The notes below the pieces were generated by a model. That model saw nothing but the letters and a program-made list of their open reading frames with translations. It was not told where the DNA came from and made no database searches. Below are positions 1-64,000 of a DNA stretch of 64,000 bases, one piece after another; within the stretch, counting starts at the first letter, position 1, and each line of letters begins with the position of its first letter. Origin of the DNA: Desulfococcus multivorans. Lineage in GTDB: Bacteria; Desulfobacterota; Desulfobacteria; Desulfobacterales; Desulfococcaceae. The stretch is from NCBI RefSeq assembly GCF_001854245.1, contig NZ_CP015381.1, positions 2,763,001-2,827,000 of the forward strand. The letters are read 5' to 3'. The position numbers and the translations under genes were made by a program.

Positions 1-2
1 GA

Positions 3-266
3 TTACCTATAAGAATAAAGAAGTTCCCAACTGAAGTAATCGAAAGGCTCCAGCGCGAAAGCTTCCCGCACCTGATCTTCGACTTCGATGAGTTCGTCCA
101 ATCTACCATGGGGCTCAAAAAGGAACGGCCGTTCTTCAGGAAAACAGAAAAGGGTGTCCGGAATTGTTATCCTCTGTTTTAAACGGCGACACATGAAGCA
201 GTACGCAAGGATCTCCACATGTTCTCGAATTGCTGCAAAATGCAGCATAATATAATGCACTTTCAA
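3..266 (-). CDS. hypothetical protein, 87 aa, doubtful
   Basis: This is an open frame on the minus strand, complete from an ATG at 266 to a TAA at the window edge. It is divergent from the acyl-CoA synthetase at 296. The product is acidic towards the C-terminus and shows no domain, signal peptide or membrane segment that I recognise. The opposite strand of the same stretch also carries an open frame that runs in from the window edge to about 181. At most one of the two is likely to be real. Homologues in related genomes would decide it. Confidence 0.22.
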   Translation of the reverse strand: MKVHYIMLHFAAIREHVEILAYCFMCRRLKQRITIPDTLFCFPEERPFLFEPHGRLDELIEVEDQVREAFALEPFDYFSWELLYSYR

Positions 267-295
267 TGTTAGGGTAAACAGTAAGGAGGCAGTGT

Positions 296-1795
296 ATGAA
301 TATTGTCAGTAATCTTGAAAGAAGTGTAACATTCTGTCCTGACAAGCCCGCCATTATTTTTGAAGATACCCCCATAACCTATAAAGAGCTTCATCTTAAA
401 GTCTGCCGCCTTGCATCAAGAATGCGCAGTCTCGGCGTTAAAAAGGGAGATCGTATTGCCCTTTTCATGGCCAATATTCCCGAGTTTGCGATCGTTTACT
501 ATGCCGCTATGAAGCTTGGTGCCATTGCTGTATCCCTCAATGTCATGCTGGTAAAAAATGAAGTCAAGTATATCCTGGGAGACTGCGGCGCCAAAATCAT
601 ATTCGTCGGAGAAGACCAGGCCTGCCAGGTACCCACGGACGATCCGGATGCATTGGAACATATAATTCTAGTAGAAGGTGATGAAAACAATGAGCATCAC
701 ATCAGCCGCGTATACGATACCGGTGTTGAAACCTTTCAGGCCCTTGACATGGCCGACACGGATCCGGCAGTCATCCTTTACACCTCCGGCACCACAGGAT
801 ACCCCAAAGGGGCGACGTTGAGTCATTTTAATGTTGTCGCCAACGTCAACTCTACCAATTACCATATCCGCTCCACAAAAGAGGACGTTTTTCACCTGTT
901 TTTGCCTCTGTTTCATTGTTTCGGGCAAAATTTCATCATGAACTCGTGCATCAAAAAAGGGGCGACCCTTGTCATGCACAAACGTTTTGAGCCGGCCCCT
1001 GTGATCGAAGCCGTCAAAAAACACAAAGTCACCATGTTCTTCGCTGTTCCCACCATTTATATCTACCTTTTAAATATGAAAGATGAGGAGATTGATTTTT
1101 CCAGCATCCGGTATTTTTTCACAGCGGCCTCTGTCATGCCGAATGATGTGGCCAACAGGTGGCGCGCCAAGTACGGCATACCCATCAATGACGGGTACGG
1201 TCTGACGGAATGTTCTCCTTTTGCATGCTATAATCATGATTTTAACTACAAGCCAGGCGCCATCGGCCATCCGGTCATTAACGTGCAGATGAAAATCGTC
1301 GGTGAAGACGGCAAAGCGGCGGCTCCGGGCGAATGGGGTGAAATCTGCATCAAGGGGCCCAATGTCATGCTGGGCTACTGGAACAAACCCACAGAGACCG
1401 AAAAGACCATTATTGACGGCTGGCTGCACACTGGTGATGTTGGGGCCCAGGATGAAGACGGCGACTTTTTCATTGTTGACCGGGTAAAAGATATGATCAT
1501 TTCAGCCGGCAACAACATTTATCCCGCTGAAGTCGAAAATCATATCTACGCGCATCCGGCGGTTAACGAAGTGGCTGTGCTCGGAATCCCGAATGATGTC
1601 AAAGGAGAGTCTGTCAAGGCAGTCATCGTGCTCAAACCTGGAGAAAAAGTTGATCCTGAGGAAATGATCGAGTTCTGCAAGGAACGGATGTCCAGATACA
1701 AGGTGCCAAAATACATCGATTTTGTCACAGAACTTCCTAAAAGCGCCACCGGCAAGATCCTCAAACGAATCCTGCGTGATGAGGCCGCCGATTAA
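296..1795 (+). CDS. acyl-CoA synthetase (AMP-forming), fatty-acid type
   Basis: A 499-residue ANL-superfamily ligase that activates a carboxylic acid to its acyl-CoA with ATP. The AMP/P-loop motif LYTSGTTGYPKGA starts near residue 160. The adenylation motif GYGLTECSP and the hinge region IVDRVKDMI are present, and the C-terminus has the catalytic-lysine motif SATGKILKR. The length fits long- or medium-chain fatty acid and crotonobetaine/fatty-acid ligases. A good Shine-Dalgarno (AAGGAGG) lies eight bases before the ATG. It is the first gene of a plus-strand beta-oxidation run (dehydrogenase, thiolase, 3-hydroxyacyl-CoA dehydrogenase), so it probably supplies that pathway with acyl-CoA. The true substrate cannot be read from the sequence. 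Confidence 0.9.
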   Translation: MNIVSNLERSVTFCPDKPAIIFEDTPITYKELHLKVCRLASRMRSLGVKKGDRIALFMANIPEFAIVYYAAMKLGAIAVSLNVMLVKNEVKYILGDCGAKIIFVGEDQACQVPTDDPDALEHIILVEGDENNEHHISRVYDTGVETFQALDMADTDPAVILYTSGTTGYPKGATLSHFNVVANVNSTNYHIRSTKEDVFHLFLPLFHCFGQNFIMNSCIKKGATLVMHKRFEPAPVIEAVKKHKVTMFFAVPTIYIYLLNMKDEEIDFSSIRYFFTAASVMPNDVANRWRAKYGIPINDGYGLTECSPFACYNHDFNYKPGAIGHPVINVQMKIVGEDGKAAAPGEWGEICIKGPNVMLGYWNKPTETEKTIIDGWLHTGDVGAQDEDGDFFIVDRVKDMIISAGNNIYPAEVENHIYAHPAVNEVAVLGIPNDVKGESVKAVIVLKPGEKVDPEEMIEFCKERMSRYKVPKYIDFVTELPKSATGKILKRILRDEAAD

Positions 1796-1810
1796 ATTTC
1801 TAACCCTTTT

Positions 1811-1881
1811 CAACTTTCGACTTTCATGCGATGGCCGGATAGAGGTGCCGGGAGGATACGGCCTATCAAAGTCGAAAGTTG
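1811..1881. repeat. palindromic intergenic element, copy A
   Basis: The left arm CAACTTTCGACTTTCATG (1811-1828) and the right arm CAAAGTCGAAAGTTG (1867-1881) are inverted repeats around a GC-richer loop. The same arms and nearly the same loop recur at 10825-10895, and a shorter version occurs at 54534-54588. All three lie between genes. It looks like a REP-type or miniature mobile element, and the RNA would fold into a long hairpin. Confidence 0.8.
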
Positions 1882-1938
1882 AGTAACCCTTATTGAGAAG
1901 TAAAAAGTTATCCCAAAAAAGTGGGGAGTGGAAACAAT

Positions 1939-3762
1939 ATGGCACAGGCAATCATAGACAAGACAGACCTTGATTTTGTTCTTTTTGAACAGTTTGAGAT
2001 AGACCGCCTCCATGAATATGAACGGTTTTCGGACTACAATAAAAAAGTCATAGAAATGGTGGTCAAGGAGGCTCGGCACCTGGCGGTCAAAGAGTTGCTG
2101 CCCACCTCAAAAATAGGCGATGAAAAGGGCTGCCGGTTTGAAAACGGAATGGTCCTTCTTCCAAACGAGTTCAAGCAGGTGTGGAAGTTGCTGGCAGAGG
2201 GGGAATGGCTTGTTCCGAATGCCGATCCGGATTGGGGGGGTCAGGGAATGCCCAGGTCGGTAGCTCTGGCTGCTAAGGATTATCTGAACGGCGCCAACAT
2301 GGCATTGACAATGATCGGCGGGTTGAGTCACGGGGCAGCCCACGTGATAGAGGCTTTCGGTACTGCGGAACAAAAGCAGCTATATCTCGAAAAAATCATA
2401 TCCGGCGAATGGGCGGTCACCATGCAAATCACCGAATCCGAATCCGGATCGGACCTGAGCCGGATCACGACCCTCGCCGAACCTTGCGGTGATGGAACCT
2501 ACCGGATTACGGGCTCAAAAATTTTCATTACCGGAGGTGACCACAACCTTACGGACAATATCGTCCATTTGGTTCTTGCCCGAATCAAGGACGCTCCTGA
2601 AGGCAGCAGCGGTCTCTCCCTGTTCGTGGTGCCCGGTGTCCACGTGGATAAAAACGGTAATCTGGGAATGAAAAACGACATTGCCTGCACCGGCATTGAA
2701 GAAAAAATGGGGCTTCATGGAAGCCCCACATGCGCCATGTCATTAGGCAGCAAGGGCAATTGTATCGGCACGCTTTTAGGGGAGGAAAACAAGGGGCTGG
2801 CCGCCATGTTTTCCATGATGAATGATGCACGACTTCTTGTCGGCTCACAAGGTCATGCCTGTGCATCCAGCGCCTTTTTACATGCCCTGGACTATGCGCA
2901 GAACCGGATCCAGGGTACGTTGCCCCAAGCTGAAAACGGCGACGCCTCCGGCGGCTGTATGGCCATTATTGAACACCCGGATGTTAAACGCATGCTGATG
3001 ATCATGAAAACCTATACACAGGGCATCCGAAGCATCCTGTTCTACATTGCACGCTGCCAGGATAAAGCGGAGGTTGTCCCTGATCCTGAAACCAGGCAGG
3101 AATACCGGGATCTGGTGGATTTTCTGATCCCCATCGGGAAAGGATATGTGACCGACAGGGCCGTTGAAGTCTGTGACCTGGCCATACAGATTTTCGGTGG
3201 ATATGGATACACCTGTGAATATCCTGTGGAACAGCTTTACAGGGATGTTCGTGTCACCACCATATATGAAGGGACCAACGGCATCCAGTCCCTCGATCTT
3301 TTAAACCGTAAACTGACCCTCAAAAAGGGCCGCCTGTTTGAATCCGTTATCAAACGGATAGAGCAGACCATTGAACTTGCCGGCCAGAGAGAAGAATTGT
3401 CCGATCTGGCCACGGCATTTGAAAAAATGGTCAGCCAGCTCAAAGAGGTAGTCCGACAGCTCACAAGCCTGCCGAAAACCCCTCGAAACGACCTGAAACT
3501 CAGGTCGGTGTCCGTTGATTTCCTCCAGGTAACCGGCGATGTGGTCATGGCCTGGATGCTTCTCTGGCGTGCGGTTACCGCCATAAACCTCAAACAGAAA
3601 AGCAAAAATAAAAACCGGCTTGACTTATTGGAAGGCCAGGTCTGTTGTGCCCGGTTTTTCATTAAAAATTTAGGACCGGTCACCTTGGGTCGTATGGCAT
3701 CGATCCTGGATGGCAGCGACGCCGTACTCGACATTCCAGACGGCGCGTTAAAAAATCGCTGA
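1939..3762 (+). CDS. acyl-CoA dehydrogenase, large DmdC/AcdB-like type
   Basis: An FAD-dependent acyl-CoA dehydrogenase that forms the 2,3-double bond of an acyl-CoA. I start it at the ATG at 1939, preceded by GGGGAGTGG, which gives 607 residues. An upstream in-frame GTG would add six. The length, about 600 rather than 380, and the middle motif ITGGDHNLTDNIVHLVLAR are typical of the subfamily with an extra C-terminal domain, which includes 3-methylmercaptopropionyl-CoA dehydrogenase (DmdC) and many deltaproteobacterial FadE-like enzymes. The catalytic glutamate is in YEGTNGIQSLDLL near residue 440. It sits between the synthetase and a thiolase in one run. The electron acceptor is presumably ETF, which is not encoded here. 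Confidence 0.9.
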   Translation: MAQAIIDKTDLDFVLFEQFEIDRLHEYERFSDYNKKVIEMVVKEARHLAVKELLPTSKIGDEKGCRFENGMVLLPNEFKQVWKLLAEGEWLVPNADPDWGGQGMPRSVALAAKDYLNGANMALTMIGGLSHGAAHVIEAFGTAEQKQLYLEKIISGEWAVTMQITESESGSDLSRITTLAEPCGDGTYRITGSKIFITGGDHNLTDNIVHLVLARIKDAPEGSSGLSLFVVPGVHVDKNGNLGMKNDIACTGIEEKMGLHGSPTCAMSLGSKGNCIGTLLGEENKGLAAMFSMMNDARLLVGSQGHACASSAFLHALDYAQNRIQGTLPQAENGDASGGCMAIIEHPDVKRMLMIMKTYTQGIRSILFYIARCQDKAEVVPDPETRQEYRDLVDFLIPIGKGYVTDRAVEVCDLAIQIFGGYGYTCEYPVEQLYRDVRVTTIYEGTNGIQSLDLLNRKLTLKKGRLFESVIKRIEQTIELAGQREELSDLATAFEKMVSQLKEVVRQLTSLPKTPRNDLKLRSVSVDFLQVTGDVVMAWMLLWRAVTAINLKQKSKNKNRLDLLEGQVCCARFFIKNLGPVTLGRMASILDGSDAVLDIPDGALKNR

Positions 3763-3821
3763 TACAACCCCGGCTGTTTCGGATAACCACATCACAAAAC
3801 AACAAAAAATCAGGAGGCAAC

Positions 3822-5012
3822 ATGTTATCCAACGCTTACATTCCTTATAAAGGATACTATAGCACCCCGTTTGTCAGATGGCAGGGTAGTCTGGCCAATG
3901 AAAATTCCATTACCTTGGGCGCCGAGACCTCCAGACGTTGGCTTCAGTCAAAGGATATTGACCCCAAAATATTTGACTATCTTATTTTGGGCGTCACTGT
4001 GGGTCAGCCCGCCATCTTTTACGGCGGACCGTGGGCATCGGCCCTGATCGGCGCCACGGATACGGCAGGACTGTATATCAGTCAGGCCTGTTCCACTTCC
4101 ACCACCGGCATCTTCCAGGCTGCACTCGGTGTGGAAGGAGGAGCCTATCACACCGTTTACACTCTTTTTACTGACCGCTGTTCCAACGGGCCTCATACCA
4201 TCTGGCCCAATCCCAACGGTCCCGGCGGACAGGTCATTTCCGAAAACTGGGTCATGGACCACTTCGGCAATGACCCCTGGGGATGTTCTTCCATGATCCA
4301 GACTGCTGAAAATGTGATCAAGATGGCCGGTATTACCAGAGCGGAATGCGATGCCCATGCCCTGCGACGCTATGAACAGTATACCGATTCCCTGGCCGAT
4401 GACCGGGCATTCCAGAAGCGCTACATGTTCCCGGTTGAAGTTAAGGTGTCCAAGAAAAAAATCGCTGTCATAGACACAGATGAAGGAATCATGCCCACAA
4501 CGGCGGAAGGCCTGGCCGCCCTGAAACCCGTGCTTCCCGGCGGGCAATTGACCTTCGGCACCCAGACCCATCCGGCAGACGGTCACTGTGCCCTGATCGT
4601 GACGGACCGGGAAAGGGCAAGACAGCTCAGCCAGGATGAAAACATTGAAATTCAGGTAATCTCTTTTGGTCATGCCCGGGTGAAAAAGGCACACATGCCT
4701 ATGGCACCCGTGCCGGCAGCTGTCATGGCCCTTGAACGCGCCGGGCTGACCATTGACGACATTAAGGTAATTAAGACCCACAATCCCTTTGCCGCCAATG
4801 ACATCTATATGTCAAAACAGCTGAACATTGATATCAACAGTTTCAATAATTATGGCTGTTCCATGATTTTCGGCCATCCCCAGGCACCGACCGCAGGACG
4901 GTCCATTATCGAGGGCATTGAAGAAGCTGCCATGCTCGGCGGCGGATATGTCCTGTTTACCGGCTGTGCCGCAGGCGACACCTCTGCGTCTCTGATCCTC
5001 AAAGTGGGTTGA
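3822..5012 (+). CDS. thiolase family protein, paralogue 1
   Basis: A 396-residue thiolase that would cleave a 3-oxoacyl-CoA with CoA. The nucleophile is Cys90 in SQACSTST. The two other thiolase residues appear to be His352 in FGHPQAPTAGR and Cys382 in FTGCAAGDTS. HNPFAAND takes the place of the usual NEAFA motif. These loops differ from textbook FadA, so it belongs to a divergent subfamily. The start has AGGAGG nine bases upstream. It has the same length as, and is strongly similar to, the thiolase at 15685-16875. Its neighbours are an acyl-CoA dehydrogenase and a 3-hydroxyacyl-CoA dehydrogenase, so it is the last step of a beta-oxidation set. Confidence 0.88.
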   Translation: MLSNAYIPYKGYYSTPFVRWQGSLANENSITLGAETSRRWLQSKDIDPKIFDYLILGVTVGQPAIFYGGPWASALIGATDTAGLYISQACSTSTTGIFQAALGVEGGAYHTVYTLFTDRCSNGPHTIWPNPNGPGGQVISENWVMDHFGNDPWGCSSMIQTAENVIKMAGITRAECDAHALRRYEQYTDSLADDRAFQKRYMFPVEVKVSKKKIAVIDTDEGIMPTTAEGLAALKPVLPGGQLTFGTQTHPADGHCALIVTDRERARQLSQDENIEIQVISFGHARVKKAHMPMAPVPAAVMALERAGLTIDDIKVIKTHNPFAANDIYMSKQLNIDINSFNNYGCSMIFGHPQAPTAGRSIIEGIEEAAMLGGGYVLFTGCAAGDTSASLILKVG

Positions 5013-5076
5013 TTGTGATTTTTTTAGATTTCCCACATCAAATCAGACGGCAGAACGGCCGTCAGGGAGGCATCAA

Positions 5077-6201
5077 ATGAAATCAATAGATACCGTCGGC
5101 GTTATCGGCTTCGGCGTCATGGGTGCGGCCATTGCACTGAATGCAGCATCCGCCGGAGAAACTGTCAGGTTCAAAGAGCTGAACGATGATCTTGTTAAAT
5201 CCATGTATGACAAGTGGGTTACCCAGCCTTTGGCCAAAAAGGTTGAAAAAAAGAAGATGAGCGAGGCAGAAGCCCGGTTGATTGCAGGCCGCATTGAAGG
5301 CACCAGCCGTTACGAAGATCTTGATGACTGCGATCTGATCATTGAAGCGGCTGTGGAAAATTTTGAACTCAAAAGAAGAATCTTCAAGGACCTGTCCGAT
5401 GTCTGCCGGGATGACACCATCATTGTGAGCAACACCTCTACCTTTCCTATTGGACAGTTGATGAAGGATATCAGCCATCCCGAACGTACTGCCGGGCTGC
5501 ATTATTTTTTTCCGGCCAATATCAACCGCCTGGTGGAAGTGATCCGCCAGAAAGAAACCAGTGACGCAACCTTTGATGCGCTGACGGCCTTTTCGAAAAA
5601 GAACGGAAAAATACCTATTTCAGTAAATGACTTCCCCGGATTTGCCATCAATCCGGTGTTCATCGCCAGCTATATGGTGCTCAATTCATTTTATGGAGAT
5701 ACCTATAATGCTGCCACATTGGATTATATCTCCAGGCTGGCATTGGGCATACGCTACGGAATCATGTGGGTATCAAACGGCTCCGGCCTGGGAACTTGTT
5801 ATCACGCTGCCGTTTCCATGAATGAATATCTGAGCAATTCCGATGTTGGTTATCCGCCGGTCCCGGAACCTCTTAAAATTCAGTTTGAAAGCGGCAAACC
5901 CTGGGATATTGAGGACGGCCCACTGGTTGAAGATGCAGCTGTGCTGAACGTCGTGAAAGATCAATTACTTGGAACCGTTTTTACCATCTCGACACACCTT
6001 ATTGAAAAAGGCGTTGTTTCTGTAAAAGATTTGGAACTGGGGATCTGTACCTCACTGGCATGGCCCAAAGGACCTTTTACCATGATGAATGATTTGGGCA
6101 TGGATGAGGCTGCCAGGCTGGTAAAACTCGCCGTAGAAAAAAGGCTGTTCAAAATGCCCGACTCTTTCGCCCGGGGCGTTCCTGCTGCCTGGCGGATCTG
6201 A
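5077..6201 (+). CDS. 3-hydroxyacyl-CoA dehydrogenase, 374 aa
   Basis: An NAD-dependent oxidation of 3-hydroxyacyl-CoA is indicated by the N-terminal Rossmann motif VGVIGFGVMGAAIA (residues about 7-20), the substrate-binding SNTSTFPIG, GLHYFFPANINRLVEVI, and the domain-junction stretch DFPGFAINPVF. The C-terminal part keeps the second 3HCDH helical segment (LAWPKGPFTMMNDLGMD). It is longer than the 284-residue enzyme at 12176 because of this extra C-terminal half. It resembles the dehydrogenase half of the fusion protein that follows at 7112. The RBS is GGGAGG. It ends the first gene run, since a GC hairpin follows the stop codon. Confidence 0.88.
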   Translation: MKSIDTVGVIGFGVMGAAIALNAASAGETVRFKELNDDLVKSMYDKWVTQPLAKKVEKKKMSEAEARLIAGRIEGTSRYEDLDDCDLIIEAAVENFELKRRIFKDLSDVCRDDTIIVSNTSTFPIGQLMKDISHPERTAGLHYFFPANINRLVEVIRQKETSDATFDALTAFSKKNGKIPISVNDFPGFAINPVFIASYMVLNSFYGDTYNAATLDYISRLALGIRYGIMWVSNGSGLGTCYHAAVSMNEYLSNSDVGYPPVPEPLKIQFESGKPWDIEDGPLVEDAAVLNVVKDQLLGTVFTISTHLIEKGVVSVKDLELGICTSLAWPKGPFTMMNDLGMDEAARLVKLAVEKRLFKMPDSFARGVPAAWRI

Positions 6202-6217
6202 GCTCAAAACTTAATAG

Positions 6218-6241
6218 GCCCGCGAGTTACGTTACGCGGGC
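6218..6241 (+). terminator. GC-rich hairpin after the first beta-oxidation run
   Basis: GCCCGCG and CGCGGGC form a perfect 7-bp stem with a 10-base loop, 16 bases after the stop of the 3-hydroxyacyl-CoA dehydrogenase. There is no clear T-run, so it could be a weak terminator or an mRNA-stabilising hairpin. Confidence 0.5.
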
Positions 6242-6365
6242 TTGAACATCCAACATTGATCTTTGATATTCTCGTAGACAGATATAGGCATCTCCAGCAA
6301 TTGAAGGACCTTATCGTGCAGAGTGTAGTAATTAAAAAAACTCAATTAAAAAGGATAATTCTTTT

Positions 6366-6971
6366 ATGTCTCAAGAATCTCACAGTTTTTCCAGTCCTGC
6401 GCCTCAGGCCCTCGGTGCCTTGGCCATTGCGTGTTTTATTTTTTTCGGCCTTCTCACCGGCCGAATAGGCGAGGAAAGTCGTCTGGCCGTTGCCTGTTGG
6501 CTTTTTGGAGGATTTGTGTGCCAATTCACTGCGGCCATCATCGAATTAAAGGACAAGAATCATGTCGGCGGTAATGTAATGCTGCTTTTTGGCAGTTTTT
6601 TCATGCTGGTGACTGCACTCATCAACCTGGCGGAATTTATAACTCATGCCAATGGGATCCATTTCGCCCTGGCCTGTGATCCTTACGCCTGGCTTGTTCT
6701 GGCCATTGTGCTGACCCTTTTCACCCCTGCCTATCTGGTGGGCTCTCCCGTTTTCTTCATAGCGCTGGTTTTCGCTGATGTCGCACTGTGGTTTCTAGTG
6801 ATACTGAAGTTTAAGATTTTTCTGCCCCCGATGGTTTCAGCACAGATAGCGGCTTACTGCATCTTAATGGTGGGCCTTTTCGGAATTTATCTTGCAACAG
6901 CCAATATTATAAATACAACCTTCAAAAAGGCGGTTATCCCAGTGGGCAAACCCTTCGTTGTCATGAATTGA
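6366..6971 (+). CDS. GPR1/FUN34/YaaH-type acetate/monocarboxylate transporter, paralogue 1
   Basis: A 201-residue integral membrane protein with six hydrophobic segments. The N-terminal SSPAPQALGALAIACF corresponds to the NPAPLGL signature of the acetate-uptake (AceTr/SatP) family, and length and topology agree. The predicted role is proton-coupled passage of acetate or similar short monocarboxylates across the inner membrane. It lies directly before the dehydrogenase-hydratase fusion. A broken copy of its first 55 codons lies before the second fusion copy (13245). Two further intact family members are at 11260 and 54716. Substrate and direction of transport are not visible. Confidence 0.75.
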   Translation: MSQESHSFSSPAPQALGALAIACFIFFGLLTGRIGEESRLAVACWLFGGFVCQFTAAIIELKDKNHVGGNVMLLFGSFFMLVTALINLAEFITHANGIHFALACDPYAWLVLAIVLTLFTPAYLVGSPVFFIALVFADVALWFLVILKFKIFLPPMVSAQIAAYCILMVGLFGIYLATANIINTTFKKAVIPVGKPFVVMN

Positions 6972-6972
6972 A

Positions 6973-9165
6973 CGGCGGCCGTCCTGTGCCGCAGGCAGGG
7001 GGATTCGCACGGTCGATAACACCCATCACCGAAGTTATCAGAGGTCAATGGTTATGAGATCCGATCATCAGTCCTGGAAGTTAAATAAATAAATTCAAGG
7101 AGAGGAAGCAAATGACACAGCTAACGAAAATAGGTGTCATCGGCGCCGGAAACATGGGCAGCGGTATCGTTCAAAAAATCGCCCAGGAGGGGCTTTCCGT
7201 CGTCATGGTCGACACCCAGGATGACTTCGTTCAAAGGGGCCTTTCAAACATAAAAACACTGCTTCAGGCCGGGGTTGACCGGAAGATTTTGTCGGCCCGT
7301 CAAATGGAGGATACCCTCTCCCGGATTACCGGTACGGTGGATTACAATTTGGTGGCGGATGCCGATCTGATTGTCGAGGCTGTTTTCGAGGACAAGGCGG
7401 TCAAGTCGGCTCTTTTTCAGAAACTCGATGCCATCTGTCAGGAGCACACTATCCTGGCCACCAACACTTCCAGTTTCTATGTTCGGGAGTTTGCGGAGAA
7501 AACAAAACGGCCGGACCGGTTTGTCGGACTTCACTACTTCTACCATCCAGCGAAGAACCGCCTTCTTGAAGTGATTCCGCACGACGGCACCGGTCAAGAA
7601 ACGATTGAAACGGCCTTGCTTTTTGCAAAGCTTCACGGAAAGACCGCCATCATCGTCAAGGATGCACCGGGCTTTGCCGTAAACCGGTTTTTCGTCCCGT
7701 TTTTGAATGAGGCGACCCGAATGCTTGAAGAAAATATGGCCAATATCGCCACCATTGAGGCGGCGGCCAAAAATGCGTTCAAAATCGGCATGGGGGCATT
7801 TGAACTGATGAATGTCACCGGCATTCCAATCGCCGTCCATTCCGCCGACACCCTCGGCCGGGAACTGGGCCCGTTTTATGCGACATCCGGCATCCTTCGA
7901 AACCAGATGGAGAAAAAAGAGAACTGGGATCTTTCCGGGCCGGTGGACGAAACCAAGATGGAAGCGGTGGAGGACAGATTTCTAGGCGTCTGTTTGGGCG
8001 TTGCGGCGGCCCTGGTAGATGAAGGCGTCGCCTCGATTGAAGATACCGACCGGGGTGCAAAAATCGGTTTGAGGTGGGCCAAGGGCCCGTTCGAGATCAT
8101 GAACCGTATCGGCATCGGTAAAACATACCGGGTAGTGGAAGCCATCTCACAAAAGTATCCGGATTTTAAAATTCCCGGGATTCTGATCCGGCAAAATCGT
8201 CTCGGCAGGCCCTTTGAATTCAGTTGTGTCGACCTGATGACCAGGGATCATGTGGCATACATTACCATCAACCGTCCGGAAGCGATGAACGCCCTGAACG
8301 AAACGGTTATGGAACAGCTCGAAAAAAGATTTTCCGAAGCTGAAAACGACCCCGGTGTCGACGCCGTCGTGTTTCAGGGAGCCGGCAAGGCATTCGTCGC
8401 CGGAGCCGACATCCGGTATTTTGTGGATAAGATAAAGTCGGATCGCATATCGGACATCGAAGCCTTTACAAGAAAAGGCCATGAACTTTTTCTGAGAATC
8501 GAAAATTCCCAAAAACAAACCATCGCTCTGTTGGATGGCCTGTCGCTGGGGGGCGGAAGCGAGCTGGCCCTGGCCTGTCAGAAGATTCTCGCAACACCGG
8601 CCGGGGTGATGGGGTTCCCGGAAACCGGCATTGGCATTTTCCCGGGTCTGGGCGGCATGCTTCGGTTTGCAAAACTTGCCGGCGCACCGTTGGCCAAATA
8701 TTTCACCTTCACAGGGACCTTGCTCGGCGCCGAAGATGCCCATGCCCTGGGTATTGTTTCAAAACTTTCACCTGCCTCTGACGTGACGTCGGCGCTTGCG
8801 GCAATGATCGCAGAGGAAAAATACGATAAATATCATAAACGCGAACTTCCGGCCAAATTCCGAGAAATTGCCGAAGCGTTTGAAAACGACAACAGTGAGA
8901 AACTGCTCTCCGGTCAGGCTCCCGCGGAAATTTCCGCCGACATCACCGGCCGGGTCCTGAAAAGCATGGGGTACAAGGCACCGCTGGCCCTGAGAACGGC
9001 CGGAAAGATCATCGACGAACAAAAAAAATTATCCATCAAAGACGGCATTGAGCTGGAACTGAGTTTTCTTGGGGAGATGTTTGCGACGGCGGATGCCCTG
9101 GAGGGGCTTCAGTCTTCTCTTGAAAGAAGGCGGCCGGTCTTCAAGGGCGCCTGATTTGAGATCCG
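6973..9165 (+). repeat. 2.2-kb direct repeat, copy 1
   Basis: This stretch is repeated at 13410-15602. From about 7020 to 9165 the two copies are essentially identical. Within the coding part I see only four substitutions (7431/13868, 7858/14295, 8054/14491, 9013/15450), each C to T or G to A in copy 2. The first 50 bases contain a few more changes and a 2-base insertion in copy 2. Similarity stops abruptly at 9165/15602. Confidence 0.95.
7112..9154 (+). CDS. bifunctional 3-hydroxyacyl-CoA dehydrogenase / enoyl-CoA hydratase fusion, copy 1
   Basis: A 680-residue protein joining two beta-oxidation steps. Residues 1-375 are a 3-hydroxyacyl-CoA dehydrogenase: NAD motif GVIGAGNMGSGIV, ATNTSSFYV, LHYFYHPAKNRLLEVI, DAPGFAVNRFF, and the C-terminal RWAKGPFEIMNRIG. 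Residues from about 375 to the end are an enoyl-CoA hydratase/isomerase, with the oxyanion and glutamate motifs LGGGSELALACQ and FPETGIGIFPGLGG. The order is the reverse of FadB/FadJ and resembles archaeal crotonyl-CoA hydratase/3-hydroxybutyryl-CoA dehydrogenases. The RBS is GGAGAGG. A nearly identical gene is at 13549. Substrate chain length cannot be read. Confidence 0.93.
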   Translation: MTQLTKIGVIGAGNMGSGIVQKIAQEGLSVVMVDTQDDFVQRGLSNIKTLLQAGVDRKILSARQMEDTLSRITGTVDYNLVADADLIVEAVFEDKAVKSALFQKLDAICQEHTILATNTSSFYVREFAEKTKRPDRFVGLHYFYHPAKNRLLEVIPHDGTGQETIETALLFAKLHGKTAIIVKDAPGFAVNRFFVPFLNEATRMLEENMANIATIEAAAKNAFKIGMGAFELMNVTGIPIAVHSADTLGRELGPFYATSGILRNQMEKKENWDLSGPVDETKMEAVEDRFLGVCLGVAAALVDEGVASIEDTDRGAKIGLRWAKGPFEIMNRIGIGKTYRVVEAISQKYPDFKIPGILIRQNRLGRPFEFSCVDLMTRDHVAYITINRPEAMNALNETVMEQLEKRFSEAENDPGVDAVVFQGAGKAFVAGADIRYFVDKIKSDRISDIEAFTRKGHELFLRIENSQKQTIALLDGLSLGGGSELALACQKILATPAGVMGFPETGIGIFPGLGGMLRFAKLAGAPLAKYFTFTGTLLGAEDAHALGIVSKLSPASDVTSALAAMIAEEKYDKYHKRELPAKFREIAEAFENDNSEKLLSGQAPAEISADITGRVLKSMGYKAPLALRTAGKIIDEQKKLSIKDGIELELSFLGEMFATADALEGLQSSLERRRPVFKGA

Positions 9166-9192
9166 CTGGGTTAAATCGCCGTCACCGGCAGG

Positions 9193-9369
9193 ACGGGACT
9201 GACCCTGTTCACGGCCTACCTGCACAGCATAGGGATAGTCGCTCTTTTCAGGCACCTTTTCGGTACCATCCGAAGAAGCAGGAAAGGTCTTCCCGTATTT
9301 GAATCCGTGAACCAGGTGCTCTGTGCCATGGTAGACGGCACCAGCGGACATTTGACCCGGTTTGATGTT
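9193..9369 (+). pseudogene. remnant of an IS1380-like transposase N-terminus
   Basis: One frame reads TGLTLFTAYLHSIG, then a segment resembling LFGTIRRSRKGLPVF and DGTSGHLTRFD. This matches my memory of the N-terminal part of IS1380-type DDE transposases. There is no start codon, the frame breaks after about 60 codons, and no terminal repeats are visible. The rest of the gap up to 9548 holds nothing recognisable. It starts within 30 bases of the end of the 2.2-kb repeat, which may be relevant to how that repeat arose. Confidence 0.4.
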
Positions 9370-9548
9370 GAAAATTGTCTCCCACGTCGAAAAAGTCGTT
9401 CTCAAAATTGCCGAGGCCTGCTTTGGCCGTCTTCGAATTTCCGAGATACATCCCCGATGCAATAATCCGACGCCCATATCACAGCAGCGCACCGAAACCC
9501 GGGCGTCAAATGCATCTTTATGTATGCCGCCGGGGATGGTTCCCTCCC

Positions 9549-10313
9549 CTATCTTCCACCATATCCTAATTCCGAGGAAATCCCTTTCGCGCATTCCTTG
9601 ACCAGTTCGATCAAACGCTGCTTATTCTCACGGAAAATTCGTTCCGCCGGGCCGGCTACTGCAATGGAAGCATTGACCTGCCCTTTATAATCAAAAACAG
9701 GAGCAGCCACAGAGCATACATCGGCTTCAAATTCCGAATCGCTCTCACTGAATCCTTGTTTTCGAATAACAGCCAACTCTTTTTTCAGCTGTTCACTATC
9801 GGTAATCGTGTTTTTGCCCAGTTTGGCGAGGCCCGTGGTTTCAATCAAATGATCAATGAAAGACGAGTCTTTAAAGGCCAGAAGCACTTTTCCAGGAGAT
9901 CCCGCGTACAAAGGCATCGTATTCCCTTTTGCGGTTATGAACTTGACCGCCAAAGGGCTCTCGATGATATCCACACAGATCGCATTCAGACCGTCCGCCA
10001 CGGTCAAAACCGCCGTCTCCAGAGAACGATCAGCTAGCAATTTCAGATAAGGAAAGGCAATTTCGATTACGGAGGTCTTCTTGGCCGCGAAAAGCCCCAT
10101 TTTAAGGACCGCGACGCCTAGATAAAATTTATTCGTTTGTTCATTTGAAGAAAGGAATTGTCGTTTTTGAAAAACCTGCAAGTACTTATATGTTGTGCTC
10201 AGCGGTATGGAAAGGCTTTTCGCAATCTCCTGCGCAGATAATTCGAGGTGTTCTGAGTCGAAAAGACAGAGAATATCAATCGCTTTTTCTAAAGTGCCAA
10301 AAGACTTACCCAA
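9549..10313 (-). CDS. IclR-family transcriptional regulator
   Basis: A 254-residue repressor/activator of the IclR type. The winged helix-turn-helix occupies residues 1-65 (LEKAIDILCLFD, AQEIAKSLSIPLSTTYKYLQVF). The ligand-binding GAF-like domain follows (VADGLNAICVDIIES, TMPLYAGSPGKVLLA, and DVCSVAAPVFDYKGQVNASI near the end). I start it at the TTG at 10313, preceded by GGGAGA seven bases upstream. The frame stays open for 93 more codons to an ATG at 10592, but that part has no IclR homology. It sits inside the beta-oxidation island on the opposite strand, so it probably controls that island in response to an organic acid or acyl-CoA. A promoter lies at 10694-10722. Confidence 0.85.
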   Translation of the reverse strand: MGKSFGTLEKAIDILCLFDSEHLELSAQEIAKSLSIPLSTTYKYLQVFQKRQFLSSNEQTNKFYLGVAVLKMGLFAAKKTSVIEIAFPYLKLLADRSLETAVLTVADGLNAICVDIIESPLAVKFITAKGNTMPLYAGSPGKVLLAFKDSSFIDHLIETTGLAKLGKNTITDSEQLKKELAVIRKQGFSESDSEFEADVCSVAAPVFDYKGQVNASIAVAGPAERIFRENKQRLIELVKECAKGISSELGYGGR

Positions 10314-10693
10314 GATGAATCTCCCTATTTTCTCCTCATGGAAAAAAGGTTTATGAAAAAAAAATGCCTCCTGAACACAGTTCTTGCCGGATAAATGCAG
10401 CTGCTTAACCGCTTTCGCCTGACGAAGCTGCTCTCCTCCGGATCTCCCACGAGCGCGGTTGAACATCAAAGCCAATGGAGACGGGATGTGCTGATGGGTT
10501 ACCTGGAGCACAGACTGCAAATGGCCGGCGCCACCCGACTGATGGCCGCAAAGCTGCCGGACCTGGCGGCACAATGACCGTCCATCATTCATTATGAATC
10601 AACTCCACGGCAGCTGAGATGAAAAACCCGGAAACTACAGGTGAGTAATCGTTTCAATTATCATAATACAACAATGAACTATTGTCCGGCGGG
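10314..10693 (-). other. long leader of the IclR gene
   Basis: About 380 bases lie between the proposed promoter and the TTG start. The segment is open in the IclR frame and is GC-rich compared with the regulator gene. The plus strand contains a 60-codon open frame (10395-10577) that I cannot identify. The dyad ACAATGAACTATTGT at 10670-10684 lies just downstream of the promoter and could be an operator. Either this is a long untranslated leader or a foreign fragment inserted between promoter and gene. Confidence 0.35.
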
Positions 10694-10722
10694 CATTTAT
10701 CAAGACTCACTCTGCGTGTCAA
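10694..10722 (-). promoter_or_regulatory. sigma70-type promoter (P3) reading towards iclR
   Basis: On the minus strand TTGACA (10717-10722) is followed 17 bases later by TAAATG (10694-10699). The surrounding sequence TTTTCTTGACACGCAGAG closely matches the promoters at 10912-10940 and 34566-34594. Confidence 0.6.
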
Positions 10723-10824
10723 GAAAATATTTCGATTTTTCATAAGCGTTCCATCAAACTCGCTGCGATTTTTCTATTTCCTCATAATTCTATTTCCTCA
10801 TAATAAAAATATCTACTAATGATT

Positions 10825-10895
10825 CAACTTTCGACTTTCATGATGGTGAGCGGATAGCGGTGCCGGGAGGATACGGCCTATGAAAGTCGAAAGTT
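10825..10895. repeat. palindromic intergenic element, copy B
   Basis: The arms CAACTTTCGACTTTCAT (10825-10841) and ATGAAAGTCGAAAGTTG (10879-10895) are perfect inverted repeats. The loop is nearly identical to that of copy A at 1811-1881. It lies between the divergent promoters at 10694-10722 and 10912-10940. Confidence 0.82.
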
Positions 10896-10911
10896 GAGTG
10901 AAATATTTTTC

Positions 10912-10940
10912 TTGACAGGCAGAGCAGGCCTTGATAAATT
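10912..10940 (+). promoter_or_regulatory. sigma70-type promoter (P1) for the second acetate-transporter gene
   Basis: TTGACA (10912-10917), 17-base spacer, TAAATT (10935-10940). It is followed by CTCACTTAGCGATA, which also follows the promoter at 34566-34594 with one difference, so a shared regulator site just downstream of the start point is likely. Confidence 0.7.
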
Positions 10941-11259
10941 CTCACTTAGCGATATTTAATTATTACATAGTGATAATTTGTTTTTTTTCATTCACGGGCG
11001 GCTGTTGTGTTCTCCGCTCCGGCTACCGTGCAATCAATAGGTTGGAAATAATCCATACCGTCGACATCGACAATGATTTCTTGGACTGTTGATTCTCCAG
11101 GAAGGGATCCTTTACAGGCTGAGCCCCATGTTCGTATAGATCAGCGTCATGCGAGAAATAAGTTCGGTTTGACGATGAGATACAAATTCAGAGAAAAGTG
11201 TTTCAATTTGCTTTTTTCCTCATCGAATTAACAATGTAAACCACACTAAGGAGAATTTT
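10941..11259 (+). other. long leader related to the iorA leader
   Basis: There is no gene in this 319-base stretch. It contains patches (AATAGGTTGGAAA, GTCGACATCGACAATG, CCCCATGTTCG, TTCGGTTTGA at 11163-11172) that recur in the same order and at nearly the same spacing in the leader of iorA on the minus strand (34565-34338). The whole promoter-leader module therefore seems to be duplicated. Confidence 0.55.
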
Positions 11260-11859
11260 ATGTCTAATCAGGATCATCTGTTTTCAAATCCTCTCCCCGC
11301 CGGTTTGGGCACTTTAGCAATGGCATGCTTCGGCTTTGGGGCTCTATTGTCGGGGAAAGTAACGCATGACGTAGCGCCTGTATTGGCAGCATGGCTTGTC
11401 GGCGGCTTTTTCGTTCAAATCGTGGTTGCAATCATTGAATTCAGAGACAAAAACCTGCCTGGTGCCAATGTGTTCCTGATATTTTCTTGTATGTTCATGC
11501 TGACAGGAGCATTGAGTCTCAGTGCCAAATACTTTCTGCATCAAGCTGGAATGGCTTTTGATGCTTCTATCGAAGGTTGGTTGTGGCTTGCTATATCACT
11601 CTGGTTTTATATTTTACTTCCATGCTTCTTAAAAAGCCCAAAAATACTCTTCATTATCGGTGTCCTCATCTGCATAGCGCTTGCGTGCATCGTTTGTCTT
11701 GATTTCGGCATCGTAGGCGGCAGAGCCGCCATTGCAAAGATTGGTGCTTATAGCTTGTTCGGTGCAGGAATCCTTGCCATTTATCTTGCAGGAGCGATTG
11801 CGATAAACACCCACTTCGAAAAACAATTGCTTCCTGTAACAGCCCCATTCATAGTATAG
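11260..11859 (+). CDS. GPR1/FUN34/YaaH-type acetate/monocarboxylate transporter, paralogue 2
   Basis: A 199-residue membrane protein with six predicted helices. The family signature SNPLPAGLGTLAMACFGFG is better preserved than in the paralogue at 6366. The conserved acidic loop IIEFRDKNLPGANVF follows the second helix in both. The probable role is acetate or related monocarboxylate transport. AAGGAG lies seven bases before the ATG. The promoter at 10912 drives it through a long leader. Downstream come a decayed transposase fragment and a 3-hydroxybutyryl-CoA dehydrogenase. Confidence 0.78.
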   Translation: MSNQDHLFSNPLPAGLGTLAMACFGFGALLSGKVTHDVAPVLAAWLVGGFFVQIVVAIIEFRDKNLPGANVFLIFSCMFMLTGALSLSAKYFLHQAGMAFDASIEGWLWLAISLWFYILLPCFLKSPKILFIIGVLICIALACIVCLDFGIVGGRAAIAKIGAYSLFGAGILAIYLAGAIAINTHFEKQLLPVTAPFIV

Positions 11860-11871
11860 ATTTCTTGCCAA

Positions 11872-12070
11872 AAAGGGGTGACTTGTTTGACAACGACACC
11901 ACGATTGGCGATACCGTCGAAATGGAAGCCATCGCCGCCATTCTGCTGGAGACCGGAGGCGCGAAAAGACTCAACCGCCGTGTTGAGATTGACGATTCTT
12001 ATCTTGGCGGCAAACATGTTGCCGGCAAAAAAGAAAGAGGCGGCGGAAGGGAGGCTGCCGAGCATGATCC
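11872..12070 (+). pseudogene. remnant of an IS1595/ISXO2-like transposase
   Basis: One frame contains LLETGGAKRLNRRVEIDDSY followed by LGGKHVAGKKERGGG. This resembles the catalytic-aspartate region of IS1595-family transposases (consensus about IEIDDAYLGGE.PGGKRGRG). Only about 65 codons remain, without the rest of the DDE domain. It fills the gap between the transporter gene and the 3-hydroxybutyryl-CoA dehydrogenase gene. Confidence 0.5.
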
Positions 12071-12175
12071 CTCGGCAGACCGATGTCGCGGTTCAGACAC
12101 CGCCCATGCCGCTGCGCCGGCTGACTTTGGTGAGAACCCGCGGTCATCAAAAATTCTAAAATTGGAGGGACAGTA

Positions 12176-13030
12176 ATGAGCATCAAAACGATCGGAGTCG
12201 TCGGAGCAGGAGCCATGGGGACAGGAATTGCACACGTGGCGGCCATGGCGGATTACAACGTGATCTTGCGCGATGTTGACATGTCTTATGTGGACAACTC
12301 CATTCAGAATATGGACAAATTCATGGCCAGGTCCGTCGAGAAAGGAAAGATGACCGAGGAGCAGCGTCGCGTTGCACTCGAGCGCATCAGAAAAACCGTC
12401 GTGCTCGAAGACTGTGCGGACGCTGATTTCGTCATTGAGGCGGTCATCGAGAACATCGACCTCAAAAAGGAAATTTTCCAGGCCCTCGACAAGATCTGCC
12501 GTCCGGAAGTCATTTTTGCCACCAATACCTCGTCCATGTCTATCACGGCCATTGCCGCCGGCACCGGTAGGCCGGACAAAGTCTGTGGGCTGCATTTCTT
12601 CAATCCTGCACAGATCATGAGATTGGTCGAGGTGATTCGAGGTTTGGAAACGTCCGATGAAACCATTTCAGCAGCCAAAACCCTGGCTGAATCGTTCGGC
12701 AAGAAGACCATCGAAGTCAAGAAAGATTCTCCGGGCTTTGTGGTCAACCGCATTATGATTCCTCAGTTCATTGAGGCTGCCCGTCTGCTCCAGGAAGGTG
12801 TAGCTTCAGTGGAGGATATCGACACCGCCGTAAAACTGGGTCTCAATTATCCTATGGGTCCCTTCGAACTGATGGATTTCACCGGGGTCGACATCAGCTA
12901 TTTCGTCATGGAGTATTTCGCGGACGAGCTCCGCAACAACCAGTATGCCGCACCCCAAATCATCAAACAGATGGTTCGCGCCAACAAACTGGGCAAAAAG
13001 ACTGGATGCGGATTTTATGCAAAAAAATAA
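12176..13030 (+). CDS. 3-hydroxybutyryl-CoA dehydrogenase (Hbd/PaaH type)
   Basis: A 284-residue classic short 3-hydroxyacyl-CoA dehydrogenase: NAD motif VGVVGAGAMGTGIAHVAA at the N-terminus, FATNTSSMSITAIA, the catalytic histidine in GLHFFNPAQIMRLVEVI, the junction DSPGFVVNRIMIPQF, and the C-terminal helical domain LNYPMGPFELMDFTGVD ending in KKTGCGFYAKK. It oxidises (S)-3-hydroxybutyryl-CoA or a close homologue with NAD+. Length and motifs are typical of clostridial and deltaproteobacterial Hbd. The start at 12176 has GGAGGG nine bases upstream. It lies between an IS1595 relic and a broken transporter gene, so it may be transcribed from the promoter at 10912. Confidence 0.93.
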   Translation: MSIKTIGVVGAGAMGTGIAHVAAMADYNVILRDVDMSYVDNSIQNMDKFMARSVEKGKMTEEQRRVALERIRKTVVLEDCADADFVIEAVIENIDLKKEIFQALDKICRPEVIFATNTSSMSITAIAAGTGRPDKVCGLHFFNPAQIMRLVEVIRGLETSDETISAAKTLAESFGKKTIEVKKDSPGFVVNRIMIPQFIEAARLLQEGVASVEDIDTAVKLGLNYPMGPFELMDFTGVDISYFVMEYFADELRNNQYAAPQIIKQMVRANKLGKKTGCGFYAKK

Positions 13031-13244
13031 ACTCGTTTCGGGGCGCGCCTGTTTTTGCCAAAAACCTTTGCACTTTCCGGTGAGATTATTATGTAAAGGC
13101 GGTCAGACAAGCTGCTCAAGTTTGCAGAATTCGATCCCCCCTTCTGTAGAAAATTACCAGGAGGTCATCGGTGGATTCGTCTCGCCCGAATGATTTCCCG
13201 GCACGCGTCGGCAAACTGAACATCCGTATTCGGGGTATCCTTTC

Positions 13245-13409
13245 ATGTCTCAAGAATTTCAAAGTTTTTCCGGTTTTGCCCCTCAGTCTCTCGGTGCCTT
13301 GGTCATTGCATGTTTTATTTTTTTTCGGACCCCTCACCGGCAGGACAGGTGAGAAAAATGGTCTAGCCGTTGTTTGCCGGCTTTCTGGAGGACTTGCACA
13401 TCAATTCAC
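13245..13409 (+). pseudogene. truncated, frameshifted acetate-transporter gene
   Basis: The first codons (MSQEFQSFSGFAPQSLGAL) match the transporter at 6366 (MSQESHSFSSPAPQALGAL). An extra T in a T-run near 13320 shifts the frame to a stop. Similarity continues in the next frame (LTGRTGEKNGLAVV) to about 13405. It then jumps straight to the sequence that follows the stop codon of the intact gene, so about 430 bases are missing. Short CGGCC repeats occur at both deletion ends. This is a dead copy of the gene that precedes fusion copy 1. Confidence 0.85.
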
Positions 13410-15602
13410 GACGGCCGTCCTGCGCCACAGAGAGGGGATTCGCACGGTCGATAACACACCCATCACCGAAGTTATCAGAGGTCAATGGTTATGAGATCCG
13501 ATCATCAGTCCTGGAAGTTAAATAAATAAATTCAAGGAGAGGAAGCAAATGACACAGCTAACGAAAATAGGTGTCATCGGCGCCGGAAACATGGGCAGCG
13601 GTATCGTTCAAAAAATCGCCCAGGAGGGGCTTTCCGTCGTCATGGTCGACACCCAGGATGACTTCGTTCAAAGGGGCCTTTCAAACATAAAAACACTGCT
13701 TCAGGCCGGGGTTGACCGGAAGATTTTGTCGGCCCGTCAAATGGAGGATACCCTCTCCCGGATTACCGGTACGGTGGATTACAATTTGGTGGCGGATGCC
13801 GATCTGATTGTCGAGGCTGTTTTCGAGGACAAGGCGGTCAAGTCGGCTCTTTTTCAGAAACTCGATGTCATCTGTCAGGAGCACACTATCCTGGCCACCA
13901 ACACTTCCAGTTTCTATGTTCGGGAGTTTGCGGAGAAAACAAAACGGCCGGACCGGTTTGTCGGACTTCACTACTTCTACCATCCAGCGAAGAACCGCCT
14001 TCTTGAAGTGATTCCGCACGACGGCACCGGTCAAGAAACGATTGAAACGGCCTTGCTTTTTGCAAAGCTTCACGGAAAGACCGCCATCATCGTCAAGGAT
14101 GCACCGGGCTTTGCCGTAAACCGGTTTTTCGTCCCGTTTTTGAATGAGGCGACCCGAATGCTTGAAGAAAATATGGCCAATATCGCCACCATTGAGGCGG
14201 CGGCCAAAAATGCGTTCAAAATCGGCATGGGGGCATTTGAACTGATGAATGTCACCGGCATTCCAATCGCCGTCCATTCCGCCGACACCCTCGGTCGGGA
14301 ACTGGGCCCGTTTTATGCGACATCCGGCATCCTTCGAAACCAGATGGAGAAAAAAGAGAACTGGGATCTTTCCGGGCCGGTGGACGAAACCAAGATGGAA
14401 GCGGTGGAGGACAGATTTCTAGGCGTCTGTTTGGGCGTTGCGGCGGCCCTGGTAGATGAAGGCGTCGCCTCGATTGAAGATACCGACCGGAGTGCAAAAA
14501 TCGGTTTGAGGTGGGCCAAGGGCCCGTTCGAGATCATGAACCGTATCGGCATCGGTAAAACATACCGGGTAGTGGAAGCCATCTCACAAAAGTATCCGGA
14601 TTTTAAAATTCCCGGGATTCTGATCCGGCAAAATCGTCTCGGCAGGCCCTTTGAATTCAGTTGTGTCGACCTGATGACCAGGGATCATGTGGCATACATT
14701 ACCATCAACCGTCCGGAAGCGATGAACGCCCTGAACGAAACGGTTATGGAACAGCTCGAAAAAAGATTTTCCGAAGCTGAAAACGACCCCGGTGTCGACG
14801 CCGTCGTGTTTCAGGGAGCCGGCAAGGCATTCGTCGCCGGAGCCGACATCCGGTATTTTGTGGATAAGATAAAGTCGGATCGCATATCGGACATCGAAGC
14901 CTTTACAAGAAAAGGCCATGAACTTTTTCTGAGAATCGAAAATTCCCAAAAACAAACCATCGCTCTGTTGGATGGCCTGTCGCTGGGGGGCGGAAGCGAG
15001 CTGGCCCTGGCCTGTCAGAAGATTCTCGCAACACCGGCCGGGGTGATGGGGTTCCCGGAAACCGGCATTGGCATTTTCCCGGGTCTGGGCGGCATGCTTC
15101 GGTTTGCAAAACTTGCCGGCGCACCGTTGGCCAAATATTTCACCTTCACAGGGACCTTGCTCGGCGCCGAAGATGCCCATGCCCTGGGTATTGTTTCAAA
15201 ACTTTCACCTGCCTCTGACGTGACGTCGGCGCTTGCGGCAATGATCGCAGAGGAAAAATACGATAAATATCATAAACGCGAACTTCCGGCCAAATTCCGA
15301 GAAATTGCCGAAGCGTTTGAAAACGACAACAGTGAGAAACTGCTCTCCGGTCAGGCTCCCGCGGAAATTTCCGCCGACATCACCGGCCGGGTCCTGAAAA
15401 GCATGGGGTACAAGGCACCGCTGGCCCTGAGAACGGCCGGAAAGATCATTGACGAACAAAAAAAATTATCCATCAAAGACGGCATTGAGCTGGAACTGAG
15501 TTTTCTTGGGGAGATGTTTGCGACGGCGGATGCCCTGGAGGGGCTTCAGTCTTCTCTTGAAAGAAGGCGGCCGGTCTTCAAGGGCGCCTGATTTGAGATC
15601 CG
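13410..15602 (+). repeat. 2.2-kb direct repeat, copy 2
   Basis: Counterpart of 6973-9165 at an offset of 6437 bases. The coding parts are almost identical, while the transporter sequence immediately upstream is clearly diverged (roughly four fifths identical by eye). The two parts of the duplicated block therefore have different apparent ages. Confidence 0.95.
13549..15591 (+). CDS. bifunctional 3-hydroxyacyl-CoA dehydrogenase / enoyl-CoA hydratase fusion, copy 2
   Basis: A 680-residue protein that differs from the copy at 7112 by two residues (Ala107 to Val and Gly315 to Ser, counted from DNA positions 13868 and 14491). All NAD-binding and hydratase motifs listed for copy 1 are intact, so both copies should be active. 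The same RBS and the same 110 upstream bases are present. Whereas copy 1 is followed by a transposase fragment, this copy is followed by a thiolase gene after 93 bases. Together with that thiolase it forms a complete hydration-oxidation-cleavage set. Confidence 0.93.
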   Translation: MTQLTKIGVIGAGNMGSGIVQKIAQEGLSVVMVDTQDDFVQRGLSNIKTLLQAGVDRKILSARQMEDTLSRITGTVDYNLVADADLIVEAVFEDKAVKSALFQKLDVICQEHTILATNTSSFYVREFAEKTKRPDRFVGLHYFYHPAKNRLLEVIPHDGTGQETIETALLFAKLHGKTAIIVKDAPGFAVNRFFVPFLNEATRMLEENMANIATIEAAAKNAFKIGMGAFELMNVTGIPIAVHSADTLGRELGPFYATSGILRNQMEKKENWDLSGPVDETKMEAVEDRFLGVCLGVAAALVDEGVASIEDTDRSAKIGLRWAKGPFEIMNRIGIGKTYRVVEAISQKYPDFKIPGILIRQNRLGRPFEFSCVDLMTRDHVAYITINRPEAMNALNETVMEQLEKRFSEAENDPGVDAVVFQGAGKAFVAGADIRYFVDKIKSDRISDIEAFTRKGHELFLRIENSQKQTIALLDGLSLGGGSELALACQKILATPAGVMGFPETGIGIFPGLGGMLRFAKLAGAPLAKYFTFTGTLLGAEDAHALGIVSKLSPASDVTSALAAMIAEEKYDKYHKRELPAKFREIAEAFENDNSEKLLSGQAPAEISADITGRVLKSMGYKAPLALRTAGKIIDEQKKLSIKDGIELELSFLGEMFATADALEGLQSSLERRRPVFKGA

Positions 15603-15684
15603 TTGATGATCATATGTGATCTGCAGATATCTTTTGTTCAAGATCCATGGATTTACTTTGAATAAGAAAAGGGGGAATCACAGC

Positions 15685-16875
15685 ATGTTAGCAAAAGCGT
15701 TTATTCCATACGGCGGCTATTACAGCACCCCGTTTGCACGGTGGCAGGGGAGCTTGGCTGGTGAAAATGCCATCGTTTTGGCATCCGATACCTCGAAGCG
15801 TTGGATCGCGGGTAAGGAATGGGATCCCAAGATGTTTGACTATGTCATATTGGGCGTCACCGTCGGTCAGCCGAAACTCTTTTACGGGGGTCCCTGGTCC
15901 GCGGCATTGATCGGGAGCGTCGACACACCGGGGCTCCTCATCAGCCAGGCATGCTCCACCTCGACAACAGGCATCTTTCAGGCCGCCATGGCCATCGAAA
16001 CGGGATTCTGCGAGAATGCCTATACGCTGTTCACAGACCGCTGTTCCAACGGGCCCCACACGATCTGGCCGAACCCGGCCGGACCCGGCGGTCAGGTGAT
16101 TTCTGAAGATTGGGTCATGGACCACTTCGGGAAGGACCCCTGGGGCGGCACCTCCATGATTCAGACGGCCGAAAACGTGGCCGCCATGGCCGGGGTCACC
16201 CGGGAGGAGTGTGATCAGGTGGCCCTTCGCCGCTACGAACAATACGCCGACGCGATCAAGGACGACAGGGCGTTCCAAAAACGTTACATGGTTCCGGTGG
16301 AAGTAAAGTTGTCCAAGAAAAAGACGCTTCATATCGAAGCGGACGAGGGAATTACGAAAACCACGGCTGAAGGGTTGGCTGGACTCCGGCCGGTGCTGCC
16401 GAACGGCGTGCATACCTTCGGTGCCCAGACCCATCCGGCGGACGGCCATTGCGCGGTCGTGGTGACCACCCGCGAAAAGGCCAAAACGCTCAGCACTCAA
16501 CCGGACATCGAGATTCAAGTTGTGTCTTATGGTTTTTCAAGAGTGAAAAAAGCCCACATGGCCATAGCGCCCGTCCCCGCAGCCCAGATGGCCCTGCTGA
16601 AAGCCGGTTTGAAGGTCGAGGACATGACAGTCATCAAGACCCACAACCCATTTTCAGCCAACGATATTTACATGGCCAAGGAAATGAAGCTCGACGTGAA
16701 CAGCTTCAATAATTACGGATGTTCCCTTGTTTTCGGTCATCCACAGGCTCCCACCGCGGGACGCTCGATCATCGAAGGAATCGAGGAGGCGGTCATCCGG
16801 GGCGGCGGTTACGTGCTGTTCACCGGGTGCGCGGCCGGCGATACGGGCGGTGCATTGATTCTCAAGGTCGGTTGA
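15685..16875 (+). CDS. thiolase family protein, paralogue 2
   Basis: A 396-residue thiolase closely related to the one at 3822: the same length, the nucleophile Cys90 in SQACSTST, FGHPQAPTAGR with His352, and FTGCAAGDTG with Cys382. I start it at the ATG at 15685, preceded by AAGGGGGAA. The frame is open further upstream, but there is no homology there and no better RBS. It would cleave the 3-oxoacyl-CoA made by the fusion protein encoded just upstream. The gene is GC-richer than paralogue 1, so the pair are paralogues or were acquired separately and are not a recent duplication like the fusion genes. Confidence 0.88.
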   Translation: MLAKAFIPYGGYYSTPFARWQGSLAGENAIVLASDTSKRWIAGKEWDPKMFDYVILGVTVGQPKLFYGGPWSAALIGSVDTPGLLISQACSTSTTGIFQAAMAIETGFCENAYTLFTDRCSNGPHTIWPNPAGPGGQVISEDWVMDHFGKDPWGGTSMIQTAENVAAMAGVTREECDQVALRRYEQYADAIKDDRAFQKRYMVPVEVKLSKKKTLHIEADEGITKTTAEGLAGLRPVLPNGVHTFGAQTHPADGHCAVVVTTREKAKTLSTQPDIEIQVVSYGFSRVKKAHMAIAPVPAAQMALLKAGLKVEDMTVIKTHNPFSANDIYMAKEMKLDVNSFNNYGCSLVFGHPQAPTAGRSIIEGIEEAVIRGGGYVLFTGCAAGDTGGALILKVG

Positions 16876-16884
16876 TTTCACCAT

Positions 16885-16923
16885 GGGATCGATACGGTAG
16901 GGTCATCACGAGGTATCGATCCC
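16885..16923. terminator. hairpin between convergent thiolase and response-regulator genes
   Basis: GGGATCGATAC (16885-16895) and GTATCGATCCC (16913-16923) form a perfect 11-bp stem with a 17-base loop, nine bases after the thiolase stop. There is no T-run of note. A bidirectional transcript end is likely because the next gene converges from the other strand. Confidence 0.5.
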
Positions 16924-17038
16924 GATTTACAATTCCTTCATTCAAAGAGCGGTATGTTTATTTCAGGGGCTTAAACTCCACGAACGATCGCTCACCGTTC
17001 AAGATTACAGGCGGGCACGATGGAGATCTTGAACTGAA

Positions 17039-17596
17039 TCAGATGCCTTTATCAATTACATTCGGATTCTTTAAAAGACGTTTCTGAATGCCCTTGCCGA
17101 TGGTGTATGTTTTTTCAAACTCTGTCCAGAAATCCTTATTTTTATCTTTCCAGCCTTCGCCAAACCGCTCATCATAATAATCTCCTAATTTTTCAAACAG
17201 ATGTTTCCACGGTGGCTCCCCCTTTTCGTGGGCACTGATCAGTTCGGCCAACAGTTCGTCGAGTTCGGATAGGGTCTCTTTAGGAATATAAGAGATCGCA
17301 CCTCTGCGGATCGATTCCATCAGGGTTTCCGGATTGATGGCATGGGCCGTAAGCATGACGGCCGGAATATTACGTTCCACCGCCTCATCCAGGAGCGTCA
17401 ATCCATTCACTCCCATGATATCGAGTATGACAAAATCATATCTGTTCGCTTTTATTTTTTCCGAGGCTGAAGCATAATCCCCTGCCTTTTCCAGTTTGAC
17501 GCCATCCAGGATATCCTCAATGGTATCCAGAATATCTTTTTCATCATCCACGGCCAGCACATGCTTCCCTTTCAGAACAGCCAGTTTATCGGTCAT
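17039..17596 (-). CDS. response regulator, receiver domain with a short charged tail
   Basis: A 185-residue protein with an N-terminal CheY-like receiver (acidic pocket VDDE, phosphorylated aspartate in FVILDIMGVNG, conserved Thr in AVMLTAHA, Lys in SYIPKETL). The C-terminal segment of about 60 residues is rich in Trp, Lys and Glu (WKHLFEKLGDYYDERFGEGW) and is not a known DNA-binding domain. I prefer the second of two adjacent ATGs because AGGAGG is five bases before it. It lies 35 bases after the histidine kinase gene at 17632, in the same direction, so the two probably form a pair. The output is unknown: protein-protein signalling or a phosphorelay intermediate. Confidence 0.85.
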   Translation of the reverse strand: MTDKLAVLKGKHVLAVDDEKDILDTIEDILDGVKLEKAGDYASASEKIKANRYDFVILDIMGVNGLTLLDEAVERNIPAVMLTAHAINPETLMESIRRGAISYIPKETLSELDELLAELISAHEKGEPPWKHLFEKLGDYYDERFGEGWKDKNKDFWTEFEKTYTIGKGIQKRLLKNPNVIDKGI

Positions 17597-17631
17597 CATG
17601 TCCTCCTGATATAACTTGTTCCATTTAAATA

Positions 17632-18465
17632 TTAAATTTCCTTTTGCGTGTATATCATCGGCATCCGCAACTCAAAGCAGGCACCGCATTCGTCATTCGT
17701 TTTTATGATAATGTCTCCCCCCATGTATCGTGCCATAATCTGGGAAGCAGCCAGTCCCAACCCATGTTTTTTCCGGATCAGATTATTTGGAGATGGTGTT
17801 GAACTCCGATCCCTGGCCCGTGCATACCGCTTAAAGATGAGATCATAGTGGGCTGGATCAATACCGGGCCCATCATCCATCACATCTACAACAAGGATAT
17901 CTTCAAATATATCGGTTTTGATATGTATGGTTTTTTTTCGGTATTGCAATGCATTTTTTATCAAATTCCCAAGTATTTGGCGGATTTTCACGACATCATG
18001 TTGAATCGTAGTCTGCTCCAGAGAATCGGATAAATCCAAAACAAGTCCATACGCTGCAAACTGCTGGATGGCTTCATCGTTGGTACAGCCATTCAGATCC
18101 CGGCAGCTGTAATCCGAAGTTAACTCCAGAGTGTCATTTATTGTGTGAAGAATAAGCATATCTGTCCGGAATTCAGAGGGTACGATATGGCCGGCCTCCG
18201 ACCTGCCGATTTCAAGCATTCCATACAGCATCTCACTTGCTTTCACCGCGTTTGTCAGGGAACGGTGAAGGACCTTCTCCAGTTTGGGTGAATACGGTCC
18301 ATACTTATCCGCCCGCTTCAGAAGCATTCTCATGTTGGATTCAATGACAGAAAGTGGATCTTTTAACTCATGCACCAGAAACTCCAGATCGATATTCTGG
18401 AAAAAATATTCGGATGAATCCGATTCAAGGTCTTTGTACTGACAGGTTTTATCTCGTGTTTTCAT
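17632..18465 (-). CDS. cytoplasmic sensor histidine kinase
   Basis: A 277-residue kinase without transmembrane segments. The HisKA segment FLVHELKDPLSVIESNMRML near residue 30 holds the phosphorylated His. The HATPase_c domain has the N box (LGNLIKNALQYR), G1 (DVMDDGPGID) and G2 (KKHGLGLAASQIMARYMGG). There is no sensor domain of its own, so it probably receives its signal from a partner, for instance the PAS/GAF kinase encoded upstream at 18655-20610. It is followed by the response regulator gene. A 17-bp dyad at 18499-18515 lies just upstream of the start. Confidence 0.88.
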   Translation of the reverse strand: MKTRDKTCQYKDLESDSSEYFFQNIDLEFLVHELKDPLSVIESNMRMLLKRADKYGPYSPKLEKVLHRSLTNAVKASEMLYGMLEIGRSEAGHIVPSEFRTDMLILHTINDTLELTSDYSCRDLNGCTNDEAIQQFAAYGLVLDLSDSLEQTTIQHDVVKIRQILGNLIKNALQYRKKTIHIKTDIFEDILVVDVMDDGPGIDPAHYDLIFKRYARARDRSSTPSPNNLIRKKHGLGLAASQIMARYMGGDIIIKTNDECGACFELRMPMIYTQKEI

Positions 18466-18498
18466 GTTTCCATTTCCATTGAACCTGCGGTTAAAAGA

Positions 18499-18515
18499 TT
18501 AGGACCTGGTCCTAA
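18499..18515. promoter_or_regulatory. perfect dyad, possible operator of the kinase-regulator pair
   Basis: TTAGGACCTGGTCCTAA is an inverted repeat with 8-bp arms, 34 bases upstream of the kinase start at 18465. A second small hairpin (TAACCG and CGGTTA, 18526-18542) adjoins it. Size and placement suit a dimeric repressor site. I cannot name the protein. Confidence 0.4.
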
Positions 18516-18654
18516 CTTCGCCCACTAACCGTTAAGCGGTTATTTTTAACTGGTTTCGTGATCGCGCGCCGGATGTTCCACATTGTTCAGGAAAAACTCG
18601 AAGAGATCGTGCGGTTTAGGCTCAAAGAATCGTTCAGCAGCTGTAATTCATCCG

Positions 18655-20610
18655 TTACGGAGAGCGGACCGCCTTTGGACCTTGCTTGGATTCCTCTACA
18701 AGACCATGATGAGGAAATTTTAAGAACACGGATGAAAATCCGGAATTAAGGCAATCGGATATATCACTACAGAATACACAGATTTTTATGTCCCCGGGAC
18801 ATTGATCTTCATCCCTGGGGATAAATCGACACCGTTCCGATTTGAGCCAGATTTTAAATCGGTACTGCTCTGAAAACAATTTCATCCTTAGTAAGTCAAA
18901 TCCTTTACCACCGGCATTGAAATCGTAAGGTTCCCTGGTAGCATATTGGTCGATATCTGGAGGTGTGAAATAATTTTCAAAAAGCAGATGTTTCTTTTCA
19001 GGAGTAAATCCCACACCATAATCTTTAATTTCAAGCAGAGGTGTATCCTCTGTTCCGGTCAGATTGATTTCGATCTTTCCATGATCCGGAGTATGCTCAA
19101 TGGCATTCCGAATCAATCCGTCCAGAAGAATATCCAGAATTTCAGAAGGCAGATAAACCGAACCACCGTGATCCAGTCGGGTTATGACATCAATTTTTCG
19201 ACGATTGAATTCAGGTGCCAGGTTGCTCAACATATCTTTGATATATCGCCGCAACTGAATGGTCCGCGATACTATTTTCCTGGGACCCAGTAACTTATCA
19301 ATACTTCGTCCAATTGATTTGAACAACTCTTGACCTTCTGTCCGATTTTCAAATAATACTTCAATCTCATCCCGGCAGGCTTCCAGCATACGAGACAAAA
19401 TGTGATGAATCTGATAGTTTTTCCGGATCAACAGATCCTCGGTTTCATACTGGATTTCCAGAAGACGATCCAGGTTCCGCTTTCCTCTTTCCAGTATCCG
19501 TTTGACAAATTCATCTGTTATACCGGACTTTTTCAACTGTTTGTCAAGCAGTTTCAGGGTGGTCGTCAGCACTGCAATCGGCGTTTTCAATTCATGGGAC
19601 AAATGATGAATGACCCGGTCTTTGGCTGAATTCAGGGTTTTCAATTCTTCATATGATTTTCGAAGTTCTTCATTGATCCGTGTGTTTTCTATGGGCAAAG
19701 CGATGGTGCTGGCGATGGTGCTGAGCAATTCCGCATCTGTATTATCAAATTTTCCACTGAGCTTGTTCACCACATTTACAACGCCGATTGAACGATCTGA
19801 GAGCTGAATCGGAACCGATAAAATATTCCTGGTTTTCATTCCGGACTCATCATCTACACGCCTCAGGAAAAATGAACATTTAGACACATCATCAACGATC
19901 AGAAAATTCCCACTCTGGTACACACGCCCTGACACCCCCTGGTCTGCTGGAAACCTGATTTCCTTAATTTTCTTTTCTGTCTCAGAATCATCATGCAGTG
20001 CTGAGAAAAAATAAAACTCTTCTCTCTTTTCATCCAGCAACAGAACAAATGATCCTTCAATATCAAGCAGGTTCTGGATTTCCTCGTTGATGGAAGCCAA
20101 CAAATCATCCAGCCTTTGAACACGGTGTAATGACTGGGATATCTTGAACAGAATTTGATTTGTACGGGCCAGACGATTTGATCGGGTGACATCCCTTAAG
20201 GAAACCACATACCCTTCCGGAATGTTATTTTCATCATAAAACACGGCACCATCAATGATGATATCGAGCAAGCGACCATCTTTGGTATACCGTTGTGTTT
20301 TATGATTGTGAACACGTTTGTTTTTAAAGAGCTCTTTGGCCCCCTGGATGGTTTCTTCTCTCCGGTCATGTGGGACAAATTCAATTGAACCGCTCTTCAG
20401 CTCATCAATGGTCCATCCGAACATCCGTTCAAATCCCGGATTCACATACTGCAATTTGTTATTCAGGTCATATGCCAATATCGGGTCTGGTAAGAACTGA
20501 AGCAGCGTCTCAAACCGCTTCTGCATCTTACGCGCATACCGCTCCTGTTCAACCTTTACCAGGTCACTGCATTCATTGGGATTATCGTTTTCAGATTGCA
20601 CCTTATCCAA
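18655..20610 (-). CDS. PAS-GAF hybrid sensor histidine kinase with cysteine-rich tail
   Basis: A 651-residue soluble kinase. A PAS domain covers about residues 30-145 (LQFLPDPILAYDLNNKLQYV), followed by a GAF domain at about 160-315 (PADQGVSGRVYQSGNFLIVDD, ILSVPIQLSDRSIGVVNVVNK). HisKA follows with HHLSHELKTPIAVL, then HATPase_c (LIRNAIEHTPDHGKIEI, IKDYGVGFTPEKK, GGKGFDLLRMKLFSE). The last 70 residues contain SERCRFIPRDEDQCPG and IKICVFCSD, a cysteine pattern I recall from related deltaproteobacterial kinases and which could bind metal or sense redox. It ends 190 bases before the next kinase gene and belongs to the same minus-strand block as the TRAP transporter. Confidence 0.88.
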   Translation of the reverse strand: MDKVQSENDNPNECSDLVKVEQERYARKMQKRFETLLQFLPDPILAYDLNNKLQYVNPGFERMFGWTIDELKSGSIEFVPHDRREETIQGAKELFKNKRVHNHKTQRYTKDGRLLDIIIDGAVFYDENNIPEGYVVSLRDVTRSNRLARTNQILFKISQSLHRVQRLDDLLASINEEIQNLLDIEGSFVLLLDEKREEFYFFSALHDDSETEKKIKEIRFPADQGVSGRVYQSGNFLIVDDVSKCSFFLRRVDDESGMKTRNILSVPIQLSDRSIGVVNVVNKLSGKFDNTDAELLSTIASTIALPIENTRINEELRKSYEELKTLNSAKDRVIHHLSHELKTPIAVLTTTLKLLDKQLKKSGITDEFVKRILERGKRNLDRLLEIQYETEDLLIRKNYQIHHILSRMLEACRDEIEVLFENRTEGQELFKSIGRSIDKLLGPRKIVSRTIQLRRYIKDMLSNLAPEFNRRKIDVITRLDHGGSVYLPSEILDILLDGLIRNAIEHTPDHGKIEINLTGTEDTPLLEIKDYGVGFTPEKKHLLFENYFTPPDIDQYATREPYDFNAGGKGFDLLRMKLFSEQYRFKIWLKSERCRFIPRDEDQCPGDIKICVFCSDISDCLNSGFSSVFLKFPHHGLVEESKQGPKAVRSP

Positions 20611-20660
20611 TTGAATTACCTGTTATTACATGTTTTAAACAGAAACAAACTCGTGATTTT

Positions 20661-21956
20661 TTAATGATACCCAAGAAGCCTGGGTAAAAAGAGCACCATT
20701 TCCGGGAAATAGGTCAAAAATAATAGTGTGCCGATCTGTATGGCCAAAAACGGAATGACAGCCCGAGTCACATAGATTATATCCCGATTTGCCAGAGAAC
20801 CGGTAATAAACAGACTCACCCCCATGGGCGGCGTACAGTAACCGATGGCGAGGTTCACCGTCATAATCAGACCGAAATGCATTGGGTCCACATTAAACGG
20901 TCCTAATAAGGGTAAAAATACTGGACCAAGAATCAGGGTTGCTGAAATAATATCCATGAACATGCCAATGATCAGCAGTAACATATTCATTGCCATGAGG
21001 AAAACAAAGGGTGAATGGATGCTGGCCACCACAACCTCGGCCACCCTGTTGGGGATGTTTTCAAAGGTGAGATACCTGCCGAAACAAGTGGCGGACGCCA
21101 CAATCAGCAGCAAGGTTGCGCTGGTGACTGCAGAATAAACCGTGACATCCTTCGCATCCTTAAAATTTATAGCCTTGTAAATAAAAATCTCCACGAAAAA
21201 CGCATAGACACTGGCAACTACGGCTGCTTCATTGGCTGTGAACACGCCGGTAAATATACCGCCGAAAATGATCACAATGAGCATGATGGCCCAGAACCCT
21301 TCCTTCAATATATAGTATAACTGCCTGAAATTGGGTGCCGGCAACCGTTTGATATCCGTTCTGTTGTGATAGAGAATCCATGTGTATAGACAAACGCAGA
21401 CAATAATTATAAACCCCGGTATGAAACCGGTGATAAAAAGCCCTTCGAGAGACACGTTGCTGATCATGGAATAAAAGATCATGCTGATACTGGGCGGGAT
21501 GATAATCCCGAGGTTGGGAGATGTGGTCATCAGACCCAGGGTATAATCTTCATCATATCCGTTTTTAATCAATGCCGGAATCATAAAGCCGCCGAGGGCC
21601 ACCACGGTGGCGACAGCGGAACCGGAAATCGCGCCGAACAGGCCGCATCCGATAACCCCGGCCATGCCAAGGCCTCCCGGAAGCCAGCTGACCAGGGCAT
21701 TGGCAAGATTAATGAGCTTTTCAACCGTCTTTCCCTTGCTCATGATATTCCCGCAGAGAATAAAAAACAGGACGACTATCAGGGAAAAGTTATCAAGACT
21801 CCTGAAAAGTGTTTGAGCAAGCACTGCCAGAGGCATGTTCAAAAAAACCACAAACCCAATAGCAGCTGTAAAAAAGAGACAGAGGAATACGGGCACATAG
21901 GTCGTCATGCAGCCCAGAAGAATACATATAATTATCAAATCACTAATCTGCATCAA
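20661..21956 (-). CDS. dctM: TRAP transporter large permease (DctM type)
   Basis: A 431-residue integral membrane protein with about 12 hydrophobic segments and the DctM/SiaM signatures GCGLFGAISGSAVATVVALG, TTSPNLGIIIPPSISMI and GYCTPPMGVSLF. It is the ion-coupled transport subunit that, with DctQ and the periplasmic binding protein, imports an organic acid. It starts 16 bases after the dctQ stop on the same strand, and the kinase genes follow. The neighbouring CoA ligases suggest that the substrate is a carboxylic acid entering a CoA-dependent degradation route. Confidence 0.93.
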   Translation of the reverse strand: MMQISDLIIICILLGCMTTYVPVFLCLFFTAAIGFVVFLNMPLAVLAQTLFRSLDNFSLIVVLFFILCGNIMSKGKTVEKLINLANALVSWLPGGLGMAGVIGCGLFGAISGSAVATVVALGGFMIPALIKNGYDEDYTLGLMTTSPNLGIIIPPSISMIFYSMISNVSLEGLFITGFIPGFIIIVCVCLYTWILYHNRTDIKRLPAPNFRQLYYILKEGFWAIMLIVIIFGGIFTGVFTANEAAVVASVYAFFVEIFIYKAINFKDAKDVTVYSAVTSATLLLIVASATCFGRYLTFENIPNRVAEVVVASIHSPFVFLMAMNMLLLIIGMFMDIISATLILGPVFLPLLGPFNVDPMHFGLIMTVNLAIGYCTPPMGVSLFITGSLANRDIIYVTRAVIPFLAIQIGTLLFLTYFPEMVLFLPRLLGYH

Positions 21957-21972
21957 GATGGTCCTTTTTATT

Positions 21973-22449
21973 TCATTTTAAATCTTGAATCATCACCTGG
22001 ATTGTCCTGATGAAAATCAACACACCGGTAATCGGCATTATGGAGTAGATAATGACCAGAGGGATTTGCATGATAATGGTCTTCTGATTGGTCATGAACT
22101 GGAGATGGGTCATTTTGTATCCGTAATAGATCATCATGCAGGCAAAGATGAGCATGAGAATATTGGCATAATGCGTCAATACCGGTTTAAGCCGTGGAAA
22201 CATCTGAACAATGGCGTCAATGCGGATCATCGACCCTTTCTTGACTGCAACACTGGCGCCCAAAAAAGTGGAATAAATAATAACGATCCGGACCAGTTCT
22301 TCGCTCCATGCCAGAGTGTAGTTAAACAAACACCGCAGAGCCACATTGGCAAATAGAGATAAAAGTGCAGCAATAACAATAGCAAAAAGTGTCCACTCTT
22401 CAATTTTTGTCAAAAGCTCATCAAGTTTTTTAAAGGTTTTCCCAAGCAT
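21973..22449 (-). CDS. dctQ: TRAP transporter small permease (DctQ type)
   Basis: A 158-residue membrane protein with four hydrophobic helices and the DctQ pattern (LLSLFANVALRCLFNYTLAW followed by SEELVRIVIIYSTFLGASVAVKKG). It couples the binding protein to DctM. The next gene is dctM, 16 bases away. Upstream, 592 bases separate it from dctP. That gap contains a broken transposase gene, so dctQM may no longer be tightly co-transcribed with dctP. Confidence 0.9.
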   Translation of the reverse strand: MLGKTFKKLDELLTKIEEWTLFAIVIAALLSLFANVALRCLFNYTLAWSEELVRIVIIYSTFLGASVAVKKGSMIRIDAIVQMFPRLKPVLTHYANILMLIFACMMIYYGYKMTHLQFMTNQKTIIMQIPLVIIYSIMPITGVLIFIRTIQVMIQDLK

Positions 22450-22648
22450 AAACCAATCCCCGTTAACCTGATTATTGTTTATCGATTCCAGTTAGTTTTA
22501 AAACATACATGCCGGGTCAGAGCTAAACTCCTGGGACAGGATACTGTCGGAAGCCCCATCTGAGTCTTGCACCATGCGGTCCAGTTTTCACTGGTAACTC
22601 TTTTACCGTAGTATTTGTGAGAAACCAAAGGTGACAAAGCAAAAGCAG

Positions 22649-23023
22649 TCATACAAGGTCTCTCATCTTCACTTTGATCATGTAATGGTTAAAAAGGGCC
22701 CCAATCTCAGCCCCTGCCCGTAAGATGGGCAGGGGACTGATATGCTTGGCACAGGCAGGTACGTTCATGGCCGGCATCAAGATGGCATCCGCAGGGCTGT
22801 AGGTGGCTTTTTCACTCCGATGGATAATGATGTGCTGCTACATCAGCTTATCCAGCCCAAGCTTTTCTGCAAAGCGTGCCAAGTGTAACAGCCCTGCGTT
22901 GTCGGCAAGGTCTTGCTCAGAAAACTGAACATCAAACCTTGATAGATTTTTGATGTCTGCAATGAATGTCAATTTGAAGGCTTCAATACCGATCTCCAAA
23001 TCGTATAAAGATATTGTCGCCAT
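22649..23023 (-). pseudogene. IS1380-like transposase N-terminal fragment with in-frame stop
   Basis: The reading frame on the minus strand begins MATISLYDLEIGIEAFKLTF and continues FSEQDLADNAGLLHLARF, the start of an IS1380-type transposase as I know it. After 61 codons there is a TAG. The same frame then continues as HIIIHRSEKATYSPADAILM to a TGA at 22649. The catalytic part is missing. It lies between dctP and dctQ. The remaining gap (22450-22648) holds nothing I recognise. Confidence 0.65.
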
Positions 23024-23041
23024 CGTATTGCAATTTCAATG

Positions 23042-24121
23042 TCATTTCAAAAAATCCTGAACTTCCTTCAGGAAATTGGCAGGTTTATAGGTGTCACCCG
23101 GATAAATCCTATTGATTTCAGGTGCATACTTTTCATAGACATCCATGCTCTGCTTTTTTAAGATTGCCATTTCTTCATCGGAAAGTTTGAAGAACTCAAC
23201 ACCGGCTTCGGCCTTTGCCGCATCGATGTTCTCCTCTTCCCATTTGGCCGTGGCCTTCCTGTTTTCAGCACATACATCGTGAACCGTCTGGATAAATATG
23301 GTTTTCAGGTCTTCCGGCAGACTATCTATCCAGGCTTTGTTGAAAATCCAGATAAAAAGCCCCTGGGCATAATTGATCTGGGTAAAGTATTTGGCAACCT
23401 CGAACTTTTTGGTAATCATGCAGACTGCGGGAGTATGGTCAAGACCGGTGATAACCCCCTGTTTCAGGGCCACCTGTACGTCAGGCCAGGGCATGGAAAC
23501 CGGGTTGAAACCCCATGTCCCGTATGTGAGAAAGTTTACGGCAGCTTCCGCAATTCTGAATTTAACTTTTCTGGCATCATCAATGGTTTTCACCGGAGTG
23601 GTGGTTGCCCAGCCATAGTTGCCATAGCCGGTAATATCGAGTCCTGTGATCCCCTGATGATCCATTCCCATCAAGAAGTGGTCAAACAATTTTTTATTGG
23701 AAACAAATTTATCCAGTTTTTCAAAAGAATCAATCAGGAAAGGCAGGTTGACCACACCGAACCTGGGTCCAAGGTTTGTGGAGGCAACCGATGAAACACC
23801 CATCCCCTGAACAGCACCCATTTGCACCATATTCAACACTTCCACCTCGCCGCCGAGGATTGAATAGGGCTTAAAATCAATGTAAATCTGTCCATTGGTT
23901 CTTTTCCAGAGTTCATCACGCATCTGGAACCCTGCATAAGTCCCTACAAGGGCCGGCGCAGAAACATTTGAAACAACGCACTTATACTTTGCACCCTTGG
24001 GGTCGAAATCGGGTTTCCATTTGTCAAGCGACAATTTTTCCTCTGCAGACGATGGAGAAACCAGCATAATTGATCCCACGATTAAAACAAGCAGCAATAC
24101 TAAAATTCTACGGAGTGCCAT
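23042..24121 (-). CDS. dctP: TRAP transporter periplasmic solute-binding protein (DctP type)
   Basis: A 359-residue exported binding protein. The signal peptide is clear (basic MALRRI, then a leucine/valine-rich core, cleavage after SPSSA near residue 26). The mature part shows the DctP/SBP7 fold signatures, including KVKFRIAEAAVNFLTYGTWG, which carries the conserved carboxylate-binding arginine, and PWPDVQVALKQGVITGLD. It delivers an organic acid anion to DctQM. It is the first gene of the transporter set on the minus strand, downstream of the two CoA ligase genes and separated from them by about 580 bases with IS debris. Confidence 0.92.
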   Translation of the reverse strand: MALRRILVLLLVLIVGSIMLVSPSSAEEKLSLDKWKPDFDPKGAKYKCVVSNVSAPALVGTYAGFQMRDELWKRTNGQIYIDFKPYSILGGEVEVLNMVQMGAVQGMGVSSVASTNLGPRFGVVNLPFLIDSFEKLDKFVSNKKLFDHFLMGMDHQGITGLDITGYGNYGWATTTPVKTIDDARKVKFRIAEAAVNFLTYGTWGFNPVSMPWPDVQVALKQGVITGLDHTPAVCMITKKFEVAKYFTQINYAQGLFIWIFNKAWIDSLPEDLKTIFIQTVHDVCAENRKATAKWEEENIDAAKAEAGVEFFKLSDEEMAILKKQSMDVYEKYAPEINRIYPGDTYKPANFLKEVQDFLK

Positions 24122-24703
24122 AATTCGTTCCTTTCTTTTTTTGATCTCTACTTTCGAGGTTAGCCAAACTTTGCAGTGAAGTTATTTAACATACCGAAAT
24201 AGAACCTAAAAAAACTTAAAGAGCCCATGCCTTTGATATAGTGTGAATCTGCAACAAAACAATATAATGTTAAGAGGAAAGGGCTCAAATGGAACATATC
24301 AGGATTGCTCCGAAGCTCAACATAGTACTTTATATCAGCATCAAGATTCATGATTTTTTTTGATCATTTCCGGATCCCCACGCTGCTGCACCCATGTGGA
24401 GATCGAAAACGTCAAGGATCCGATATTCGTTTTTTTGATGATAGCAATATTCAAACAGGTCGATAAACCCTGTGATTGCAAAAGTTATGATGGGAAAAGG
24501 AAGATGGCGCTTGCGGAGGCCCGCAAATAGTGGATATAGATTATTTACTACAATAATTAATACCACCATTCAGGAGGCCGCCGCAAGTGAAATCCAGCAA
24601 ATCATAAATTCACGCAAAATTCTACAAAATTCCGACTATTCGATTCGAGGATCAGCAACTTGCCCCCTTCTCAGGCTTGCTGATTATCGGCGACGAACAC
24701 CGG
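24122..24703. other. gene-poor gap with IS debris
   Basis: No convincing gene lies in these 580 bases. On the plus strand, from about 24617, a frame reads FEDQQLAPFSGLLIIG, which resembles the very start of an IS1380-type transposase and runs into the end of the ligase gene. A short inverted repeat (ATCAGCAA and TTGCTGAT) lies within it. A 63-codon AT-rich minus-strand frame (24160-24351) and a 73-codon one (24348-24569) have no features I recognise. Confidence 0.35.
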
Positions 24704-26284
24704 TTAAGCGAGCTGTTTAAAGGCTTCTCGTCTTCCAGTATATTTTTCTCTGAGCACCGGCTTCATCACTTTTCCGGTCGCGCTGCGTGGAATTTCGTCA
24801 AAAATAACCTTGCGAGGCGCTTTGTAAGTCGCTATTTTTGATTTGGCATACTCGATAAGTTCCGCTTCAGTCATTTTTTTGCCCGCTTTGAGTTGAACCA
24901 CCGCCAGTACGATTTCAACCAGGCGATCATCCGGATATCCGATACAGGCCACATCTTCTATATCAGGGTGATCCATGAGCGCATCTTCGATTTCCACCGG
25001 AAAAATGTTTTCTCCGCCGCTGGTTATCATATCCTTCATTCGGTCAACAATGTAGTAAAAACCTTCTTCATCGGTTTTCAACAGATCGCCCGTCCGGAGC
25101 CATCCGTCTTGAATGGTGGCGGCGGTCATTTCCGGATTACCATGATATTCTTTCATCATACGTTCTGTTGAAAAGAGCAACTCACCGACCGAACCGCTGG
25201 GCAGTTCACTGCCGTCCCAATCAATAATCTTTGCCTCCACGCCATAGGTCGGTTTCCCAATGGAGCCGGGTTTTTTTAAAACATCTTCAGGATAGAGATT
25301 GAACAGGCCTCCGCCGCCACCTTCCGTAATGCCGTAAATGTTTGATACGCCGCAGGGCAGGGTCTCAACCAGCTTTTTCATAATGTCGAAGGGCACGGGC
25401 TGAGCACCGATTTCCATGTAACGCCAGGCCGATAAATCATAGTCAGCCAGGTTGATGGTGCCGTCGTCAATGGCATTCAGTGCCATGATGGCTATCGGTA
25501 CGACAAAAAGGGTGTCAGTGCATTTTTCTTCCGCCAGAGCATCGAAGATATATCTTGCATTGTTGAATTCCCGAAGTATGGTGCCCGTTGCCCCAGTGGC
25601 GTAAAACGGCGCCCATAAAAACATGGTACCGCTGTGAAACAGCGGCAGAAAAATGAGATAGTTGTCATTTTTTTCGACAAAATAGGACATGCCGTTTCCG
25701 GCAGCCGTGTTTTTCATGGAAAAATGGGTGTGCATTACCGGTTTGGGCTTTCCGGTCGTACCCGAGGTGAACATCATGGCAAGATCATGATGGTCCGCCA
25801 CATCGACCATTGCATCCGAGGAATCATCGTATGCATCTACTTTTGCATAGTCGATCATATCATCAGGAACGGTATCGCCGATGCAGATATACTTTCGGAT
25901 TGTTTCAAGTTTTTGCTGAATTGGCTGCACCACCTTTAAAAACTCGGAGCCGAGGAGAAAAACCTGGGGGTTACAAACTTCCGCTGCATACAACACATCG
26001 GCGCTTTCAAACCTGAAATTCAGGGGCACGACGATTGCCCCCAGGCGAATGATGGCAAAATAGGTAATCAGCCATTCAAGAGAGTTGTTTTGAAGGTGCA
26101 TGATCTTATCACCGTCTTTGACGCCACATTCCTTGGCCAGATAATTGGCAACGCGGTTGATGGCGTCATTAAACTGCTTCCAGGTGAGCGTCCTTCGTTT
26201 TTCAATCGAGGGAGTTCGCTCAATAAGGCAAATCTTGTTGGAATGGTGACGAGCGTTTATGGCGGCATATTTAGAGAAGTTCAC
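24704..26284 (-). CDS. AMP-forming acyl-CoA synthetase, paralogue A
   Basis: A 526-residue ANL ligase with the P-loop LAMMFTSGTTGKPKPVMHTH near residue 170, the motif GITEGGGGG in place of the usual YGxTE context, RTGDLLKTDEEGFYYIVDR and the C-terminal lysine motif RSATGKVMKPVLREKYTG. It activates a carboxylic acid to acyl-CoA. The long glycine run at the substrate-binding turn is unusual and may shape the acyl pocket. It lies 200 bases after a second ligase gene on the same strand, next to a TRAP transporter and downstream of the 2-oxoacid cluster. Candidate substrates are aryl-acids, 2-hydroxy acids or fatty acids. I cannot choose between them. Confidence 0.88.
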   Translation of the reverse strand: MNFSKYAAINARHHSNKICLIERTPSIEKRRTLTWKQFNDAINRVANYLAKECGVKDGDKIMHLQNNSLEWLITYFAIIRLGAIVVPLNFRFESADVLYAAEVCNPQVFLLGSEFLKVVQPIQQKLETIRKYICIGDTVPDDMIDYAKVDAYDDSSDAMVDVADHHDLAMMFTSGTTGKPKPVMHTHFSMKNTAAGNGMSYFVEKNDNYLIFLPLFHSGTMFLWAPFYATGATGTILREFNNARYIFDALAEEKCTDTLFVVPIAIMALNAIDDGTINLADYDLSAWRYMEIGAQPVPFDIMKKLVETLPCGVSNIYGITEGGGGGLFNLYPEDVLKKPGSIGKPTYGVEAKIIDWDGSELPSGSVGELLFSTERMMKEYHGNPEMTAATIQDGWLRTGDLLKTDEEGFYYIVDRMKDMITSGGENIFPVEIEDALMDHPDIEDVACIGYPDDRLVEIVLAVVQLKAGKKMTEAELIEYAKSKIATYKAPRKVIFDEIPRSATGKVMKPVLREKYTGRREAFKQLA

Positions 26285-26483
26285 GGTTAACCTCCTGTTA
26301 AATGTTTCACAAAAGAAACGCCACGATTGACAATAAACCTCTGTCTATGCACATGCTGAATCAATATGGGCATTGAGCCGTTCTGTACTCAACCCGGTGC
26401 CCTACGGTTGAATTCCGCGTATTAAAAACAAAAAATGACGAAAGAAGAAAAAAATAAACGACAAAATATATTATTACAGGAGA

Positions 26484-28040
26484 TTATGCCAAATACCGAT
26501 CCTTAAGTTTTCGATGCAGGATTTTACCCGTTGGCGTTCGAGGCATTTCATCGCTTTTGATAAAGATTATCTCTTTAGGACGTTTATAGCTGGCGAGCTT
26601 TACCCGACAGCAGTCTTGAATGTCTTTCTCGTTGATGTCTTTTTCGTCTACACCGTCTTTGAGGGCTACGACGGCCACGATTTTTTCTCCCCACTTTTCA
26701 TCCGGCAGACCAATGCAGGCACAGTCGAATACACATTCATGGCTGCCCACGACCTCTTCCACTTCGCTGGGGTAGACATTTTCCCCACCGGTAATGATCA
26801 TGTTGTTTTTTCTGTCTACAATGTAATAATATCCGTCTTCGTCCTTCCTGCCCAAATCCCCGGCGGAGAACCAGCCGTTTTTGAACGACTCGAGGGTTTT
26901 CTCAGGTAATTTATAGTATTCGTCAAAAAGCATGGGGCCCCGGGAAAAAATTTCTCCCACCTCACCGGTGGCAACTTCATTGCCTTCAAAATCCAAAATT
27001 TTTACGAAATCGGTGCCCAGGGTTTCCTGACCGATGGAACCGGCTCTGGATATCTGATCCTCGGGCTTGAGCACGGTGACACATCCGGCTTCCGTAGAGC
27101 CATATCCTTCATATAGTTCGGCGTTGGGGAAAAAGGTCATGATAGCCCGTTTCATCTTTTGTCGAACAGGCGCTGAGGAGCAGAGCAGTTTTCGAATAGA
27201 GCTGACATCTCTCCTGCGGTTGCCCTCGTCCACATTTAAAATCAGGTTGTAATGGGTCGGTATGAGCGAAATAAAGGTAATCTTTTCCTCTTCAACAATC
27301 TTGAGCAGTTCCGGTGCCTTGAAGGAGAGGGCCGGGTGAACGTAGACAGAGCCGCCCAGATAAAGGAAGATAAAGGTATAGAAGGTAGAGTTGATGTGGC
27401 AAAGGGGCATGATGTTCAAACAATAATCGCGGTCGTTGAACCCCATCTCCAAGCCGTTGATCAAATAATAGGCGATGTGAGATTCATGGGAGCGAATCAC
27501 CCCCTTGGGCTTGCCGGTGGTGCCGGACGTATAGATCAATATCCACGTGTCCTCCGGCTTGACGCTTACATCCGGCTCTTTATCCGGACGGCCTGAGATG
27601 AACCTTTCGTATTCCAGATAGCCGGCGCTTTCACCGCCCACAATCACATAGTTCTGCGGTGCAATCTTCTCGAGATTTTTTTTAATCGGGTCGATGATCT
27701 CAGCGAATTGTGCTTCCACAATCATGGCCTTGGCATCGGAGTTGTTTACGATATATTCCACCTCCCGGCCCACCAGCCGAAAATTGATCGGGACAATGAT
27801 GATGCCGGTTTTGGCCGTGGCCAGGTAGACTTCGATTATTTCGATGCAGTTGTCCATAAACACGGCCACTTTGTCGCCCTTTGACAGGCCGAGATCCATA
27901 AGACAATGGGCCAGTCGGTTTACACGCCGATTGGTTTCCGCATAGGTAAAGCTGCGTGTTTGGTCTTTCAACACCAATTTGTTGGCATACTTCTTTGCAT
28001 TAACCTTAAAATGCTGTCCCAGATTCATCCAGTGCGCCAT
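26484..28040 (-). CDS. AMP-forming acyl-CoA synthetase, paralogue B
   Basis: A 518-residue ANL ligase with ILIYTSGTTGKPKGVIRSHE, YEGYGSTEAGCVT, FSAGDLGRKDEDGYYYIVDR and the C-terminal RTPTGKILHRKLKDRYL. The sequence is distinct from paralogue A, so the two probably activate different acids. It starts 16 bases after the stop of the HgdB-like gene at 28057 and is preceded by GGGGAGG, so it is surely in that operon. The position right behind a 2-hydroxyacyl-CoA dehydratase-type protein and a PanE-type reductase suggests that it makes a 2-hydroxyacyl-CoA or an enoyl-CoA. That is inference from context only. Confidence 0.9.
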   Translation of the reverse strand: MAHWMNLGQHFKVNAKKYANKLVLKDQTRSFTYAETNRRVNRLAHCLMDLGLSKGDKVAVFMDNCIEIIEVYLATAKTGIIIVPINFRLVGREVEYIVNNSDAKAMIVEAQFAEIIDPIKKNLEKIAPQNYVIVGGESAGYLEYERFISGRPDKEPDVSVKPEDTWILIYTSGTTGKPKGVIRSHESHIAYYLINGLEMGFNDRDYCLNIMPLCHINSTFYTFIFLYLGGSVYVHPALSFKAPELLKIVEEEKITFISLIPTHYNLILNVDEGNRRRDVSSIRKLLCSSAPVRQKMKRAIMTFFPNAELYEGYGSTEAGCVTVLKPEDQISRAGSIGQETLGTDFVKILDFEGNEVATGEVGEIFSRGPMLFDEYYKLPEKTLESFKNGWFSAGDLGRKDEDGYYYIVDRKNNMIITGGENVYPSEVEEVVGSHECVFDCACIGLPDEKWGEKIVAVVALKDGVDEKDINEKDIQDCCRVKLASYKRPKEIIFIKSDEMPRTPTGKILHRKLKDRYLA

Positions 28041-28056
28041 GGTTTACCTCCCCATT

Positions 28057-29316
28057 TTATTTCATCTCTTCCAGTTGTTCGATAAATGCTTCGACGTTGG
28101 TTTTGGTCTGTTCATCAGAAAGACACCTCAGGTCGTTTAAATCGCCGTCCATGATGACAAATGGAATGCCTGTCTTCCTGAAAAGGCGCTGCGGCATACC
28201 GTAAAGGCAATTGGTGTTGTTGGGGCAGGTGCGGGCATTATGGTAGAGAATGCCGTCACAACCAAATACATCCAATTTGTCCTGGATATATCTTTCTTTG
28301 TAGGCATCATTCCGGACAATAAACAGCTCCGTGTACGCCCGAGCCATACTCTTGAACGGATCTGACGGATCCAGCGCAGAAAAAATCCAGCTGCTGCAGT
28401 AGGTGGATGCAATGACATTGGCATTCAATTCGGCAAACATCTTCGAGTGCATCCCCAATCGACCCCACACCGGCATGCCGTCCCAATAAAGGCGATATTT
28501 CTCCTCACCGACAAGGGCGCCTTCTCCGGCGTTGACCCGTTCTTCAAGCTCGTCCAGGAGCAGCCGGTACATTTCAACGGCTTTCAGCGTACCGCGACCC
28601 ACCACAGCCGGTCCCATCAGGGTCGTCCCATCAAAAAACGTCAGGGGTGCGGGTTTTGCAGACGCCGTTGCCAGACATTGTGCCCAAAGATCCGAGCATT
28701 CCCGTGACAGCGCCACGGCCTGCTTAAACGCATCCATATCGAGCTTGCAACCGGCAAGTTCCTCCAGCGGTGCAACCAGATTTTCAATTTGCGAGGCAAT
28801 GGAGTCGATGTGGAAATCGGTTATCTCGCCAACGGACCGGTAGGATTCGATACCGACGACCGGCACATTGAATTTATCACCATACCAATTGAACCAATCC
28901 AGAACATCGCGACACTGGTTGGTATTGTAGACGAGGACATCCGGTTTGGGGACAGACGTTATCCCTTTATATGCGGCGGACAGTGGTGTGATGCCTTTTA
29001 CGAAGGCACCGATGTCGGCCGTCAGGTATGAGCAGATCTCCGGGGAATATCCCATGGCGTTGGCCGTGGGAATCAGGTCGGTGGCCATTCGCGTGGCGCC
29101 CAGCATGGCCGCGTGGGTCTCGGGGAAGTAGATCAGGTACCCCAGGCCACGCAGCAGTTCCGCCGGTCCCACGCTCGTGCACCAGGCGATTTTCCGCTTT
29201 CCGGAAATAGCCGCTTCGTTCAACTCATAGTAATAATCGGCCATGAACCGGCTCAGGTCCTTGGCGGATTTAAGACGTCTCAAGATCTGTTTGGTTTCGT
29301 GTGCCATGTCAGTCAC
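28057..29316 (-). CDS. 2-hydroxyacyl-CoA dehydratase / benzoyl-CoA reductase family protein (HgdB/BcrB/DCCP-like)
   Basis: A 419-residue iron-sulfur protein of the HgdAB/BcrBC/FldBC superfamily. Visible landmarks are the early IAWCTSVGPAELLRGLGY, the segment PDVLVYNTNQCRDVLDWFNW, ANVIASTYCSSW and FGCDGILYHNARTCPNNTNC. The cysteines in these segments are the likely cluster ligands. Only one such subunit is present, next to one ATP-dependent activator (4-base overlap). Two-subunit dehydratases and four-subunit class I benzoyl-CoA reductases are therefore not complete here. Alternatives are a homodimeric double-cubane cluster protein, as known from Carboxydothermus and E. coli YjiM, or a dehydratase that recruits a second subunit from elsewhere. 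Confidence 0.78.
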   Translation of the reverse strand: MTDMAHETKQILRRLKSAKDLSRFMADYYYELNEAAISGKRKIAWCTSVGPAELLRGLGYLIYFPETHAAMLGATRMATDLIPTANAMGYSPEICSYLTADIGAFVKGITPLSAAYKGITSVPKPDVLVYNTNQCRDVLDWFNWYGDKFNVPVVGIESYRSVGEITDFHIDSIASQIENLVAPLEELAGCKLDMDAFKQAVALSRECSDLWAQCLATASAKPAPLTFFDGTTLMGPAVVGRGTLKAVEMYRLLLDELEERVNAGEGALVGEEKYRLYWDGMPVWGRLGMHSKMFAELNANVIASTYCSSWIFSALDPSDPFKSMARAYTELFIVRNDAYKERYIQDKLDVFGCDGILYHNARTCPNNTNCLYGMPQRLFRKTGIPFVIMDGDLNDLRCLSDEQTKTNVEAFIEQLEEMK

Positions 29317-30122
29317 TCGTTATCACTTGTTTGGGTTGCTTTTGCATACAGGGCGGCGCCGATGGCGCCGGCCAGTTGCGGAAACGGCGGCGTCCATACG
29401 CGTCTCCCGATTTGTTCTTCGCTTAAATCGATCAGGTAAGGATTATGGGCCACCACCCCACCAGTCATGACAACCTTTTCCGTCAGAGAATCCATCTCCA
29501 GAACACGCCGAATCACGGAAACAAAGAGCCCTTTGATGATATCCTGAACTTTTTTACCATGGCGGATATATTCCAGCACTTCGGTGGCACTGAATACGGT
29601 GCAGTAGCTGCCGATATTGACGGTTTCGGTGGATTTTCTGGCCAATCCGTCCATATCGGATAGTGGAATATCAAGACGGGTTGCCATCTCTTCCAGAAAA
29701 GCACCCGTGCCGGCAGCGCATTTGCGGTTCATCTTGAAACTGATGCGTCTGCCGTTTGAATCCAGTTTGATTATTTTATTATCCTGTCCACCGATGTCGA
29801 TCACGGTGATGGCTTCCGGGAAATAAAAATAGGAGCCCTTGGCATGGCACCCGATTTCCGTGTGGGTTCCGGATGCGAAAGTTACATTGTGACGCCCATA
29901 CCCCGTGGATACGGTATGAGCCACCTGGTCCGCCGTACAGTCGGCCATTTGCAAGGCGTCGGCAAGACACATTTCGGCAGTGGCCGAAAAATTCACGCCC
30001 GATTTGCGGACCCCATGACCGCGGAGGTGTCCGGCAGTATCGATCAGGGCAACCTTGGTGTGTGAGGCACCCACATCGACGCCCGCATAGACCGCCTTTT
30101 CTATTGAATATGTTTTGCTCAT
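29313..30122 (-). CDS. ATP-dependent activator / archerase of the HgdC-BcrD-FldI family
   Basis: A 269-residue ASKHA-fold ATPase. The phosphate-1 motif YAGVDVGASHTKVALID lies at the N-terminus and VIDIGGQDNKII in the middle. The two cluster cysteines are in MNRKCAAGTGAFLEEMA and NIGSYCTVFSATEV. The adenosine motif is VVMTGGVVAHNPYL. A homodimer would hold one [4Fe-4S] cluster between the subunits and drive ATP-coupled electron injection into the partner protein. The stop/start overlap with the HgdB-like gene (ATGA) indicates translational coupling with exactly that partner. Confidence 0.9.
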   Translation of the reverse strand: MSKTYSIEKAVYAGVDVGASHTKVALIDTAGHLRGHGVRKSGVNFSATAEMCLADALQMADCTADQVAHTVSTGYGRHNVTFASGTHTEIGCHAKGSYFYFPEAITVIDIGGQDNKIIKLDSNGRRISFKMNRKCAAGTGAFLEEMATRLDIPLSDMDGLARKSTETVNIGSYCTVFSATEVLEYIRHGKKVQDIIKGLFVSVIRRVLEMDSLTEKVVMTGGVVAHNPYLIDLSEEQIGRRVWTPPFPQLAGAIGAALYAKATQTSDNE

Positions 30123-30159
30123 AGTACCCGATGGTAAGTGTTCATCTGCCGCCGGTATC

Positions 30160-30177
30160 GCCGGTTGTACAACCGGC
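30160..30177. promoter_or_regulatory. perfect 18-bp palindrome upstream of the activator gene
   Basis: GCCGGTTGTACAACCGGC reads the same on both strands. It lies between the PanE-like gene and the activator gene, 38 bases before the activator start. It may be an operator or an mRNA hairpin that separates the two parts of the operon. Confidence 0.4.
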
Positions 30178-30230
30178 CCTCAACAGATTCCCGCCGCCAA
30201 CGATTGCGACGGCCTCGAGGTGATCGCAGG

Positions 30231-31190
30231 TTACCTGCGAGCTTCCATGCTGAATTCTATACCCTTGATCAACGATCGCATGGTGTTGTTGTAGGGTGTC
30301 TGGATGCCGGCTTGCGCGCCGTATTCCACGATTTTTCCATTGATATAATTGATCTCGGTTCGCCGGTGGGCTTCGATATCCATCAACATCGATGGTTTAT
30401 GGTGACCTGCATTTTTCAAGTAGTCCAATGCATTCTGGTAGTAATCCCACCCCACATGGATTTCATTGGCCCGCGCCACGGCCAGGCATTCCTTGATTAA
30501 CGCATCAATGACGCTGAAGGTCATTGGATCGCCCATGGCCTGGGCCATGGTCAGACCGGTTGCCGCGCATACAGGGTTCATGGACGCATTCATAATGGTC
30601 TTTCGCCAGACCATGGGAACCACCTGGTTCGTATGTTCGGTGTGAAGTCCGCTGTTTGAAAGATCATCGGCAATATGTATGGCAGCATCCCCGGCTGCGG
30701 GATCGAGTTCCTGAATATAGTGAGGCGGATGATGAAATGCCATAGTGACATGTGCCGGGCCCAGGAATCCACATCCCCAGTTTACGACTGCCCGCATTAC
30801 CGGCTTTTTGCCGAGCACGTTTGCGATTTCGTATTCCGTATCAATACCGTTTTGCCAACTGACGACAAAAATTCCTTCCTTGTAGATATCCCCCAGTGCA
30901 GATGAGATGAGCGGCAATGCCTGGGCCTTGACACAGATAAAAATGGCATTCGGCTCAGCGGCGATCAAATCTTCAATATGATTGCACGTATGGGTTATTT
31001 TCTGTTCAAGGCGTTCCGCGCCTTCAATAATAACGCCCCTGTCTCTGGCAGTATCAACCAGCTCGGGGACAATGTCGCAAAGGGTTACTTTGTGCCCACC
31101 TCGGGCAAGAAATGCCGCCACAATGCACCCAACCGGTCCGGCGCCGATAATGCCATAATGCCAAGGATGATTTTGATTCGTTTTGCCCAT
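30231..31190 (-). CDS. PanE/ApbA-family 2-oxoacid reductase
   Basis: A 319-residue NAD(P)-dependent reductase of the ketopantoate reductase family. The Rossmann motif IIGAGPVGCIVAAFLA is at residues 14-29. FICVKAQALPLI and VVSWQNGID follow. The catalytic lysine region is MVWRKTIMNASMNPVCAATG, and the helical C-terminal domain has HHKPSMLMDIEAHRRTEI. Besides ketopantoate reductase (coenzyme A synthesis), the family includes D-2-hydroxyacid dehydrogenases acting on bulky 2-oxoacids. Its place between the ACT protein/Ior genes and the HgdC/HgdB pair makes the second option attractive: reduction of an aryl- or alkyl-pyruvate to the (R)-2-hydroxy acid. This is inferred. Confidence 0.82.
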   Translation of the reverse strand: MGKTNQNHPWHYGIIGAGPVGCIVAAFLARGGHKVTLCDIVPELVDTARDRGVIIEGAERLEQKITHTCNHIEDLIAAEPNAIFICVKAQALPLISSALGDIYKEGIFVVSWQNGIDTEYEIANVLGKKPVMRAVVNWGCGFLGPAHVTMAFHHPPHYIQELDPAAGDAAIHIADDLSNSGLHTEHTNQVVPMVWRKTIMNASMNPVCAATGLTMAQAMGDPMTFSVIDALIKECLAVARANEIHVGWDYYQNALDYLKNAGHHKPSMLMDIEAHRRTEINYINGKIVEYGAQAGIQTPYNNTMRSLIKGIEFSMEARR

Positions 31191-31220
31191 GGAAACCTCT
31201 TCGAGTTGTTCTTGTCGATT

Positions 31221-31655
31221 CTATTCGCGGATATCAAATATCGTCGCGTCCAAAATTCTTATGCCGTTTTCCTTCAGCACCTCAATAGCCCTGTCATTGT
31301 CGGAAAAGCAAAAAATCATAACGGCACTTCCGGCAGATGACCCTATATAGGCATACATGAATTCAATTCGTATGCCGGCCTTCAACAGCGGCAGCATTAC
31401 ATTCGCTAGACTGCCCGGCTCGTCAGGTATTTCCGTTGCAACCACCTCATTGACAAATGCAGGAATGCTCATCTCCATCAGTATTCGCCGTGCTTTGGCA
31501 GTATCGGATACCAATAGACGAAGTTGGCCGAACGCACCCGTGTCGACAAGATTCAGGGCTCGCAGATTGATGCCGGCATCACCCATCGCCTTTATGACAT
31601 TGTATAGACGAGTCGGCGAGTTTTCGATCGAAATAACAATTTGTTTGAGTTTCAT
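31221..31655 (-). CDS. tandem ACT-domain protein
   Basis: A 144-residue protein made of two ACT domains (KQIVISIENSPTRLYNVIKA at residue 3, and EIPDEPGSLANVMLPLLKAG near residue 75). ACT domains bind amino acids and change the activity of a partner. I start it at the ATG at 31655 because AGAGG lies at good distance. An ATG six codons upstream has no RBS. Small ACT proteins are often encoded next to indolepyruvate oxidoreductase genes in deltaproteobacteria and archaea, as here with iorAB upstream. The likely ligand is an aromatic or branched-chain amino acid, which would sense supply to this pathway. Confidence 0.82.
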   Translation of the reverse strand: MKLKQIVISIENSPTRLYNVIKAMGDAGINLRALNLVDTGAFGQLRLLVSDTAKARRILMEMSIPAFVNEVVATEIPDEPGSLANVMLPLLKAGIRIEFMYAYIGSSAGSAVMIFCFSDNDRAIEVLKENGIRILDATIFDIRE

Positions 31656-31808
31656 CACAACGCCTCTTTCCACTGTTTTTTAAGAATTGATTGGTTCTGA
31701 ACCCATCGCTGTTTTAGAAGCTCTCAACACGAGGCAAACCGTATTTAATTAAACAGAATAATATTTTCATTTCAGTTAATTAGGAAATATCGACATTTAT
31801 CATGGCGA

Positions 31809-32399
31809 CTATGCAACGTCGCGACCTTTATCAAATGCCACCAGATTCAATTCCTTAAATTTGGGCGGCACACGCTCGACAATCACTGCTTTCCAAGCAT
31901 CGAGGGGGAGATCCAGCATGGTTGAGGCGATGCCGAGTAAAATGGTGTTCACCAGTCTGGGATTGCCGAGTTCTTCGGCCATAGGCAGCGCATCCACAAA
32001 AACGGGATCGGCGGTTCGCTGTCTGATAACGGCTTGGGCATCTTCAGGATAGCTTCCCATGCCGGCATAAACAGCCGGCGGTATTATTTTCTGCAGGCTG
32101 GTGATCACCCGTCCGGTGGGCCTCAAGAAATGGAGCCACCGCAACGCTTCCGACAGTTCAAAGGAAAGCAGAATGTCCGCCTCGCCCTGCATAATCATGG
32201 GCGAGGCAACATTTTCACTATAGCGCACATGGCTCGTCACCACGCCGCCTCGCTGGGACATGCCGTGGATTTCACTCTTCTTGGCGTCAAATCCGCTGCG
32301 CATGGCCACGTCCGATAAAATCTCACTGGCCGTTATCACGCCCTGGCCACCGGTACCGACCACCAGAACGTTGACTGTTTTCTTATTTTCCCGAGTCAT
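31809..32399 (-). CDS. iorB: indolepyruvate:ferredoxin oxidoreductase, beta subunit
   Basis: A 196-residue gamma-type domain of 2-oxoacid:acceptor oxidoreductases, with the N-terminal VVGTGGQGVITASEIL and the segment GMSQRGGVVTSHVRY. It partners IorA, whose gene ends 36 bases upstream. The complex converts aryl pyruvates (indolepyruvate, phenylpyruvate, 4-hydroxyphenylpyruvate) plus CoA to arylacetyl-CoA and CO2 while reducing ferredoxin. AAGGAGAAAAAA precedes the ATG. Confidence 0.92.
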   Translation of the reverse strand: MTRENKKTVNVLVVGTGGQGVITASEILSDVAMRSGFDAKKSEIHGMSQRGGVVTSHVRYSENVASPMIMQGEADILLSFELSEALRWLHFLRPTGRVITSLQKIIPPAVYAGMGSYPEDAQAVIRQRTADPVFVDALPMAEELGNPRLVNTILLGIASTMLDLPLDAWKAVIVERVPPKFKELNLVAFDKGRDVA

Positions 32400-32435
32400 T
32401 TTTTTCTCCTTTTGGAGGGGTCAACGCCGGCCATA

Positions 32436-34244
32436 TCATTCTGGCACGCAAACAATTGCATTCGATGTGCACACCTGCTCGCAAAGACCACATCCATAAC
32501 AGGTCGCCGCATCGATGTACGAGTAGCGACGTTCTTTTTTATCCGCTTCATCAGGAATGATATCTCCCTGGGAAATGGATGGACAGCCAAGCTTGAGGCA
32601 GCGTTTACAGCCGATGCAGGCATCCGTGTCCACAACCCGTACGGCTTGCGGGTCCTGGCGAAACAGTTGGACACAGGGACGCTTGGTGACCAGCACAGAT
32701 GGTCCGTCATGGGCAATTTCCTCCTTCAACGCAGCAATGGTACCTTCCAGGTCAAAGGGATCGATCTCTCTCACACGTTTGCATCCCAGTGCACGGACAA
32801 TCTCCATGATGTCGACGGCGTAAGTTTCCTGCATCTGAAGAGTGCGCCCGGTGCCGGGATTCTGCTGTCCCCCGGTCATGGCCGTAATGCGGTTGTCCAG
32901 GATAACCACATTCACGTTACCTTTATTGTAGATGACATCCATCAGGCTGGTGATGCCGGAGTGAAAGAAAGTGGAGTCGCCAATGGCGGCAAATACCGGA
33001 CGTTGGTCTTCCAGTCCGGCCATGGCCATGGCTTTTGCCGTGCCGTGGGCCATACTGATGCTCGCCCCCATGCAAAGTGTGGAATCGATGCTTTGCAAGG
33101 GCGGCAACACACTCAAGGTGTAGCAGCCAATATCGCTGTGAACGATGGCCTTCATTTTATTCAAGGCATAAAACAAGCCTCTGTGAGGACAGCCGGCACA
33201 GAGCAGCGGCGGCCGAGGCATATCACCTCCCGGTGCTTTTTCCCGGTCTGGCGGAAGATCGTAAGGCAATACGCCGGCTTCTGCAAAGCCGGCGGCCACG
33301 ACATCTGGAGACAGTTCATCCAACCTGGGGAAAAAAGCCTTGCCTTCAACGGCCAGTCCCATGATTCGGATTTCATCTTCGATGTACGGTTCCAGTTCTT
33401 CCACTACAAAGAGGCGATCGACCTTGCCGGCGAATTCTTTTATCTTCTTTATTGGCAACGGAAAGGTCATTCCCAACTTCAGAATCGAAGCATCCGGCAT
33501 GATTTCTCTTACGTACTGATAAGCGATGCCACTGGTGATAATGCCAATCTTGTTGTCATTCCATTCGATTCTGTTAAACGCCGTGGTTTCGGCAATGTCC
33601 TTCAGTTTTTCTTCCCTTTCAAGGACCAGGGGATGCCTCAATTTTGCAAACGCCGGAATCATGACGAATTTCTTCAGATCACGCTTAAATCCTTCCGCAA
33701 CCGGTATGTCCGCTTGAATCTCCGCATCAAGTTGGACAATGCTCTTGGAATGACAAACCCGGGTGGTGATGCGCAACATGGTGGGGGAATCATACTTCTC
33801 GGACAGACGCAGCCCTTCTTCGACCATTTCCTTTGCCTCCTGGCTGTCGCTGGGCTCCAGCATGGGGATTTTGGCGAACTTGGCATAAAAGCGGTTGTCC
33901 TGCTCATTTTGGGAACTGTGCATACCCGGGTCATCCGCACATACTATCAGGAGACCACCGGGAATGCCGGTATAGGCAAGGGTCATCAATGGGTCCGCAG
34001 CCACGTTCAGTCCCACATGCTTGGTAGTGAACAGTGTTCGAACGCCCGTCATAGCGGATCCGATCGCCACTTCAAGCGCCACCTTTTCGTTGGGAGCCCA
34101 TTCTGCATAAACACCCTTATAGGTAGCAAAATTCTGCAATATTTCTGTGCTTGGTGTTCCTGGATAGCCGCTTGCCACCTTTACACCGGCCTGGAATGCA
34201 CCCAGCGCGACCGCCTCATTTCCTGAAAGGATCTGTTTTTTCAT
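32436..34244 (-). CDS. iorA: indolepyruvate:ferredoxin oxidoreductase, alpha subunit
   Basis: A 602-residue thiamine-diphosphate enzyme. The N-terminal pyrimidine-binding part contains GYPGTPSTEILQNFA. The pyrophosphate-binding part is around GDSTFFHSGITSLMDVIYNK and VVILDNRITAMTGGQQNPGT. The C-terminus has ferredoxin-like cysteine motifs CIGCKRCLKLGCPS and CYGCGLCEQVC for two [4Fe-4S] clusters. The length is typical of IorA. The start at 34244 has AGGGG seven bases upstream. It heads a minus-strand series iorA-iorB-ACT-panE-like-hgdC-hgdB-ligase B-ligase A with mostly short gaps, driven by the promoter at 34566-34594. It supports anaerobic use of aromatic amino acids. Confidence 0.94.
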   Translation of the reverse strand: MKKQILSGNEAVALGAFQAGVKVASGYPGTPSTEILQNFATYKGVYAEWAPNEKVALEVAIGSAMTGVRTLFTTKHVGLNVAADPLMTLAYTGIPGGLLIVCADDPGMHSSQNEQDNRFYAKFAKIPMLEPSDSQEAKEMVEEGLRLSEKYDSPTMLRITTRVCHSKSIVQLDAEIQADIPVAEGFKRDLKKFVMIPAFAKLRHPLVLEREEKLKDIAETTAFNRIEWNDNKIGIITSGIAYQYVREIMPDASILKLGMTFPLPIKKIKEFAGKVDRLFVVEELEPYIEDEIRIMGLAVEGKAFFPRLDELSPDVVAAGFAEAGVLPYDLPPDREKAPGGDMPRPPLLCAGCPHRGLFYALNKMKAIVHSDIGCYTLSVLPPLQSIDSTLCMGASISMAHGTAKAMAMAGLEDQRPVFAAIGDSTFFHSGITSLMDVIYNKGNVNVVILDNRITAMTGGQQNPGTGRTLQMQETYAVDIMEIVRALGCKRVREIDPFDLEGTIAALKEEIAHDGPSVLVTKRPCVQLFRQDPQAVRVVDTDACIGCKRCLKLGCPSISQGDIIPDEADKKERRYSYIDAATCYGCGLCEQVCTSNAIVCVPE

Positions 34245-34565
34245 TCTATAGCCCCTGTAAGTATTCTGCCAAAGTTAAGCATGCGCTTCGTATCGATTGA
34301 CGGAAGCATATAGTCTTTCAGATTAACACTCTTATGCTCAAACCGAACCTCATCCTTGTACGACGATGATCTCCAAACATGCGGTTCAGGATCTGCAGGA
34401 TTTTTTCCTGGGAGTCAGTGGCCCGAAAAACCATTGCCGATGCCGACAGCACAGACTTGTTTCCAAACGATTAATGGCACGATAGATAAAACGAAGAACC
34501 CGAATGCTGGCCGCGGCCGACCCAATAAATTATCTTATTGCGATAACAAGCTATCGTTAAGTGAG
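34245..34565 (-). other. long leader of the ior operon, related to the leader at 10941-11259
   Basis: Read on the minus strand, the leader starts CTCACTTAACGATAGC and contains TTGGAAA, GTCGGCATCGGCAATG, CCGCATGTTTG and TTCGGTTTGA (34347-34338), in the same order and spacing as in the other leader. CGATA and TATCG (34541-34556) form an inverted repeat right after the promoter. A frame without an obvious start ends in an ATGA overlap with iorA, so a short upstream peptide is conceivable. Confidence 0.5.
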
Positions 34566-34594
34566 AATTTACCAAGGCTTGATTTGCGTGTCAA
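34566..34594 (-). promoter_or_regulatory. sigma70-type promoter (P2) of the ior operon
   Basis: On the minus strand TTGACA (34589-34594), 17-base spacer, TAAATT (34566-34571), preceded by ATATTTTTC. It matches P1 at 10912-10940 through the -10 box and for a further 14 bases, with few differences. Confidence 0.7.
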
Positions 34595-34749
34595 GAAAAA
34601 TATTCCAATTTTATAGATTTAACCCGACATTTTGCATGCAGAGTATGGCGTCTTGCCAATAACGCCAGCCAGCCTCTTGCATGTAGCTCTGACCGACAAC
34701 GATGGCAGACTATTAACCTGGCAATTGCCCATGGCAATAAATGGAAAAC

Positions 34750-35330
34750 ATGGATGCACGCAAACTTGCGCCGGAAGTACGGCAGCTAATCGGAAATCAG
34801 GCAATTCGACTTCGTAAATCCGAAGAAAATACAAAGAGATCGCAGAAATTGTCGGGGTTCATTTCATGACCGTTTGCGAGTAACGCAAAAAATATGAGCG
34901 TGAGGGAGCAAAGGCGATCCAGATCGAAAAGCGCGGCCGCCGGCACGGCAGTTGCCGGACCTTGAGTCCGGATCAGGAAAAAGAGGTTCAGAAGACCATT
35001 TACGACAAATTCCTGACCGGCTCAAATTGTCTATCGCGCTTTGGATGCACTCCACGCCGCGGTCCAACACCTGATCAAAGAGCGCTTTTCCACCAACATG
35101 CCCATACGGCCGATTGATAAATAACTGAAGCGATGGGGGTTTACGCACCGGAGGCCGCTGAGGCGGGCTTTCGGACAGCACCCCAGGGTGGTAGAAAAAT
35201 AATTTGATGAAGCGTATCCGGATAAATATCTCAACTGCGACTCAAGGCTGGTGTCCATCCAAGCGTATCGGCGAGAACGAAAGCTCAATTGAAGAAAAAA
35301 GCGATATCACGCCTGCGCAGGCTTCAAAAC
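34750..35330 (+). pseudogene. degenerate IS630-family transposase
   Basis: Fragments in shifting frames read MDARKLAPEVRQLIG (the helix-turn-helix start), LSPDQEKEVQKTIYDKFL, ALWTRRAVQHLIKERFSTNM, then PIRTIDKYLKRWGFT, RRPLRRAFGQHPRVVEK and FDEAYPDKYL. This is the order of an IS630 transposase. Several frameshifts and stops interrupt it, and the DDE catalytic part is lost. The relic fills the space between the ior promoter and the end of the CoA-transferase gene. Confidence 0.75.
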
Positions 35331-35426
35331 TACCGACTCGAGTGATGAAGTACCTGAAGCATCCTGAAATTCGCTATGCGGTATGTTCAGCTGTTTAACT
35401 GCCAAATTGATACTTGCATTCCCATT

Positions 35427-37313
35427 TCACGTAGGTTCTTTATCAGAGTCACTGAAATCCATTACAATTTCAATCTCGCTGCTCTCATAGCTGTATGTTG
35501 CGTTGGGATACCGCTTTTTAAATACATGGCACATGGATGCATTCTCGCGAAGGGTTGTGGCGGTAAACATGGTAAATCCGTTCTTTCGGGCAATGCGTTC
35601 AAGCTGTTTCAGTAGAAATGAGGCAATGCCCATACCCTGGTAGTCTTCCCGTACGACAAAGGCGACCTCCGCCAGAGAGTTCCCTGAATCCAGATAGGTC
35701 CCGATGGCGACAATCTGCTTATGGCGCTTTTTCTGGACCAATCCGATGAGGAACATGTTTCTTCGATAATCCACACCTGCATATTGACCCTGAATCATTT
35801 CATGGGAGAAAATTTTTTTCTCGTAAAAAAACCGCCTGTAGATAGTCTCTTTCCGAAGCGAGTAGAAAAAATTCCGGTATGCAAACTCATCAGACGGCAG
35901 CAGGGGACGGAATAGAATTGTTTTTCCGTTTTTCAACTCCATGGATTCCTTATATTCCTCAAGAAAAATAAGGTCCTCGGCCGCCGGCGGAAGCTGATCC
36001 GGAAAGATATAGCCCCGGGATTTGGCTTCCTCGATCAGATCGTTCCGGAATTGGGGATGGGCGATCTGGGTGAGCTCCATGACACGCTGATAAATGCTTT
36101 TTCCCTGAAGTTCGGCAATGCCGTATTCCGTAATGACGATATCGACGTCCGCACGCGTTGTCGCCAGACCGGCGCCGTCGCTGAGGCTGGCGACAATCCT
36201 TGAAACAGTACCCTTTTCAGTGTGCGCCGTGGACGGCAGTGCGATAATGGAGAAGCCGTCGTCCGACAAGGCGGCCCCCCGCAGAAAATCCACCTGGTCG
36301 CCGATACCGCTGTAAAATTTATTTCCCAGCGAATCCGCACATACCTGTCCGGTCAGATCCACCTGCAGTGCCGAACTGATGGAGATGAAATTGTCGTTCT
36401 GAGCGATGACCTTCGGGTTGTTCACAAAATCCGACGATCGGAAATAGAACATGGGATTGTTGTGAACGTAATCATAAATTTTTTGTGATCCCATGCACAG
36501 AGATGCCACGATTCTTCCGGGGATAAAGGTCTTTTTCTTGTTGGTGATGACCTTTTTCTCCAGGAGCGAAAGCAGACCGTCCGTGATCACCTGGGTGTGG
36601 ATACCCAGGTCTTTCTTCTTGTCCAGGAATTTCAAGACGGCATTGGGAAGATAGCCAAAGCCGATCTGGATCGTGGCGCCGTCGTCAACGACCTGGGAGA
36701 TATACATCCCGATACGGCGGCTGATTTCCGTTTCACTCTCGTTGAGAATGCGAACGGATTCGACGAGAGGCTCGTCATGCAGCACAAAATAATCGATGTC
36801 ATCCACATGGACAAAACTGTCTCCCCATGTATTGGGCATTCTGGAATTGACCTGGGCGATGACCAGTTTGGCTGATGTCATGCCGGCGAGAGTGATGTCG
36901 ACCGATACGCCAAGGCTGCAATACCCGAACGCATCCGGAGGACTGACCTGAATCAACGCCACATCCAACGCGATCCTGCCGCTGTAAAAAAGCTTCGGGA
37001 TCTGGGAAAGATACGTGGGGATGTAGTCGATCTTCCCCACGGAAGCCGCCCTTCTCATGGCCCAACTGATGAAAAACAATTTGAGGGAGAAACGCTTCAG
37101 GAAGGTTTCATCTTCCACAAACTGTGACAGGGTGGAGGAAAGCATCTGGTATACCATGATGTCCTGCATATTCATATCCTGTACCATGGTTTTGATCAGA
37201 TGCTGAGGCTCACCGCAGCCGGTGCCGATAAAGACCCGGCTTCCCTGCCTGATGTTTGATATGGCCTTTGCAGCATCCAGAACCTTTTCAGGGCAGTACT
37301 GATTTAAATCCAT
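35427..37313 (-). CDS. acetyl-CoA hydrolase/transferase-family CoA-transferase fused to a GNAT domain
   Basis: A 628-residue two-domain protein. Residues about 1-450 belong to the acetyl-CoA hydrolase/4-hydroxybutyrate CoA-transferase family (VFIGTGCGEPQHLIKTMV, VVDDGATIQIGFGYLPNAVL, and VDIVITEYGIAELQGKSIYQ near the end). They exchange CoA between acyl-CoA and a free acid through a glutamyl-CoA intermediate. From about residue 465 a GNAT acetyltransferase follows (ILFRPLLPSDEFAYRNFF, then the acetyl-CoA loop VREDYQGMGIASFLL). The fusion could mean that the enzyme or a partner is acetylated in response to acetyl-CoA. Neighbours are an IS relic and a divergent peptidase gene, so the substrate is open. 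Confidence 0.88.
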   Translation of the reverse strand: MDLNQYCPEKVLDAAKAISNIRQGSRVFIGTGCGEPQHLIKTMVQDMNMQDIMVYQMLSSTLSQFVEDETFLKRFSLKLFFISWAMRRAASVGKIDYIPTYLSQIPKLFYSGRIALDVALIQVSPPDAFGYCSLGVSVDITLAGMTSAKLVIAQVNSRMPNTWGDSFVHVDDIDYFVLHDEPLVESVRILNESETEISRRIGMYISQVVDDGATIQIGFGYLPNAVLKFLDKKKDLGIHTQVITDGLLSLLEKKVITNKKKTFIPGRIVASLCMGSQKIYDYVHNNPMFYFRSSDFVNNPKVIAQNDNFISISSALQVDLTGQVCADSLGNKFYSGIGDQVDFLRGAALSDDGFSIIALPSTAHTEKGTVSRIVASLSDGAGLATTRADVDIVITEYGIAELQGKSIYQRVMELTQIAHPQFRNDLIEEAKSRGYIFPDQLPPAAEDLIFLEEYKESMELKNGKTILFRPLLPSDEFAYRNFFYSLRKETIYRRFFYEKKIFSHEMIQGQYAGVDYRRNMFLIGLVQKKRHKQIVAIGTYLDSGNSLAEVAFVVREDYQGMGIASFLLKQLERIARKNGFTMFTATTLRENASMCHVFKKRYPNATYSYESSEIEIVMDFSDSDKEPT

Positions 37314-37620
37314 GCGTTGTCTTTCTATGTCTCACGGGCGTCTGAAAACGCTGATGCAGGGTCTGTTAGAATGGTTGCGGTCCAGACCTTTTTGTTTGGT
37401 TCAACACATACCGGAAGCCGGTACTCTCTGGAAACGTCTCTACCCGTATAACCATGTTATTCAAACGAGTTGAGCCCGATATGGGCATATTCACACATTT
37501 TTTTCTTGCAATGGAGCACTATCACGTTGTAGCTATAATGTAAACACAATTAAAACCATAATGATACTCCGGTTCAACTGGCGGCATCGTGTGGACGGAT
37601 CAAGCAAAAGGAGTGACAAG
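37314..37620. other. divergent intergenic region
   Basis: This separates the CoA-transferase gene (minus) from the M24 peptidase gene (plus). A TATAAT box is at 37534-37539 in an AT-rich stretch reading towards the peptidase, but no good -35 box is at the right distance (TTGCAA at 37506 is 22 bases away). I see no RNA gene or coding frame beyond the 5' extension of the peptidase frame. Confidence 0.4.
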
Positions 37621-38832
37621 ATGAATTCCGTTGAATCCATCAACCCGTTTAAAGTTCCCAGGAGCGAAATCGATCAGCGGATCGCCAACCTGCAAACCGC
37701 TATGCAAAAAACCGGCATGGATGCCGTGTTCATTGTTCAGCATCAGGATCTGTACTATTTTTCGGGGACTGCCCAGAATGCCGTTTTGTATATTCCGGCG
37801 GAAGCGGCCCCGACGTTGTTCGTCAGGAAATACATGCCAAGGGCGGAAGTGGAATCGGCCATAGCGCGCAAAATAGAAATCAACTCCGTCAGGAATCTCC
37901 CCGGCCTGATCAGCGATATTTATGGCGGCACGGCCAAACAGATCGGATTTGAACTCGATGTCATGCCGGTAAACGAGTTCCGGTTTTACCGCAAAATTCT
38001 CGGCCCCGAAAAATGCGCGGACGCCTCCCTCCTCATCCTGAACACACGCATGGTCAAATCCCGGTGGGAAATCGCCCAGATGAAAAAAACCACCCGGCTA
38101 TCCGCCGCCGTCTTCAATTATATTAGGACAGTGATCCAACCGGGAATTTCGGAAATCGAATTTTCCGGAATCTATGAGGCTTACGCCAGAAAGCACGGCC
38201 ATGCCGCCGGGCTTCGGGTCAGGGACTACCGGAGCGAAATTTACAACTGGCACGTATTGTCGGGCGAAAGCGGCGGCATGGTCGGCCTGCTGGACGCCCC
38301 GGCAAGCGGCATGGGTACCTCTCCGGCCTTTCCGTGCGGTGCATCCGGCAAACTTCTGGCGGCCGGAGAACCCATCATGATCGACCTGGGGATCGTGATC
38401 AACGGCTACCATTCAGACGAAACCCGGATGTTCGCCATCGGCGACATGCCCAAACCGGCCGAGGATGCGTGCCGTGCGGTCGTCGATATCCACAATTCGG
38501 TCCTTGAAGCGGTAAAACCTGGTGTCAGCGTCGACGAACTCTTTGAGGTTTCAGTCTCCAGAGCCCATCAGTTGGGATATGCGGATCAATATCTCGGTCC
38601 GCCCGGCTACAAGGTAAAGTTCATCGGACACGGCGTGGGCGTCGAACTGGTCGAACCGCCCTTTGTGGCTAAAGGTAGAAAAGATGTCCTGACACCAGGC
38701 ATGACCATCGCTCTCGAGCCCAAAATGGTGTTCGAAAAACAATTTTCAGCAGGCATTGAAAGCATGTTTGTCGTCACCGAAACAGGGGCCGAAATGCTCA
38801 GTGAGGTGCCCACGGATATTTTCATCTGTTGA
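37621..38832 (+). CDS. M24-family metallopeptidase (Xaa-Pro aminopeptidase/creatinase fold)
   Basis: A 403-residue pita-bread-fold protein. I start it at the ATG at 37621, preceded by AAAGGAGTGACAAG. The frame extends 20 codons upstream without homology. The N-terminal creatinase domain contains DAVFIVQHQDLYYFSGTAQN. The C-terminal catalytic domain carries all five metal ligands: two Asp in MIDLGIVINGYHSDETRMF, His in FIGHGVGVELVEPP, Glu in IALEPKMVF and Glu in VVTETGAEML. It should be an active proline-specific peptidase or an amidinohydrolase-like enzyme. It ends 150 bases before the dienoyl-CoA hydratase gene, which has its own promoter, so a role in aromatic degradation is not implied. 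Confidence 0.9.
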   Translation: MNSVESINPFKVPRSEIDQRIANLQTAMQKTGMDAVFIVQHQDLYYFSGTAQNAVLYIPAEAAPTLFVRKYMPRAEVESAIARKIEINSVRNLPGLISDIYGGTAKQIGFELDVMPVNEFRFYRKILGPEKCADASLLILNTRMVKSRWEIAQMKKTTRLSAAVFNYIRTVIQPGISEIEFSGIYEAYARKHGHAAGLRVRDYRSEIYNWHVLSGESGGMVGLLDAPASGMGTSPAFPCGASGKLLAAGEPIMIDLGIVINGYHSDETRMFAIGDMPKPAEDACRAVVDIHNSVLEAVKPGVSVDELFEVSVSRAHQLGYADQYLGPPGYKVKFIGHGVGVELVEPPFVAKGRKDVLTPGMTIALEPKMVFEKQFSAGIESMFVVTETGAEMLSEVPTDIFIC

Positions 38833-38901
38833 GCGGCAGATGGAAAAACGCTGAATGCGCTCCAGTCATTAGAAACAATTTGAGCCGCTAGAATTTTTTT
38901 C

Positions 38902-38930
38902 TTGACAAGGACAAACCAAGTCTTGTAACA
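38902..38930 (+). promoter_or_regulatory. sigma70-type promoter (P4) of the benzoyl-CoA lower-pathway genes
   Basis: TTTTCTTGACA has its -35 box at 38902-38907. A weak -10 region (TGTAAC or GTAACA) follows after 16-17 bases. The start resembles P1-P3, but the -10 box is poor, as expected for an activated or repressed promoter. Confidence 0.5.
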
Positions 38931-38941
38931 GTGCAGTTACA
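38924..38941. promoter_or_regulatory. palindromic operator candidate overlapping the dch -10 region
   Basis: TGTAACAGTGCAGTTACA has perfect 6-bp arms around a 6-base centre. It overlaps the -10 box and lies 45 bases before the dch start codon. Size and position fit a TetR- or GntR-type repressor. The regulator gene is not adjacent. Confidence 0.5.
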
Positions 38942-38985
38942 TAACAGCTTTTTTATAACTACAATGAAGCCGAGGAAAACGATCA

Positions 38986-39753
38986 ATGACCTTGAACTAT
39001 CTGAAGTTGGAAAAAACCGAAGGCGTGGCGACCGTCAAGCTGGCCAGACCCAAGCACAATGTACTCGATATCGCCATGATGAGGGAACTCAACACTGTGC
39101 TGAAGCAACTCGCGGATGATGCCGCTCTCAAATGCCTTGTGCTTTCCGGCGAAGGTCCCAGCTGGTGTGCCGGCGTCGAGGTGGGCGATCACAAACCCGA
39201 GTTGGTGGACGACATGATCCAGACCTTCAACGGCATTTTTGAAAACCTGGACCGGATCGAAGTTCCCACCATCGCTGCGGTTCACGGCGCTTGTCTCGGC
39301 GGCGGCATGGAAGTGGCCATCGCCTGCGACCTGATTGTCGCGTCGGAAAAAGCCGTGTTTGGCCAACCGGAAATCAAATTGGGCTTTTTCCCTCCCTATG
39401 CGGCGTTTCGTCTCCCGCAACTGGTGGGACCCGCCAAGGCTATCGAGATCTGCACAACGGGAAGGCGCTACACCGCAGCCCAGGCTTTCGCCATGGGGCT
39501 GGTTTCCCAGCTTGCCGCGCCTGAGAATTTCGAGGCCGACCTGAACACCCTGATCGGAGAGATCCGGTACAACAGCCCGCTGATCCTGCGGCTGAACAAA
39601 AAGGCCGTCAAGGCACATCTGGGCATGGATATGGCTCGGGGGATCGCCGGGGTCAGCGATTTGTTTCTCAACACCCTCATGAAGACCGAAGATACGCTGG
39701 AAGGCATCAAAAGCTTTGAAGAAAAGCGAAAACCGGAGTGGAAAAACCGATAA
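38986..39753 (+). CDS. dch: cyclohexa-1,5-dienecarbonyl-CoA hydratase
   Basis: A 255-residue crotonase-family protein. The motif WCAGVEVGDHKPELVDDMI is the one I associate with dienoyl-CoA hydratases (Dch/BamR) rather than general enoyl-CoA hydratases. The oxyanion loop GACLGGGMEVAIACD and FGQPEIKLGFFPPYAAFRL follow. The reaction is water addition to the two-electron reduced benzoyl-CoA, giving 6-hydroxycyclohex-1-ene-carbonyl-CoA. The downstream neighbour is the ring-opening hydrolase, which supports the assignment. The RBS before the ATG is GAGGAAA. The dehydrogenase between Dch and Oah (Had/BamQ) is not in the window. Confidence 0.88.
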   Translation: MTLNYLKLEKTEGVATVKLARPKHNVLDIAMMRELNTVLKQLADDAALKCLVLSGEGPSWCAGVEVGDHKPELVDDMIQTFNGIFENLDRIEVPTIAAVHGACLGGGMEVAIACDLIVASEKAVFGQPEIKLGFFPPYAAFRLPQLVGPAKAIEICTTGRRYTAAQAFAMGLVSQLAAPENFEADLNTLIGEIRYNSPLILRLNKKAVKAHLGMDMARGIAGVSDLFLNTLMKTEDTLEGIKSFEEKRKPEWKNR

Positions 39754-40036
39754 AAGGAAAAGGGCCTGTGCCTGCACTGATGGTTCGATGCCGCCAACCC
39801 TGATCCCGCCGCCCTGACTGTCTTATGCATTATCAGCGGCCTTTCCCGGGTTGCTGCCCTGCAAATCGCCGCGATTCGCTGCGAACCCAAATGCTCGAGC
39901 AAATCACCTGATCGGGATCGCCTTTCAGGTGATGAAAAAAGATTCTACAATCAGTCGTATGATACGGCGACTGACAGGATGACGGTATCTGAAACTGACT
40001 ATACACAAAAAGATGGCTTGCAAGGAGGTTAACGAC
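39754..40036 (+). other. intergenic region between dch and oah with inverted repeats
   Basis: Two inverted repeats stand out: TCACCTG/CAGGTGA (39904-39932), which could be a hairpin after dch, and CAGTCG/CGACTG (39952-39973), 64 bases before the oah start, which could be an operator. I see no convincing -35/-10 pair or -24/-12 element. Confidence 0.4.
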
Positions 40037-41170
40037 ATGAGCGATATCAAATGGCTGCCGAGAGAATTCGGTGTAAAGGATCACCACCTGTGGGGGGAAG
40101 ATATTTTTTCGAAGGAAGCGCCCGGGGTGATTTTCGAAAAGAAACCGATCATCGATCCCCAGGGCAATGCCGTTGAAGGACTTTACTCGGCCTGGGTCAC
40201 CCTCAACAACCCCAACCAGTACAACTCCTACACCACCGAAATGGTCAAGGCCGTGATCGCCGGTTTTCACCGGGCCTCGGCAGACACCTCCGTCGTGGCC
40301 TGCGTCTTCACCGCCGTCGGGGACAGGGCCTTCTGCACCGGCGGGAACACCAAGGAGTATGCGGAGTATTACGCCCGCCGCCCCAATGAATACGGTATTT
40401 ACATGGATCTCTTCAACGCCATGGTGGACGCCATCCTCACATGCAAGAAGCCGACGATCTGCCGGGTGAACGGCATGCGGGTGGGCGGCGGCCAGGAGAT
40501 CGGGATGGCCACCGATTTGACCGTGTCCAGCGACCTGGCCATTTTCGGACAGGCCGGCGCACGGCACGGATCGGCGCCGGACGGCGGGAGCACCGATTTC
40601 CTTCCCTGGATGCTGCCCATGGAGCAGGCCATGTGGAACAGCGTCTCGTGCGAGCTCTGGAGCGCCTACAAAATGAGCCGGCTTGGGCTCATCACCAAAT
40701 GCGTGCCGGTCCTCAAGGAGAACGGCGAATGGATCTGCAACCCCCTGGTGATCACCGACAAATACCTGGACGGCGGGCAGCTGGTCTACGGGGAGTTCAA
40801 GGCCGGCGACGAGGCCAAAGCCGCCAAAGACAAGATCAAATCGATGTCCGCCGACTTCGAGCGGCTCGACAAGGAGATCGACAATATTCTCTGGACCTTC
40901 ACCAATCTCTTCCCGGGCTGCGTCATCAAAACCATCGAGGGCATCCGGCTGAAAAAGAAATTCTACTGGGATCAGGCCAAGGTCATCAACCGCCACTGGC
41001 TGGCCGCCAACATGAACGGCGAGGCCTTTCTGGGATTCAACGCCTTCAACACCAAGAAACTGACGGGTCGCGACACCATCGACTTCATTGAATTCCGAAG
41101 ACGCCAGGTCAACGGGGACGCCTTCGACGATGAGTTCATGGCCGCCGTTCTGGCCAAACCCAAGAAATAA
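40037..41170 (+). CDS. bamA: 6-oxocyclohex-1-ene-1-carbonyl-CoA hydrolase (ring opening)
   Basis: A 377-residue crotonase-superfamily hydrolase that adds water and cleaves the ring of 6-oxocyclohexenecarbonyl-CoA, giving 3-hydroxypimelyl-CoA. The start at 40037 has AAGGAGG seven bases upstream. An ATG eight codons earlier overlaps that RBS. Characteristic stretches are the N-terminal EFGVKDHHLWGEDIFSKEAP, SAWVTLNNPNQYNSYTTEMV, FCTGGNTKEYAEYYARRPNE, GMRVGGGQEIGMATDLT, GQAGARHGSAPDGGSTDFLP and LTGRDTIDFIEFRRRQVNG. The length matches the BamA/Oah family (about 376-381), a standard marker of anaerobic aromatic degradation. It is cytoplasmic and encoded 12 bases before the SDR gene. Confidence 0.95.
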   Translation: MSDIKWLPREFGVKDHHLWGEDIFSKEAPGVIFEKKPIIDPQGNAVEGLYSAWVTLNNPNQYNSYTTEMVKAVIAGFHRASADTSVVACVFTAVGDRAFCTGGNTKEYAEYYARRPNEYGIYMDLFNAMVDAILTCKKPTICRVNGMRVGGGQEIGMATDLTVSSDLAIFGQAGARHGSAPDGGSTDFLPWMLPMEQAMWNSVSCELWSAYKMSRLGLITKCVPVLKENGEWICNPLVITDKYLDGGQLVYGEFKAGDEAKAAKDKIKSMSADFERLDKEIDNILWTFTNLFPGCVIKTIEGIRLKKKFYWDQAKVINRHWLAANMNGEAFLGFNAFNTKKLTGRDTIDFIEFRRRQVNGDAFDDEFMAAVLAKPKK

Positions 41171-41182
41171 CGAGGAGGCACT

Positions 41183-41932
41183 ATGTTACTGGAAGGTAAA
41201 AACGCCATCGTCACCGGAGGATCACAGGGCATCGGCACCGCTGCTTCCCTGATGTTGGCCGAAGAAGGCGCCAATGTCTGTTTGACCTATCGAAAGCACA
41301 AGGAGGCGGCCGAGGAAGTCCGGGACCGGATTGTCGCAATGGGGCGAAAAGCCCTTTGCATTCAATGCGACATCGCCTCTTTTTCCCAGGCCGAAGCGGT
41401 GGTCAAAGCCACCGTGGAAGCCTTCGGCGGCCTTGACATCCTGGTCAACAACGCCGGGATGAACTGGGACGGCGTCTGCTGGAAAATGACGGAAGAACAA
41501 TGGGACCGGGTCATCGAGGTCAACCTCAAGGGCTACTTCAACTTCACCCGCCACGCGGCCCCCCTGTTCAAGGACCAGAAATCCGGGAAGATCATCAACG
41601 TGACCTCCATCAACGGGCTCCGGGGCAAGTTCGGACAAACCAATTATTCGGCCTCCAAGGCGGGCATCATCGGCTATACCAAGGCCGTGGCCAAGGAGCT
41701 CGGCGGATTCGGGGTCAACGTCAACGCCGTGGCACCGGGTCTGATCGAAACCGCCATGCTGAGGGAGTCCGAGGCCCGCGACAAGATCGTCGACATGGCC
41801 ATGGGGGAAATCGTCCTGAAGCGGGTGGGCCAACCCGAAGACCTGGCCAACGTCATCGCCTTTCTCGCCTCGGATCGTGCCCGGCACATCACCGGCGAGG
41901 TCATCAAGGTCGACGGCGGCCAGTACATTTAA
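41183..41932 (+). CDS. short-chain dehydrogenase, likely 3-hydroxypimelyl-CoA dehydrogenase
   Basis: A 249-residue classical SDR of FabG type. The cofactor motif TGGSQGIGTAASLM is near residue 12 and LVNNAGMNWDG near 85. The catalytic Ser-Tyr-Lys are in NVTSINGLRGKFGQTNYSAS followed by KAG, and the C-terminus is GEVIKVDGGQYI. It begins 12 bases after the ring-opening hydrolase, whose product is 3-hydroxypimelyl-CoA, and is followed by a thiolase. Oxidation of 3-hydroxypimelyl-CoA to 3-oxopimelyl-CoA is therefore the most economical role. The homologous fold also serves as 2-hydroxycyclohexanecarbonyl-CoA dehydrogenase (BadH) and 3-oxoacyl-ACP reductase, so the substrate needs proof. Confidence 0.85.
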   Translation: MLLEGKNAIVTGGSQGIGTAASLMLAEEGANVCLTYRKHKEAAEEVRDRIVAMGRKALCIQCDIASFSQAEAVVKATVEAFGGLDILVNNAGMNWDGVCWKMTEEQWDRVIEVNLKGYFNFTRHAAPLFKDQKSGKIINVTSINGLRGKFGQTNYSASKAGIIGYTKAVAKELGGFGVNVNAVAPGLIETAMLRESEARDKIVDMAMGEIVLKRVGQPEDLANVIAFLASDRARHITGEVIKVDGGQYI

Positions 41933-41951
41933 TCCAACTTCAATCCAACCG

Positions 41952-41974
41952 GCCTGCCGGACCATCCGGCAGGC
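41952..41974 (+). terminator. hairpin between SDR and thiolase genes
   Basis: GCCTGCCGG and CCGGCAGGC form a perfect 9-bp stem with a 5-base loop in the 62-base gap. There is no T-run, and the genes are surely one pathway. It is more likely an mRNA processing or stability element, or a partial attenuator, than a full terminator. Confidence 0.4.
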
Positions 41975-41994
41975 TGACATCAAGAGAGGACAGT

Positions 41995-43161
41995 ATGGGC
42001 AGAGTCGCGATCATCGGCGTGGGACAGAGCCGCTTTGTACGCAAGTATCCCGGATCGATCCGGGAATTGACATTCGAAGCTTTCAAGGAAGCCATGACCG
42101 ACGCCGGCATGACCGCAGGCGACATTGACGCCTCGGTGGTCTGTTCGGCGCCGGAGTATGACAAACAAAGATCCCCGGCAGGCATTTTCGCCGAGTACCT
42201 CGGTCTCAATCCTCAGCCGACTTTTTATGTGGAGACGCTGTGTTCGTCGAGCAGCACCGGCTTGAAGCTCGCCTATTCGCTGGTGGCCGCCGGGCTCCAT
42301 CATGCCGTGGCGGTGCTGGGATTTCAGAAGATGTCGGAGATCTCCTCGGCCGAATCGCAGGAGCGGATGGGCCGCGGCGCCGACATTCAGTGGGAAAGCC
42401 CCTTCGGCACCATGATGCCGGCCTATTACGCCCTGCATGCCCAGGCCCACATGAAAAAATTCGGGACGCGTCCCGAGGATCTGGCCGCCATCCGTGTCAA
42501 GGCCGCCACCTACGGCCAGATCAACGACCGGGCCGTGTACCGCAAGCCGGTCACCGAGGAGATGTTCGCCGACCCGGAACAGACCATGGCCGGGCCGGTG
42601 GCCAGCCCGCTCCGGGTTGGAGACTGCTGCGCCAATGCCGACGGGAGCTCCTGCCTCATCGTCGTCAGCGAAGAGCGCGCCAAAACCTTTTCGAAAAAGC
42701 CGGTCTGGGTCCTGGGCGTGGGCGCCGCCTCGGCGTCGGTGAACATGACCGGTCGGGACGATCTGGCCGGACTTGCCGTGGCCCGTCAGGCCGCGGATCA
42801 GGCCTATAAGATGGCCGGCGTCGGCCCGAAAGAGATCGACGTGGCCGAGGTGCATGACTGTTTCACCATCGCCGAGATGATGGCCTACGAGAATCTCGGC
42901 TTCGCCAAGCCCGGCGAGGGCAAGGAGCTGATTCAAGGCAAGGAGACCTACAAGGAGGGCAGCATCCCCGTCAACGTGGATGGCGGGCTCCTGTCCAAGG
43001 GTCATCCCATCGGGGCCACGGGCGGCTCCCAGGTCCGAACCATCGTCCTCCAGCTCAGGGGTGAGGCCGGACCCATGCAGGTCAAGGATCCGGAAATCGG
43101 GCTGGTGCATAATATCGGCGGTGTCGGACTTTACGGCAACGTCACCATCCTGGGACGATAG
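41995..43161 (+). CDS. SCP-x-like thiolase, probable 3-oxopimelyl-CoA thiolase
   Basis: A 388-residue thiolase. I start it at the ATG at 41995, preceded by AGAGAGGA. The frame is open for 165 more codons upstream, but that part overlaps the SDR gene and is a shadow. The nucleophilic Cys is in VETLCSSSSTGLKLAYSLVA, His in AEVHDCFTIAEM and His in GGLLSKGHPIGATGGSQV. The usual second Cys is replaced in VHNIGGVGLYG, as in SCP-x/lipid-transfer thiolases. Such thiolases often work with a small DUF35 protein, and one is encoded 13 bases downstream. Cleavage of 3-oxopimelyl-CoA to glutaryl-CoA plus acetyl-CoA fits the context. Confidence 0.87.
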   Translation: MGRVAIIGVGQSRFVRKYPGSIRELTFEAFKEAMTDAGMTAGDIDASVVCSAPEYDKQRSPAGIFAEYLGLNPQPTFYVETLCSSSSTGLKLAYSLVAAGLHHAVAVLGFQKMSEISSAESQERMGRGADIQWESPFGTMMPAYYALHAQAHMKKFGTRPEDLAAIRVKAATYGQINDRAVYRKPVTEEMFADPEQTMAGPVASPLRVGDCCANADGSSCLIVVSEERAKTFSKKPVWVLGVGAASASVNMTGRDDLAGLAVARQAADQAYKMAGVGPKEIDVAEVHDCFTIAEMMAYENLGFAKPGEGKELIQGKETYKEGSIPVNVDGGLLSKGHPIGATGGSQVRTIVLQLRGEAGPMQVKDPEIGLVHNIGGVGLYGNVTILGR

Positions 43162-43174
43162 GAGGGCTAATTAC

Positions 43175-43615
43175 ATGACAACCCCAAAAAAAGAAGCGGA
43201 TGTACGTTTCAAGAAATTCGGTACGGTAAGCTTTACCGACACCACCAAAGTCAACGACTTCATCGATCATCTGGAAGCCGGCAAGGTCACTGGAACCCTC
43301 TGCAAAAAATGCAACCGGCGCTTTTTCCCGCCCCGGGCCGACTGCTGCGACTGCCTGTCGAGCGATATGGAGTGGTTCGAGGTCTCGGGCACCGGCCGTC
43401 TGGTATCCTACAGCCGTCTCGAATATGCCCCCAGGGGCTTTGACGGCGATCTCCCCTATGCCATCGCTTTGCTCGACTACGGCGATTTCAAGGTGTTCGG
43501 CAGAATCGCCGCAGACATCCCCCTCGAGGAGATGGAGATCGGCATGTCTATGAAAGCCGTCTCCAACGTGCTCCCCAACGGGCAGTTGAACTATGTATTT
43601 CAGAAGGCCGAATAG
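43175..43615 (+). CDS. DUF35 OB-fold / Zn-ribbon acyl-CoA-associated protein
   Basis: A 146-residue protein with a rubredoxin-like zinc ribbon (CKKCNRRFFPPRADCCDC, near residues 43-60) followed by an OB-fold (GTGRLVSYSRLEYAPRGFDG). In other systems such proteins form obligate complexes with SCP-x-type thiolases or HMG-CoA synthases and bind the CoA moiety. It starts 13 bases after the thiolase stop with GGAGGG as RBS, so it is the thiolase partner here. It has no catalytic residues of its own. Confidence 0.88.
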   Translation: MTTPKKEADVRFKKFGTVSFTDTTKVNDFIDHLEAGKVTGTLCKKCNRRFFPPRADCCDCLSSDMEWFEVSGTGRLVSYSRLEYAPRGFDGDLPYAIALLDYGDFKVFGRIAADIPLEEMEIGMSMKAVSNVLPNGQLNYVFQKAE

Positions 43616-43699
43616 ACTCTCCGGCATCTGCCGGCCTGAATGAACGTCGATACCCCCCCGGCGGCCTCTCCTGCCGTCGGGCCTCCTGAGGCACGGCGG

Positions 43700-43719
43700 C
43701 CGGCTGACGCGTCAGCCGG
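43700..43719. terminator. 20-bp palindrome between DUF35 and isochorismatase genes
   Basis: CCGGCTGACGCGTCAGCCGG is a perfect palindrome within a very GC-rich 130-base gap. It would fold into a stable hairpin and may end the dch-to-DUF35 transcript, or it may be a regulatory dyad. Confidence 0.4.
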
Positions 43720-43747
43720 TCGCCATGCTTCGATGAAGGGATAACCT

Positions 43748-44332
43748 ATGATACAGGGTACCACCGAAAAACCGGCGCTTCTGATCATCGATCTGGTCAA
43801 GGACACCTTCGACGCGGCCAACCGCTTCCCCGTCACCCCTTTCGCCCGGGAGATCGTGGAACCCATCAACGTCTTGACCGCCGCGTTTCGAAAACAGGGT
43901 TGGCCCATCGTCTTCTCTACCGATGCCTTTCACGAGGACGACTTCATCTTCAAAGGACGGATGAAACCCCACGCCCTGGCCGGTACCCCCGGCGCCGAAG
44001 TCGCTGACGAACTGGATCGCAGCCCCGAAGACCTCTGGCTCCCCAAACCCAGGTTCTCGGCCTTCTTCGGGACAGAACTGGATAAGTTGCTGAAACAGCG
44101 GGGCGTCACGCTGTGCGCCGTGGCCGGCGTCTCCACCAATGTCTGTGTCCTGACCACTGCCATGGACGCCCTGTGTTTCGACTATAAAGCAGTCCTGCTG
44201 GAGGACTGCACCGCCGCTGCTTCCAGGGAGGTTCACGAACAGATCCTGAACTGCTATCGCCGCACGCCCCTCGACCCCCTGCTTCGGGTGATGAACTCCC
44301 GACAACTGATCGACGCTTTGGGGAAGGGGTGA
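43748..44332 (+). CDS. isochorismatase-family cysteine hydrolase
   Basis: A 194-residue alpha/beta hydrolase with the catalytic Asp in ALLIIDLVKDTF (residue about 15), Lys in WLPKPRFSAFFGT and Cys in GVSTNVCVLTTAMDA. The family hydrolyses amides (nicotinamide, N-carbamoylsarcosine) or vinyl ethers. The substrate here is unknown. The position between the lower benzoyl-CoA pathway and the sensor kinase suggests a link, for example release of an aromatic acid from an amide such as benzamide, but this is speculation. The RBS is GAAGGGA. Confidence 0.85.
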   Translation: MIQGTTEKPALLIIDLVKDTFDAANRFPVTPFAREIVEPINVLTAAFRKQGWPIVFSTDAFHEDDFIFKGRMKPHALAGTPGAEVADELDRSPEDLWLPKPRFSAFFGTELDKLLKQRGVTLCAVAGVSTNVCVLTTAMDALCFDYKAVLLEDCTAAASREVHEQILNCYRRTPLDPLLRVMNSRQLIDALGKG

Positions 44333-44374
44333 GCCCTCACAACCGACCCTGGACCGGTTCGGCATATCAAGAGT

Positions 44375-45967
44375 GTGCAATCCGAAACCGGTAGCGATGA
44401 TACCGTCAAAAGCGTATCATCCCAAGCATTCGACTGGTCGGATTTTCTAAAGTGCAACCGGACATCCATCATTCATCAATGGGTGGATCGGCTTTTGGCG
44501 AGCGGCGACTCCCCGTATGCCCGGCGTCCCAGGTACGAGTTGCTCGAAACGGTGGGACGGGCCTTCGAGGCCAATTTCAAGGTCATCACCGACGCTGATT
44601 ATCGTTGCATCGATCACTTCATCGATTTTATCACCCGTCTTCGCCTGAAGGCCGGCTTTGCGCTTCAGGACGTCCAGCAAGCCTTCGAGCTCTACCGCGA
44701 TGTTGTGCTGCCCATGGTGTGTGCCGAATCCGGTCGGGAGAATCTCTACCCTGTTCTTGTCCCGCTGAATCGCTGCCTGGCCTATACGATTTTCCGATTC
44801 AGCGATCGATTCCAGGAACTTCATGAAAAGCAACTGGTGGATCTGGCGGCCCAATTGAAAGCCGAGGTCGAGGTGCGCACCTCGGAGCTGCGCGAATCCG
44901 AGATGAACTACAAAACCCTGGTAGAGGAGATCCAGGACGGCTACATGGCTATTCATGACGGCCGGGTGGTCTATGCCAACAAGGCCTTCTGCCGGATGCA
45001 CGGCTATGCTATGGAAGATGTCCTGCACCAGCCTTTTGTCCGGTTTATCGTCAATGAAGACCGCGGCAAGTTCGATGGCATTCAGGCCTATGGCGAAGAA
45101 CCTCACCACGAGGGTTTAATTCTCGAGTATATGCGGCTGACACAGGACGAAAAATGCTTCCCCACGGAAATCACCATCAAAAACACCCGTTTCCAGAATC
45201 GGTGCTCGACGATCGGTCTTTGTCGGGACATCACCCAGCGGGTTAAAATGGAAAAACGGGTGAGAGATGCCGAGCGTATGGCCACCATCGGACGGATCAC
45301 GGCGTCGCTGTCTCACGAAATTCGCAATCCATTGTCAGCCATAAAGCTCAATCTGCAAATCCTGAAAAAAAACAACATGCTTCAAGGTAACGACCAGCGG
45401 CGCATCGACATTTCGGTAGGCGAGGTCAACCGGCTTGAAAACATCCTGAACGAACTCCTGGACTTTGCAAAGCCCATGTCTCTCAAACGCCAGCCCTGCG
45501 ATCTGAACAGCCTGATCTCGCGGTGTATCGAATTGTTGGAAATCAACTGCAGGGAAAAACGGCTCATCGTGCACCTAAACCTGGATGACCGGATCACCGA
45601 AGTGGTGCTGGATCCGGAAAAAATCCAGCAGGCGGTGATCAATCTGCTGCTCAACGCCATCGAGGCTTCCCCCGAAGACGGAACCATCAAACTGAGCACG
45701 CTTTTTCGGCCTGAAAGGCCGGTACCGGAGGTGGTTATCGGGGTTCGCGATTATGGGAAGGGTGTTCACGCCGACATCGCCGAAGCGATCTTCGAACCGT
45801 TTTATACCACCAGAAGCCAGGGCACCGGTCTGGGCCTTACCAACGTCAAACGGGTCGCCGCCGCACACGGAGGGAGCGTAGATATCGATCGCCGAATATC
45901 ACGGGGGACCGCTTTTTATCTGATTCTGCCTGCAAGAGGAAATCATGGCAAAAATACTCATTATTGA
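44375..45967 (+). CDS. NtrB-like cytoplasmic sensor histidine kinase with RsbRD-like N-domain
   Basis: A 530-residue soluble kinase starting at a GTG. Residues about 20-160 resemble the helical RsbT co-antagonist (RsbRD) N-terminal domain (IIHQWVDRLLASGDSPYARR). A coiled linker leads to a PAS domain (LVEEIQDGYMAIHDGRVVYA). HisKA (ASLSHEIRNPLSAIKLNLQI) and HATPase_c (LLNAIEASPEDGTIKLS, TTRSQGTGLGLTNVKRVAAA) follow. There is no membrane segment, so it senses a cytoplasmic signal, perhaps an aromatic compound or CoA ester. Its stop overlaps the start of the sigma54 activator gene by 23 bases, so the two form a cognate pair. Confidence 0.88.
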   Translation: MQSETGSDDTVKSVSSQAFDWSDFLKCNRTSIIHQWVDRLLASGDSPYARRPRYELLETVGRAFEANFKVITDADYRCIDHFIDFITRLRLKAGFALQDVQQAFELYRDVVLPMVCAESGRENLYPVLVPLNRCLAYTIFRFSDRFQELHEKQLVDLAAQLKAEVEVRTSELRESEMNYKTLVEEIQDGYMAIHDGRVVYANKAFCRMHGYAMEDVLHQPFVRFIVNEDRGKFDGIQAYGEEPHHEGLILEYMRLTQDEKCFPTEITIKNTRFQNRCSTIGLCRDITQRVKMEKRVRDAERMATIGRITASLSHEIRNPLSAIKLNLQILKKNNMLQGNDQRRIDISVGEVNRLENILNELLDFAKPMSLKRQPCDLNSLISRCIELLEINCREKRLIVHLNLDDRITEVVLDPEKIQQAVINLLLNAIEASPEDGTIKLSTLFRPERPVPEVVIGVRDYGKGVHADIAEAIFEPFYTTRSQGTGLGLTNVKRVAAAHGGSVDIDRRISRGTAFYLILPARGNHGKNTHY

Positions 45968-47300
45968 CGATGAGCGCCCCATCCTGGAATCCCTGGAGAT
46001 GTTTCTCACGGAAAAGGACCACGACGTGAGCACGGCACTTTCTGCCGCCCAGGGTCTCGAGGCATGCACGACATTTTCACCCGATGTGGTCATTCTGGAC
46101 GTACACCTCCCGGACCACAGCGGATTCGAGGTCCTGAAAACCCTGAACGCCCTGCCCCGGGCCCCTAAGGTCATCATGATCACTGCGCACCATGACATGG
46201 AAACCACCATCACCGCCATGAAATATGGTGCTTACGACTACATCTTCAAGCCGCTGGATGCCGATGAGATCGAGGCGGCAGTGGAGAAAGCCTTCAGCGT
46301 ACTGGTTGCCGAACGGGAATGCACGCATGCCGAACCGAAACCCGAATCGACATCGGGCGGTGCCATCATCGGTAAGAGCGAGAAAATGTGCGAGGTCTTC
46401 AAAACCATCGGCGTATTGTGCCAGAACCGCGCTACCGCTCTGATTCTGGGGGAAACCGGGACAGGCAAGGAATTGATCGCCCGGGTGATCCATCACAACA
46501 GCCCCACCTGCAACGAACCGATGATCACGGTGGACTGTTCCGCCGTCGTCGAAACCCTGCTGGAAAGCGAGTTGTTCGGCCATGAGAGGGGGGCCTTTAC
46601 CGGTGCCGTCCAGACCAAAATCGGGAAACTCGAACTGGCCGGCAACGGCACGCTGTTTATAGACGAAATCGGCGAATTGCCGCTGGGGTTGCAGGGAAAA
46701 TTTCTCGGCTTTCTGGAGCGTCGGGAATTCATGCGCGTCGGCGGCCACAAATGGCATCGATCCAATGGCCGAATCATCGCCGCCACCAATCGCAATCTGG
46801 CCGACATGGTCAGAGATGGCCTGTTTCGGAGGGATCTCTTTTATCGGCTCAAGGTCGTAACGATCAATGTGCCGCCGCTCCGGGAACGTGTCGAAGATAT
46901 TCCCGAATTGGCACGACACTTTCTGCTGAAAGCCAATCGGGAAATGAAACTCGAGATTCTTAAGTTTCAAGAGGGCGTCATCCCGAGACTCATGGCACAC
47001 CCCTGGCCCGGGAACGTTCGGGAACTCGAAAATCTGATCTTGTCAGCGGCGGTTCAATCCCGGGGGAATGTCATCCTTCTGGAGGATATCGAAAAGGCCC
47101 TGGTCCTCAACACCGGGAGCTCCGAACCGAACCAAGGTCAAACCGCGCTGACCCAAATGGAGCGTAAGCATATTCAGCAGGTACTGATCCAGGCCGGCTG
47201 GAATCGAAACCAGGCCGCAAGCCTGTTGGGCATTTCCTTGCCGACGCTCCGCAGCAAGATCCGAAAGTACGACCTCGCCTCGCCCTGCGAGAAGCGGTGA
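45945..47300 (+). CDS. sigma54-dependent response regulator (NtrC type)
   Basis: A 451-residue activator with three domains. The receiver covers residues 1-120, with the phosphorylated Asp in PDVVILDVHLPD. The AAA+ domain covers about 145-385, with Walker A GETGTGKELIARVIH, the sigma54 contact loop ERGAFTGAVQ, Walker B GTLFIDEIGELP and the arginine-containing FRRDLFYRLKVV. A Fis-type helix-turn-helix lies at the C-terminus (LIQAGWNRNQAASLLGISL). It is translationally coupled to the kinase. A -24/-12 promoter with an upstream inverted repeat lies 60-150 bases after this gene, so its target is most likely the bcl-gdh-gcd operon. Confidence 0.94.
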   Translation: MAKILIIDDERPILESLEMFLTEKDHDVSTALSAAQGLEACTTFSPDVVILDVHLPDHSGFEVLKTLNALPRAPKVIMITAHHDMETTITAMKYGAYDYIFKPLDADEIEAAVEKAFSVLVAERECTHAEPKPESTSGGAIIGKSEKMCEVFKTIGVLCQNRATALILGETGTGKELIARVIHHNSPTCNEPMITVDCSAVVETLLESELFGHERGAFTGAVQTKIGKLELAGNGTLFIDEIGELPLGLQGKFLGFLERREFMRVGGHKWHRSNGRIIAATNRNLADMVRDGLFRRDLFYRLKVVTINVPPLRERVEDIPELARHFLLKANREMKLEILKFQEGVIPRLMAHPWPGNVRELENLILSAAVQSRGNVILLEDIEKALVLNTGSSEPNQGQTALTQMERKHIQQVLIQAGWNRNQAASLLGISLPTLRSKIRKYDLASPCEKR

Positions 47301-47331
47301 AAATTCTTTTCCGTCGATGGAAAGAATTTTT
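47301..47331 (+). terminator. terminator of the kinase-regulator operon
   Basis: AAATTCTTTTCC and GGAAAGAATTT form a stem with one bulged T and a 6-base loop, directly after the stop codon and ending in TTTTT (27-31). It separates the regulator genes from the sigma54 promoter region. Confidence 0.6.
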
Positions 47332-47360
47332 CATGGGTATACGAAAAAATAAATTTAACG

Positions 47361-47386
47361 ATGGTCTTGAAAAACTTCAAAACCAT
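47361..47386 (+). promoter_or_regulatory. upstream activating sequence (enhancer) candidate
   Basis: The arms ATGGTCTTGAA and TTCAAAACCAT are an interrupted inverted repeat with one mismatch. The centre lies about 90 bases before the expected start point of the sigma54 promoter. An AT-rich stretch (47395-47432) between the two could bind IHF. This matches the arrangement of NtrC-type enhancers. Confidence 0.65.
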
Positions 47387-47438
47387 ATGAAATCAATTTT
47401 TTATAAATATTATCAAATAATAAATTTGATTCAATGTT

Positions 47439-47454
47439 TTGGCACATACATTGC
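47439..47454 (+). promoter_or_regulatory. sigma54 (-24/-12) promoter of the benzoate-CoA ligase operon
   Basis: TTGGCACATACATTGC contains TGGCAC, five bases, and TTGC, an exact fit to the -24/-12 consensus. Transcription would start near 47466 and leave a leader of about 180 bases before the ligase gene. Confidence 0.85.
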
Positions 47455-47644
47455 GTTATTCCCTGATATGCCGGCAGTCCTCCCGAGCAAGCTGAATCTC
47501 TCGGGCACAAATATCGAGACGACCATCAGGGAGAAACGATGAGACGATCGCAAAATGCTGTCTGTCTTCCATCCCCGTCTTCTCTCTGCTTGAAAAAATG
47601 TAATCCATATTTTTCAGCTCATAAACCAACAAAGGAGTCCAGAC

Positions 47645-49195
47645 ATGGGGTTTGAAATCAAGTTACCGGAACATTTCAATGCGGCAGATTATTTTGTGGA
47701 TCGCAACATTCGTGAAGGCCGTAAGGACAAAGTCGCGGTTGTTTGCGAGGATCGTCAGCTGACCTACGGACAGATCCAGGAAGGGGTCAACCGAATCGGC
47801 AATGGTCTGCGGGCTCTGGGGGTCCGCATGGAGGAGCGGGTGGCCTTGCTGCTGCTGGATACCGAAATCTATCCCCAGGCATTTTTCGGTGCCATCAAGA
47901 TCGGTGCGGTGCCCATCAATCTCAATACCCTGATGCGGCCCAAGGATTACCAGTATTTTCTCAACGACAGCCGGGCCCGGGTGCTGGTCATCAATTCGGA
48001 ATTACTGGAAAACCTTACCGACATCCGCGGAAACCTGAAGTTCCTGGAACATGTGATCGTCGTCAACGGCACCGGAAAAACCGACGATATCGATTTTACC
48101 TCCTGGATCGCCGACCAGTCCCCTCTTCTGGACGCGGCACCCACCACGCCCGACGACGCCTGCTTCTGGCTGTACAGTTCCGGTTCCACAGGACAGCCCA
48201 AGGGCACCGTTCATCTGCAGCACGATATGGTTTTTGCCGCGGAGACCTATGGTAAACAGGTCCTCCAGGTTCAGGAGGATGATCGCTGTTTTTCCGCAGC
48301 CAAGCTTTTTTTCGCTTATGGACTGGGAAACGGGCTCTATTTCCCCTTCAGCGTAGGCGCCACCGCGATCTATCATCCGGGGAGACCGACCCCCGATGCC
48401 ATGTATGATGTGATCAACACCCATGGCGCAACCATATTTTTCGGCGTTCCCACCTTGTTCGGTGCGATGCTGACCAACGAGGGGACTCTGGGGCCCGTCA
48501 AGATCTGTGTTTCGGCCGGTGAAGCGCTGCCGCCGGAAATCTTCAAACGGTGGAAGGAGCGGTTCGGGGTGCCCATTATGGACGGCATCGGCTCGACGGA
48601 AGTTGCGCATATCTTCATCTCGAATCGCAGAGACGCCATGCGTCCCGGATCCACGGGCAAGATCGTTCCGGGATACGAAGCGAGAATCGTGGACGAAAAC
48701 CTGGCTGATCTGCCCAAGGGCGAGATCGGCACCCTGCTCATCAAGGGTGACAGCATCGCCGCTTACTACTGGAACAAACACGAGAAAACCAAAAGCACTA
48801 TGCTCGGGGCATGGATCAACACCGACGACAAATTTTTCGAGGATGAAGAAGGGTTCTTCTTTTACGTCGGCCGATCCAACGACATGCTCAAAGCCGGCGG
48901 CATCTGGGTTTCTCCCATCGAGGTGGAGGCATGCCTTATGGAACACGCGGCCGTGCTGGAATGCGGCGTAACCGGTTCGCCGGACAAGGATCAGTTGATC
49001 AAACCCCGGGCCTTTGTCGTATTGAACAAAGGTTTTGAGCCGTCGCCCGAACTGGAGAAGGAACTCAAGGAATACGTGAAGAGCAAATTGGCCCATTACA
49101 AGTATCCCCGATGGATCGATTTCATGGAGGAGTTACCGAAAACCGCTACGGGAAAGATCAAGCGGTTCATGTTGAAGGAATTCGCGTCCAAATAG
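47645..49195 (+). CDS. benzoate-CoA ligase (AMP-forming)
   Basis: A 516-residue ligase of the benzoate-CoA ligase family. The N-terminal LPEHFNAADYFVDRNIREGR is typical of this branch. The P-loop is WLYSSGSTGQPKGTVHLQHD (near residue 176). RCFSAAKLFFAYGLGNGLYF, GIGSTEVAHIFISN and WINTDDKFFEDEEGFFFYVG are further family landmarks, and Lys504 lies in KTATGKIKRFMLKEF. The reaction is benzoate + ATP + CoA to benzoyl-CoA, the entry step of anaerobic aromatic metabolism. The RBS is AAAGGAG. It is the first gene of the operon under the sigma54 promoter. Related acids such as hydroxy- or fluorobenzoates may also be used. Confidence 0.92.
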   Translation: MGFEIKLPEHFNAADYFVDRNIREGRKDKVAVVCEDRQLTYGQIQEGVNRIGNGLRALGVRMEERVALLLLDTEIYPQAFFGAIKIGAVPINLNTLMRPKDYQYFLNDSRARVLVINSELLENLTDIRGNLKFLEHVIVVNGTGKTDDIDFTSWIADQSPLLDAAPTTPDDACFWLYSSGSTGQPKGTVHLQHDMVFAAETYGKQVLQVQEDDRCFSAAKLFFAYGLGNGLYFPFSVGATAIYHPGRPTPDAMYDVINTHGATIFFGVPTLFGAMLTNEGTLGPVKICVSAGEALPPEIFKRWKERFGVPIMDGIGSTEVAHIFISNRRDAMRPGSTGKIVPGYEARIVDENLADLPKGEIGTLLIKGDSIAAYYWNKHEKTKSTMLGAWINTDDKFFEDEEGFFFYVGRSNDMLKAGGIWVSPIEVEACLMEHAAVLECGVTGSPDKDQLIKPRAFVVLNKGFEPSPELEKELKEYVKSKLAHYKYPRWIDFMEELPKTATGKIKRFMLKEFASK

Positions 49196-49327
49196 GGATT
49201 AAAATCTATCGGCCTGTCGATCCCGACACCCCGACGCCGGTTCATGACAGAATCGGACGCCGACAAGGCTGTTCCGGTGTCGGAAAAACGGGAAGACAGG
49301 CCGTTACAAACTGTATCAGGAGGAAAT

Positions 49328-50497
49328 ATGGATTTCAACTTATCCAAAGAACTACAGATGCTGCAGAAAGAGGTCCGCAACTTCGTCAACAAGAAGATCG
49401 TCCCCTTCGCCGACCAGTGGGACAACGAGAATCACTTCCCATACGAGGAGGCCGTCCGACCCATGGGCGAGCTGGGCTTCTTCGGGACGGTGATTCCCGA
49501 GGAGTACGGCGGCGAAGGCATGGACCAGGGATGGCTCGCGGCCATGATCGTCACCGAGGAGATCGCAAGGGGCTCCTCCGCGCTCCGGGTCCAGCTCAAC
49601 ATGGAGGTGCTGGGGTGCGCCTATACCATCCTGACTTACGGGAGCGAGGCCCTCAAGAAGAAATACGTCCCCAAGCTCTCCAGCGCCGAATTCCTGGGCG
49701 GCTTCGGCATCACCGAGCCCGACGCCGGCTCCGACGTCATGGCCATGTCCTCCACGGCCGAGGACAAGGGGGACCACTGGCTCCTCAACGGCTCCAAGAC
49801 CTGGATCTCCAACGCGGCCCAGGCCGACGTGCTGATCTACTATGCCTACACCGACAAGGCGGCGGGCTCCCGGGGGCTTTCGGCCTTCGTCATCGAACCC
49901 CGGAACTTCCCCGGCATCAAGACCTCCAACCTGGAGAAGCTGGGATCCCACGCCTCCCCCACCGGCGAGCTCTTCCTCGACAACGTCAAGGTGCCCAAGG
50001 AGAACATCCTCGGCAAGCCCGGCGACGGCGCCAGGATCGTCTTCGGATCCCTCAACCACACCCGGCTTTCAGCCGCCGCCGGCGGCGTTGGGCTCGCCCA
50101 GGCCTGCCTGGACGCCGCCATCAAGTACTGCAACGAGCGCCGCCAGTTCGGCAAGCCCATCGGCGATTTCCAGATGAACCAGGACATGATCGCCCAGATG
50201 GCCGTCGAGGTGGAGGCGGCCCGTCTTCTGGCCTACAAGGCTGCCGCGGCAAAGGACGAGGGCCGGCTCAACAACGGCCTCGACGTGGCCATGGCCAAGT
50301 ATGCCGCCGGCGAAGCCGTGAGCAAGTGCGCCAATTACGCCATGCGCATCCTCGGGGCCTACGGCTACTCCACCGAGTACCCCGTCGCCCGCTTCTACCG
50401 CGACGCACCCACCTATTACATGGTGGAGGGCTCGGCCAATATCTGCAAGATGATCATCGCCCTGGATCAGCTGGGGGTCAGAAAGGCCAACCGGTAA
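49328..50497 (+). CDS. gdh: glutaryl-CoA dehydrogenase, non-decarboxylating (glutaconyl-CoA forming)
   Basis: A 389-residue FAD acyl-CoA dehydrogenase, started at the ATG at 49328 after AGGAGG. The frame runs 28 codons further upstream without homology. Arg87 (in SSALRVQLNMEV) binds the free carboxylate of glutaryl-CoA, and the catalytic base is Glu367. The residue before it is Val366 (YYMVEGSANICKM). In decarboxylating enzymes such as human GCDH this residue is Tyr. The Tyr-to-Val exchange and the numbering agree with the published non-decarboxylating enzyme of Desulfococcus multivorans. The product is then glutaconyl-CoA, which the decarboxylase encoded just downstream uses. Confidence 0.94.
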   Translation: MDFNLSKELQMLQKEVRNFVNKKIVPFADQWDNENHFPYEEAVRPMGELGFFGTVIPEEYGGEGMDQGWLAAMIVTEEIARGSSALRVQLNMEVLGCAYTILTYGSEALKKKYVPKLSSAEFLGGFGITEPDAGSDVMAMSSTAEDKGDHWLLNGSKTWISNAAQADVLIYYAYTDKAAGSRGLSAFVIEPRNFPGIKTSNLEKLGSHASPTGELFLDNVKVPKENILGKPGDGARIVFGSLNHTRLSAAAGGVGLAQACLDAAIKYCNERRQFGKPIGDFQMNQDMIAQMAVEVEAARLLAYKAAAAKDEGRLNNGLDVAMAKYAAGEAVSKCANYAMRILGAYGYSTEYPVARFYRDAPTYYMVEGSANICKMIIALDQLGVRKANR

Positions 50498-50745
50498 ATG
50501 GATAACGCGGTTTCAGGCGATGAATTGAAACCTGTGGAGGGTTTCACCTTCAAGCCCGCGACCGGATCCGGACCCAGGGTTGGCAAATCTGGCCCAATGG
50601 GTTTTAACCGGGAGAAATTGCGGATTTGAATCAGGGCATTCAAACTTTTATCCTGACTCGGCCGCGGATTGATGAAATCCGGAAAACCAAAAGGATGTTT
50701 CATGAAGCGGCCGATGCAGCAATCACTACTATAGGGAGAAAAACG

Positions 50746-50877
50746 GTGTTACAAGCTGTGGGAGTAATGATAGCCGGGCTCGGGGGTGTGTTTATCGGCA
50801 TGACGCTATTGTATGCCGGTATAAGAGTGACGACTCTCGTGACAGACAAATTGGTAAGCAAGAAGGAAGAGAAATGA
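50746..50877 (+). CDS. small OadG-like membrane subunit of the decarboxylase
   Basis: A peptide of about 43 residues with one transmembrane helix (AGLGGVFIGMTLLYAGIRVT) and a charged end (VSKKEEK). It resembles the membrane part of OadG/GcdD-type small subunits of Na+-pumping decarboxylases. I start it at the GTG at 50746, preceded by AGGGAG. An ATG at 50695 would give 60 residues and one at 50626 gives 83, with no better RBS. The stop overlaps the gcdB start (ATGA). Such subunits stabilise the complex in the membrane. Confidence 0.72.
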   Translation: MLQAVGVMIAGLGGVFIGMTLLYAGIRVTTLVTDKLVSKKEEK

Positions 50878-51998
50878 CTGAAAACCTGTTTTCCCTGTTC
50901 AAGACCTCCGGATTTTTTTATTTGACCCCTGGGATGCTGGTCATGTGGCTGATCGGTTTTATTCTCATCTATCTTGCCATTGCCAAGGATTACGAACCGA
51001 TGCTGCTCCTGCCGATCGGATTCGGGATCATTCTTGCCAATCTCCCGTTGGCTGCCCTGATGGCGCCCCACGAGGGATTGCTCTGGCGATTCTACCATTA
51101 CGGCATCCAGTGGGAAGTCATTCCGCCCCTGATCTTTCTGGGGCTTGGGGCACTCACCGATTTCGGCCCCATGCTGGCCAATCCCAAGCTCATTTTTCTT
51201 GGCGCCGGTGCCCAGGGCGGCGTGTACCTGACCTTTTTCGCCGCATACGCCACGGGTTTTTTCAATTTGAACGAGGCCGCTACGCTCGGCATCATCGGCG
51301 GCGCCGACGGCCCGACAACGATCTTTCTGGCGTCGAAACTGGCCCCACACATGCTCGGCACCACAGCGGTTGCGGCTTACTCCTACATGGCGCTGGTCCC
51401 CATCATTCAGCCGCCGATCATGAGGCTGATGACTACCCGGAAAGAGCGCACCATTCGCATGTCAAAAGGCCGGAAGGTGAGTCGCCTGGAAAAACTTCTC
51501 TTCCCCATCGTCTCGGCGATTCTGATTATCCTGCTCATCCCCGCTTCAGCGCCCTTGATCGCCATGTTCATGATCGGAAATCTGTTTCGGGAGGCAAAGG
51601 TGGTGGAGCGACTTACCCACGCCGCCCAGAACGAGTTGCTCAATATCGTGACGATATTCCTGGGGCTGCCGGTGGGCGCCACCATGACCGCCGAAAACTT
51701 CCTCCAGCCCAAGGTGATCTTCATCTTTTTCCTGGGACTGTTTGCCTTCATGGTGAGCACCGCGACAGGCATCATCCTGGCCAAGTTGATGAATCTGTTT
51801 TCCAAGGATAAAATCAATCCCCTCCTGGGTGCAGCTGGCGTTTCCGCCGTTCCCATGGCAGCGCGGGTGGTTCACAAGGTCGGGGCCGAGGCGGATAAGA
51901 AGAACTACCTGCTCATGTACGCCATGGGACCAAACGTCGCCGGCGTGATCGGCACGGTTATCGCCGCCGGCGTTTTCCTGACACTGCTCGGATCCTGA
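50874..51998 (+). CDS. gcdB: glutaconyl-CoA decarboxylase beta subunit (Na+ pump)
   Basis: A 374-residue integral membrane protein of the OadB/GcdB/MmdB family. Landmarks are GADGPTTIFLASKLAPHM with the Na+-binding Asp, AVAAYSYMALVPIIQPPIMR, NIVTIFLGLPVGATMTAENF and AAGVSAVPMAARVVHKVGAE. It decarboxylates the carboxybiotin carried by the small subunit and couples this to Na+ export. Hydrophobic segments are spread over the whole length. It is translationally coupled to the small subunit upstream and followed by the biotin carrier and the carboxyltransferase genes. Confidence 0.94.
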   Translation: MTENLFSLFKTSGFFYLTPGMLVMWLIGFILIYLAIAKDYEPMLLLPIGFGIILANLPLAALMAPHEGLLWRFYHYGIQWEVIPPLIFLGLGALTDFGPMLANPKLIFLGAGAQGGVYLTFFAAYATGFFNLNEAATLGIIGGADGPTTIFLASKLAPHMLGTTAVAAYSYMALVPIIQPPIMRLMTTRKERTIRMSKGRKVSRLEKLLFPIVSAILIILLIPASAPLIAMFMIGNLFREAKVVERLTHAAQNELLNIVTIFLGLPVGATMTAENFLQPKVIFIFFLGLFAFMVSTATGIILAKLMNLFSKDKINPLLGAAGVSAVPMAARVVHKVGAEADKKNYLLMYAMGPNVAGVIGTVIAAGVFLTLLGS

Positions 51999-52047
51999 TT
52001 CCGGTTTCACGTGTGTCGCCGGCTACCGATTATCTTTACGACCTTCT

Positions 52048-52066
52048 AAGAAAACGTCGTTTTCTT
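52048..52066 (+). terminator. hairpin between gcdB and the biotin carrier gene
   Basis: AAGAAAACG and CGTTTTCTT form a 9-bp inverted repeat around one base. It lies within the 148-base gap and is probably a processing or partial terminator signal that sets subunit ratios. Confidence 0.35.
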
Positions 52067-52146
52067 GTAAATTTTGGGACCGACCCTCGGATCGGTTGAA
52101 ACGCTAATTATCGAAAAACGAATCCAATCAAACGGAGAATGAAATC

Positions 52147-52368
52147 ATGACACAAGACATCACAGCACCCCTTGCGGGCAAGATTGTTCGACTCAGCATG
52201 GAAGTCGGGATGAAGGTAGAGGAAGATGATGAAGCATTGGTGATCGAGGCCATGAAAATGGAAACCCCGGTTTTTATTCCCTGCAATGGCACCATCACGG
52301 CCGTCAAGGTCAAAGCCGGCGACACGGTTGAAGAAGATGACGTGCTGGGCGTAGTTGAAGAAGCTTAA
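52147..52368 (+). CDS. gcdC: biotin carrier subunit of glutaconyl-CoA decarboxylase
   Basis: A 73-residue biotinyl/lipoyl-attachment domain. The biotinylated residue is Lys37 in VIEAMKMETPV. It is a bare carrier without the Ala/Pro-rich linker of the Acidaminococcus GcdC, so it is a minimal version. It shuttles the carboxyl group from the alpha subunit (carboxyltransferase) to the membrane beta subunit. Its position between gcdB and gcdA supports the role. The RBS is GGAGAA. Confidence 0.92.
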   Translation: MTQDITAPLAGKIVRLSMEVGMKVEEDDEALVIEAMKMETPVFIPCNGTITAVKVKAGDTVEEDDVLGVVEEA

Positions 52369-52427
52369 ACGATCTTAAACGATATAGATCAAAATTCATT
52401 AGGACCGACTGGGACGGAGAGAGAATC

Positions 52428-54173
52428 ATGAAATCTTACTTTGAAAAAATGACGGACCTGGGCAGCGAATTAAAAAAAGGGCGTATCCGATGGATGACCT
52501 GGGACGGCGATGACAACACCAAAAATATTGAAGACGCCGAGGCACAAATCAACGAGGCGGTCAATCAGGTCAAGAATGCCGGTTTTCCCACTGAAAAAAT
52601 CAATGCCAGGGGAGAGATGACGGTATGGCAGCGGCTGGAGTACCTCGTGGATCCAGGGACCTGGAACCCCCTCCATACGCTTTTCAATCCCCTGGCCAAC
52701 GATGAAGGGACCACCAATGTGATAGACGGCCTGGGCAAGATCTCCGGCAAATGGGCGGTGATCATCGGGTTTGACAACAAGGTCATGGCCGGGGCCTGGC
52801 TGCCAGGGCAGTCGGAAAATATCCTGCGGGCCACCGATTTGAGCAAGCGATTGAACATCCCGCTGGTCTGGCTGGTCAATTGCAGCGGCGCAAAACTCCC
52901 CGAGCAGGAAAAATTTTACGCCAACCGCCGCGGGGCCGGCACGCCGTTTTTCAGACACGCCGAACTGGCGCAGCTCGGCGTGCCGGTGCTGGCCGGAATC
53001 TACGGAACCAACCCCGCAGGCGGTGGATATCAGGGCATCAGCCCCGCGGTTCTTTTCGCCCACAAAAACTGCAACATCGCGGTAGGGGGCGCCGGCATCG
53101 TAAGCGGAATGGCCCCCAAGGGGTATTTTGACCAGGAGACGGCCGAAATCCTGATCGAAAAGACAAAACAATTCAAATCCAAGCCGCCGGGATCCGTAAA
53201 GATCCATTACGACGAAACCGGCTTTTTTCGATATGTGTACGAAGAAGAGCAGGGAGTTCTGGACGGCCTCAAGGCCTATATGAAGGAGATGCCCGCCTAT
53301 CATCCGAGATTTTATCGCGTTGCTGAGCCCAAAGACCCCAGGTTTTCAGTGGAGGAGCTGTACCGGCTGCTGCCCCTTGAACCTAAAAAAGTCTATGATT
53401 TTGATGAGATCCTCGCACGCCTGGTGGACGGCAGCGAGCACATGGAGTTTCGCCCCGGCTATGGCCCGGAGATCTACACCGGCCTGTGTAAAATAGACGG
53501 CTTTCTCGTCGGATGCATCGGAAACCGGCAGGGGTATCTGGGCAAAGAGTATCCCGAATATGCCGACTATCCGGGCATCGGTGGAAAACTCTACCGCCAG
53601 GGCCTCATCAAGATGAACGAATTCGTGACCTTGTGCGGACGGGATCGGGTCCCCGTCATCTGGTTTCAGGATACCAGCGGTATCGACGTGGGAGACCTGG
53701 CCGAAAAAGCGGAACTACTCGGACTGGGACAGTCCCTGATCTATTCCATTCAACAGACGGATGTTCCGATGATGCTCGTCGTTCTGAGAAAGGGATCCGC
53801 GGCGGCCCACTACGTGATGGGAGGCCCGACGGCCAACCGGCACAATGCCTTTACCCTGGGAACCGTAGCCACCGAGATATCCGTCATGCACGGCGAAACT
53901 GCGGCCGTTGCCACTTACGCGCGCCGACTGGTGAAGGAAAAAGAGGCGGGAAGGCCCCTGGATCCGGTCATCGAGAGCATGAACCAGATGGCCCGGGAGT
54001 ATCACGAGAAATCCCGCCCGATCTTCTGTGCTAAAACCGGTCTCGTGGACGAGATCGTCGCCATGAAGGACCTTCGAAATTATCTGGTGGCCTTTACGGG
54101 TGCGGCCTATCAGAATCCAAAATCGATCTGTCCACACCATCAGATGATCCTTCCGCGGAGCATCAAGGGTTAG
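52428..54173 (+). CDS. gcdA: glutaconyl-CoA decarboxylase alpha subunit (carboxyltransferase)
   Basis: A 581-residue protein with two crotonase-fold carboxyltransferase domains. It resembles GcdA of Acidaminococcus (587 residues) in length and in the motifs VNCSGAKLPEQEKFYANRRG, GIYGTNPAGGGYQGISPAVL, NIAVGGAGIVSGMAPKGYFD and FQDTSGIDVGDLAEKAEL. It transfers the carboxyl group of glutaconyl-CoA to biotin, giving crotonyl-CoA. The N-terminal 110 residues are the usual alpha-subunit extension. It is the direct consumer of the product of the gdh gene four genes upstream. A hairpin follows the stop. Confidence 0.94.
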   Translation: MKSYFEKMTDLGSELKKGRIRWMTWDGDDNTKNIEDAEAQINEAVNQVKNAGFPTEKINARGEMTVWQRLEYLVDPGTWNPLHTLFNPLANDEGTTNVIDGLGKISGKWAVIIGFDNKVMAGAWLPGQSENILRATDLSKRLNIPLVWLVNCSGAKLPEQEKFYANRRGAGTPFFRHAELAQLGVPVLAGIYGTNPAGGGYQGISPAVLFAHKNCNIAVGGAGIVSGMAPKGYFDQETAEILIEKTKQFKSKPPGSVKIHYDETGFFRYVYEEEQGVLDGLKAYMKEMPAYHPRFYRVAEPKDPRFSVEELYRLLPLEPKKVYDFDEILARLVDGSEHMEFRPGYGPEIYTGLCKIDGFLVGCIGNRQGYLGKEYPEYADYPGIGGKLYRQGLIKMNEFVTLCGRDRVPVIWFQDTSGIDVGDLAEKAELLGLGQSLIYSIQQTDVPMMLVVLRKGSAAAHYVMGGPTANRHNAFTLGTVATEISVMHGETAAVATYARRLVKEKEAGRPLDPVIESMNQMAREYHEKSRPIFCAKTGLVDEIVAMKDLRNYLVAFTGAAYQNPKSICPHHQMILPRSIKG

Positions 54174-54184
54174 CCGCGAATCGA

Positions 54185-54207
54185 GGTGCAGTCTTCCGGA
54201 CTGCACC
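54185..54207 (+). terminator. hairpin after gcdA
   Basis: GGTGCAGTC and GACTGCACC form a perfect 9-bp stem with a 5-base loop, 12 bases after the gcdA stop. There is no T-run. It may reduce transcription into the dodecin gene. Confidence 0.5.
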
Positions 54208-54300
54208 GATACCCCCAAATGCATTGCCTGAAGCAGGCAGATGAACCGTCAGAGGTTCCGGATCGTGCATCGGGAAACCGACTTAAAACGGAGGAAAAAC

Positions 54301-54516
54301 ATGAGTGACAGTGTCTATAAAATCATCGAACTGGTGGGAACAAGTACCGTTTCGTGGGAAGACGCCGCTAAAAACGCCGTCGAGACCAGCAGTGAGCGTC
54401 TTGTTGACCTGAGAATCGCCGAGATCTCAAAACTCGATATGAAACTCGAAAACGGTAAGGTTACCGCCTACAGGGCTCGCGTGAAACTTTCGTTCAAGTA
54501 CGGCACCGGAAAGTAA
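54301..54516 (+). CDS. dodecin family flavin-binding protein
   Basis: A 71-residue protein starting at 54301 with GGAGGAAAAAC upstream. It has the complete dodecin pattern: VYKIIELVGTSTVSWEDAAK with the flavin-stacking Trp19, then RIAEISKLDMKLENGK and AYRARVKLSFKYG. Twelve subunits form a hollow sphere that stores riboflavin, FMN or FAD. The position behind an operon with an FAD-dependent dehydrogenase is suggestive of flavin buffering during growth on aromatics, though dodecins occur in many contexts. Confidence 0.93.
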   Translation: MSDSVYKIIELVGTSTVSWEDAAKNAVETSSERLVDLRIAEISKLDMKLENGKVTAYRARVKLSFKYGTGK

Positions 54517-54533
54517 CCTTTCAGGTTATGATT

Positions 54534-54588
54534 CAACTTTCGACTTTCATGACGATAACCGACACCGACATATGAAACTCGAAAGTTG
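54534..54588. repeat. palindromic intergenic element, copy C (shortened)
   Basis: The left arm CAACTTTCGACTTTCATG (54534-54551) is identical to that of copies A and B. The right arm ATGAAACTCGAAAGTTG (54572-54588) has one change. The loop is only about 20 bases. A decayed further arm (ATGTTTCGACTTTTG) follows near 54601. Confidence 0.75.
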
Positions 54589-54715
54589 AGGTTATGATTT
54601 ATGTTTCGACTTTTGTAATGACAAACGGATGACGGCGTCTGGAGGCCAACGACTGAAGCGGGATAGCGCCTTGCTTGTCACATTAAAACCGACATCAATT
54701 CGAAAAGGAGAAAAA

Positions 54716-55267
54716 ATGGAGAAATCTCGATTAGGAAACCCCAACATATTTGCCCTGGGCGCCTTTGGCTTTTCTCTGGCGATGCTGGGAGTAGAACTGA
54801 CCATCGACCACGCCGCGGCAGGGGCAACCATGTACGCCGTGTTTTTCGCGGGCCTTTTGGAGTTTATTGCCGGCATGTGGCTGATCGCCAAAGGGGAAAG
54901 CTATCTCGCCAGCATCGTAGCGCTGTTTGGCGGCTGGCTTCTTGGCTTTTTTCTCCTCAATACCCAGGGCAAGGTTCTGGGTCTGGCAAATCCCGCAGGC
55001 AACGCATGGTATATGTTTGCCCTCCTGGTGCCGATCGCTTTTCTGGCCATTCCAGCCGTCAAGATGGGAAGAACGAAACTCATTTGCGCATTTGTCGCGC
55101 TCTTCGCACTTGTTCTCGCGTTAGGGCTGGGCTTTCTCCTGGGACCTGCCGCCGTCGGCAAACCTTATATGGTCATCGCGGGATGGTGCGCCTTTATATC
55201 CATGTTTTTTATCTGGTGGCTCATGTATGACAACATCATGGAGCTCATGCACCCACACGAAGGATAA
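54716..55267 (+). CDS. GPR1/FUN34/YaaH-like membrane protein, paralogue 3
   Basis: A 183-residue membrane protein with six hydrophobic segments, started at the ATG at 54716 after AAAAGGAG. The frame extends 29 codons upstream into the palindromic repeat region. GNPNIFALGAFGFSLAMLGV corresponds to the family signature, and FAGLLEFIAGMWLIAKGESY to the second-helix region. It is more distant from the paralogues at 6366 and 11260 than they are from each other. As the last gene of the benzoate region it could move acetate, the excess product of benzoate breakdown, or benzoate itself. This is inference. Confidence 0.72.
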   Translation: MEKSRLGNPNIFALGAFGFSLAMLGVELTIDHAAAGATMYAVFFAGLLEFIAGMWLIAKGESYLASIVALFGGWLLGFFLLNTQGKVLGLANPAGNAWYMFALLVPIAFLAIPAVKMGRTKLICAFVALFALVLALGLGFLLGPAAVGKPYMVIAGWCAFISMFFIWWLMYDNIMELMHPHEG

Positions 55268-55373
55268 GGCATCCCGCAGATCACCGTTGAGCGGTGAAAC
55301 CGTCATGGAGATTTCGGGAAAGCAGGGATGCACCCATGACGACACCCCATGACGACAAATGATGAGCAGTCTT

Positions 55374-55416
55374 AAAAAGGTCCGGAGGGAATCATATGCG
55401 CTCACCCCTCCGGACC
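55374..55416 (-). terminator. terminator of the plsB-murU/amgK operon
   Basis: GGTCCGGAGGG (55379-55389) and CCCTCCGGACC (55406-55416) form a perfect 11-bp stem. On the minus strand it is followed by TTTTT (55378-55374). The stop codon of the fusion gene lies at the edge of the stem. Confidence 0.8.
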
Positions 55417-57147
55417 GCTGTTTCGGCGACTTAAAATCTCTCTTTCCCTCCCGCCTCGCGGCTCACCGTCCATCCGGCGTTTCAAGTCAAGCGCCAGAGC
55501 GGAAAGCTCCGGAAACTCCCCGACACCGCCTTTTGTCAGATTCTGCCAGAGCGTCTGAATCGCTCTGGGAATATAGGGTTCGAAACCCTTCTTCCTTTTG
55601 ACGCGGGTCAAAAAACCGAACGCGCCCAGCATCTGGAGATTCCGGGCAATACAACAATGGCGGTAGCCGGTTACGAAATCCCTGCGATCGATTCCGATCA
55701 TTCCTTCCAGCCGGTCGGCGCATTCGGCCATCAGCCGCTCCTGAAGCGCCTCGGGCAGCGCCACGTAAGGATCGATTAAAAGAGCGGCGAGATCGTACTG
55801 GATGGGACCGAAACGCCCCCCCTGAAAATCGATGAAGTGCGGTCCCCTGTCGGTCATCATAATATTCCGGGACTGCATGTCACGGTGCATGAAAGCCGTG
55901 ACACCGTAATTCAAAGCCCCTTCCGCAATCCGTTCGAAATCGTCCCGGAAGGCGTCGCCGGAAAGCGACATGGCGAGATATCCCCGCAGAAATGCATCTC
56001 TGAAATAACCGCACTCGGCCTTCAGAATCATCTCCCGATCATATCGCTCGGTCTGCCATGTCCAACGGGGATCGAACCCCTCTTTTCCCTCAAGCCACAA
56101 GGAAATCAGGCGATCGATCACCTGTCGGTAAAGATCGGCGACGACGGACGTGTCGGCAGCCTCCAGGACCGCATCCTGAAGATGGCGGTCTCCCAGGTCT
56201 TCCAGCAGCACCAGACCGGAAAACCGGTCGGCAAGCTGGATGCGGGGCACGGCGACGCCTTTTCCGTGGAGGTGACGGCCGATGTCCTCGAACGCCCCGG
56301 CTTCCCCCTGGGCCGACCCGACATGGATGCCGTGATCCGCGAGAATCATTGATCGCCCCCCTGAAACGAGACGATACCACCGCCGATCGGATCCGTCGCC
56401 CGAAAGAGGGTGTCTTCTGACCGTATCACGCCCGCGTTTTTCAAATCCGAACACCTTCTCCGCCATTACCTCGATACAAGCCTCACGATACCGTTCCGGG
56501 GTTCCGAGATCGGACCACCGCGCCTCCGATGCCACCAGCCCAAGGATCGATTTATCCGCCGACAAAAGACGGCGATAGGCGTCGATGCTGCTGGAAAAAC
56601 CCTTCGGAATATAATCGATCACCTCCGGGTTCAGCACCTGAATGCCGCTGAATGTGAGTCGCCTTCCCGGCATTGCCCCGGCTTCAGATTCGTCAAAGCC
56701 CGTTATCCGCCCTTCCGTCGACAACATCACGGTGTTAAAGGCGGGATCGTCATAAAGTACGAGGGTTGCCGGATCTTTTGCGGCAAGATGGCGTCGGTAG
56801 ACCTCACCAAAATCGATGTCCGTCAGAATGTCGCTGTTGACTACCATAAAAGGGCGGCGATCCCAGAAATCGGCGACGTTCCGGATAGCCCCTCCCGTTC
56901 CGAGGATTTGAGGCTCGAAACGGGTCGTGACGGGAATGGGAAATCGCCTCTCGGAAATAAACGCCGCGATCTTTTCGTGCAGATGATGGGTGTTGACGAC
57001 GACCGCTTCACATCCGGCTGCGGCAAGTCGTCGGATCAGAATCTCGATCAGCGGTTCGCCCGCCACCGTGAAAAGCGGTTTAGGGACCGTCCGGGTATAC
57101 GGCAGAAGACGGGTTCCATATCCCGCGGCAAGCACCAGGGCCTTCAT
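55402..57147 (-). CDS. nucleotidyltransferase-sugar kinase fusion (MurU-AmgK type)
   Basis: A 581-residue protein with two domains. Residues 1-235 are a sugar-1-phosphate nucleotidyltransferase (ALVLAAGYGTRLLPYTRTVP, KPL, LGTGGAIRN, VVNSDILTDIDF, RWSDLGTPERYREA). From about residue 250 there is an aminoglycoside-phosphotransferase-fold kinase (VLLEDLGDRHLQDAV, the catalytic FMHRDMQSRNIMM and the metal-binding HFIDFQGGRFGPIQYDLA). In pseudomonads separate AmgK and MurU proteins turn MurNAc into MurNAc-1-phosphate and UDP-MurNAc for wall recycling. Here both activities seem joined. A NamZ-type muramidase gene lies 3.4 kb away. The start overlaps the plsB stop by four bases. Confidence 0.82.
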   Translation of the reverse strand: MKALVLAAGYGTRLLPYTRTVPKPLFTVAGEPLIEILIRRLAAAGCEAVVVNTHHLHEKIAAFISERRFPIPVTTRFEPQILGTGGAIRNVADFWDRRPFMVVNSDILTDIDFGEVYRRHLAAKDPATLVLYDDPAFNTVMLSTEGRITGFDESEAGAMPGRRLTFSGIQVLNPEVIDYIPKGFSSSIDAYRRLLSADKSILGLVASEARWSDLGTPERYREACIEVMAEKVFGFEKRGRDTVRRHPLSGDGSDRRWYRLVSGGRSMILADHGIHVGSAQGEAGAFEDIGRHLHGKGVAVPRIQLADRFSGLVLLEDLGDRHLQDAVLEAADTSVVADLYRQVIDRLISLWLEGKEGFDPRWTWQTERYDREMILKAECGYFRDAFLRGYLAMSLSGDAFRDDFERIAEGALNYGVTAFMHRDMQSRNIMMTDRGPHFIDFQGGRFGPIQYDLAALLIDPYVALPEALQERLMAECADRLEGMIGIDRRDFVTGYRHCCIARNLQMLGAFGFLTRVKRKKGFEPYIPRAIQTLWQNLTKGGVGEFPELSALALDLKRRMDGEPRGGREREILSRRNSGPEG

Positions 57148-59783
57148 GAATGCAGAAGATCCATGTATCGTCGAATCCGGTTCATGTAAAACCCGATAGG
57201 CTCTTCGTCTTCAGCACCCCGGATGCCGTGAGCCACAAAATAGTCGACGGCGTTCTTGAAATTGATGATGGAAATTGCCTCCGGATGTTCGATTTCCTTC
57301 TTTTTGTACAGGCGGTTGGCCATGGACTGCGCCTTCTTGATCCGATCCTTGGCCTCGATGAAATTTTTAGGATACCGGGCGAAAAAGTTCAGGGTGACCC
57401 AGTAGGACTCGAAATAAGTCGTCAGGAAGGCTGAGAACAGCTTCAGCTTCCGGAATCCCGCGGACGTGAGGTTATAGGTGTCGGGCAGGGTGGGATGAGG
57501 GCTCAAAATCGCATCGTCGATGAACGCCTTGATGTTCTTGTGAACAAAGAACTCGGGGGTCTTGTCCGCGTCGTGAGAAAACTCGTTGATAAAAAATTCC
57601 TGGAGAAACCGATACCCGGCATAAATGTCAGAGCCGGAAAATTGAAAGGCGTCCTTTTCGAGAATACTGAGGGCGGTGTAGGCCGCCGGAATGAAGGCGT
57701 TCACACAATTGTTCTTGTAGTACTCGAGGGCCGGACGCTTGGACACGTTGATGGAAAACCCCTTTTCTTCCGGGGCGGTGTCCTTGTCCTCCGACAGGGG
57801 TTCGATGAATTTCCGCTGGATGTAGGCATCGATGACATAATCGAAGGCATGTGTGGGATCCATCAGAAGCGTGTCGGCCAGGCTCGCCTTCTGGGCCATG
57901 AGGTAGTTTATGTAGGTCTGGACGTCGTCCATGAGGTGGTTCAGGCTGAATCGCTGTCGCCCTCCGTTGAGGATGGCCCCGGCCACCACCGCATGAGGGG
58001 TGATGACCGACACCTTGTCTATGGAATTGACCAGCTGGTATCCCAACTGCCGGCAAAACCGATTCTGTTCCTTGACGGTCATATCCTGAATCGTGGTTCC
58101 CTGGCGAGCGAGCAGATCGGTAAGTGAAATGCCGTCGTGAAAACGAATGTAGATTCGGCCGTAGCGCCGTTTGAGAAATTTTCTGGCCTTGACCACCTGA
58201 AGCAGGCTCTCGGGTTTCTTCTCTCCGCCTTCGAGTTCATGAAGATAGGCACTCTCTTCGAGAACCCGGTCATATCCAACGAAAACGGGTACGAAAATCA
58301 AGTCCTCGTTGGCGCCTTCACGGAATGCACTCAACAGAATGGAAAGAAGCCCCAGTTTGGGCTGAAGAAGTTTTCCCGTCCGGCTTCTGCCGCCTTCGAT
58401 GAAGAACTCGATATTGAACCCTTCTTCGAGAATTTTGTAGACATATTCTGAAAAAACCTTTGAATAGAGTACCGCCCCCTTAAAGGTCCTTCGGATGAAA
58501 AATGCGCCGCCGCTGCGAAAAATCGGCCCCAGGGGCCAGAAGGAAAGGTTCTTTCCGGCAGCAATGTGAGGACACGGCATGTCGTTCTGGAAAAGAATAT
58601 AGGAAAGAATCAGATAGTCGATGTGGCTCTTGTGGCAAGGCACCAGAACGAGCGGCCCCCGTCGGGACATGGCCTTGATGCGGTTGAGCACCTCCGTATT
58701 GACGGAAACCCCTTCAAACATGCCGTTGATCAGCCATTTGACGCCCATGGCGGATATCCGGATCATGTTGATGTTGTATTTGGCGGCAATTTCGTCGATA
58801 TATCCGTCCGCTTCCTTGTACACTTTATAAAGCGGTATTTTCCGGTTTTCGGCATAATGCTCCATGTACGCTCGAAGCCGGTCGTTTGTAAGGATATTCT
58901 CCTTTAATTCCTCGAGGGATTTCAATACCGGTCCCGTGATGCTCTGTCGATGCCGGTTGATCTGAATCAACAGCCTCTGTCTGAGAGCGAGGGCCTGTTT
59001 TCCCGGGCTTAGATCCCTGTTCTCCGGAAGCGCCATAAATTCTTTGAGATTGACGGGCTCGGATATCTCGAGAAAAATGCTTTCCGGCTTCTTCAACATC
59101 GCGAAGATCCGACGGATTCTCCCGGGATTCTCCTCAGAGCCGAACAGCATGTCCATGAAACTCGGAGTTGATCGAAGAGGCTTTTTCCCAAAGAAGAGGA
59201 GCTGCGGGACAATGAAGACCGGCCGGTCCAGCGTCGCCTGCATCTCGATAAGATACCGGAGGGGATCGGGATTGGATTTGACGAAACGAAGATAAAACCC
59301 CCCCTTCTCCACCAGGGCCAGTAAACCCGATCGGCCGCCGGCCAGCTCGCGTCGGATGTATCCGCTGTCATACGGGTTCTGAAGCGCCAGTTTCTGAAAG
59401 AAGTACCGGGTATGGGCCAGAAAAATCCGAACGCTGCGGGAGACGGGCTGCAACAGAAAAAAACGATAATCGAAGCCGATTTCCGGAACCGGGAGGTTTT
59501 CCTTCGTGTAACGGGTATGGTAAAAAAGATAATCGAAATAACTCTTGTATTTGTGGGCGTAGATGACGATGGCATCCTGAGGAATCTTCCTGATGACGCT
59601 GATCTGAGACTCGTCCACGCGGATACCTGAAAAAATGATCTCGAACAGGGCCTTTAAACAGCCGCTTTTGCGCTTGGGGAAAAAACAACGGTAGTGATCG
59701 GATGTTCCCTTCAAGACCCGATCGATCCAACCGTCTCCCCCGGCCTTTATTCGCCGGATACGAGATTTGACCAATTTGAACAT
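57144..59783 (-). CDS. plsB: glycerol-3-phosphate acyltransferase (PlsB family)
   Basis: An 879-residue protein of the PlsB type, longer than the E. coli enzyme (about 807). The acyltransferase blocks are in order: LVLVPCHKSHIDYLILSYIL with the HX4D catalytic motif near residue 380, GAFFIRRTFKG, EFFIEGGRSRTGKLLQPKLG and LIFVPVFVGYDRV. It acylates sn-glycerol-3-phosphate at position 1, the first step of phospholipid synthesis, at the inner membrane. The N-terminal 300 residues contain a second, degenerate acyltransferase-like region (VIYAHKYKSYFDYLFYHTRY). The fusion gene downstream is translationally coupled, linking lipid and cell-wall precursors in one transcript. Confidence 0.92.
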   Translation of the reverse strand: MFKLVKSRIRRIKAGGDGWIDRVLKGTSDHYRCFFPKRKSGCLKALFEIIFSGIRVDESQISVIRKIPQDAIVIYAHKYKSYFDYLFYHTRYTKENLPVPEIGFDYRFFLLQPVSRSVRIFLAHTRYFFQKLALQNPYDSGYIRRELAGGRSGLLALVEKGGFYLRFVKSNPDPLRYLIEMQATLDRPVFIVPQLLFFGKKPLRSTPSFMDMLFGSEENPGRIRRIFAMLKKPESIFLEISEPVNLKEFMALPENRDLSPGKQALALRQRLLIQINRHRQSITGPVLKSLEELKENILTNDRLRAYMEHYAENRKIPLYKVYKEADGYIDEIAAKYNINMIRISAMGVKWLINGMFEGVSVNTEVLNRIKAMSRRGPLVLVPCHKSHIDYLILSYILFQNDMPCPHIAAGKNLSFWPLGPIFRSGGAFFIRRTFKGAVLYSKVFSEYVYKILEEGFNIEFFIEGGRSRTGKLLQPKLGLLSILLSAFREGANEDLIFVPVFVGYDRVLEESAYLHELEGGEKKPESLLQVVKARKFLKRRYGRIYIRFHDGISLTDLLARQGTTIQDMTVKEQNRFCRQLGYQLVNSIDKVSVITPHAVVAGAILNGGRQRFSLNHLMDDVQTYINYLMAQKASLADTLLMDPTHAFDYVIDAYIQRKFIEPLSEDKDTAPEEKGFSINVSKRPALEYYKNNCVNAFIPAAYTALSILEKDAFQFSGSDIYAGYRFLQEFFINEFSHDADKTPEFFVHKNIKAFIDDAILSPHPTLPDTYNLTSAGFRKLKLFSAFLTTYFESYWVTLNFFARYPKNFIEAKDRIKKAQSMANRLYKKKEIEHPEAISIINFKNAVDYFVAHGIRGAEDEEPIGFYMNRIRRYMDLLHS

Positions 59784-60156
59784 GGCTTATCATCCGTCGG
59801 TGTAAGTTTATGAAAATTTTAAGAGTCTAACAGAATCGTATTGGATTTGCAATATTTTATTTTATGAATGGCGCAATAAACTTAAGTGTTTTTAGGTAAT
59901 TGCAGCATAGCGTACACTCGGACACGAATAAAAGGCCCACGGTATCAATTTAAACTTGCGTTACCTAATCCGTTGTGATATTTCGGAAACGTTTAAATCA
60001 TTTGGCCAATTTGGGCCCTCCCGGATCCGATGGGTATCCTCTGCAAATCTGGAAATTTAGGCAGGGTCCACCCCGTGTCCCAATAAGTGCTGAATAGGTA
60101 AATGAGTATACGTATTGTCGAACTCAATTCTATCTAAGTAAGGAGGATGATTTTTT
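59784..60156. other. AT-rich divergent intergenic region
   Basis: No gene lies in these 370 bases between plsB (minus) and the small membrane protein gene (plus). AT-rich stretches near 59850-59890 could hold the plsB promoter. GGGCCCTCCCGGATCC (60015-60030) is a GC-rich island without a clear partner. I see no RNA structure I can name. Confidence 0.4.
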
Positions 60157-60432
60157 ATGAAAACGTTGATTGGTGGAGCGGTCGCTGCAGTCTTGGGTAT
60201 CATTGGCCTCGCGGTTTGGTTTCCGGCTTTCCTTCAGCTTCTTGCCGGCTCCATCCCGATTATGCTTCTGTTGGGCGGCGGGTTGGCCCTGTACCTCGGT
60301 TTTGACGAACTGAAGGATTCCTGGAAAAAAGAAAAAGAAGACGTCAAGGAAGGCGACGTTGACGATCCGGAAAAATACAAACAGGAAATCAACGATCTGA
60401 AAAAAGAGATCGAATCCCTTAAAAAAGCATAA
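60157..60432 (+). CDS. small membrane protein with C-terminal coiled coil
   Basis: A 91-residue protein. Two hydrophobic segments (AAVLGIIGLAVWFPAFLQLL and IPIMLLLGGGLALYLGF) cover the first 50 residues. The rest is highly charged and heptad-like (EINDLKKEIESLKKA). AAGGAGG lies before the ATG and a strong terminator follows, so it is a single-gene unit and surely expressed. I do not recognise the family. Topology suggests a membrane anchor with a cytoplasmic helix that could scaffold a partner. Confidence 0.8.
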   Translation: MKTLIGGAVAAVLGIIGLAVWFPAFLQLLAGSIPIMLLLGGGLALYLGFDELKDSWKKEKEDVKEGDVDDPEKYKQEINDLKKEIESLKKA

Positions 60433-60484
60433 ATTTCGCCACAAAACATAATCATAACCAAAACATAATCATAATATAGATCAA

Positions 60485-60518
60485 GCCCTCGGAGCAGTAT
60501 TCACCGAGGGCTTTTTTT
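60485..60518 (+). terminator. Rho-independent terminator
   Basis: GCCCTCGG and CCGAGGGC form a perfect stem with an 11-base loop, followed by seven T. It ends the small membrane protein transcript and may also serve the converging NamZ gene. Confidence 0.9.
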
Positions 60519-60559
60519 GGCTCTCCCGCATAGGGCTGATCCGGTATGCACCCTCGTTT

Positions 60560-61729
60560 TCAGGTGTAAAGGTGAACTTCCCGGCTGAGGCCGACATAAC
60601 CGGTCAGATCCGCCTGCCACTCCCGCGATAGATCCGCCGTCGGGACCTGCTGTTCAATCCGGCGTCGGAGCCTCCCATCTCCCAGGATGAGATCGATGGG
60701 CATACGCTCATGTTCATACTCGTAAGGCGGCGGTTTCCATTCGAAGTCGTCCCCATGGCATGCCAAAACGGCGCTAAGCAGCCTGAGGGTTGTATCGTAA
60801 GGCCGGTATGCAGTGGGTTCGGTTACGTGAATCTGAAATCCGCGACACACCCGGCCCGACCATTTGCTGGCAGTCGGCTCGAACCGACAGGGTCGAAGCA
60901 CTGCTCCGGGGGGATGCGCGCCGCCCAGAACATCGAAAAGCCGCTCCGTATCGAAATACGGTGCGCCGAACAACTCGAAAGGCTGGGTGGTGCCCCGGCC
61001 TTCCGATACATGGGTTCCTTCCCACACAACCTGACCCGGATAGACGAGCGCAGATTCGGGTGTCGGCAAGTTCGGGGAAGGCGCCACCCAGGGAAGCCCG
61101 GTATCGCGGTAGAGCATCCAACGCGCCCACCCTTCCATGGGAATGACCGTCAAATCGCAACCAATCCCGAAATGTTCGTTGAACAGGCGCGCCGTTTCAC
61201 CGATGGTCAGCCCATGGCGCATGGGGATGGGGTAACGTCCGACAAAGGATGCATATTCGGGAGACAGGATGTTCCCCTCGACGGCCATACCCCCCACGGG
61301 GTTGGGTCGATCGAGCACGACCACCCGCTTTCCCAGCCGCGCAGCCGTCTCCATGCAGTAGGACATGGTATAGATGAAGGTATAAACGCGGGTGCCGACA
61401 TCCTGAAGATCGATCAGGAGAACGTCGATGGGGTCCAACATCCCGGCCGTGGGAATTCGCGTTTCACCATAAAGGCTGAATACGGGAATGTTCAACATCG
61501 GATCGATCATATGATCCGACTCGATCATATTATCTTGTTTTTCAGCGAAAAATCCGTGCTGAGGCGAATAGAGGGCTTTCAGGTTTCCTGGAAACCGACG
61601 GTCGATCAATAGTCGGGCGTGCCGGAGTTTACCGTCGACGGAGGCGGGATTGCAGAGCAACCCCATTCTAGCGCCGGCAAGCCACCTCGGCGGGCATTCC
61701 AGAAAGCACTCGAGACCTGTACGTAGCAT
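60560..61729 (-). CDS. NamZ-type exo-beta-N-acetylmuramidase (DUF1343)
   Basis: A 389-residue protein of the DUF1343 family. Its characterised member NamZ of Bacillus releases MurNAc from the non-reducing end of peptidoglycan fragments. Landmarks are MGLLCNPASVDGKLRHARLL, LYSPQHGFFAEKQDNMI, VLLIDLQDVGTRVYTFIYTM, VVVLDRPNPVGGMAVEGNIL and SPNLPTPESALVYPG. There is no signal peptide at the ATG used, so it appears cytoplasmic, unlike the exported Bacillus enzyme. With the nearby MurU-AmgK fusion it would make a short route from imported muropeptide sugar to UDP-MurNAc. Confidence 0.85.
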   Translation of the reverse strand: MLRTGLECFLECPPRWLAGARMGLLCNPASVDGKLRHARLLIDRRFPGNLKALYSPQHGFFAEKQDNMIESDHMIDPMLNIPVFSLYGETRIPTAGMLDPIDVLLIDLQDVGTRVYTFIYTMSYCMETAARLGKRVVVLDRPNPVGGMAVEGNILSPEYASFVGRYPIPMRHGLTIGETARLFNEHFGIGCDLTVIPMEGWARWMLYRDTGLPWVAPSPNLPTPESALVYPGQVVWEGTHVSEGRGTTQPFELFGAPYFDTERLFDVLGGAHPPGAVLRPCRFEPTASKWSGRVCRGFQIHVTEPTAYRPYDTTLRLLSAVLACHGDDFEWKPPPYEYEHERMPIDLILGDGRLRRRIEQQVPTADLSREWQADLTGYVGLSREVHLYT

Positions 61730-61978
61730 ATTTCTCCTTTCTTTGACAAAATCGCCATATGGATTGGTGATGTTCCGCCGATGTCGGACGGCCGGTATCT
61801 TTCAAACACGCTTATGGGTCCTCAATGAATTATCTATTTGACAATACCATAAAATACAAGTACATTGTTCGACCACGCTGAGTTCATCCCATGCGTGGTC
61901 CTGTCTTTTCAGCGCACGGATCAGCGCCCGAGCGCAGATCTTGCTGAAGACATCATCTGAAACAATACCAATCGTAAT

Positions 61979-62701
61979 GTGAAGCATTTGAATATCCATC
62001 TCAGCGGCATCGTCATCATCGTCGGGAACTACGGCAGCGGAAAAACCGAAGTCGCCGTCAATCTCGCCGTCAACCAACGGCAGTCCGGTCGTCACGTCCG
62101 TATCGGAGATCTCGATCTTGTCAATCCCTATTTTCGAACGCGTGAGGCCAAGACCGCCCTTAACGACCTGGGCATCGATGTTGTCCTCCCACCGTCGGAA
62201 TATTTTCACGCGGATCTCCCCATCCTGACGCCGGCCATTGCCGGAATGATCCAGGCCCCCGGCCAACTTGTCATTCTGGATGCAGGTGGAGACGACGCCG
62301 GCGCGACGGTTCTCGCGGCATTGGCGGATCCGTTGCGGGGGAAAAATATCCGGATGCTTCAGGTGGTCAATCCTTTCAGACCGTTTACCCATACACTGGA
62401 GGGATGTCTTAAAATCAAAAAAGAAATTGAAATCGCATCGAAACTCAACGTCAACGGTATCATCGGCAACGCCAACCTCATTGACGATACCGTTGTTCAG
62501 GATATTTACGATGGATACGATTTCGTGAACACCTATGCAACGGAAAGCCGACTCCCCCTGGAATTCATTACCGCTCGGGAATCGTTGATTCCCGAACTTG
62601 ATTTAAGCCGCTTTTCTTGTCCAGTTCTCCCCATTTTAAGGCAACTTGTTCCCCCCTGGAAGACAGCCGCCACGATAGGATCCGGCCGTTTAAAAATATA
62701 G
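61979..62701 (+). CDS. P-loop NTPase of the CbiA/MinD-like type
   Basis: A 240-residue nucleotide-binding protein starting at a GTG, 60 bases before the ferredoxin gene. The P-loop is IIVGNYGSGKTEVAVNLAVN, the switch region IGDLDLVNPYFRTREAKTAL, and a Walker-B-like stretch LVILDAGGDDAGATVLAALA. The sequence looks like SIMIBI-class ATPases that mature or insert cofactors, and databases often label such proteins as CobQ/CbiA-like. Its place at the head of a 2-oxoacid:ferredoxin oxidoreductase operon suggests a helper role, but no specific function can be given. Confidence 0.75.
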   Translation: MKHLNIHLSGIVIIVGNYGSGKTEVAVNLAVNQRQSGRHVRIGDLDLVNPYFRTREAKTALNDLGIDVVLPPSEYFHADLPILTPAIAGMIQAPGQLVILDAGGDDAGATVLAALADPLRGKNIRMLQVVNPFRPFTHTLEGCLKIKKEIEIASKLNVNGIIGNANLIDDTVVQDIYDGYDFVNTYATESRLPLEFITARESLIPELDLSRFSCPVLPILRQLVPPWKTAATIGSGRLKI

Positions 62702-62760
62702 CTGCAGCGCGTGCGCTGCGGTTTGAGTCCCCCTAATCCAGCAAACAGGAGTCTTGAGGT

Positions 62761-62994
62761 ATGTCATATCGTCACGAAATCGACGCAGATCGCTGCAAAG
62801 GCTGCGGATTGTGCGTAAAATTCTGTCCCAAAAACGTCCTGGAAATTTCGGACAAGGTAAATTCAAAGGGCTATTTCCCTGCCTACCAGGCACGTCCCGA
62901 GGACTGCATCTTTTGTGCCATCTGCTGCACCATGTGCCCCGACGTGGCCATTACCATCAGCGAAACGGCGGAAGCGGCCGAATCTAAAGAATAA
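62761..62994 (+). CDS. 2[4Fe-4S] ferredoxin-type subunit of a 2-oxoacid oxidoreductase
   Basis: A 77-residue protein with two cluster-binding motifs, CKGCGLCVKFCPK and CIFCAICCTMCPD. It is the delta (ferredoxin) subunit that passes electrons from the catalytic subunits to free ferredoxin. Twelve bases separate it from the next gene, the alpha subunit. The RBS before the ATG is weak (TCTTGAGGT). Confidence 0.9.
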   Translation: MSYRHEIDADRCKGCGLCVKFCPKNVLEISDKVNSKGYFPAYQARPEDCIFCAICCTMCPDVAITISETAEAAESKE

Positions 62995-63005
62995 TGGAGG
63001 AAGAT

Positions 63006-64000
63006 ATGAGTAAAGTACTCATGAAAGGAAACGAAGCCATCGGAGAGGCCGCCATCCGGGCCGGGTGCTTGAATTATTTCGCATATCCCATTACGCCCCA
63101 GTCGGAGGTCGCCGAATATCTCTCCAAGCGAATGCCCGAAGTCGGCGGGGTTTTTCTTCAAGGAGAGAGCGAAGTCGCTGTCGGTTACATGCTCTTCGGT
63201 GCATCCGGCTGCGGTGAAAGGGTTTTCACGACTTCGTCCAGCCCGGGCATCAGTCTGATGAGCGAAGCCATCAGTTACATCGCCGGCGCTCAGTGCCCCG
63301 TGGTTTTCGTCAATATCATCCGCGGCGGGCCGGGATTGGGCGGCATTCTGCCGTCTCAGGGAGATTATTTCCAGGCCGTCAAGGGCGGCGGTCACGGTGA
63401 CTACCGAATGCTCGTCATGGCCCCGGCCAGCGTCCAGGAAGCGGTCGAAATGGTGATGGAGGCGTTTCCCCTGGCTGAAAAATACCGTAACCCCGTCATG
63501 ATTCTGGGGGACGGACTTATCGGCCAGATGATGGAACCGGTTGAATTCCCGGAACATCTGGCGACAAAGCCATCCAACAAGGATGCATGGGCCACAAACG
63601 GCATGAGCACCCGCAACAGTGATAAAAGCAACCTCGTCAAATCCCTCTATCTCGATCCGAAGGCTCTCAACGACCACAATCTTTTGCTCAAATCCAAATA
63701 CGATCGGATGCGCTGCGAAGAAGTCCGCTACGAGGCCTACAACACCGAAGGCGATTACGGCCTTTTGATCGTGAGCTACGGCACCATGAGCCGCGTCTGC
63801 AGGACGGCCATCGACAACCTCAAGGCGCAGGGTATCGAGGTGGGAATGATTCGCCCCAAGACGCTCTTCCCGTTTCCCGAAAAGGAGATTCTCGACGCGG
63901 CGTCCCGTGAAAGCTGTGGTATGGTACTCTCCATCGAGATGAGCATGGGACAGATGGTGGAAGACGTCGACCGATGCGTCAAGGGAAGGCGGCCGGTCAA
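63006..64000 (+). CDS. 2-oxoacid:ferredoxin oxidoreductase alpha subunit (VorB/KorA type), cut by window end
   Basis: The first 331 codons are present and the frame runs off the window. The start MSKVLMKGNEAIGEAAIRAG with GGAGGAAGAT upstream, YPITPQSEVAEYL, FTTSSSPGISLMSEAISYIA, IRGGPGLGGILPSQGDYFQA and VSYGTMSRVCRTAI are typical of the VorB/KorA subunit of 2-oxoisovalerate or 2-oxoglutarate:ferredoxin oxidoreductases. The beta (thiamine) and gamma subunits should follow outside the window. The CoA-dependent oxidation of a 2-oxoacid produces reduced ferredoxin, useful for benzoyl-CoA ring reduction or biosynthesis. Confidence 0.92.
   Translation, partial: MSKVLMKGNEAIGEAAIRAGCLNYFAYPITPQSEVAEYLSKRMPEVGGVFLQGESEVAVGYMLFGASGCGERVFTTSSSPGISLMSEAISYIAGAQCPVVFVNIIRGGPGLGGILPSQGDYFQAVKGGGHGDYRMLVMAPASVQEAVEMVMEAFPLAEKYRNPVMILGDGLIGQMMEPVEFPEHLATKPSNKDAWATNGMSTRNSDKSNLVKSLYLDPKALNDHNLLLKSKYDRMRCEEVRYEAYNTEGDYGLLIVSYGTMSRVCRTAIDNLKAQGIEVGMIRPKTLFPFPEKEILDAASRESCGMVLSIEMSMGQMVEDVDRCVKGRRPV

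What the first reader, a model, noticed from the sequence alone, without database searches (positions are those of the whole stretch)
24704..34594. Candidate 2-oxoacid pathway: Ior, ACT sensor, PanE-type reductase, HgdC/HgdB-like pair and two CoA ligases in one operon
All eight genes run on one strand behind one promoter. A reading that uses every part: aryl or branched 2-oxoacids are either oxidised by IorAB to acyl-CoA, or reduced by the PanE-type enzyme to the (R)-2-hydroxy acid, activated by a ligase and dehydrated by the activator-dependent protein. This would be a Stickland-like redox-balanced branch in a sulfate-reducer-like genome, which I do not know as a described system. The tandem ACT protein could sense the amino acid. 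The TRAP transporter downstream could be the uptake system.
Basis: inference. Interest (0 to 1): 0.72.

Follow-up and report, generated by a model that had tools for sequence, protein, structure and literature searches.

The report
Phenyllactate-dehydration route to benzoyl-CoA
In a sulfate-reducing sea-sediment bacterium, a conserved block of genes looks like a way to turn phenylpyruvate, phenyllactate and perhaps phenylacetate into benzoyl-CoA by removing water from phenyllactyl-CoA, using an unusual one-subunit iron-sulfur enzyme.

Summary
The eight genes are real, intact and on one strand. PMC5109826 tied this region to phenylacetate/phenylpyruvate catabolism by proteomics, but calls the step to benzoyl-CoA 'unclear' and mentions no dehydration. 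My reading: phenylpyruvate to phenyllactate (PanE-type), CoA ligation, dehydration to cinnamoyl-CoA (HgdC/HgdB-like), hydration and oxidation (a protein 99.7% identical to the cinnamate-pathway one), thiolysis to benzoyl-CoA. Orthologs of the HgdB-like protein occur in Desulfobacterota, Anaerolineae, archaea and others, mostly with the activase and PanE, often with ligases, thiolase, IorAB or benzoyl-CoA genes. They co-occur with BamA (52 of 67 genomes with an ortholog, 11 of 127 without). The dehydratase looks alpha-only: no second subunit in 114 ortholog loci, against 15 of 20 control loci; the rest of the genome holds only a double-cubane pair; three extra cysteines are nearly invariant. 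This is a new variant of a known enzyme class. IorAB run backwards as a carboxylase would also explain phenylacetate; that is bolder and unproven. The Stickland-like reading fits this complete oxidiser poorly. Nothing was assayed; substrates are inferred.

The parts
32436..34244 (-). IorA, arylpyruvate:ferredoxin oxidoreductase alpha (IorA3 of PMC5109826 by genome order, inferred)
   Evidence: TIGR03336 708.8 bits, cut-off 650.9
31809..32399 (-). IorB, beta subunit
   Evidence: NF005322 250.6 bits, cut-off 237; POR domain
31221..31673 (-). tandem ACT protein, likely amino acid or arylpyruvate sensor (inferred)
   Evidence: PF19571 ACT_8, 66.3 bits
30231..31190 (-). PanE/ApbA-type 2-oxoacid reductase, proposed phenylpyruvate reductase
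   Evidence: TIGR00745 190.4 bits; K88, N114, K197, S267, E279 kept, many other positions differ from the genome's other panE
29313..30122 (-). HgdC/HadI-type activase; two Cys (135, 174, counted by me) aligned with Cys of the HadI chain 4eht
   Evidence: TIGR00241 208.3 bits; PDB 4eht 2.3e-49
28057..29316 (-). HgdB/HadB-type dehydratase, alpha-only (no beta subunit found); proposed phenyllactyl-CoA dehydratase
   Evidence: HGD-D; 3o3m_A HadB 3.4e-58, VIA Z 39.4; no partner gene
26484..28040 (-). AMP-forming acyl-CoA ligase 1, proposed phenyllactate-CoA ligase
   Evidence: PF00501 and PF13193; match at 50% or more identity in 47 of 80 named loci
24704..26284 (-). AMP-forming acyl-CoA ligase 2, proposed phenylacetate-CoA ligase
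   Evidence: PF00501; match at 60% or more in 6 of 80 named loci, none of which has PaaK
20661..24121 (-). TRAP transporter DctPQM (DctM4Q4P4 in PMC5109826)
   Evidence: DctP PF03480; phenylacetate/phenylpyruvate-specific in the paper; beside the cluster in 4 of 80 named loci
17039..20610 (-). CheY-like regulator and two sensor kinases
   Evidence: ORFs; PAS/GAF/HisKA in 18655-20610; such genes named in PMC5109826
12176..13030 (+). 3-hydroxyacyl-CoA dehydrogenase, Hbd5 by gene order
   Evidence: ORF, 37.7% to the fused HAD; Hbd5 formed on phenylacetate/phenylpyruvate
13549..15591 (+). fused 3-hydroxyacyl-CoA dehydrogenase/enoyl-CoA hydratase (Dmul_C24740 by gene order); proposed cinnamoyl-CoA hydratase/dehydrogenase
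   Evidence: 678 of 680 residues identical to the copy 7112-9154, whose family hits are
15616..16875 (+). thiolase (Dmul_C24750 by gene order); proposed benzoylacetyl-CoA thiolase
   Evidence: 61.7-76.1% to the thiolases of 20 fetched loci; formed on phenylacetate/phenylpyruvate
38986..41170 (+). dienoyl-CoA hydratase-like gene and BamA/Oah of the benzoyl-CoA pathway (downstream fate)
   Evidence: 38986-39753: TIGR03189 165.3 bits, below its cut-off 292.5; 40013-41170: TIGR03200 572.1 bits, cut-off 464.45

Best explanation
The operon and the + strand cluster beside it encode a route from arylpyruvate to benzoyl-CoA. Proposed steps: (1) TRAP uptake; (2) the PanE-type enzyme reduces phenylpyruvate to (R)-phenyllactate; (3) an AMP-forming ligase, most likely ligase 1, makes phenyllactyl-CoA; (4) the ATP-driven activase passes one electron to the HgdB-type protein, which removes water by the ketyl-radical chemistry known for HadBC and gives cinnamoyl-CoA; (5) the fused hydratase/dehydrogenase makes benzoylacetyl-CoA; (6) the thiolase gives benzoyl-CoA and acetyl-CoA; (7) the Bam enzymes take over. 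IorAB with ligase 2 (PaaK elsewhere) links phenylacetate to phenylpyruvate, in one direction or the other. Shown: gene content and order, family membership, conserved residues, co-occurrence, and (by PMC5109826) substrate-specific formation of the TRAP, one of two ligases, Hbd5, hydratase, thiolase and IorA3B3. Inferred: every substrate, the stereochemistry, the homodimer, the match of the paper's locus tags to window genes (by order), and the direction of IorAB.
For: The paper finds the TRAP, one of two alternative ligases, Hbd5, a hydratase and a thiolase formed on phenylacetate and phenylpyruvate, phenyllactate as a growth substrate, no PadB or PadEFGHI, and an unexplained step to benzoyl-CoA. 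A dehydrogenase, a hydratase and a thiolase are what cinnamoyl-CoA needs. The hydratase/dehydrogenase is 99.7% identical to the copy that, by gene order, the paper assigns to cinnamate. In many relatives PanE, HgdC, HgdB, ligase 1 and thiolase lie in one run. In the Anaerolineae locus L112 BamA (549.6 bits), the BamQ-type TIGR03201 (487), fused HAD, HgdB, ACD, ligase 1, PanE, HgdC and thiolase lie on one strand within 15 kb. In the alphaproteobacterial MAG L153 BcrA and BcrD are on the same locus as HgdC-HgdB. BamA over cut-off in 52 of 67 genomes with an ortholog and 11 of 127 without. PadE over cut-off in 1 of 194, which lacks the ortholog. HgdB: HadB ranks first by sequence and fold; Cys95, Cys135, Cys364, Glu66 and Ser48 in 114 of 114 loci, and Val where BzdO has His131.
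Against: No assay. The text I read of PMC5109826 does not list HgdB, HgdC or PanE proteins as detected, and its tables were not read. [quoted passage not shown] The two fused HAD copies differ at 2 of 680 residues, so proteomics can hardly tell them apart. IorA3B3 was lower on phenylacetate than on phenylpyruvate, against a need for carboxylation. In 5 of 34 unnamed ortholog loci (L074-L078, the more distant orthologs, 52-61%) no HgdC, PanE, ligase 1 or thiolase was found. Only 28 of 80 named loci show the thiolase and 30 of 80 an Ior (many loci are cut short). The NDP-forming ligase of relatives (51 of 80) is missing here, its role is unclear, and beside an Ior it would rather suit the forward direction. 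15 of 67 ortholog genomes lack BamA over cut-off (4 of the 15 show partial matches of 153-415 bits). Thermoplasmatota archaea carry the cluster with no benzoyl-CoA gene found by my queries. The association tests are not corrected for kinship.
Confidence: 0.68

Rival explanations
1. Published reading: PanE-region enzymes convert phenyllactate to phenylpyruvate, IorAB oxidises that to phenylacetyl-CoA, and Hbd5, hydratase and thiolase carry phenylacetyl-CoA to phenylglyoxylate, with an unknown last step.
For: Stated by PMC5109826; IorA3B3 higher on phenylpyruvate than on phenylacetate.
Against: Gives no dehydration: the main text has the word dehydratase only in a reference title. A hydratase and a thiolase do not suit an alpha-oxidation to phenylglyoxylate (inference). 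No PadE match in this genome at E 1e-60, and the paper itself finds no enzyme for the last step.
Confidence: 0.12
2. Stickland-like branch: the enoyl-CoA is reduced to 3-phenylpropanoate as an electron sink, balanced by IorAB oxidation.
For: Same kinds of parts as the reductive branch in Clostridium (PMC11574389 passages). Archaeal loci, mostly Thermoplasmatota, show HgdB, PanE and mostly HgdC and ligase 1 without a thiolase or Bam match.
Against: Complete oxidiser with sulfate as acceptor. No enoyl-CoA reductase in the eight genes. Thiolase and fused HAD recur in the clusters.
Confidence: 0.07
3. The HgdB-type protein is an ATP-driven reductase (benzoyl-CoA-reductase-like or DCCP-like), not a dehydratase.
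For: Same superfamily. BzdO Z 35.8 and DCCP Z 27.5. Often beside benzoyl-CoA genes. Extra cysteines, one aligned with a DCCP cysteine. DCCP is homodimeric (PMC11971306 passage).
Against: TIGR02260 142.7 (cut-off 486.55), TIGR03191 75.6 (448.6) and NF040772 48.6 (350) not met. The position aligned with BzdO His131 is Val in 114 of 114. The cysteine of the DCCP GLCGGA stretch has no counterpart. Linked to PanE and ligases. Hosts already have class II (D. multivorans, by the paper) or class I (L153) reductase genes.
Confidence: 0.08
4. Same chemistry on another 2-oxoacid (hydroxyphenylpyruvate, indolepyruvate or a branched-chain acid).
For: Nearest solved relative acts on 2-hydroxyisocaproyl-CoA; broad Ior substrates are known (recalled).
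Against: Substrate-specific formation on phenylacetate/phenylpyruvate, and growth on phenyllactate; benzoyl-CoA genes nearby.
Confidence: 0.05

Closest known systems
HadBC/HadI (R)-2-hydroxyisocaproyl-CoA dehydratase, Clostridioides difficile (PDB 3o3m, 4eht)
   Same: Alpha-subunit fold, three cluster cysteines, the aligned Glu and Ser, ATP-driven activase
   Different: 28% identity in the fold alignment; no beta subunit found; three extra nearly invariant cysteines; ligases, no CoA-transferase, among the eight genes
FldABC/FldI phenyllactate dehydratase, Clostridium sporogenes
   Same: Proposed reaction, phenyllactyl-CoA to cinnamoyl-CoA
   Different: FldABC uses a CoA-transferase and two dehydratase subunits and feeds reduction to phenylpropanoate (largely recalled; FldABC is named in a PMC13416013 passage). 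Here ligases, one subunit, and proposed oxidation to benzoyl-CoA. Fld sequences were not compared
Pad pathway of denitrifiers (phenylacetyl-CoA to phenylglyoxylate to benzoyl-CoA)
   Same: Start and end compounds
   Different: Different chemistry; no PadE match in this genome at E 1e-60
Phenylpropanoate/cinnamate beta-oxidation of D. multivorans (window 296-9154 by gene order)
   Same: Same proposed last steps; near-identical hydratase/dehydrogenase
   Different: Enters from cinnamate or phenylpropanoate, not from phenyllactate
Hypothetical phenylpyruvate-to-benzoyl-CoA branch in benzene degrader BzS1 (PMC13416013, July 2026, passages)
   Same: Phenylpyruvate, 2-hydroxyacyl-CoA, cinnamoyl-CoA, benzoyl-CoA
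   Different: Proposed for benzene, via 2-oxoacyl-CoA, dehydratase called unassigned; candidate genes are named there, but no set like this one in the passages I saw

Membership tests
(R)-2-hydroxyacyl-CoA dehydratase (HadBC/FldBC type) | HGD-D fold and three-Cys catalytic cluster site of the alpha subunit | tested here: met
   C95, C135, C364 in 114 of 114
(R)-2-hydroxyacyl-CoA dehydratase (HadBC/FldBC type) | alpha-beta heterodimer (PMC11574389 passage) | tested here: not met
   by gene content only: 0 of 114 ortholog loci have a second HGD-D gene, against 15 of 20 control loci; whole genome: this gene plus a DCCP pair
(R)-2-hydroxyacyl-CoA dehydratase (HadBC/FldBC type) | dedicated ATP-dependent activase | tested here: met
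   TIGR00241 208.3 bits; two Cys aligned with 4eht; gene overlaps the dehydratase gene by 4 bp
(R)-2-hydroxyacyl-CoA dehydratase (HadBC/FldBC type) | NCBIfam HadB equivalog score (750) | tested here: not met
   NF052455 233.8 bits, the best of four families
(R)-2-hydroxyacyl-CoA dehydratase (HadBC/FldBC type) | dehydration of a 2-hydroxyacyl-CoA | not testable with these tools
   needs assay
Class I benzoyl-CoA reductase | family score and the BzdO His131 acid/base residue | tested here: not met
   TIGR02260 142.7 of 486.55, TIGR03191 75.6 of 448.6; Val138 in 114 of 114
Double-cubane-cluster protein | family score; six cysteines | tested here: not met
   NF040772 48.6 of 350; the cysteine of the DCCP GLCGGA stretch has no counterpart; that it is a ligand is inferred
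Ketopantoate reductase superfamily | TIGR00745 cut-off | tested here: met
   190.4 against 141.35
Ketopantoate reductase superfamily | true PanE role | tested here: inconclusive
   another panE lies upstream of a panB-like ORF; the cluster enzymes share residues that it lacks
Indolepyruvate:ferredoxin oxidoreductase | TIGR03336 cut-off | tested here: met
   708.8 against 650.9
Stickland reductive branch | enoyl-CoA reductase with the dehydratase | tested here: inconclusive
   none in the eight genes; an acyl-CoA dehydrogenase at 1921-3762 belongs, by gene order, to the cinnamate cluster
Pad pathway | PadE of phenylglyoxylate dehydrogenase | tested here: not met
   no match at E 1e-60 in this genome; over cut-off in 1 of 194 in the order

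The most novel reading that the evidence does not exclude
Obligate anaerobes degrade phenylacetate by first carboxylating it: ligase 2 or PaaK makes phenylacetyl-CoA, IorAB runs backwards with CO2 and reduced ferredoxin to phenylpyruvate, and the phenyllactate-cinnamoyl-CoA route then gives benzoyl-CoA plus acetyl-CoA. The water-removing enzyme is an alpha-only (homodimeric) 2-hydroxyacyl-CoA dehydratase, in which nearly invariant cysteines 46, 207 and 307 take over electron storage from the lost beta subunit, perhaps by holding a second cluster.
Probability: 0.33. Interest if true: 0.88.

Novelty: new variant of a known kind. Interest (0 to 1): 0.74.

Why it matters
How D. [quoted passage not shown] This names candidate enzymes and makes the question testable gene by gene in a cultured strain. 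The gene set recurs in bacteria of several phyla and in archaea, so it could be a common anaerobic exit for phenylalanine carbon. A one-subunit 2-hydroxyacyl-CoA dehydratase would change the view that this radical chemistry needs two unlike subunits.

Tried and rejected
Considered and set aside: ketopantoate role for PanE (a second panE lies by a panB-like gene); benzoyl-CoA reductase or DCCP (scores, His131); Stickland sink (see rivals). The ACD of relatives was sought in the genome: best matches 38-39% identical, so no clear ortholog. The extra cysteines suggested a full double cubane, but one DCCP cysteine has no counterpart, so I claim no cluster. No model coordinates lay in the Python box, so distances between the cysteines were not measured; only the monomer was predicted.

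Literature: seen as named sections: PMC5109826 (abstract, parts 1-3 of 9 of its main section, plus passages) and PMC11971306 (section 8 plus passages). Seen as passages only: PMC13416013, PMC11887813, PMC11574389, PMC4148979, PMC13285125, PMC7356843, PMC10581246, PMC8473912. All others as search listings. That I found the route nowhere in print rests on searches of an open-licence library only; subscription papers, such as that on D. toluolica, were not seen, and supplements were not readable.

Counts and dropped rows: and need over half the query aligned at set identities, so short or cut genes are missed (L086 has ligase 2, but cut). The 80 named loci are the best 80 of 567 confirmed; 79 of their ortholog sequences are distinct, and L159/L160 are one contig in two records. 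The 114 ortholog loci (34 unnamed plus 80 named) hold 94 distinct sequences, 68 of them with 3 kb or more on both sides. The beta-partner profile was built from 18 orthologs and the alpha genes of L082-L084. Five of the 20 control loci showed no partner. Control loci reach about 5 kb on each side, ortholog loci up to about 10 kb. The lists of 67 and 63 genomes were copied by hand into; four of the 67 are partial genes (G003, G050, G118, G189) and one has an in-frame stop (G063). Of five genomes examined for all HGD-D genes, G029 and G139 have the ortholog alone and G115 has one DCCP besides, but G030 also has a HadB/HadC-like pair and G107 five further HGD-D genes, not classified; there a borrowed beta subunit is conceivable.

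Full report
What is there. The window is G000:C1:2763001-2827000 of a genome of 4,455,399 bases, the size printed for Desulfococcus multivorans DSM 2059 (PMC5109826). [quoted passage not shown] IorA3B3 is formed on phenylpyruvate and less on phenylacetate. It finds no PadB or PadEFGHI, reports growth on phenyllactate (data not shown), and calls the last step to benzoyl-CoA unclear. I matched its locus tags, and IorA3B3, to the window by gene order only. By that count Dmul_C24850-70 falls on HgdB-HgdC-PanE or HgdC-PanE-ACT. [quoted passage not shown] its main text has the word dehydratase only in a reference title.

Conservation. In 194 genomes of the order, 118 have a match at E 1e-20 and 67 have an ortholog of the HgdB-type protein at 50% identity or more. 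Five loci with the more distant orthologs (L074-L078, 52-61%) have no HgdC or PanE match. The best 80 are labelled Desulfobacterota (with Geobacter), Chloroflexi/Anaerolineae, Thermoplasmatota and other archaea, Spirochaetes, Planctomycetota, Ignavibacteria and Proteobacteria (most are MAGs, so some labels may be binning errors). Of the 80, HgdC is seen in 72, PanE in 59, ACD in 51, ligase 1 in 47, Ior in 30, PaaK in 28, the thiolase in 28 and ligase 2 in 6 (many loci are cut by contig ends). Of the 30 with Ior, 21 have PaaK only, 5 ligase 2 only, 4 neither and none both. So ligase 2 probably stands in for PaaK, and ligase 1 would be the phenyllactate ligase (inference). Two Ior lineages, about 40% identical, fill the same place.

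Link to benzoyl-CoA. BamA over its cut-off is in 52 of 67 genomes with the ortholog and in 11 of 127 without (Fisher odds ratio 36.6, p 1e-22, not corrected for kinship). In the Anaerolineae locus L112 BamA, a BamQ-type dehydrogenase, the fused HAD, HgdB, ACD, ligase 1, PanE, HgdC and a thiolase lie on one strand within 15 kb. In the alphaproteobacterial MAG L153 BcrA and BcrD lie about 7 kb upstream of the activase gene. PadE is over its cut-off in 1 of 194 genomes, which lacks the ortholog. The fused hydratase/dehydrogenase beside our operon (13549-15591) is 678 of 680 residues identical to the copy in the cinnamate cluster (7112-9154), a recent duplication (99.3% DNA identity over 2207 bp). 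If that protein acts on the cinnamate route, as the paper says, its twin should be able to do so here. The same identity means that peptide data can hardly separate the two; the two thiolases, 73% identical, can be separated.

The dehydratase. Its nearest solved relative is HadB, the alpha subunit of 2-hydroxyisocaproyl-CoA dehydratase, by sequence (3.4e-58) and by fold (Z 39.4, rmsd 2.5, 384 aligned; then BzdO 35.8, MbdO 33.0, DCCP 27.5, HadC 26.5; model pLDDT 80.9). The three cluster cysteines, Glu66 and Ser48 are kept in 114 of 114 ortholog loci. By the alignment they correspond to BzdO Cys95, Cys128, Cys380, Glu65 and Ser44, whose roles I read in PMC11971306. The place of BzdO His131 is Val in 114 of 114. 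The two-component enzyme is described as an alpha-beta heterodimer (PMC11574389 passage; PMC8473912 passage). Here a profile that finds a second HGD-D gene in 15 of 20 control loci of other alpha-type genes, and in four further loci, finds none in 114 ortholog loci. D. multivorans as a whole has only this gene and a DCCP pair (472 and 466 bits, cut-off 350). Of five other genomes examined, G029 and G139 have this gene alone; G115, which is Desulfonema magnum by its contig length, has this gene and one DCCP; G030 also has a HadB/HadC-like pair and G107 five more genes that I did not classify. The alpha-only group also has Cys46 (113 of 114), Cys207 and Cys307 (114 of 114 each), against 0, 1 and 0 of 20 control alpha-type proteins. 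Cys307 aligns with a cysteine of DCCP and beta subunits, and Cys46 lies one place from another. In known enzymes the beta cluster stores the electron between turnovers. My inference is a homodimer in which these cysteines take part in that job.

Direction of IorAB. Forward, it oxidises phenylpyruvate to phenylacetyl-CoA, as the paper assumes. PMC13285125 (passages) argues, for Bacteroides, that an IOR beside an AMP-forming arylacetate ligase may serve synthesis of the amino acid, as in methanogens, and links IORs beside ADP-forming ligases to use of the acyl-CoA product. Both ligases in our operon are AMP-forming. Run backwards, IorAB would let phenylacetate enter the phenyllactate route and would explain why no Pad enzyme is needed. 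Against this, IorA3B3 was less abundant on phenylacetate than on phenylpyruvate, 50 of 80 loci show no Ior, and 51 of 80 have an NDP-forming ligase. I give the full carboxylating version 0.33.

What is known. The region as a phenylacetate/phenylpyruvate module is known (PMC5109826). The sequence phenylpyruvate, 2-hydroxyacyl-CoA, cinnamoyl-CoA, benzoyl-CoA has been drawn as a hypothesis for the benzene degrader BzS1, with the dehydratase unassigned (PMC13416013). I found no paper that joins this gene set to that sequence or describes an alpha-only dehydratase (open-licence library only).

Verdict. The finding is a new variant of a known enzyme class in a pathway that fills a stated gap. It remains a prediction until the dehydratase is assayed.

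Noticed in passing
window 7112-9154 and 13549-15591: Fused hydratase/dehydrogenase gene duplicated, 99.3% DNA identity over 2207 bp; YaaH-like transporter ORFs and a transposase-remnant-like ORF lie nearby (names recognised by eye).
   Followed up: partly
window 35427-37313: CoA-transferase-like protein with an acetyltransferase-like C-terminal part (TIGR03948 and NF058543 hits below their cut-offs).
   Followed up: no
L079 (G000 1.712-1.731 Mb): Pair of DCCP genes with their own activase, beside what looks by eye like an ABC sugar-type transporter; the DCCP role is unknown.
   Followed up: partly
L131, L141, L146, L152, L154, L159: Archaeal loci with the dehydratase and PanE, mostly with activase and ligase 1, without a thiolase or Bam match; these could be a fermentative version.
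   Followed up: partly
relatives, e.g. L047:10387-12510: An NDP-forming acyl-CoA ligase, usually between HgdB and ligase 1, is seen in 51 of 80 named loci but not in the window.
   Followed up: partly
L186, L187, L188, L190, L199: Five control alpha-type genes with no beta partner found within about 5 kb; perhaps a second single-subunit group or a missed partner.
   Followed up: no
L074-L078: More distant orthologs (52-61%) without HgdC, PanE, ligase 1 or thiolase matches nearby; two of the five keep the NDP-forming ligase. Their role may differ.
   Followed up: no
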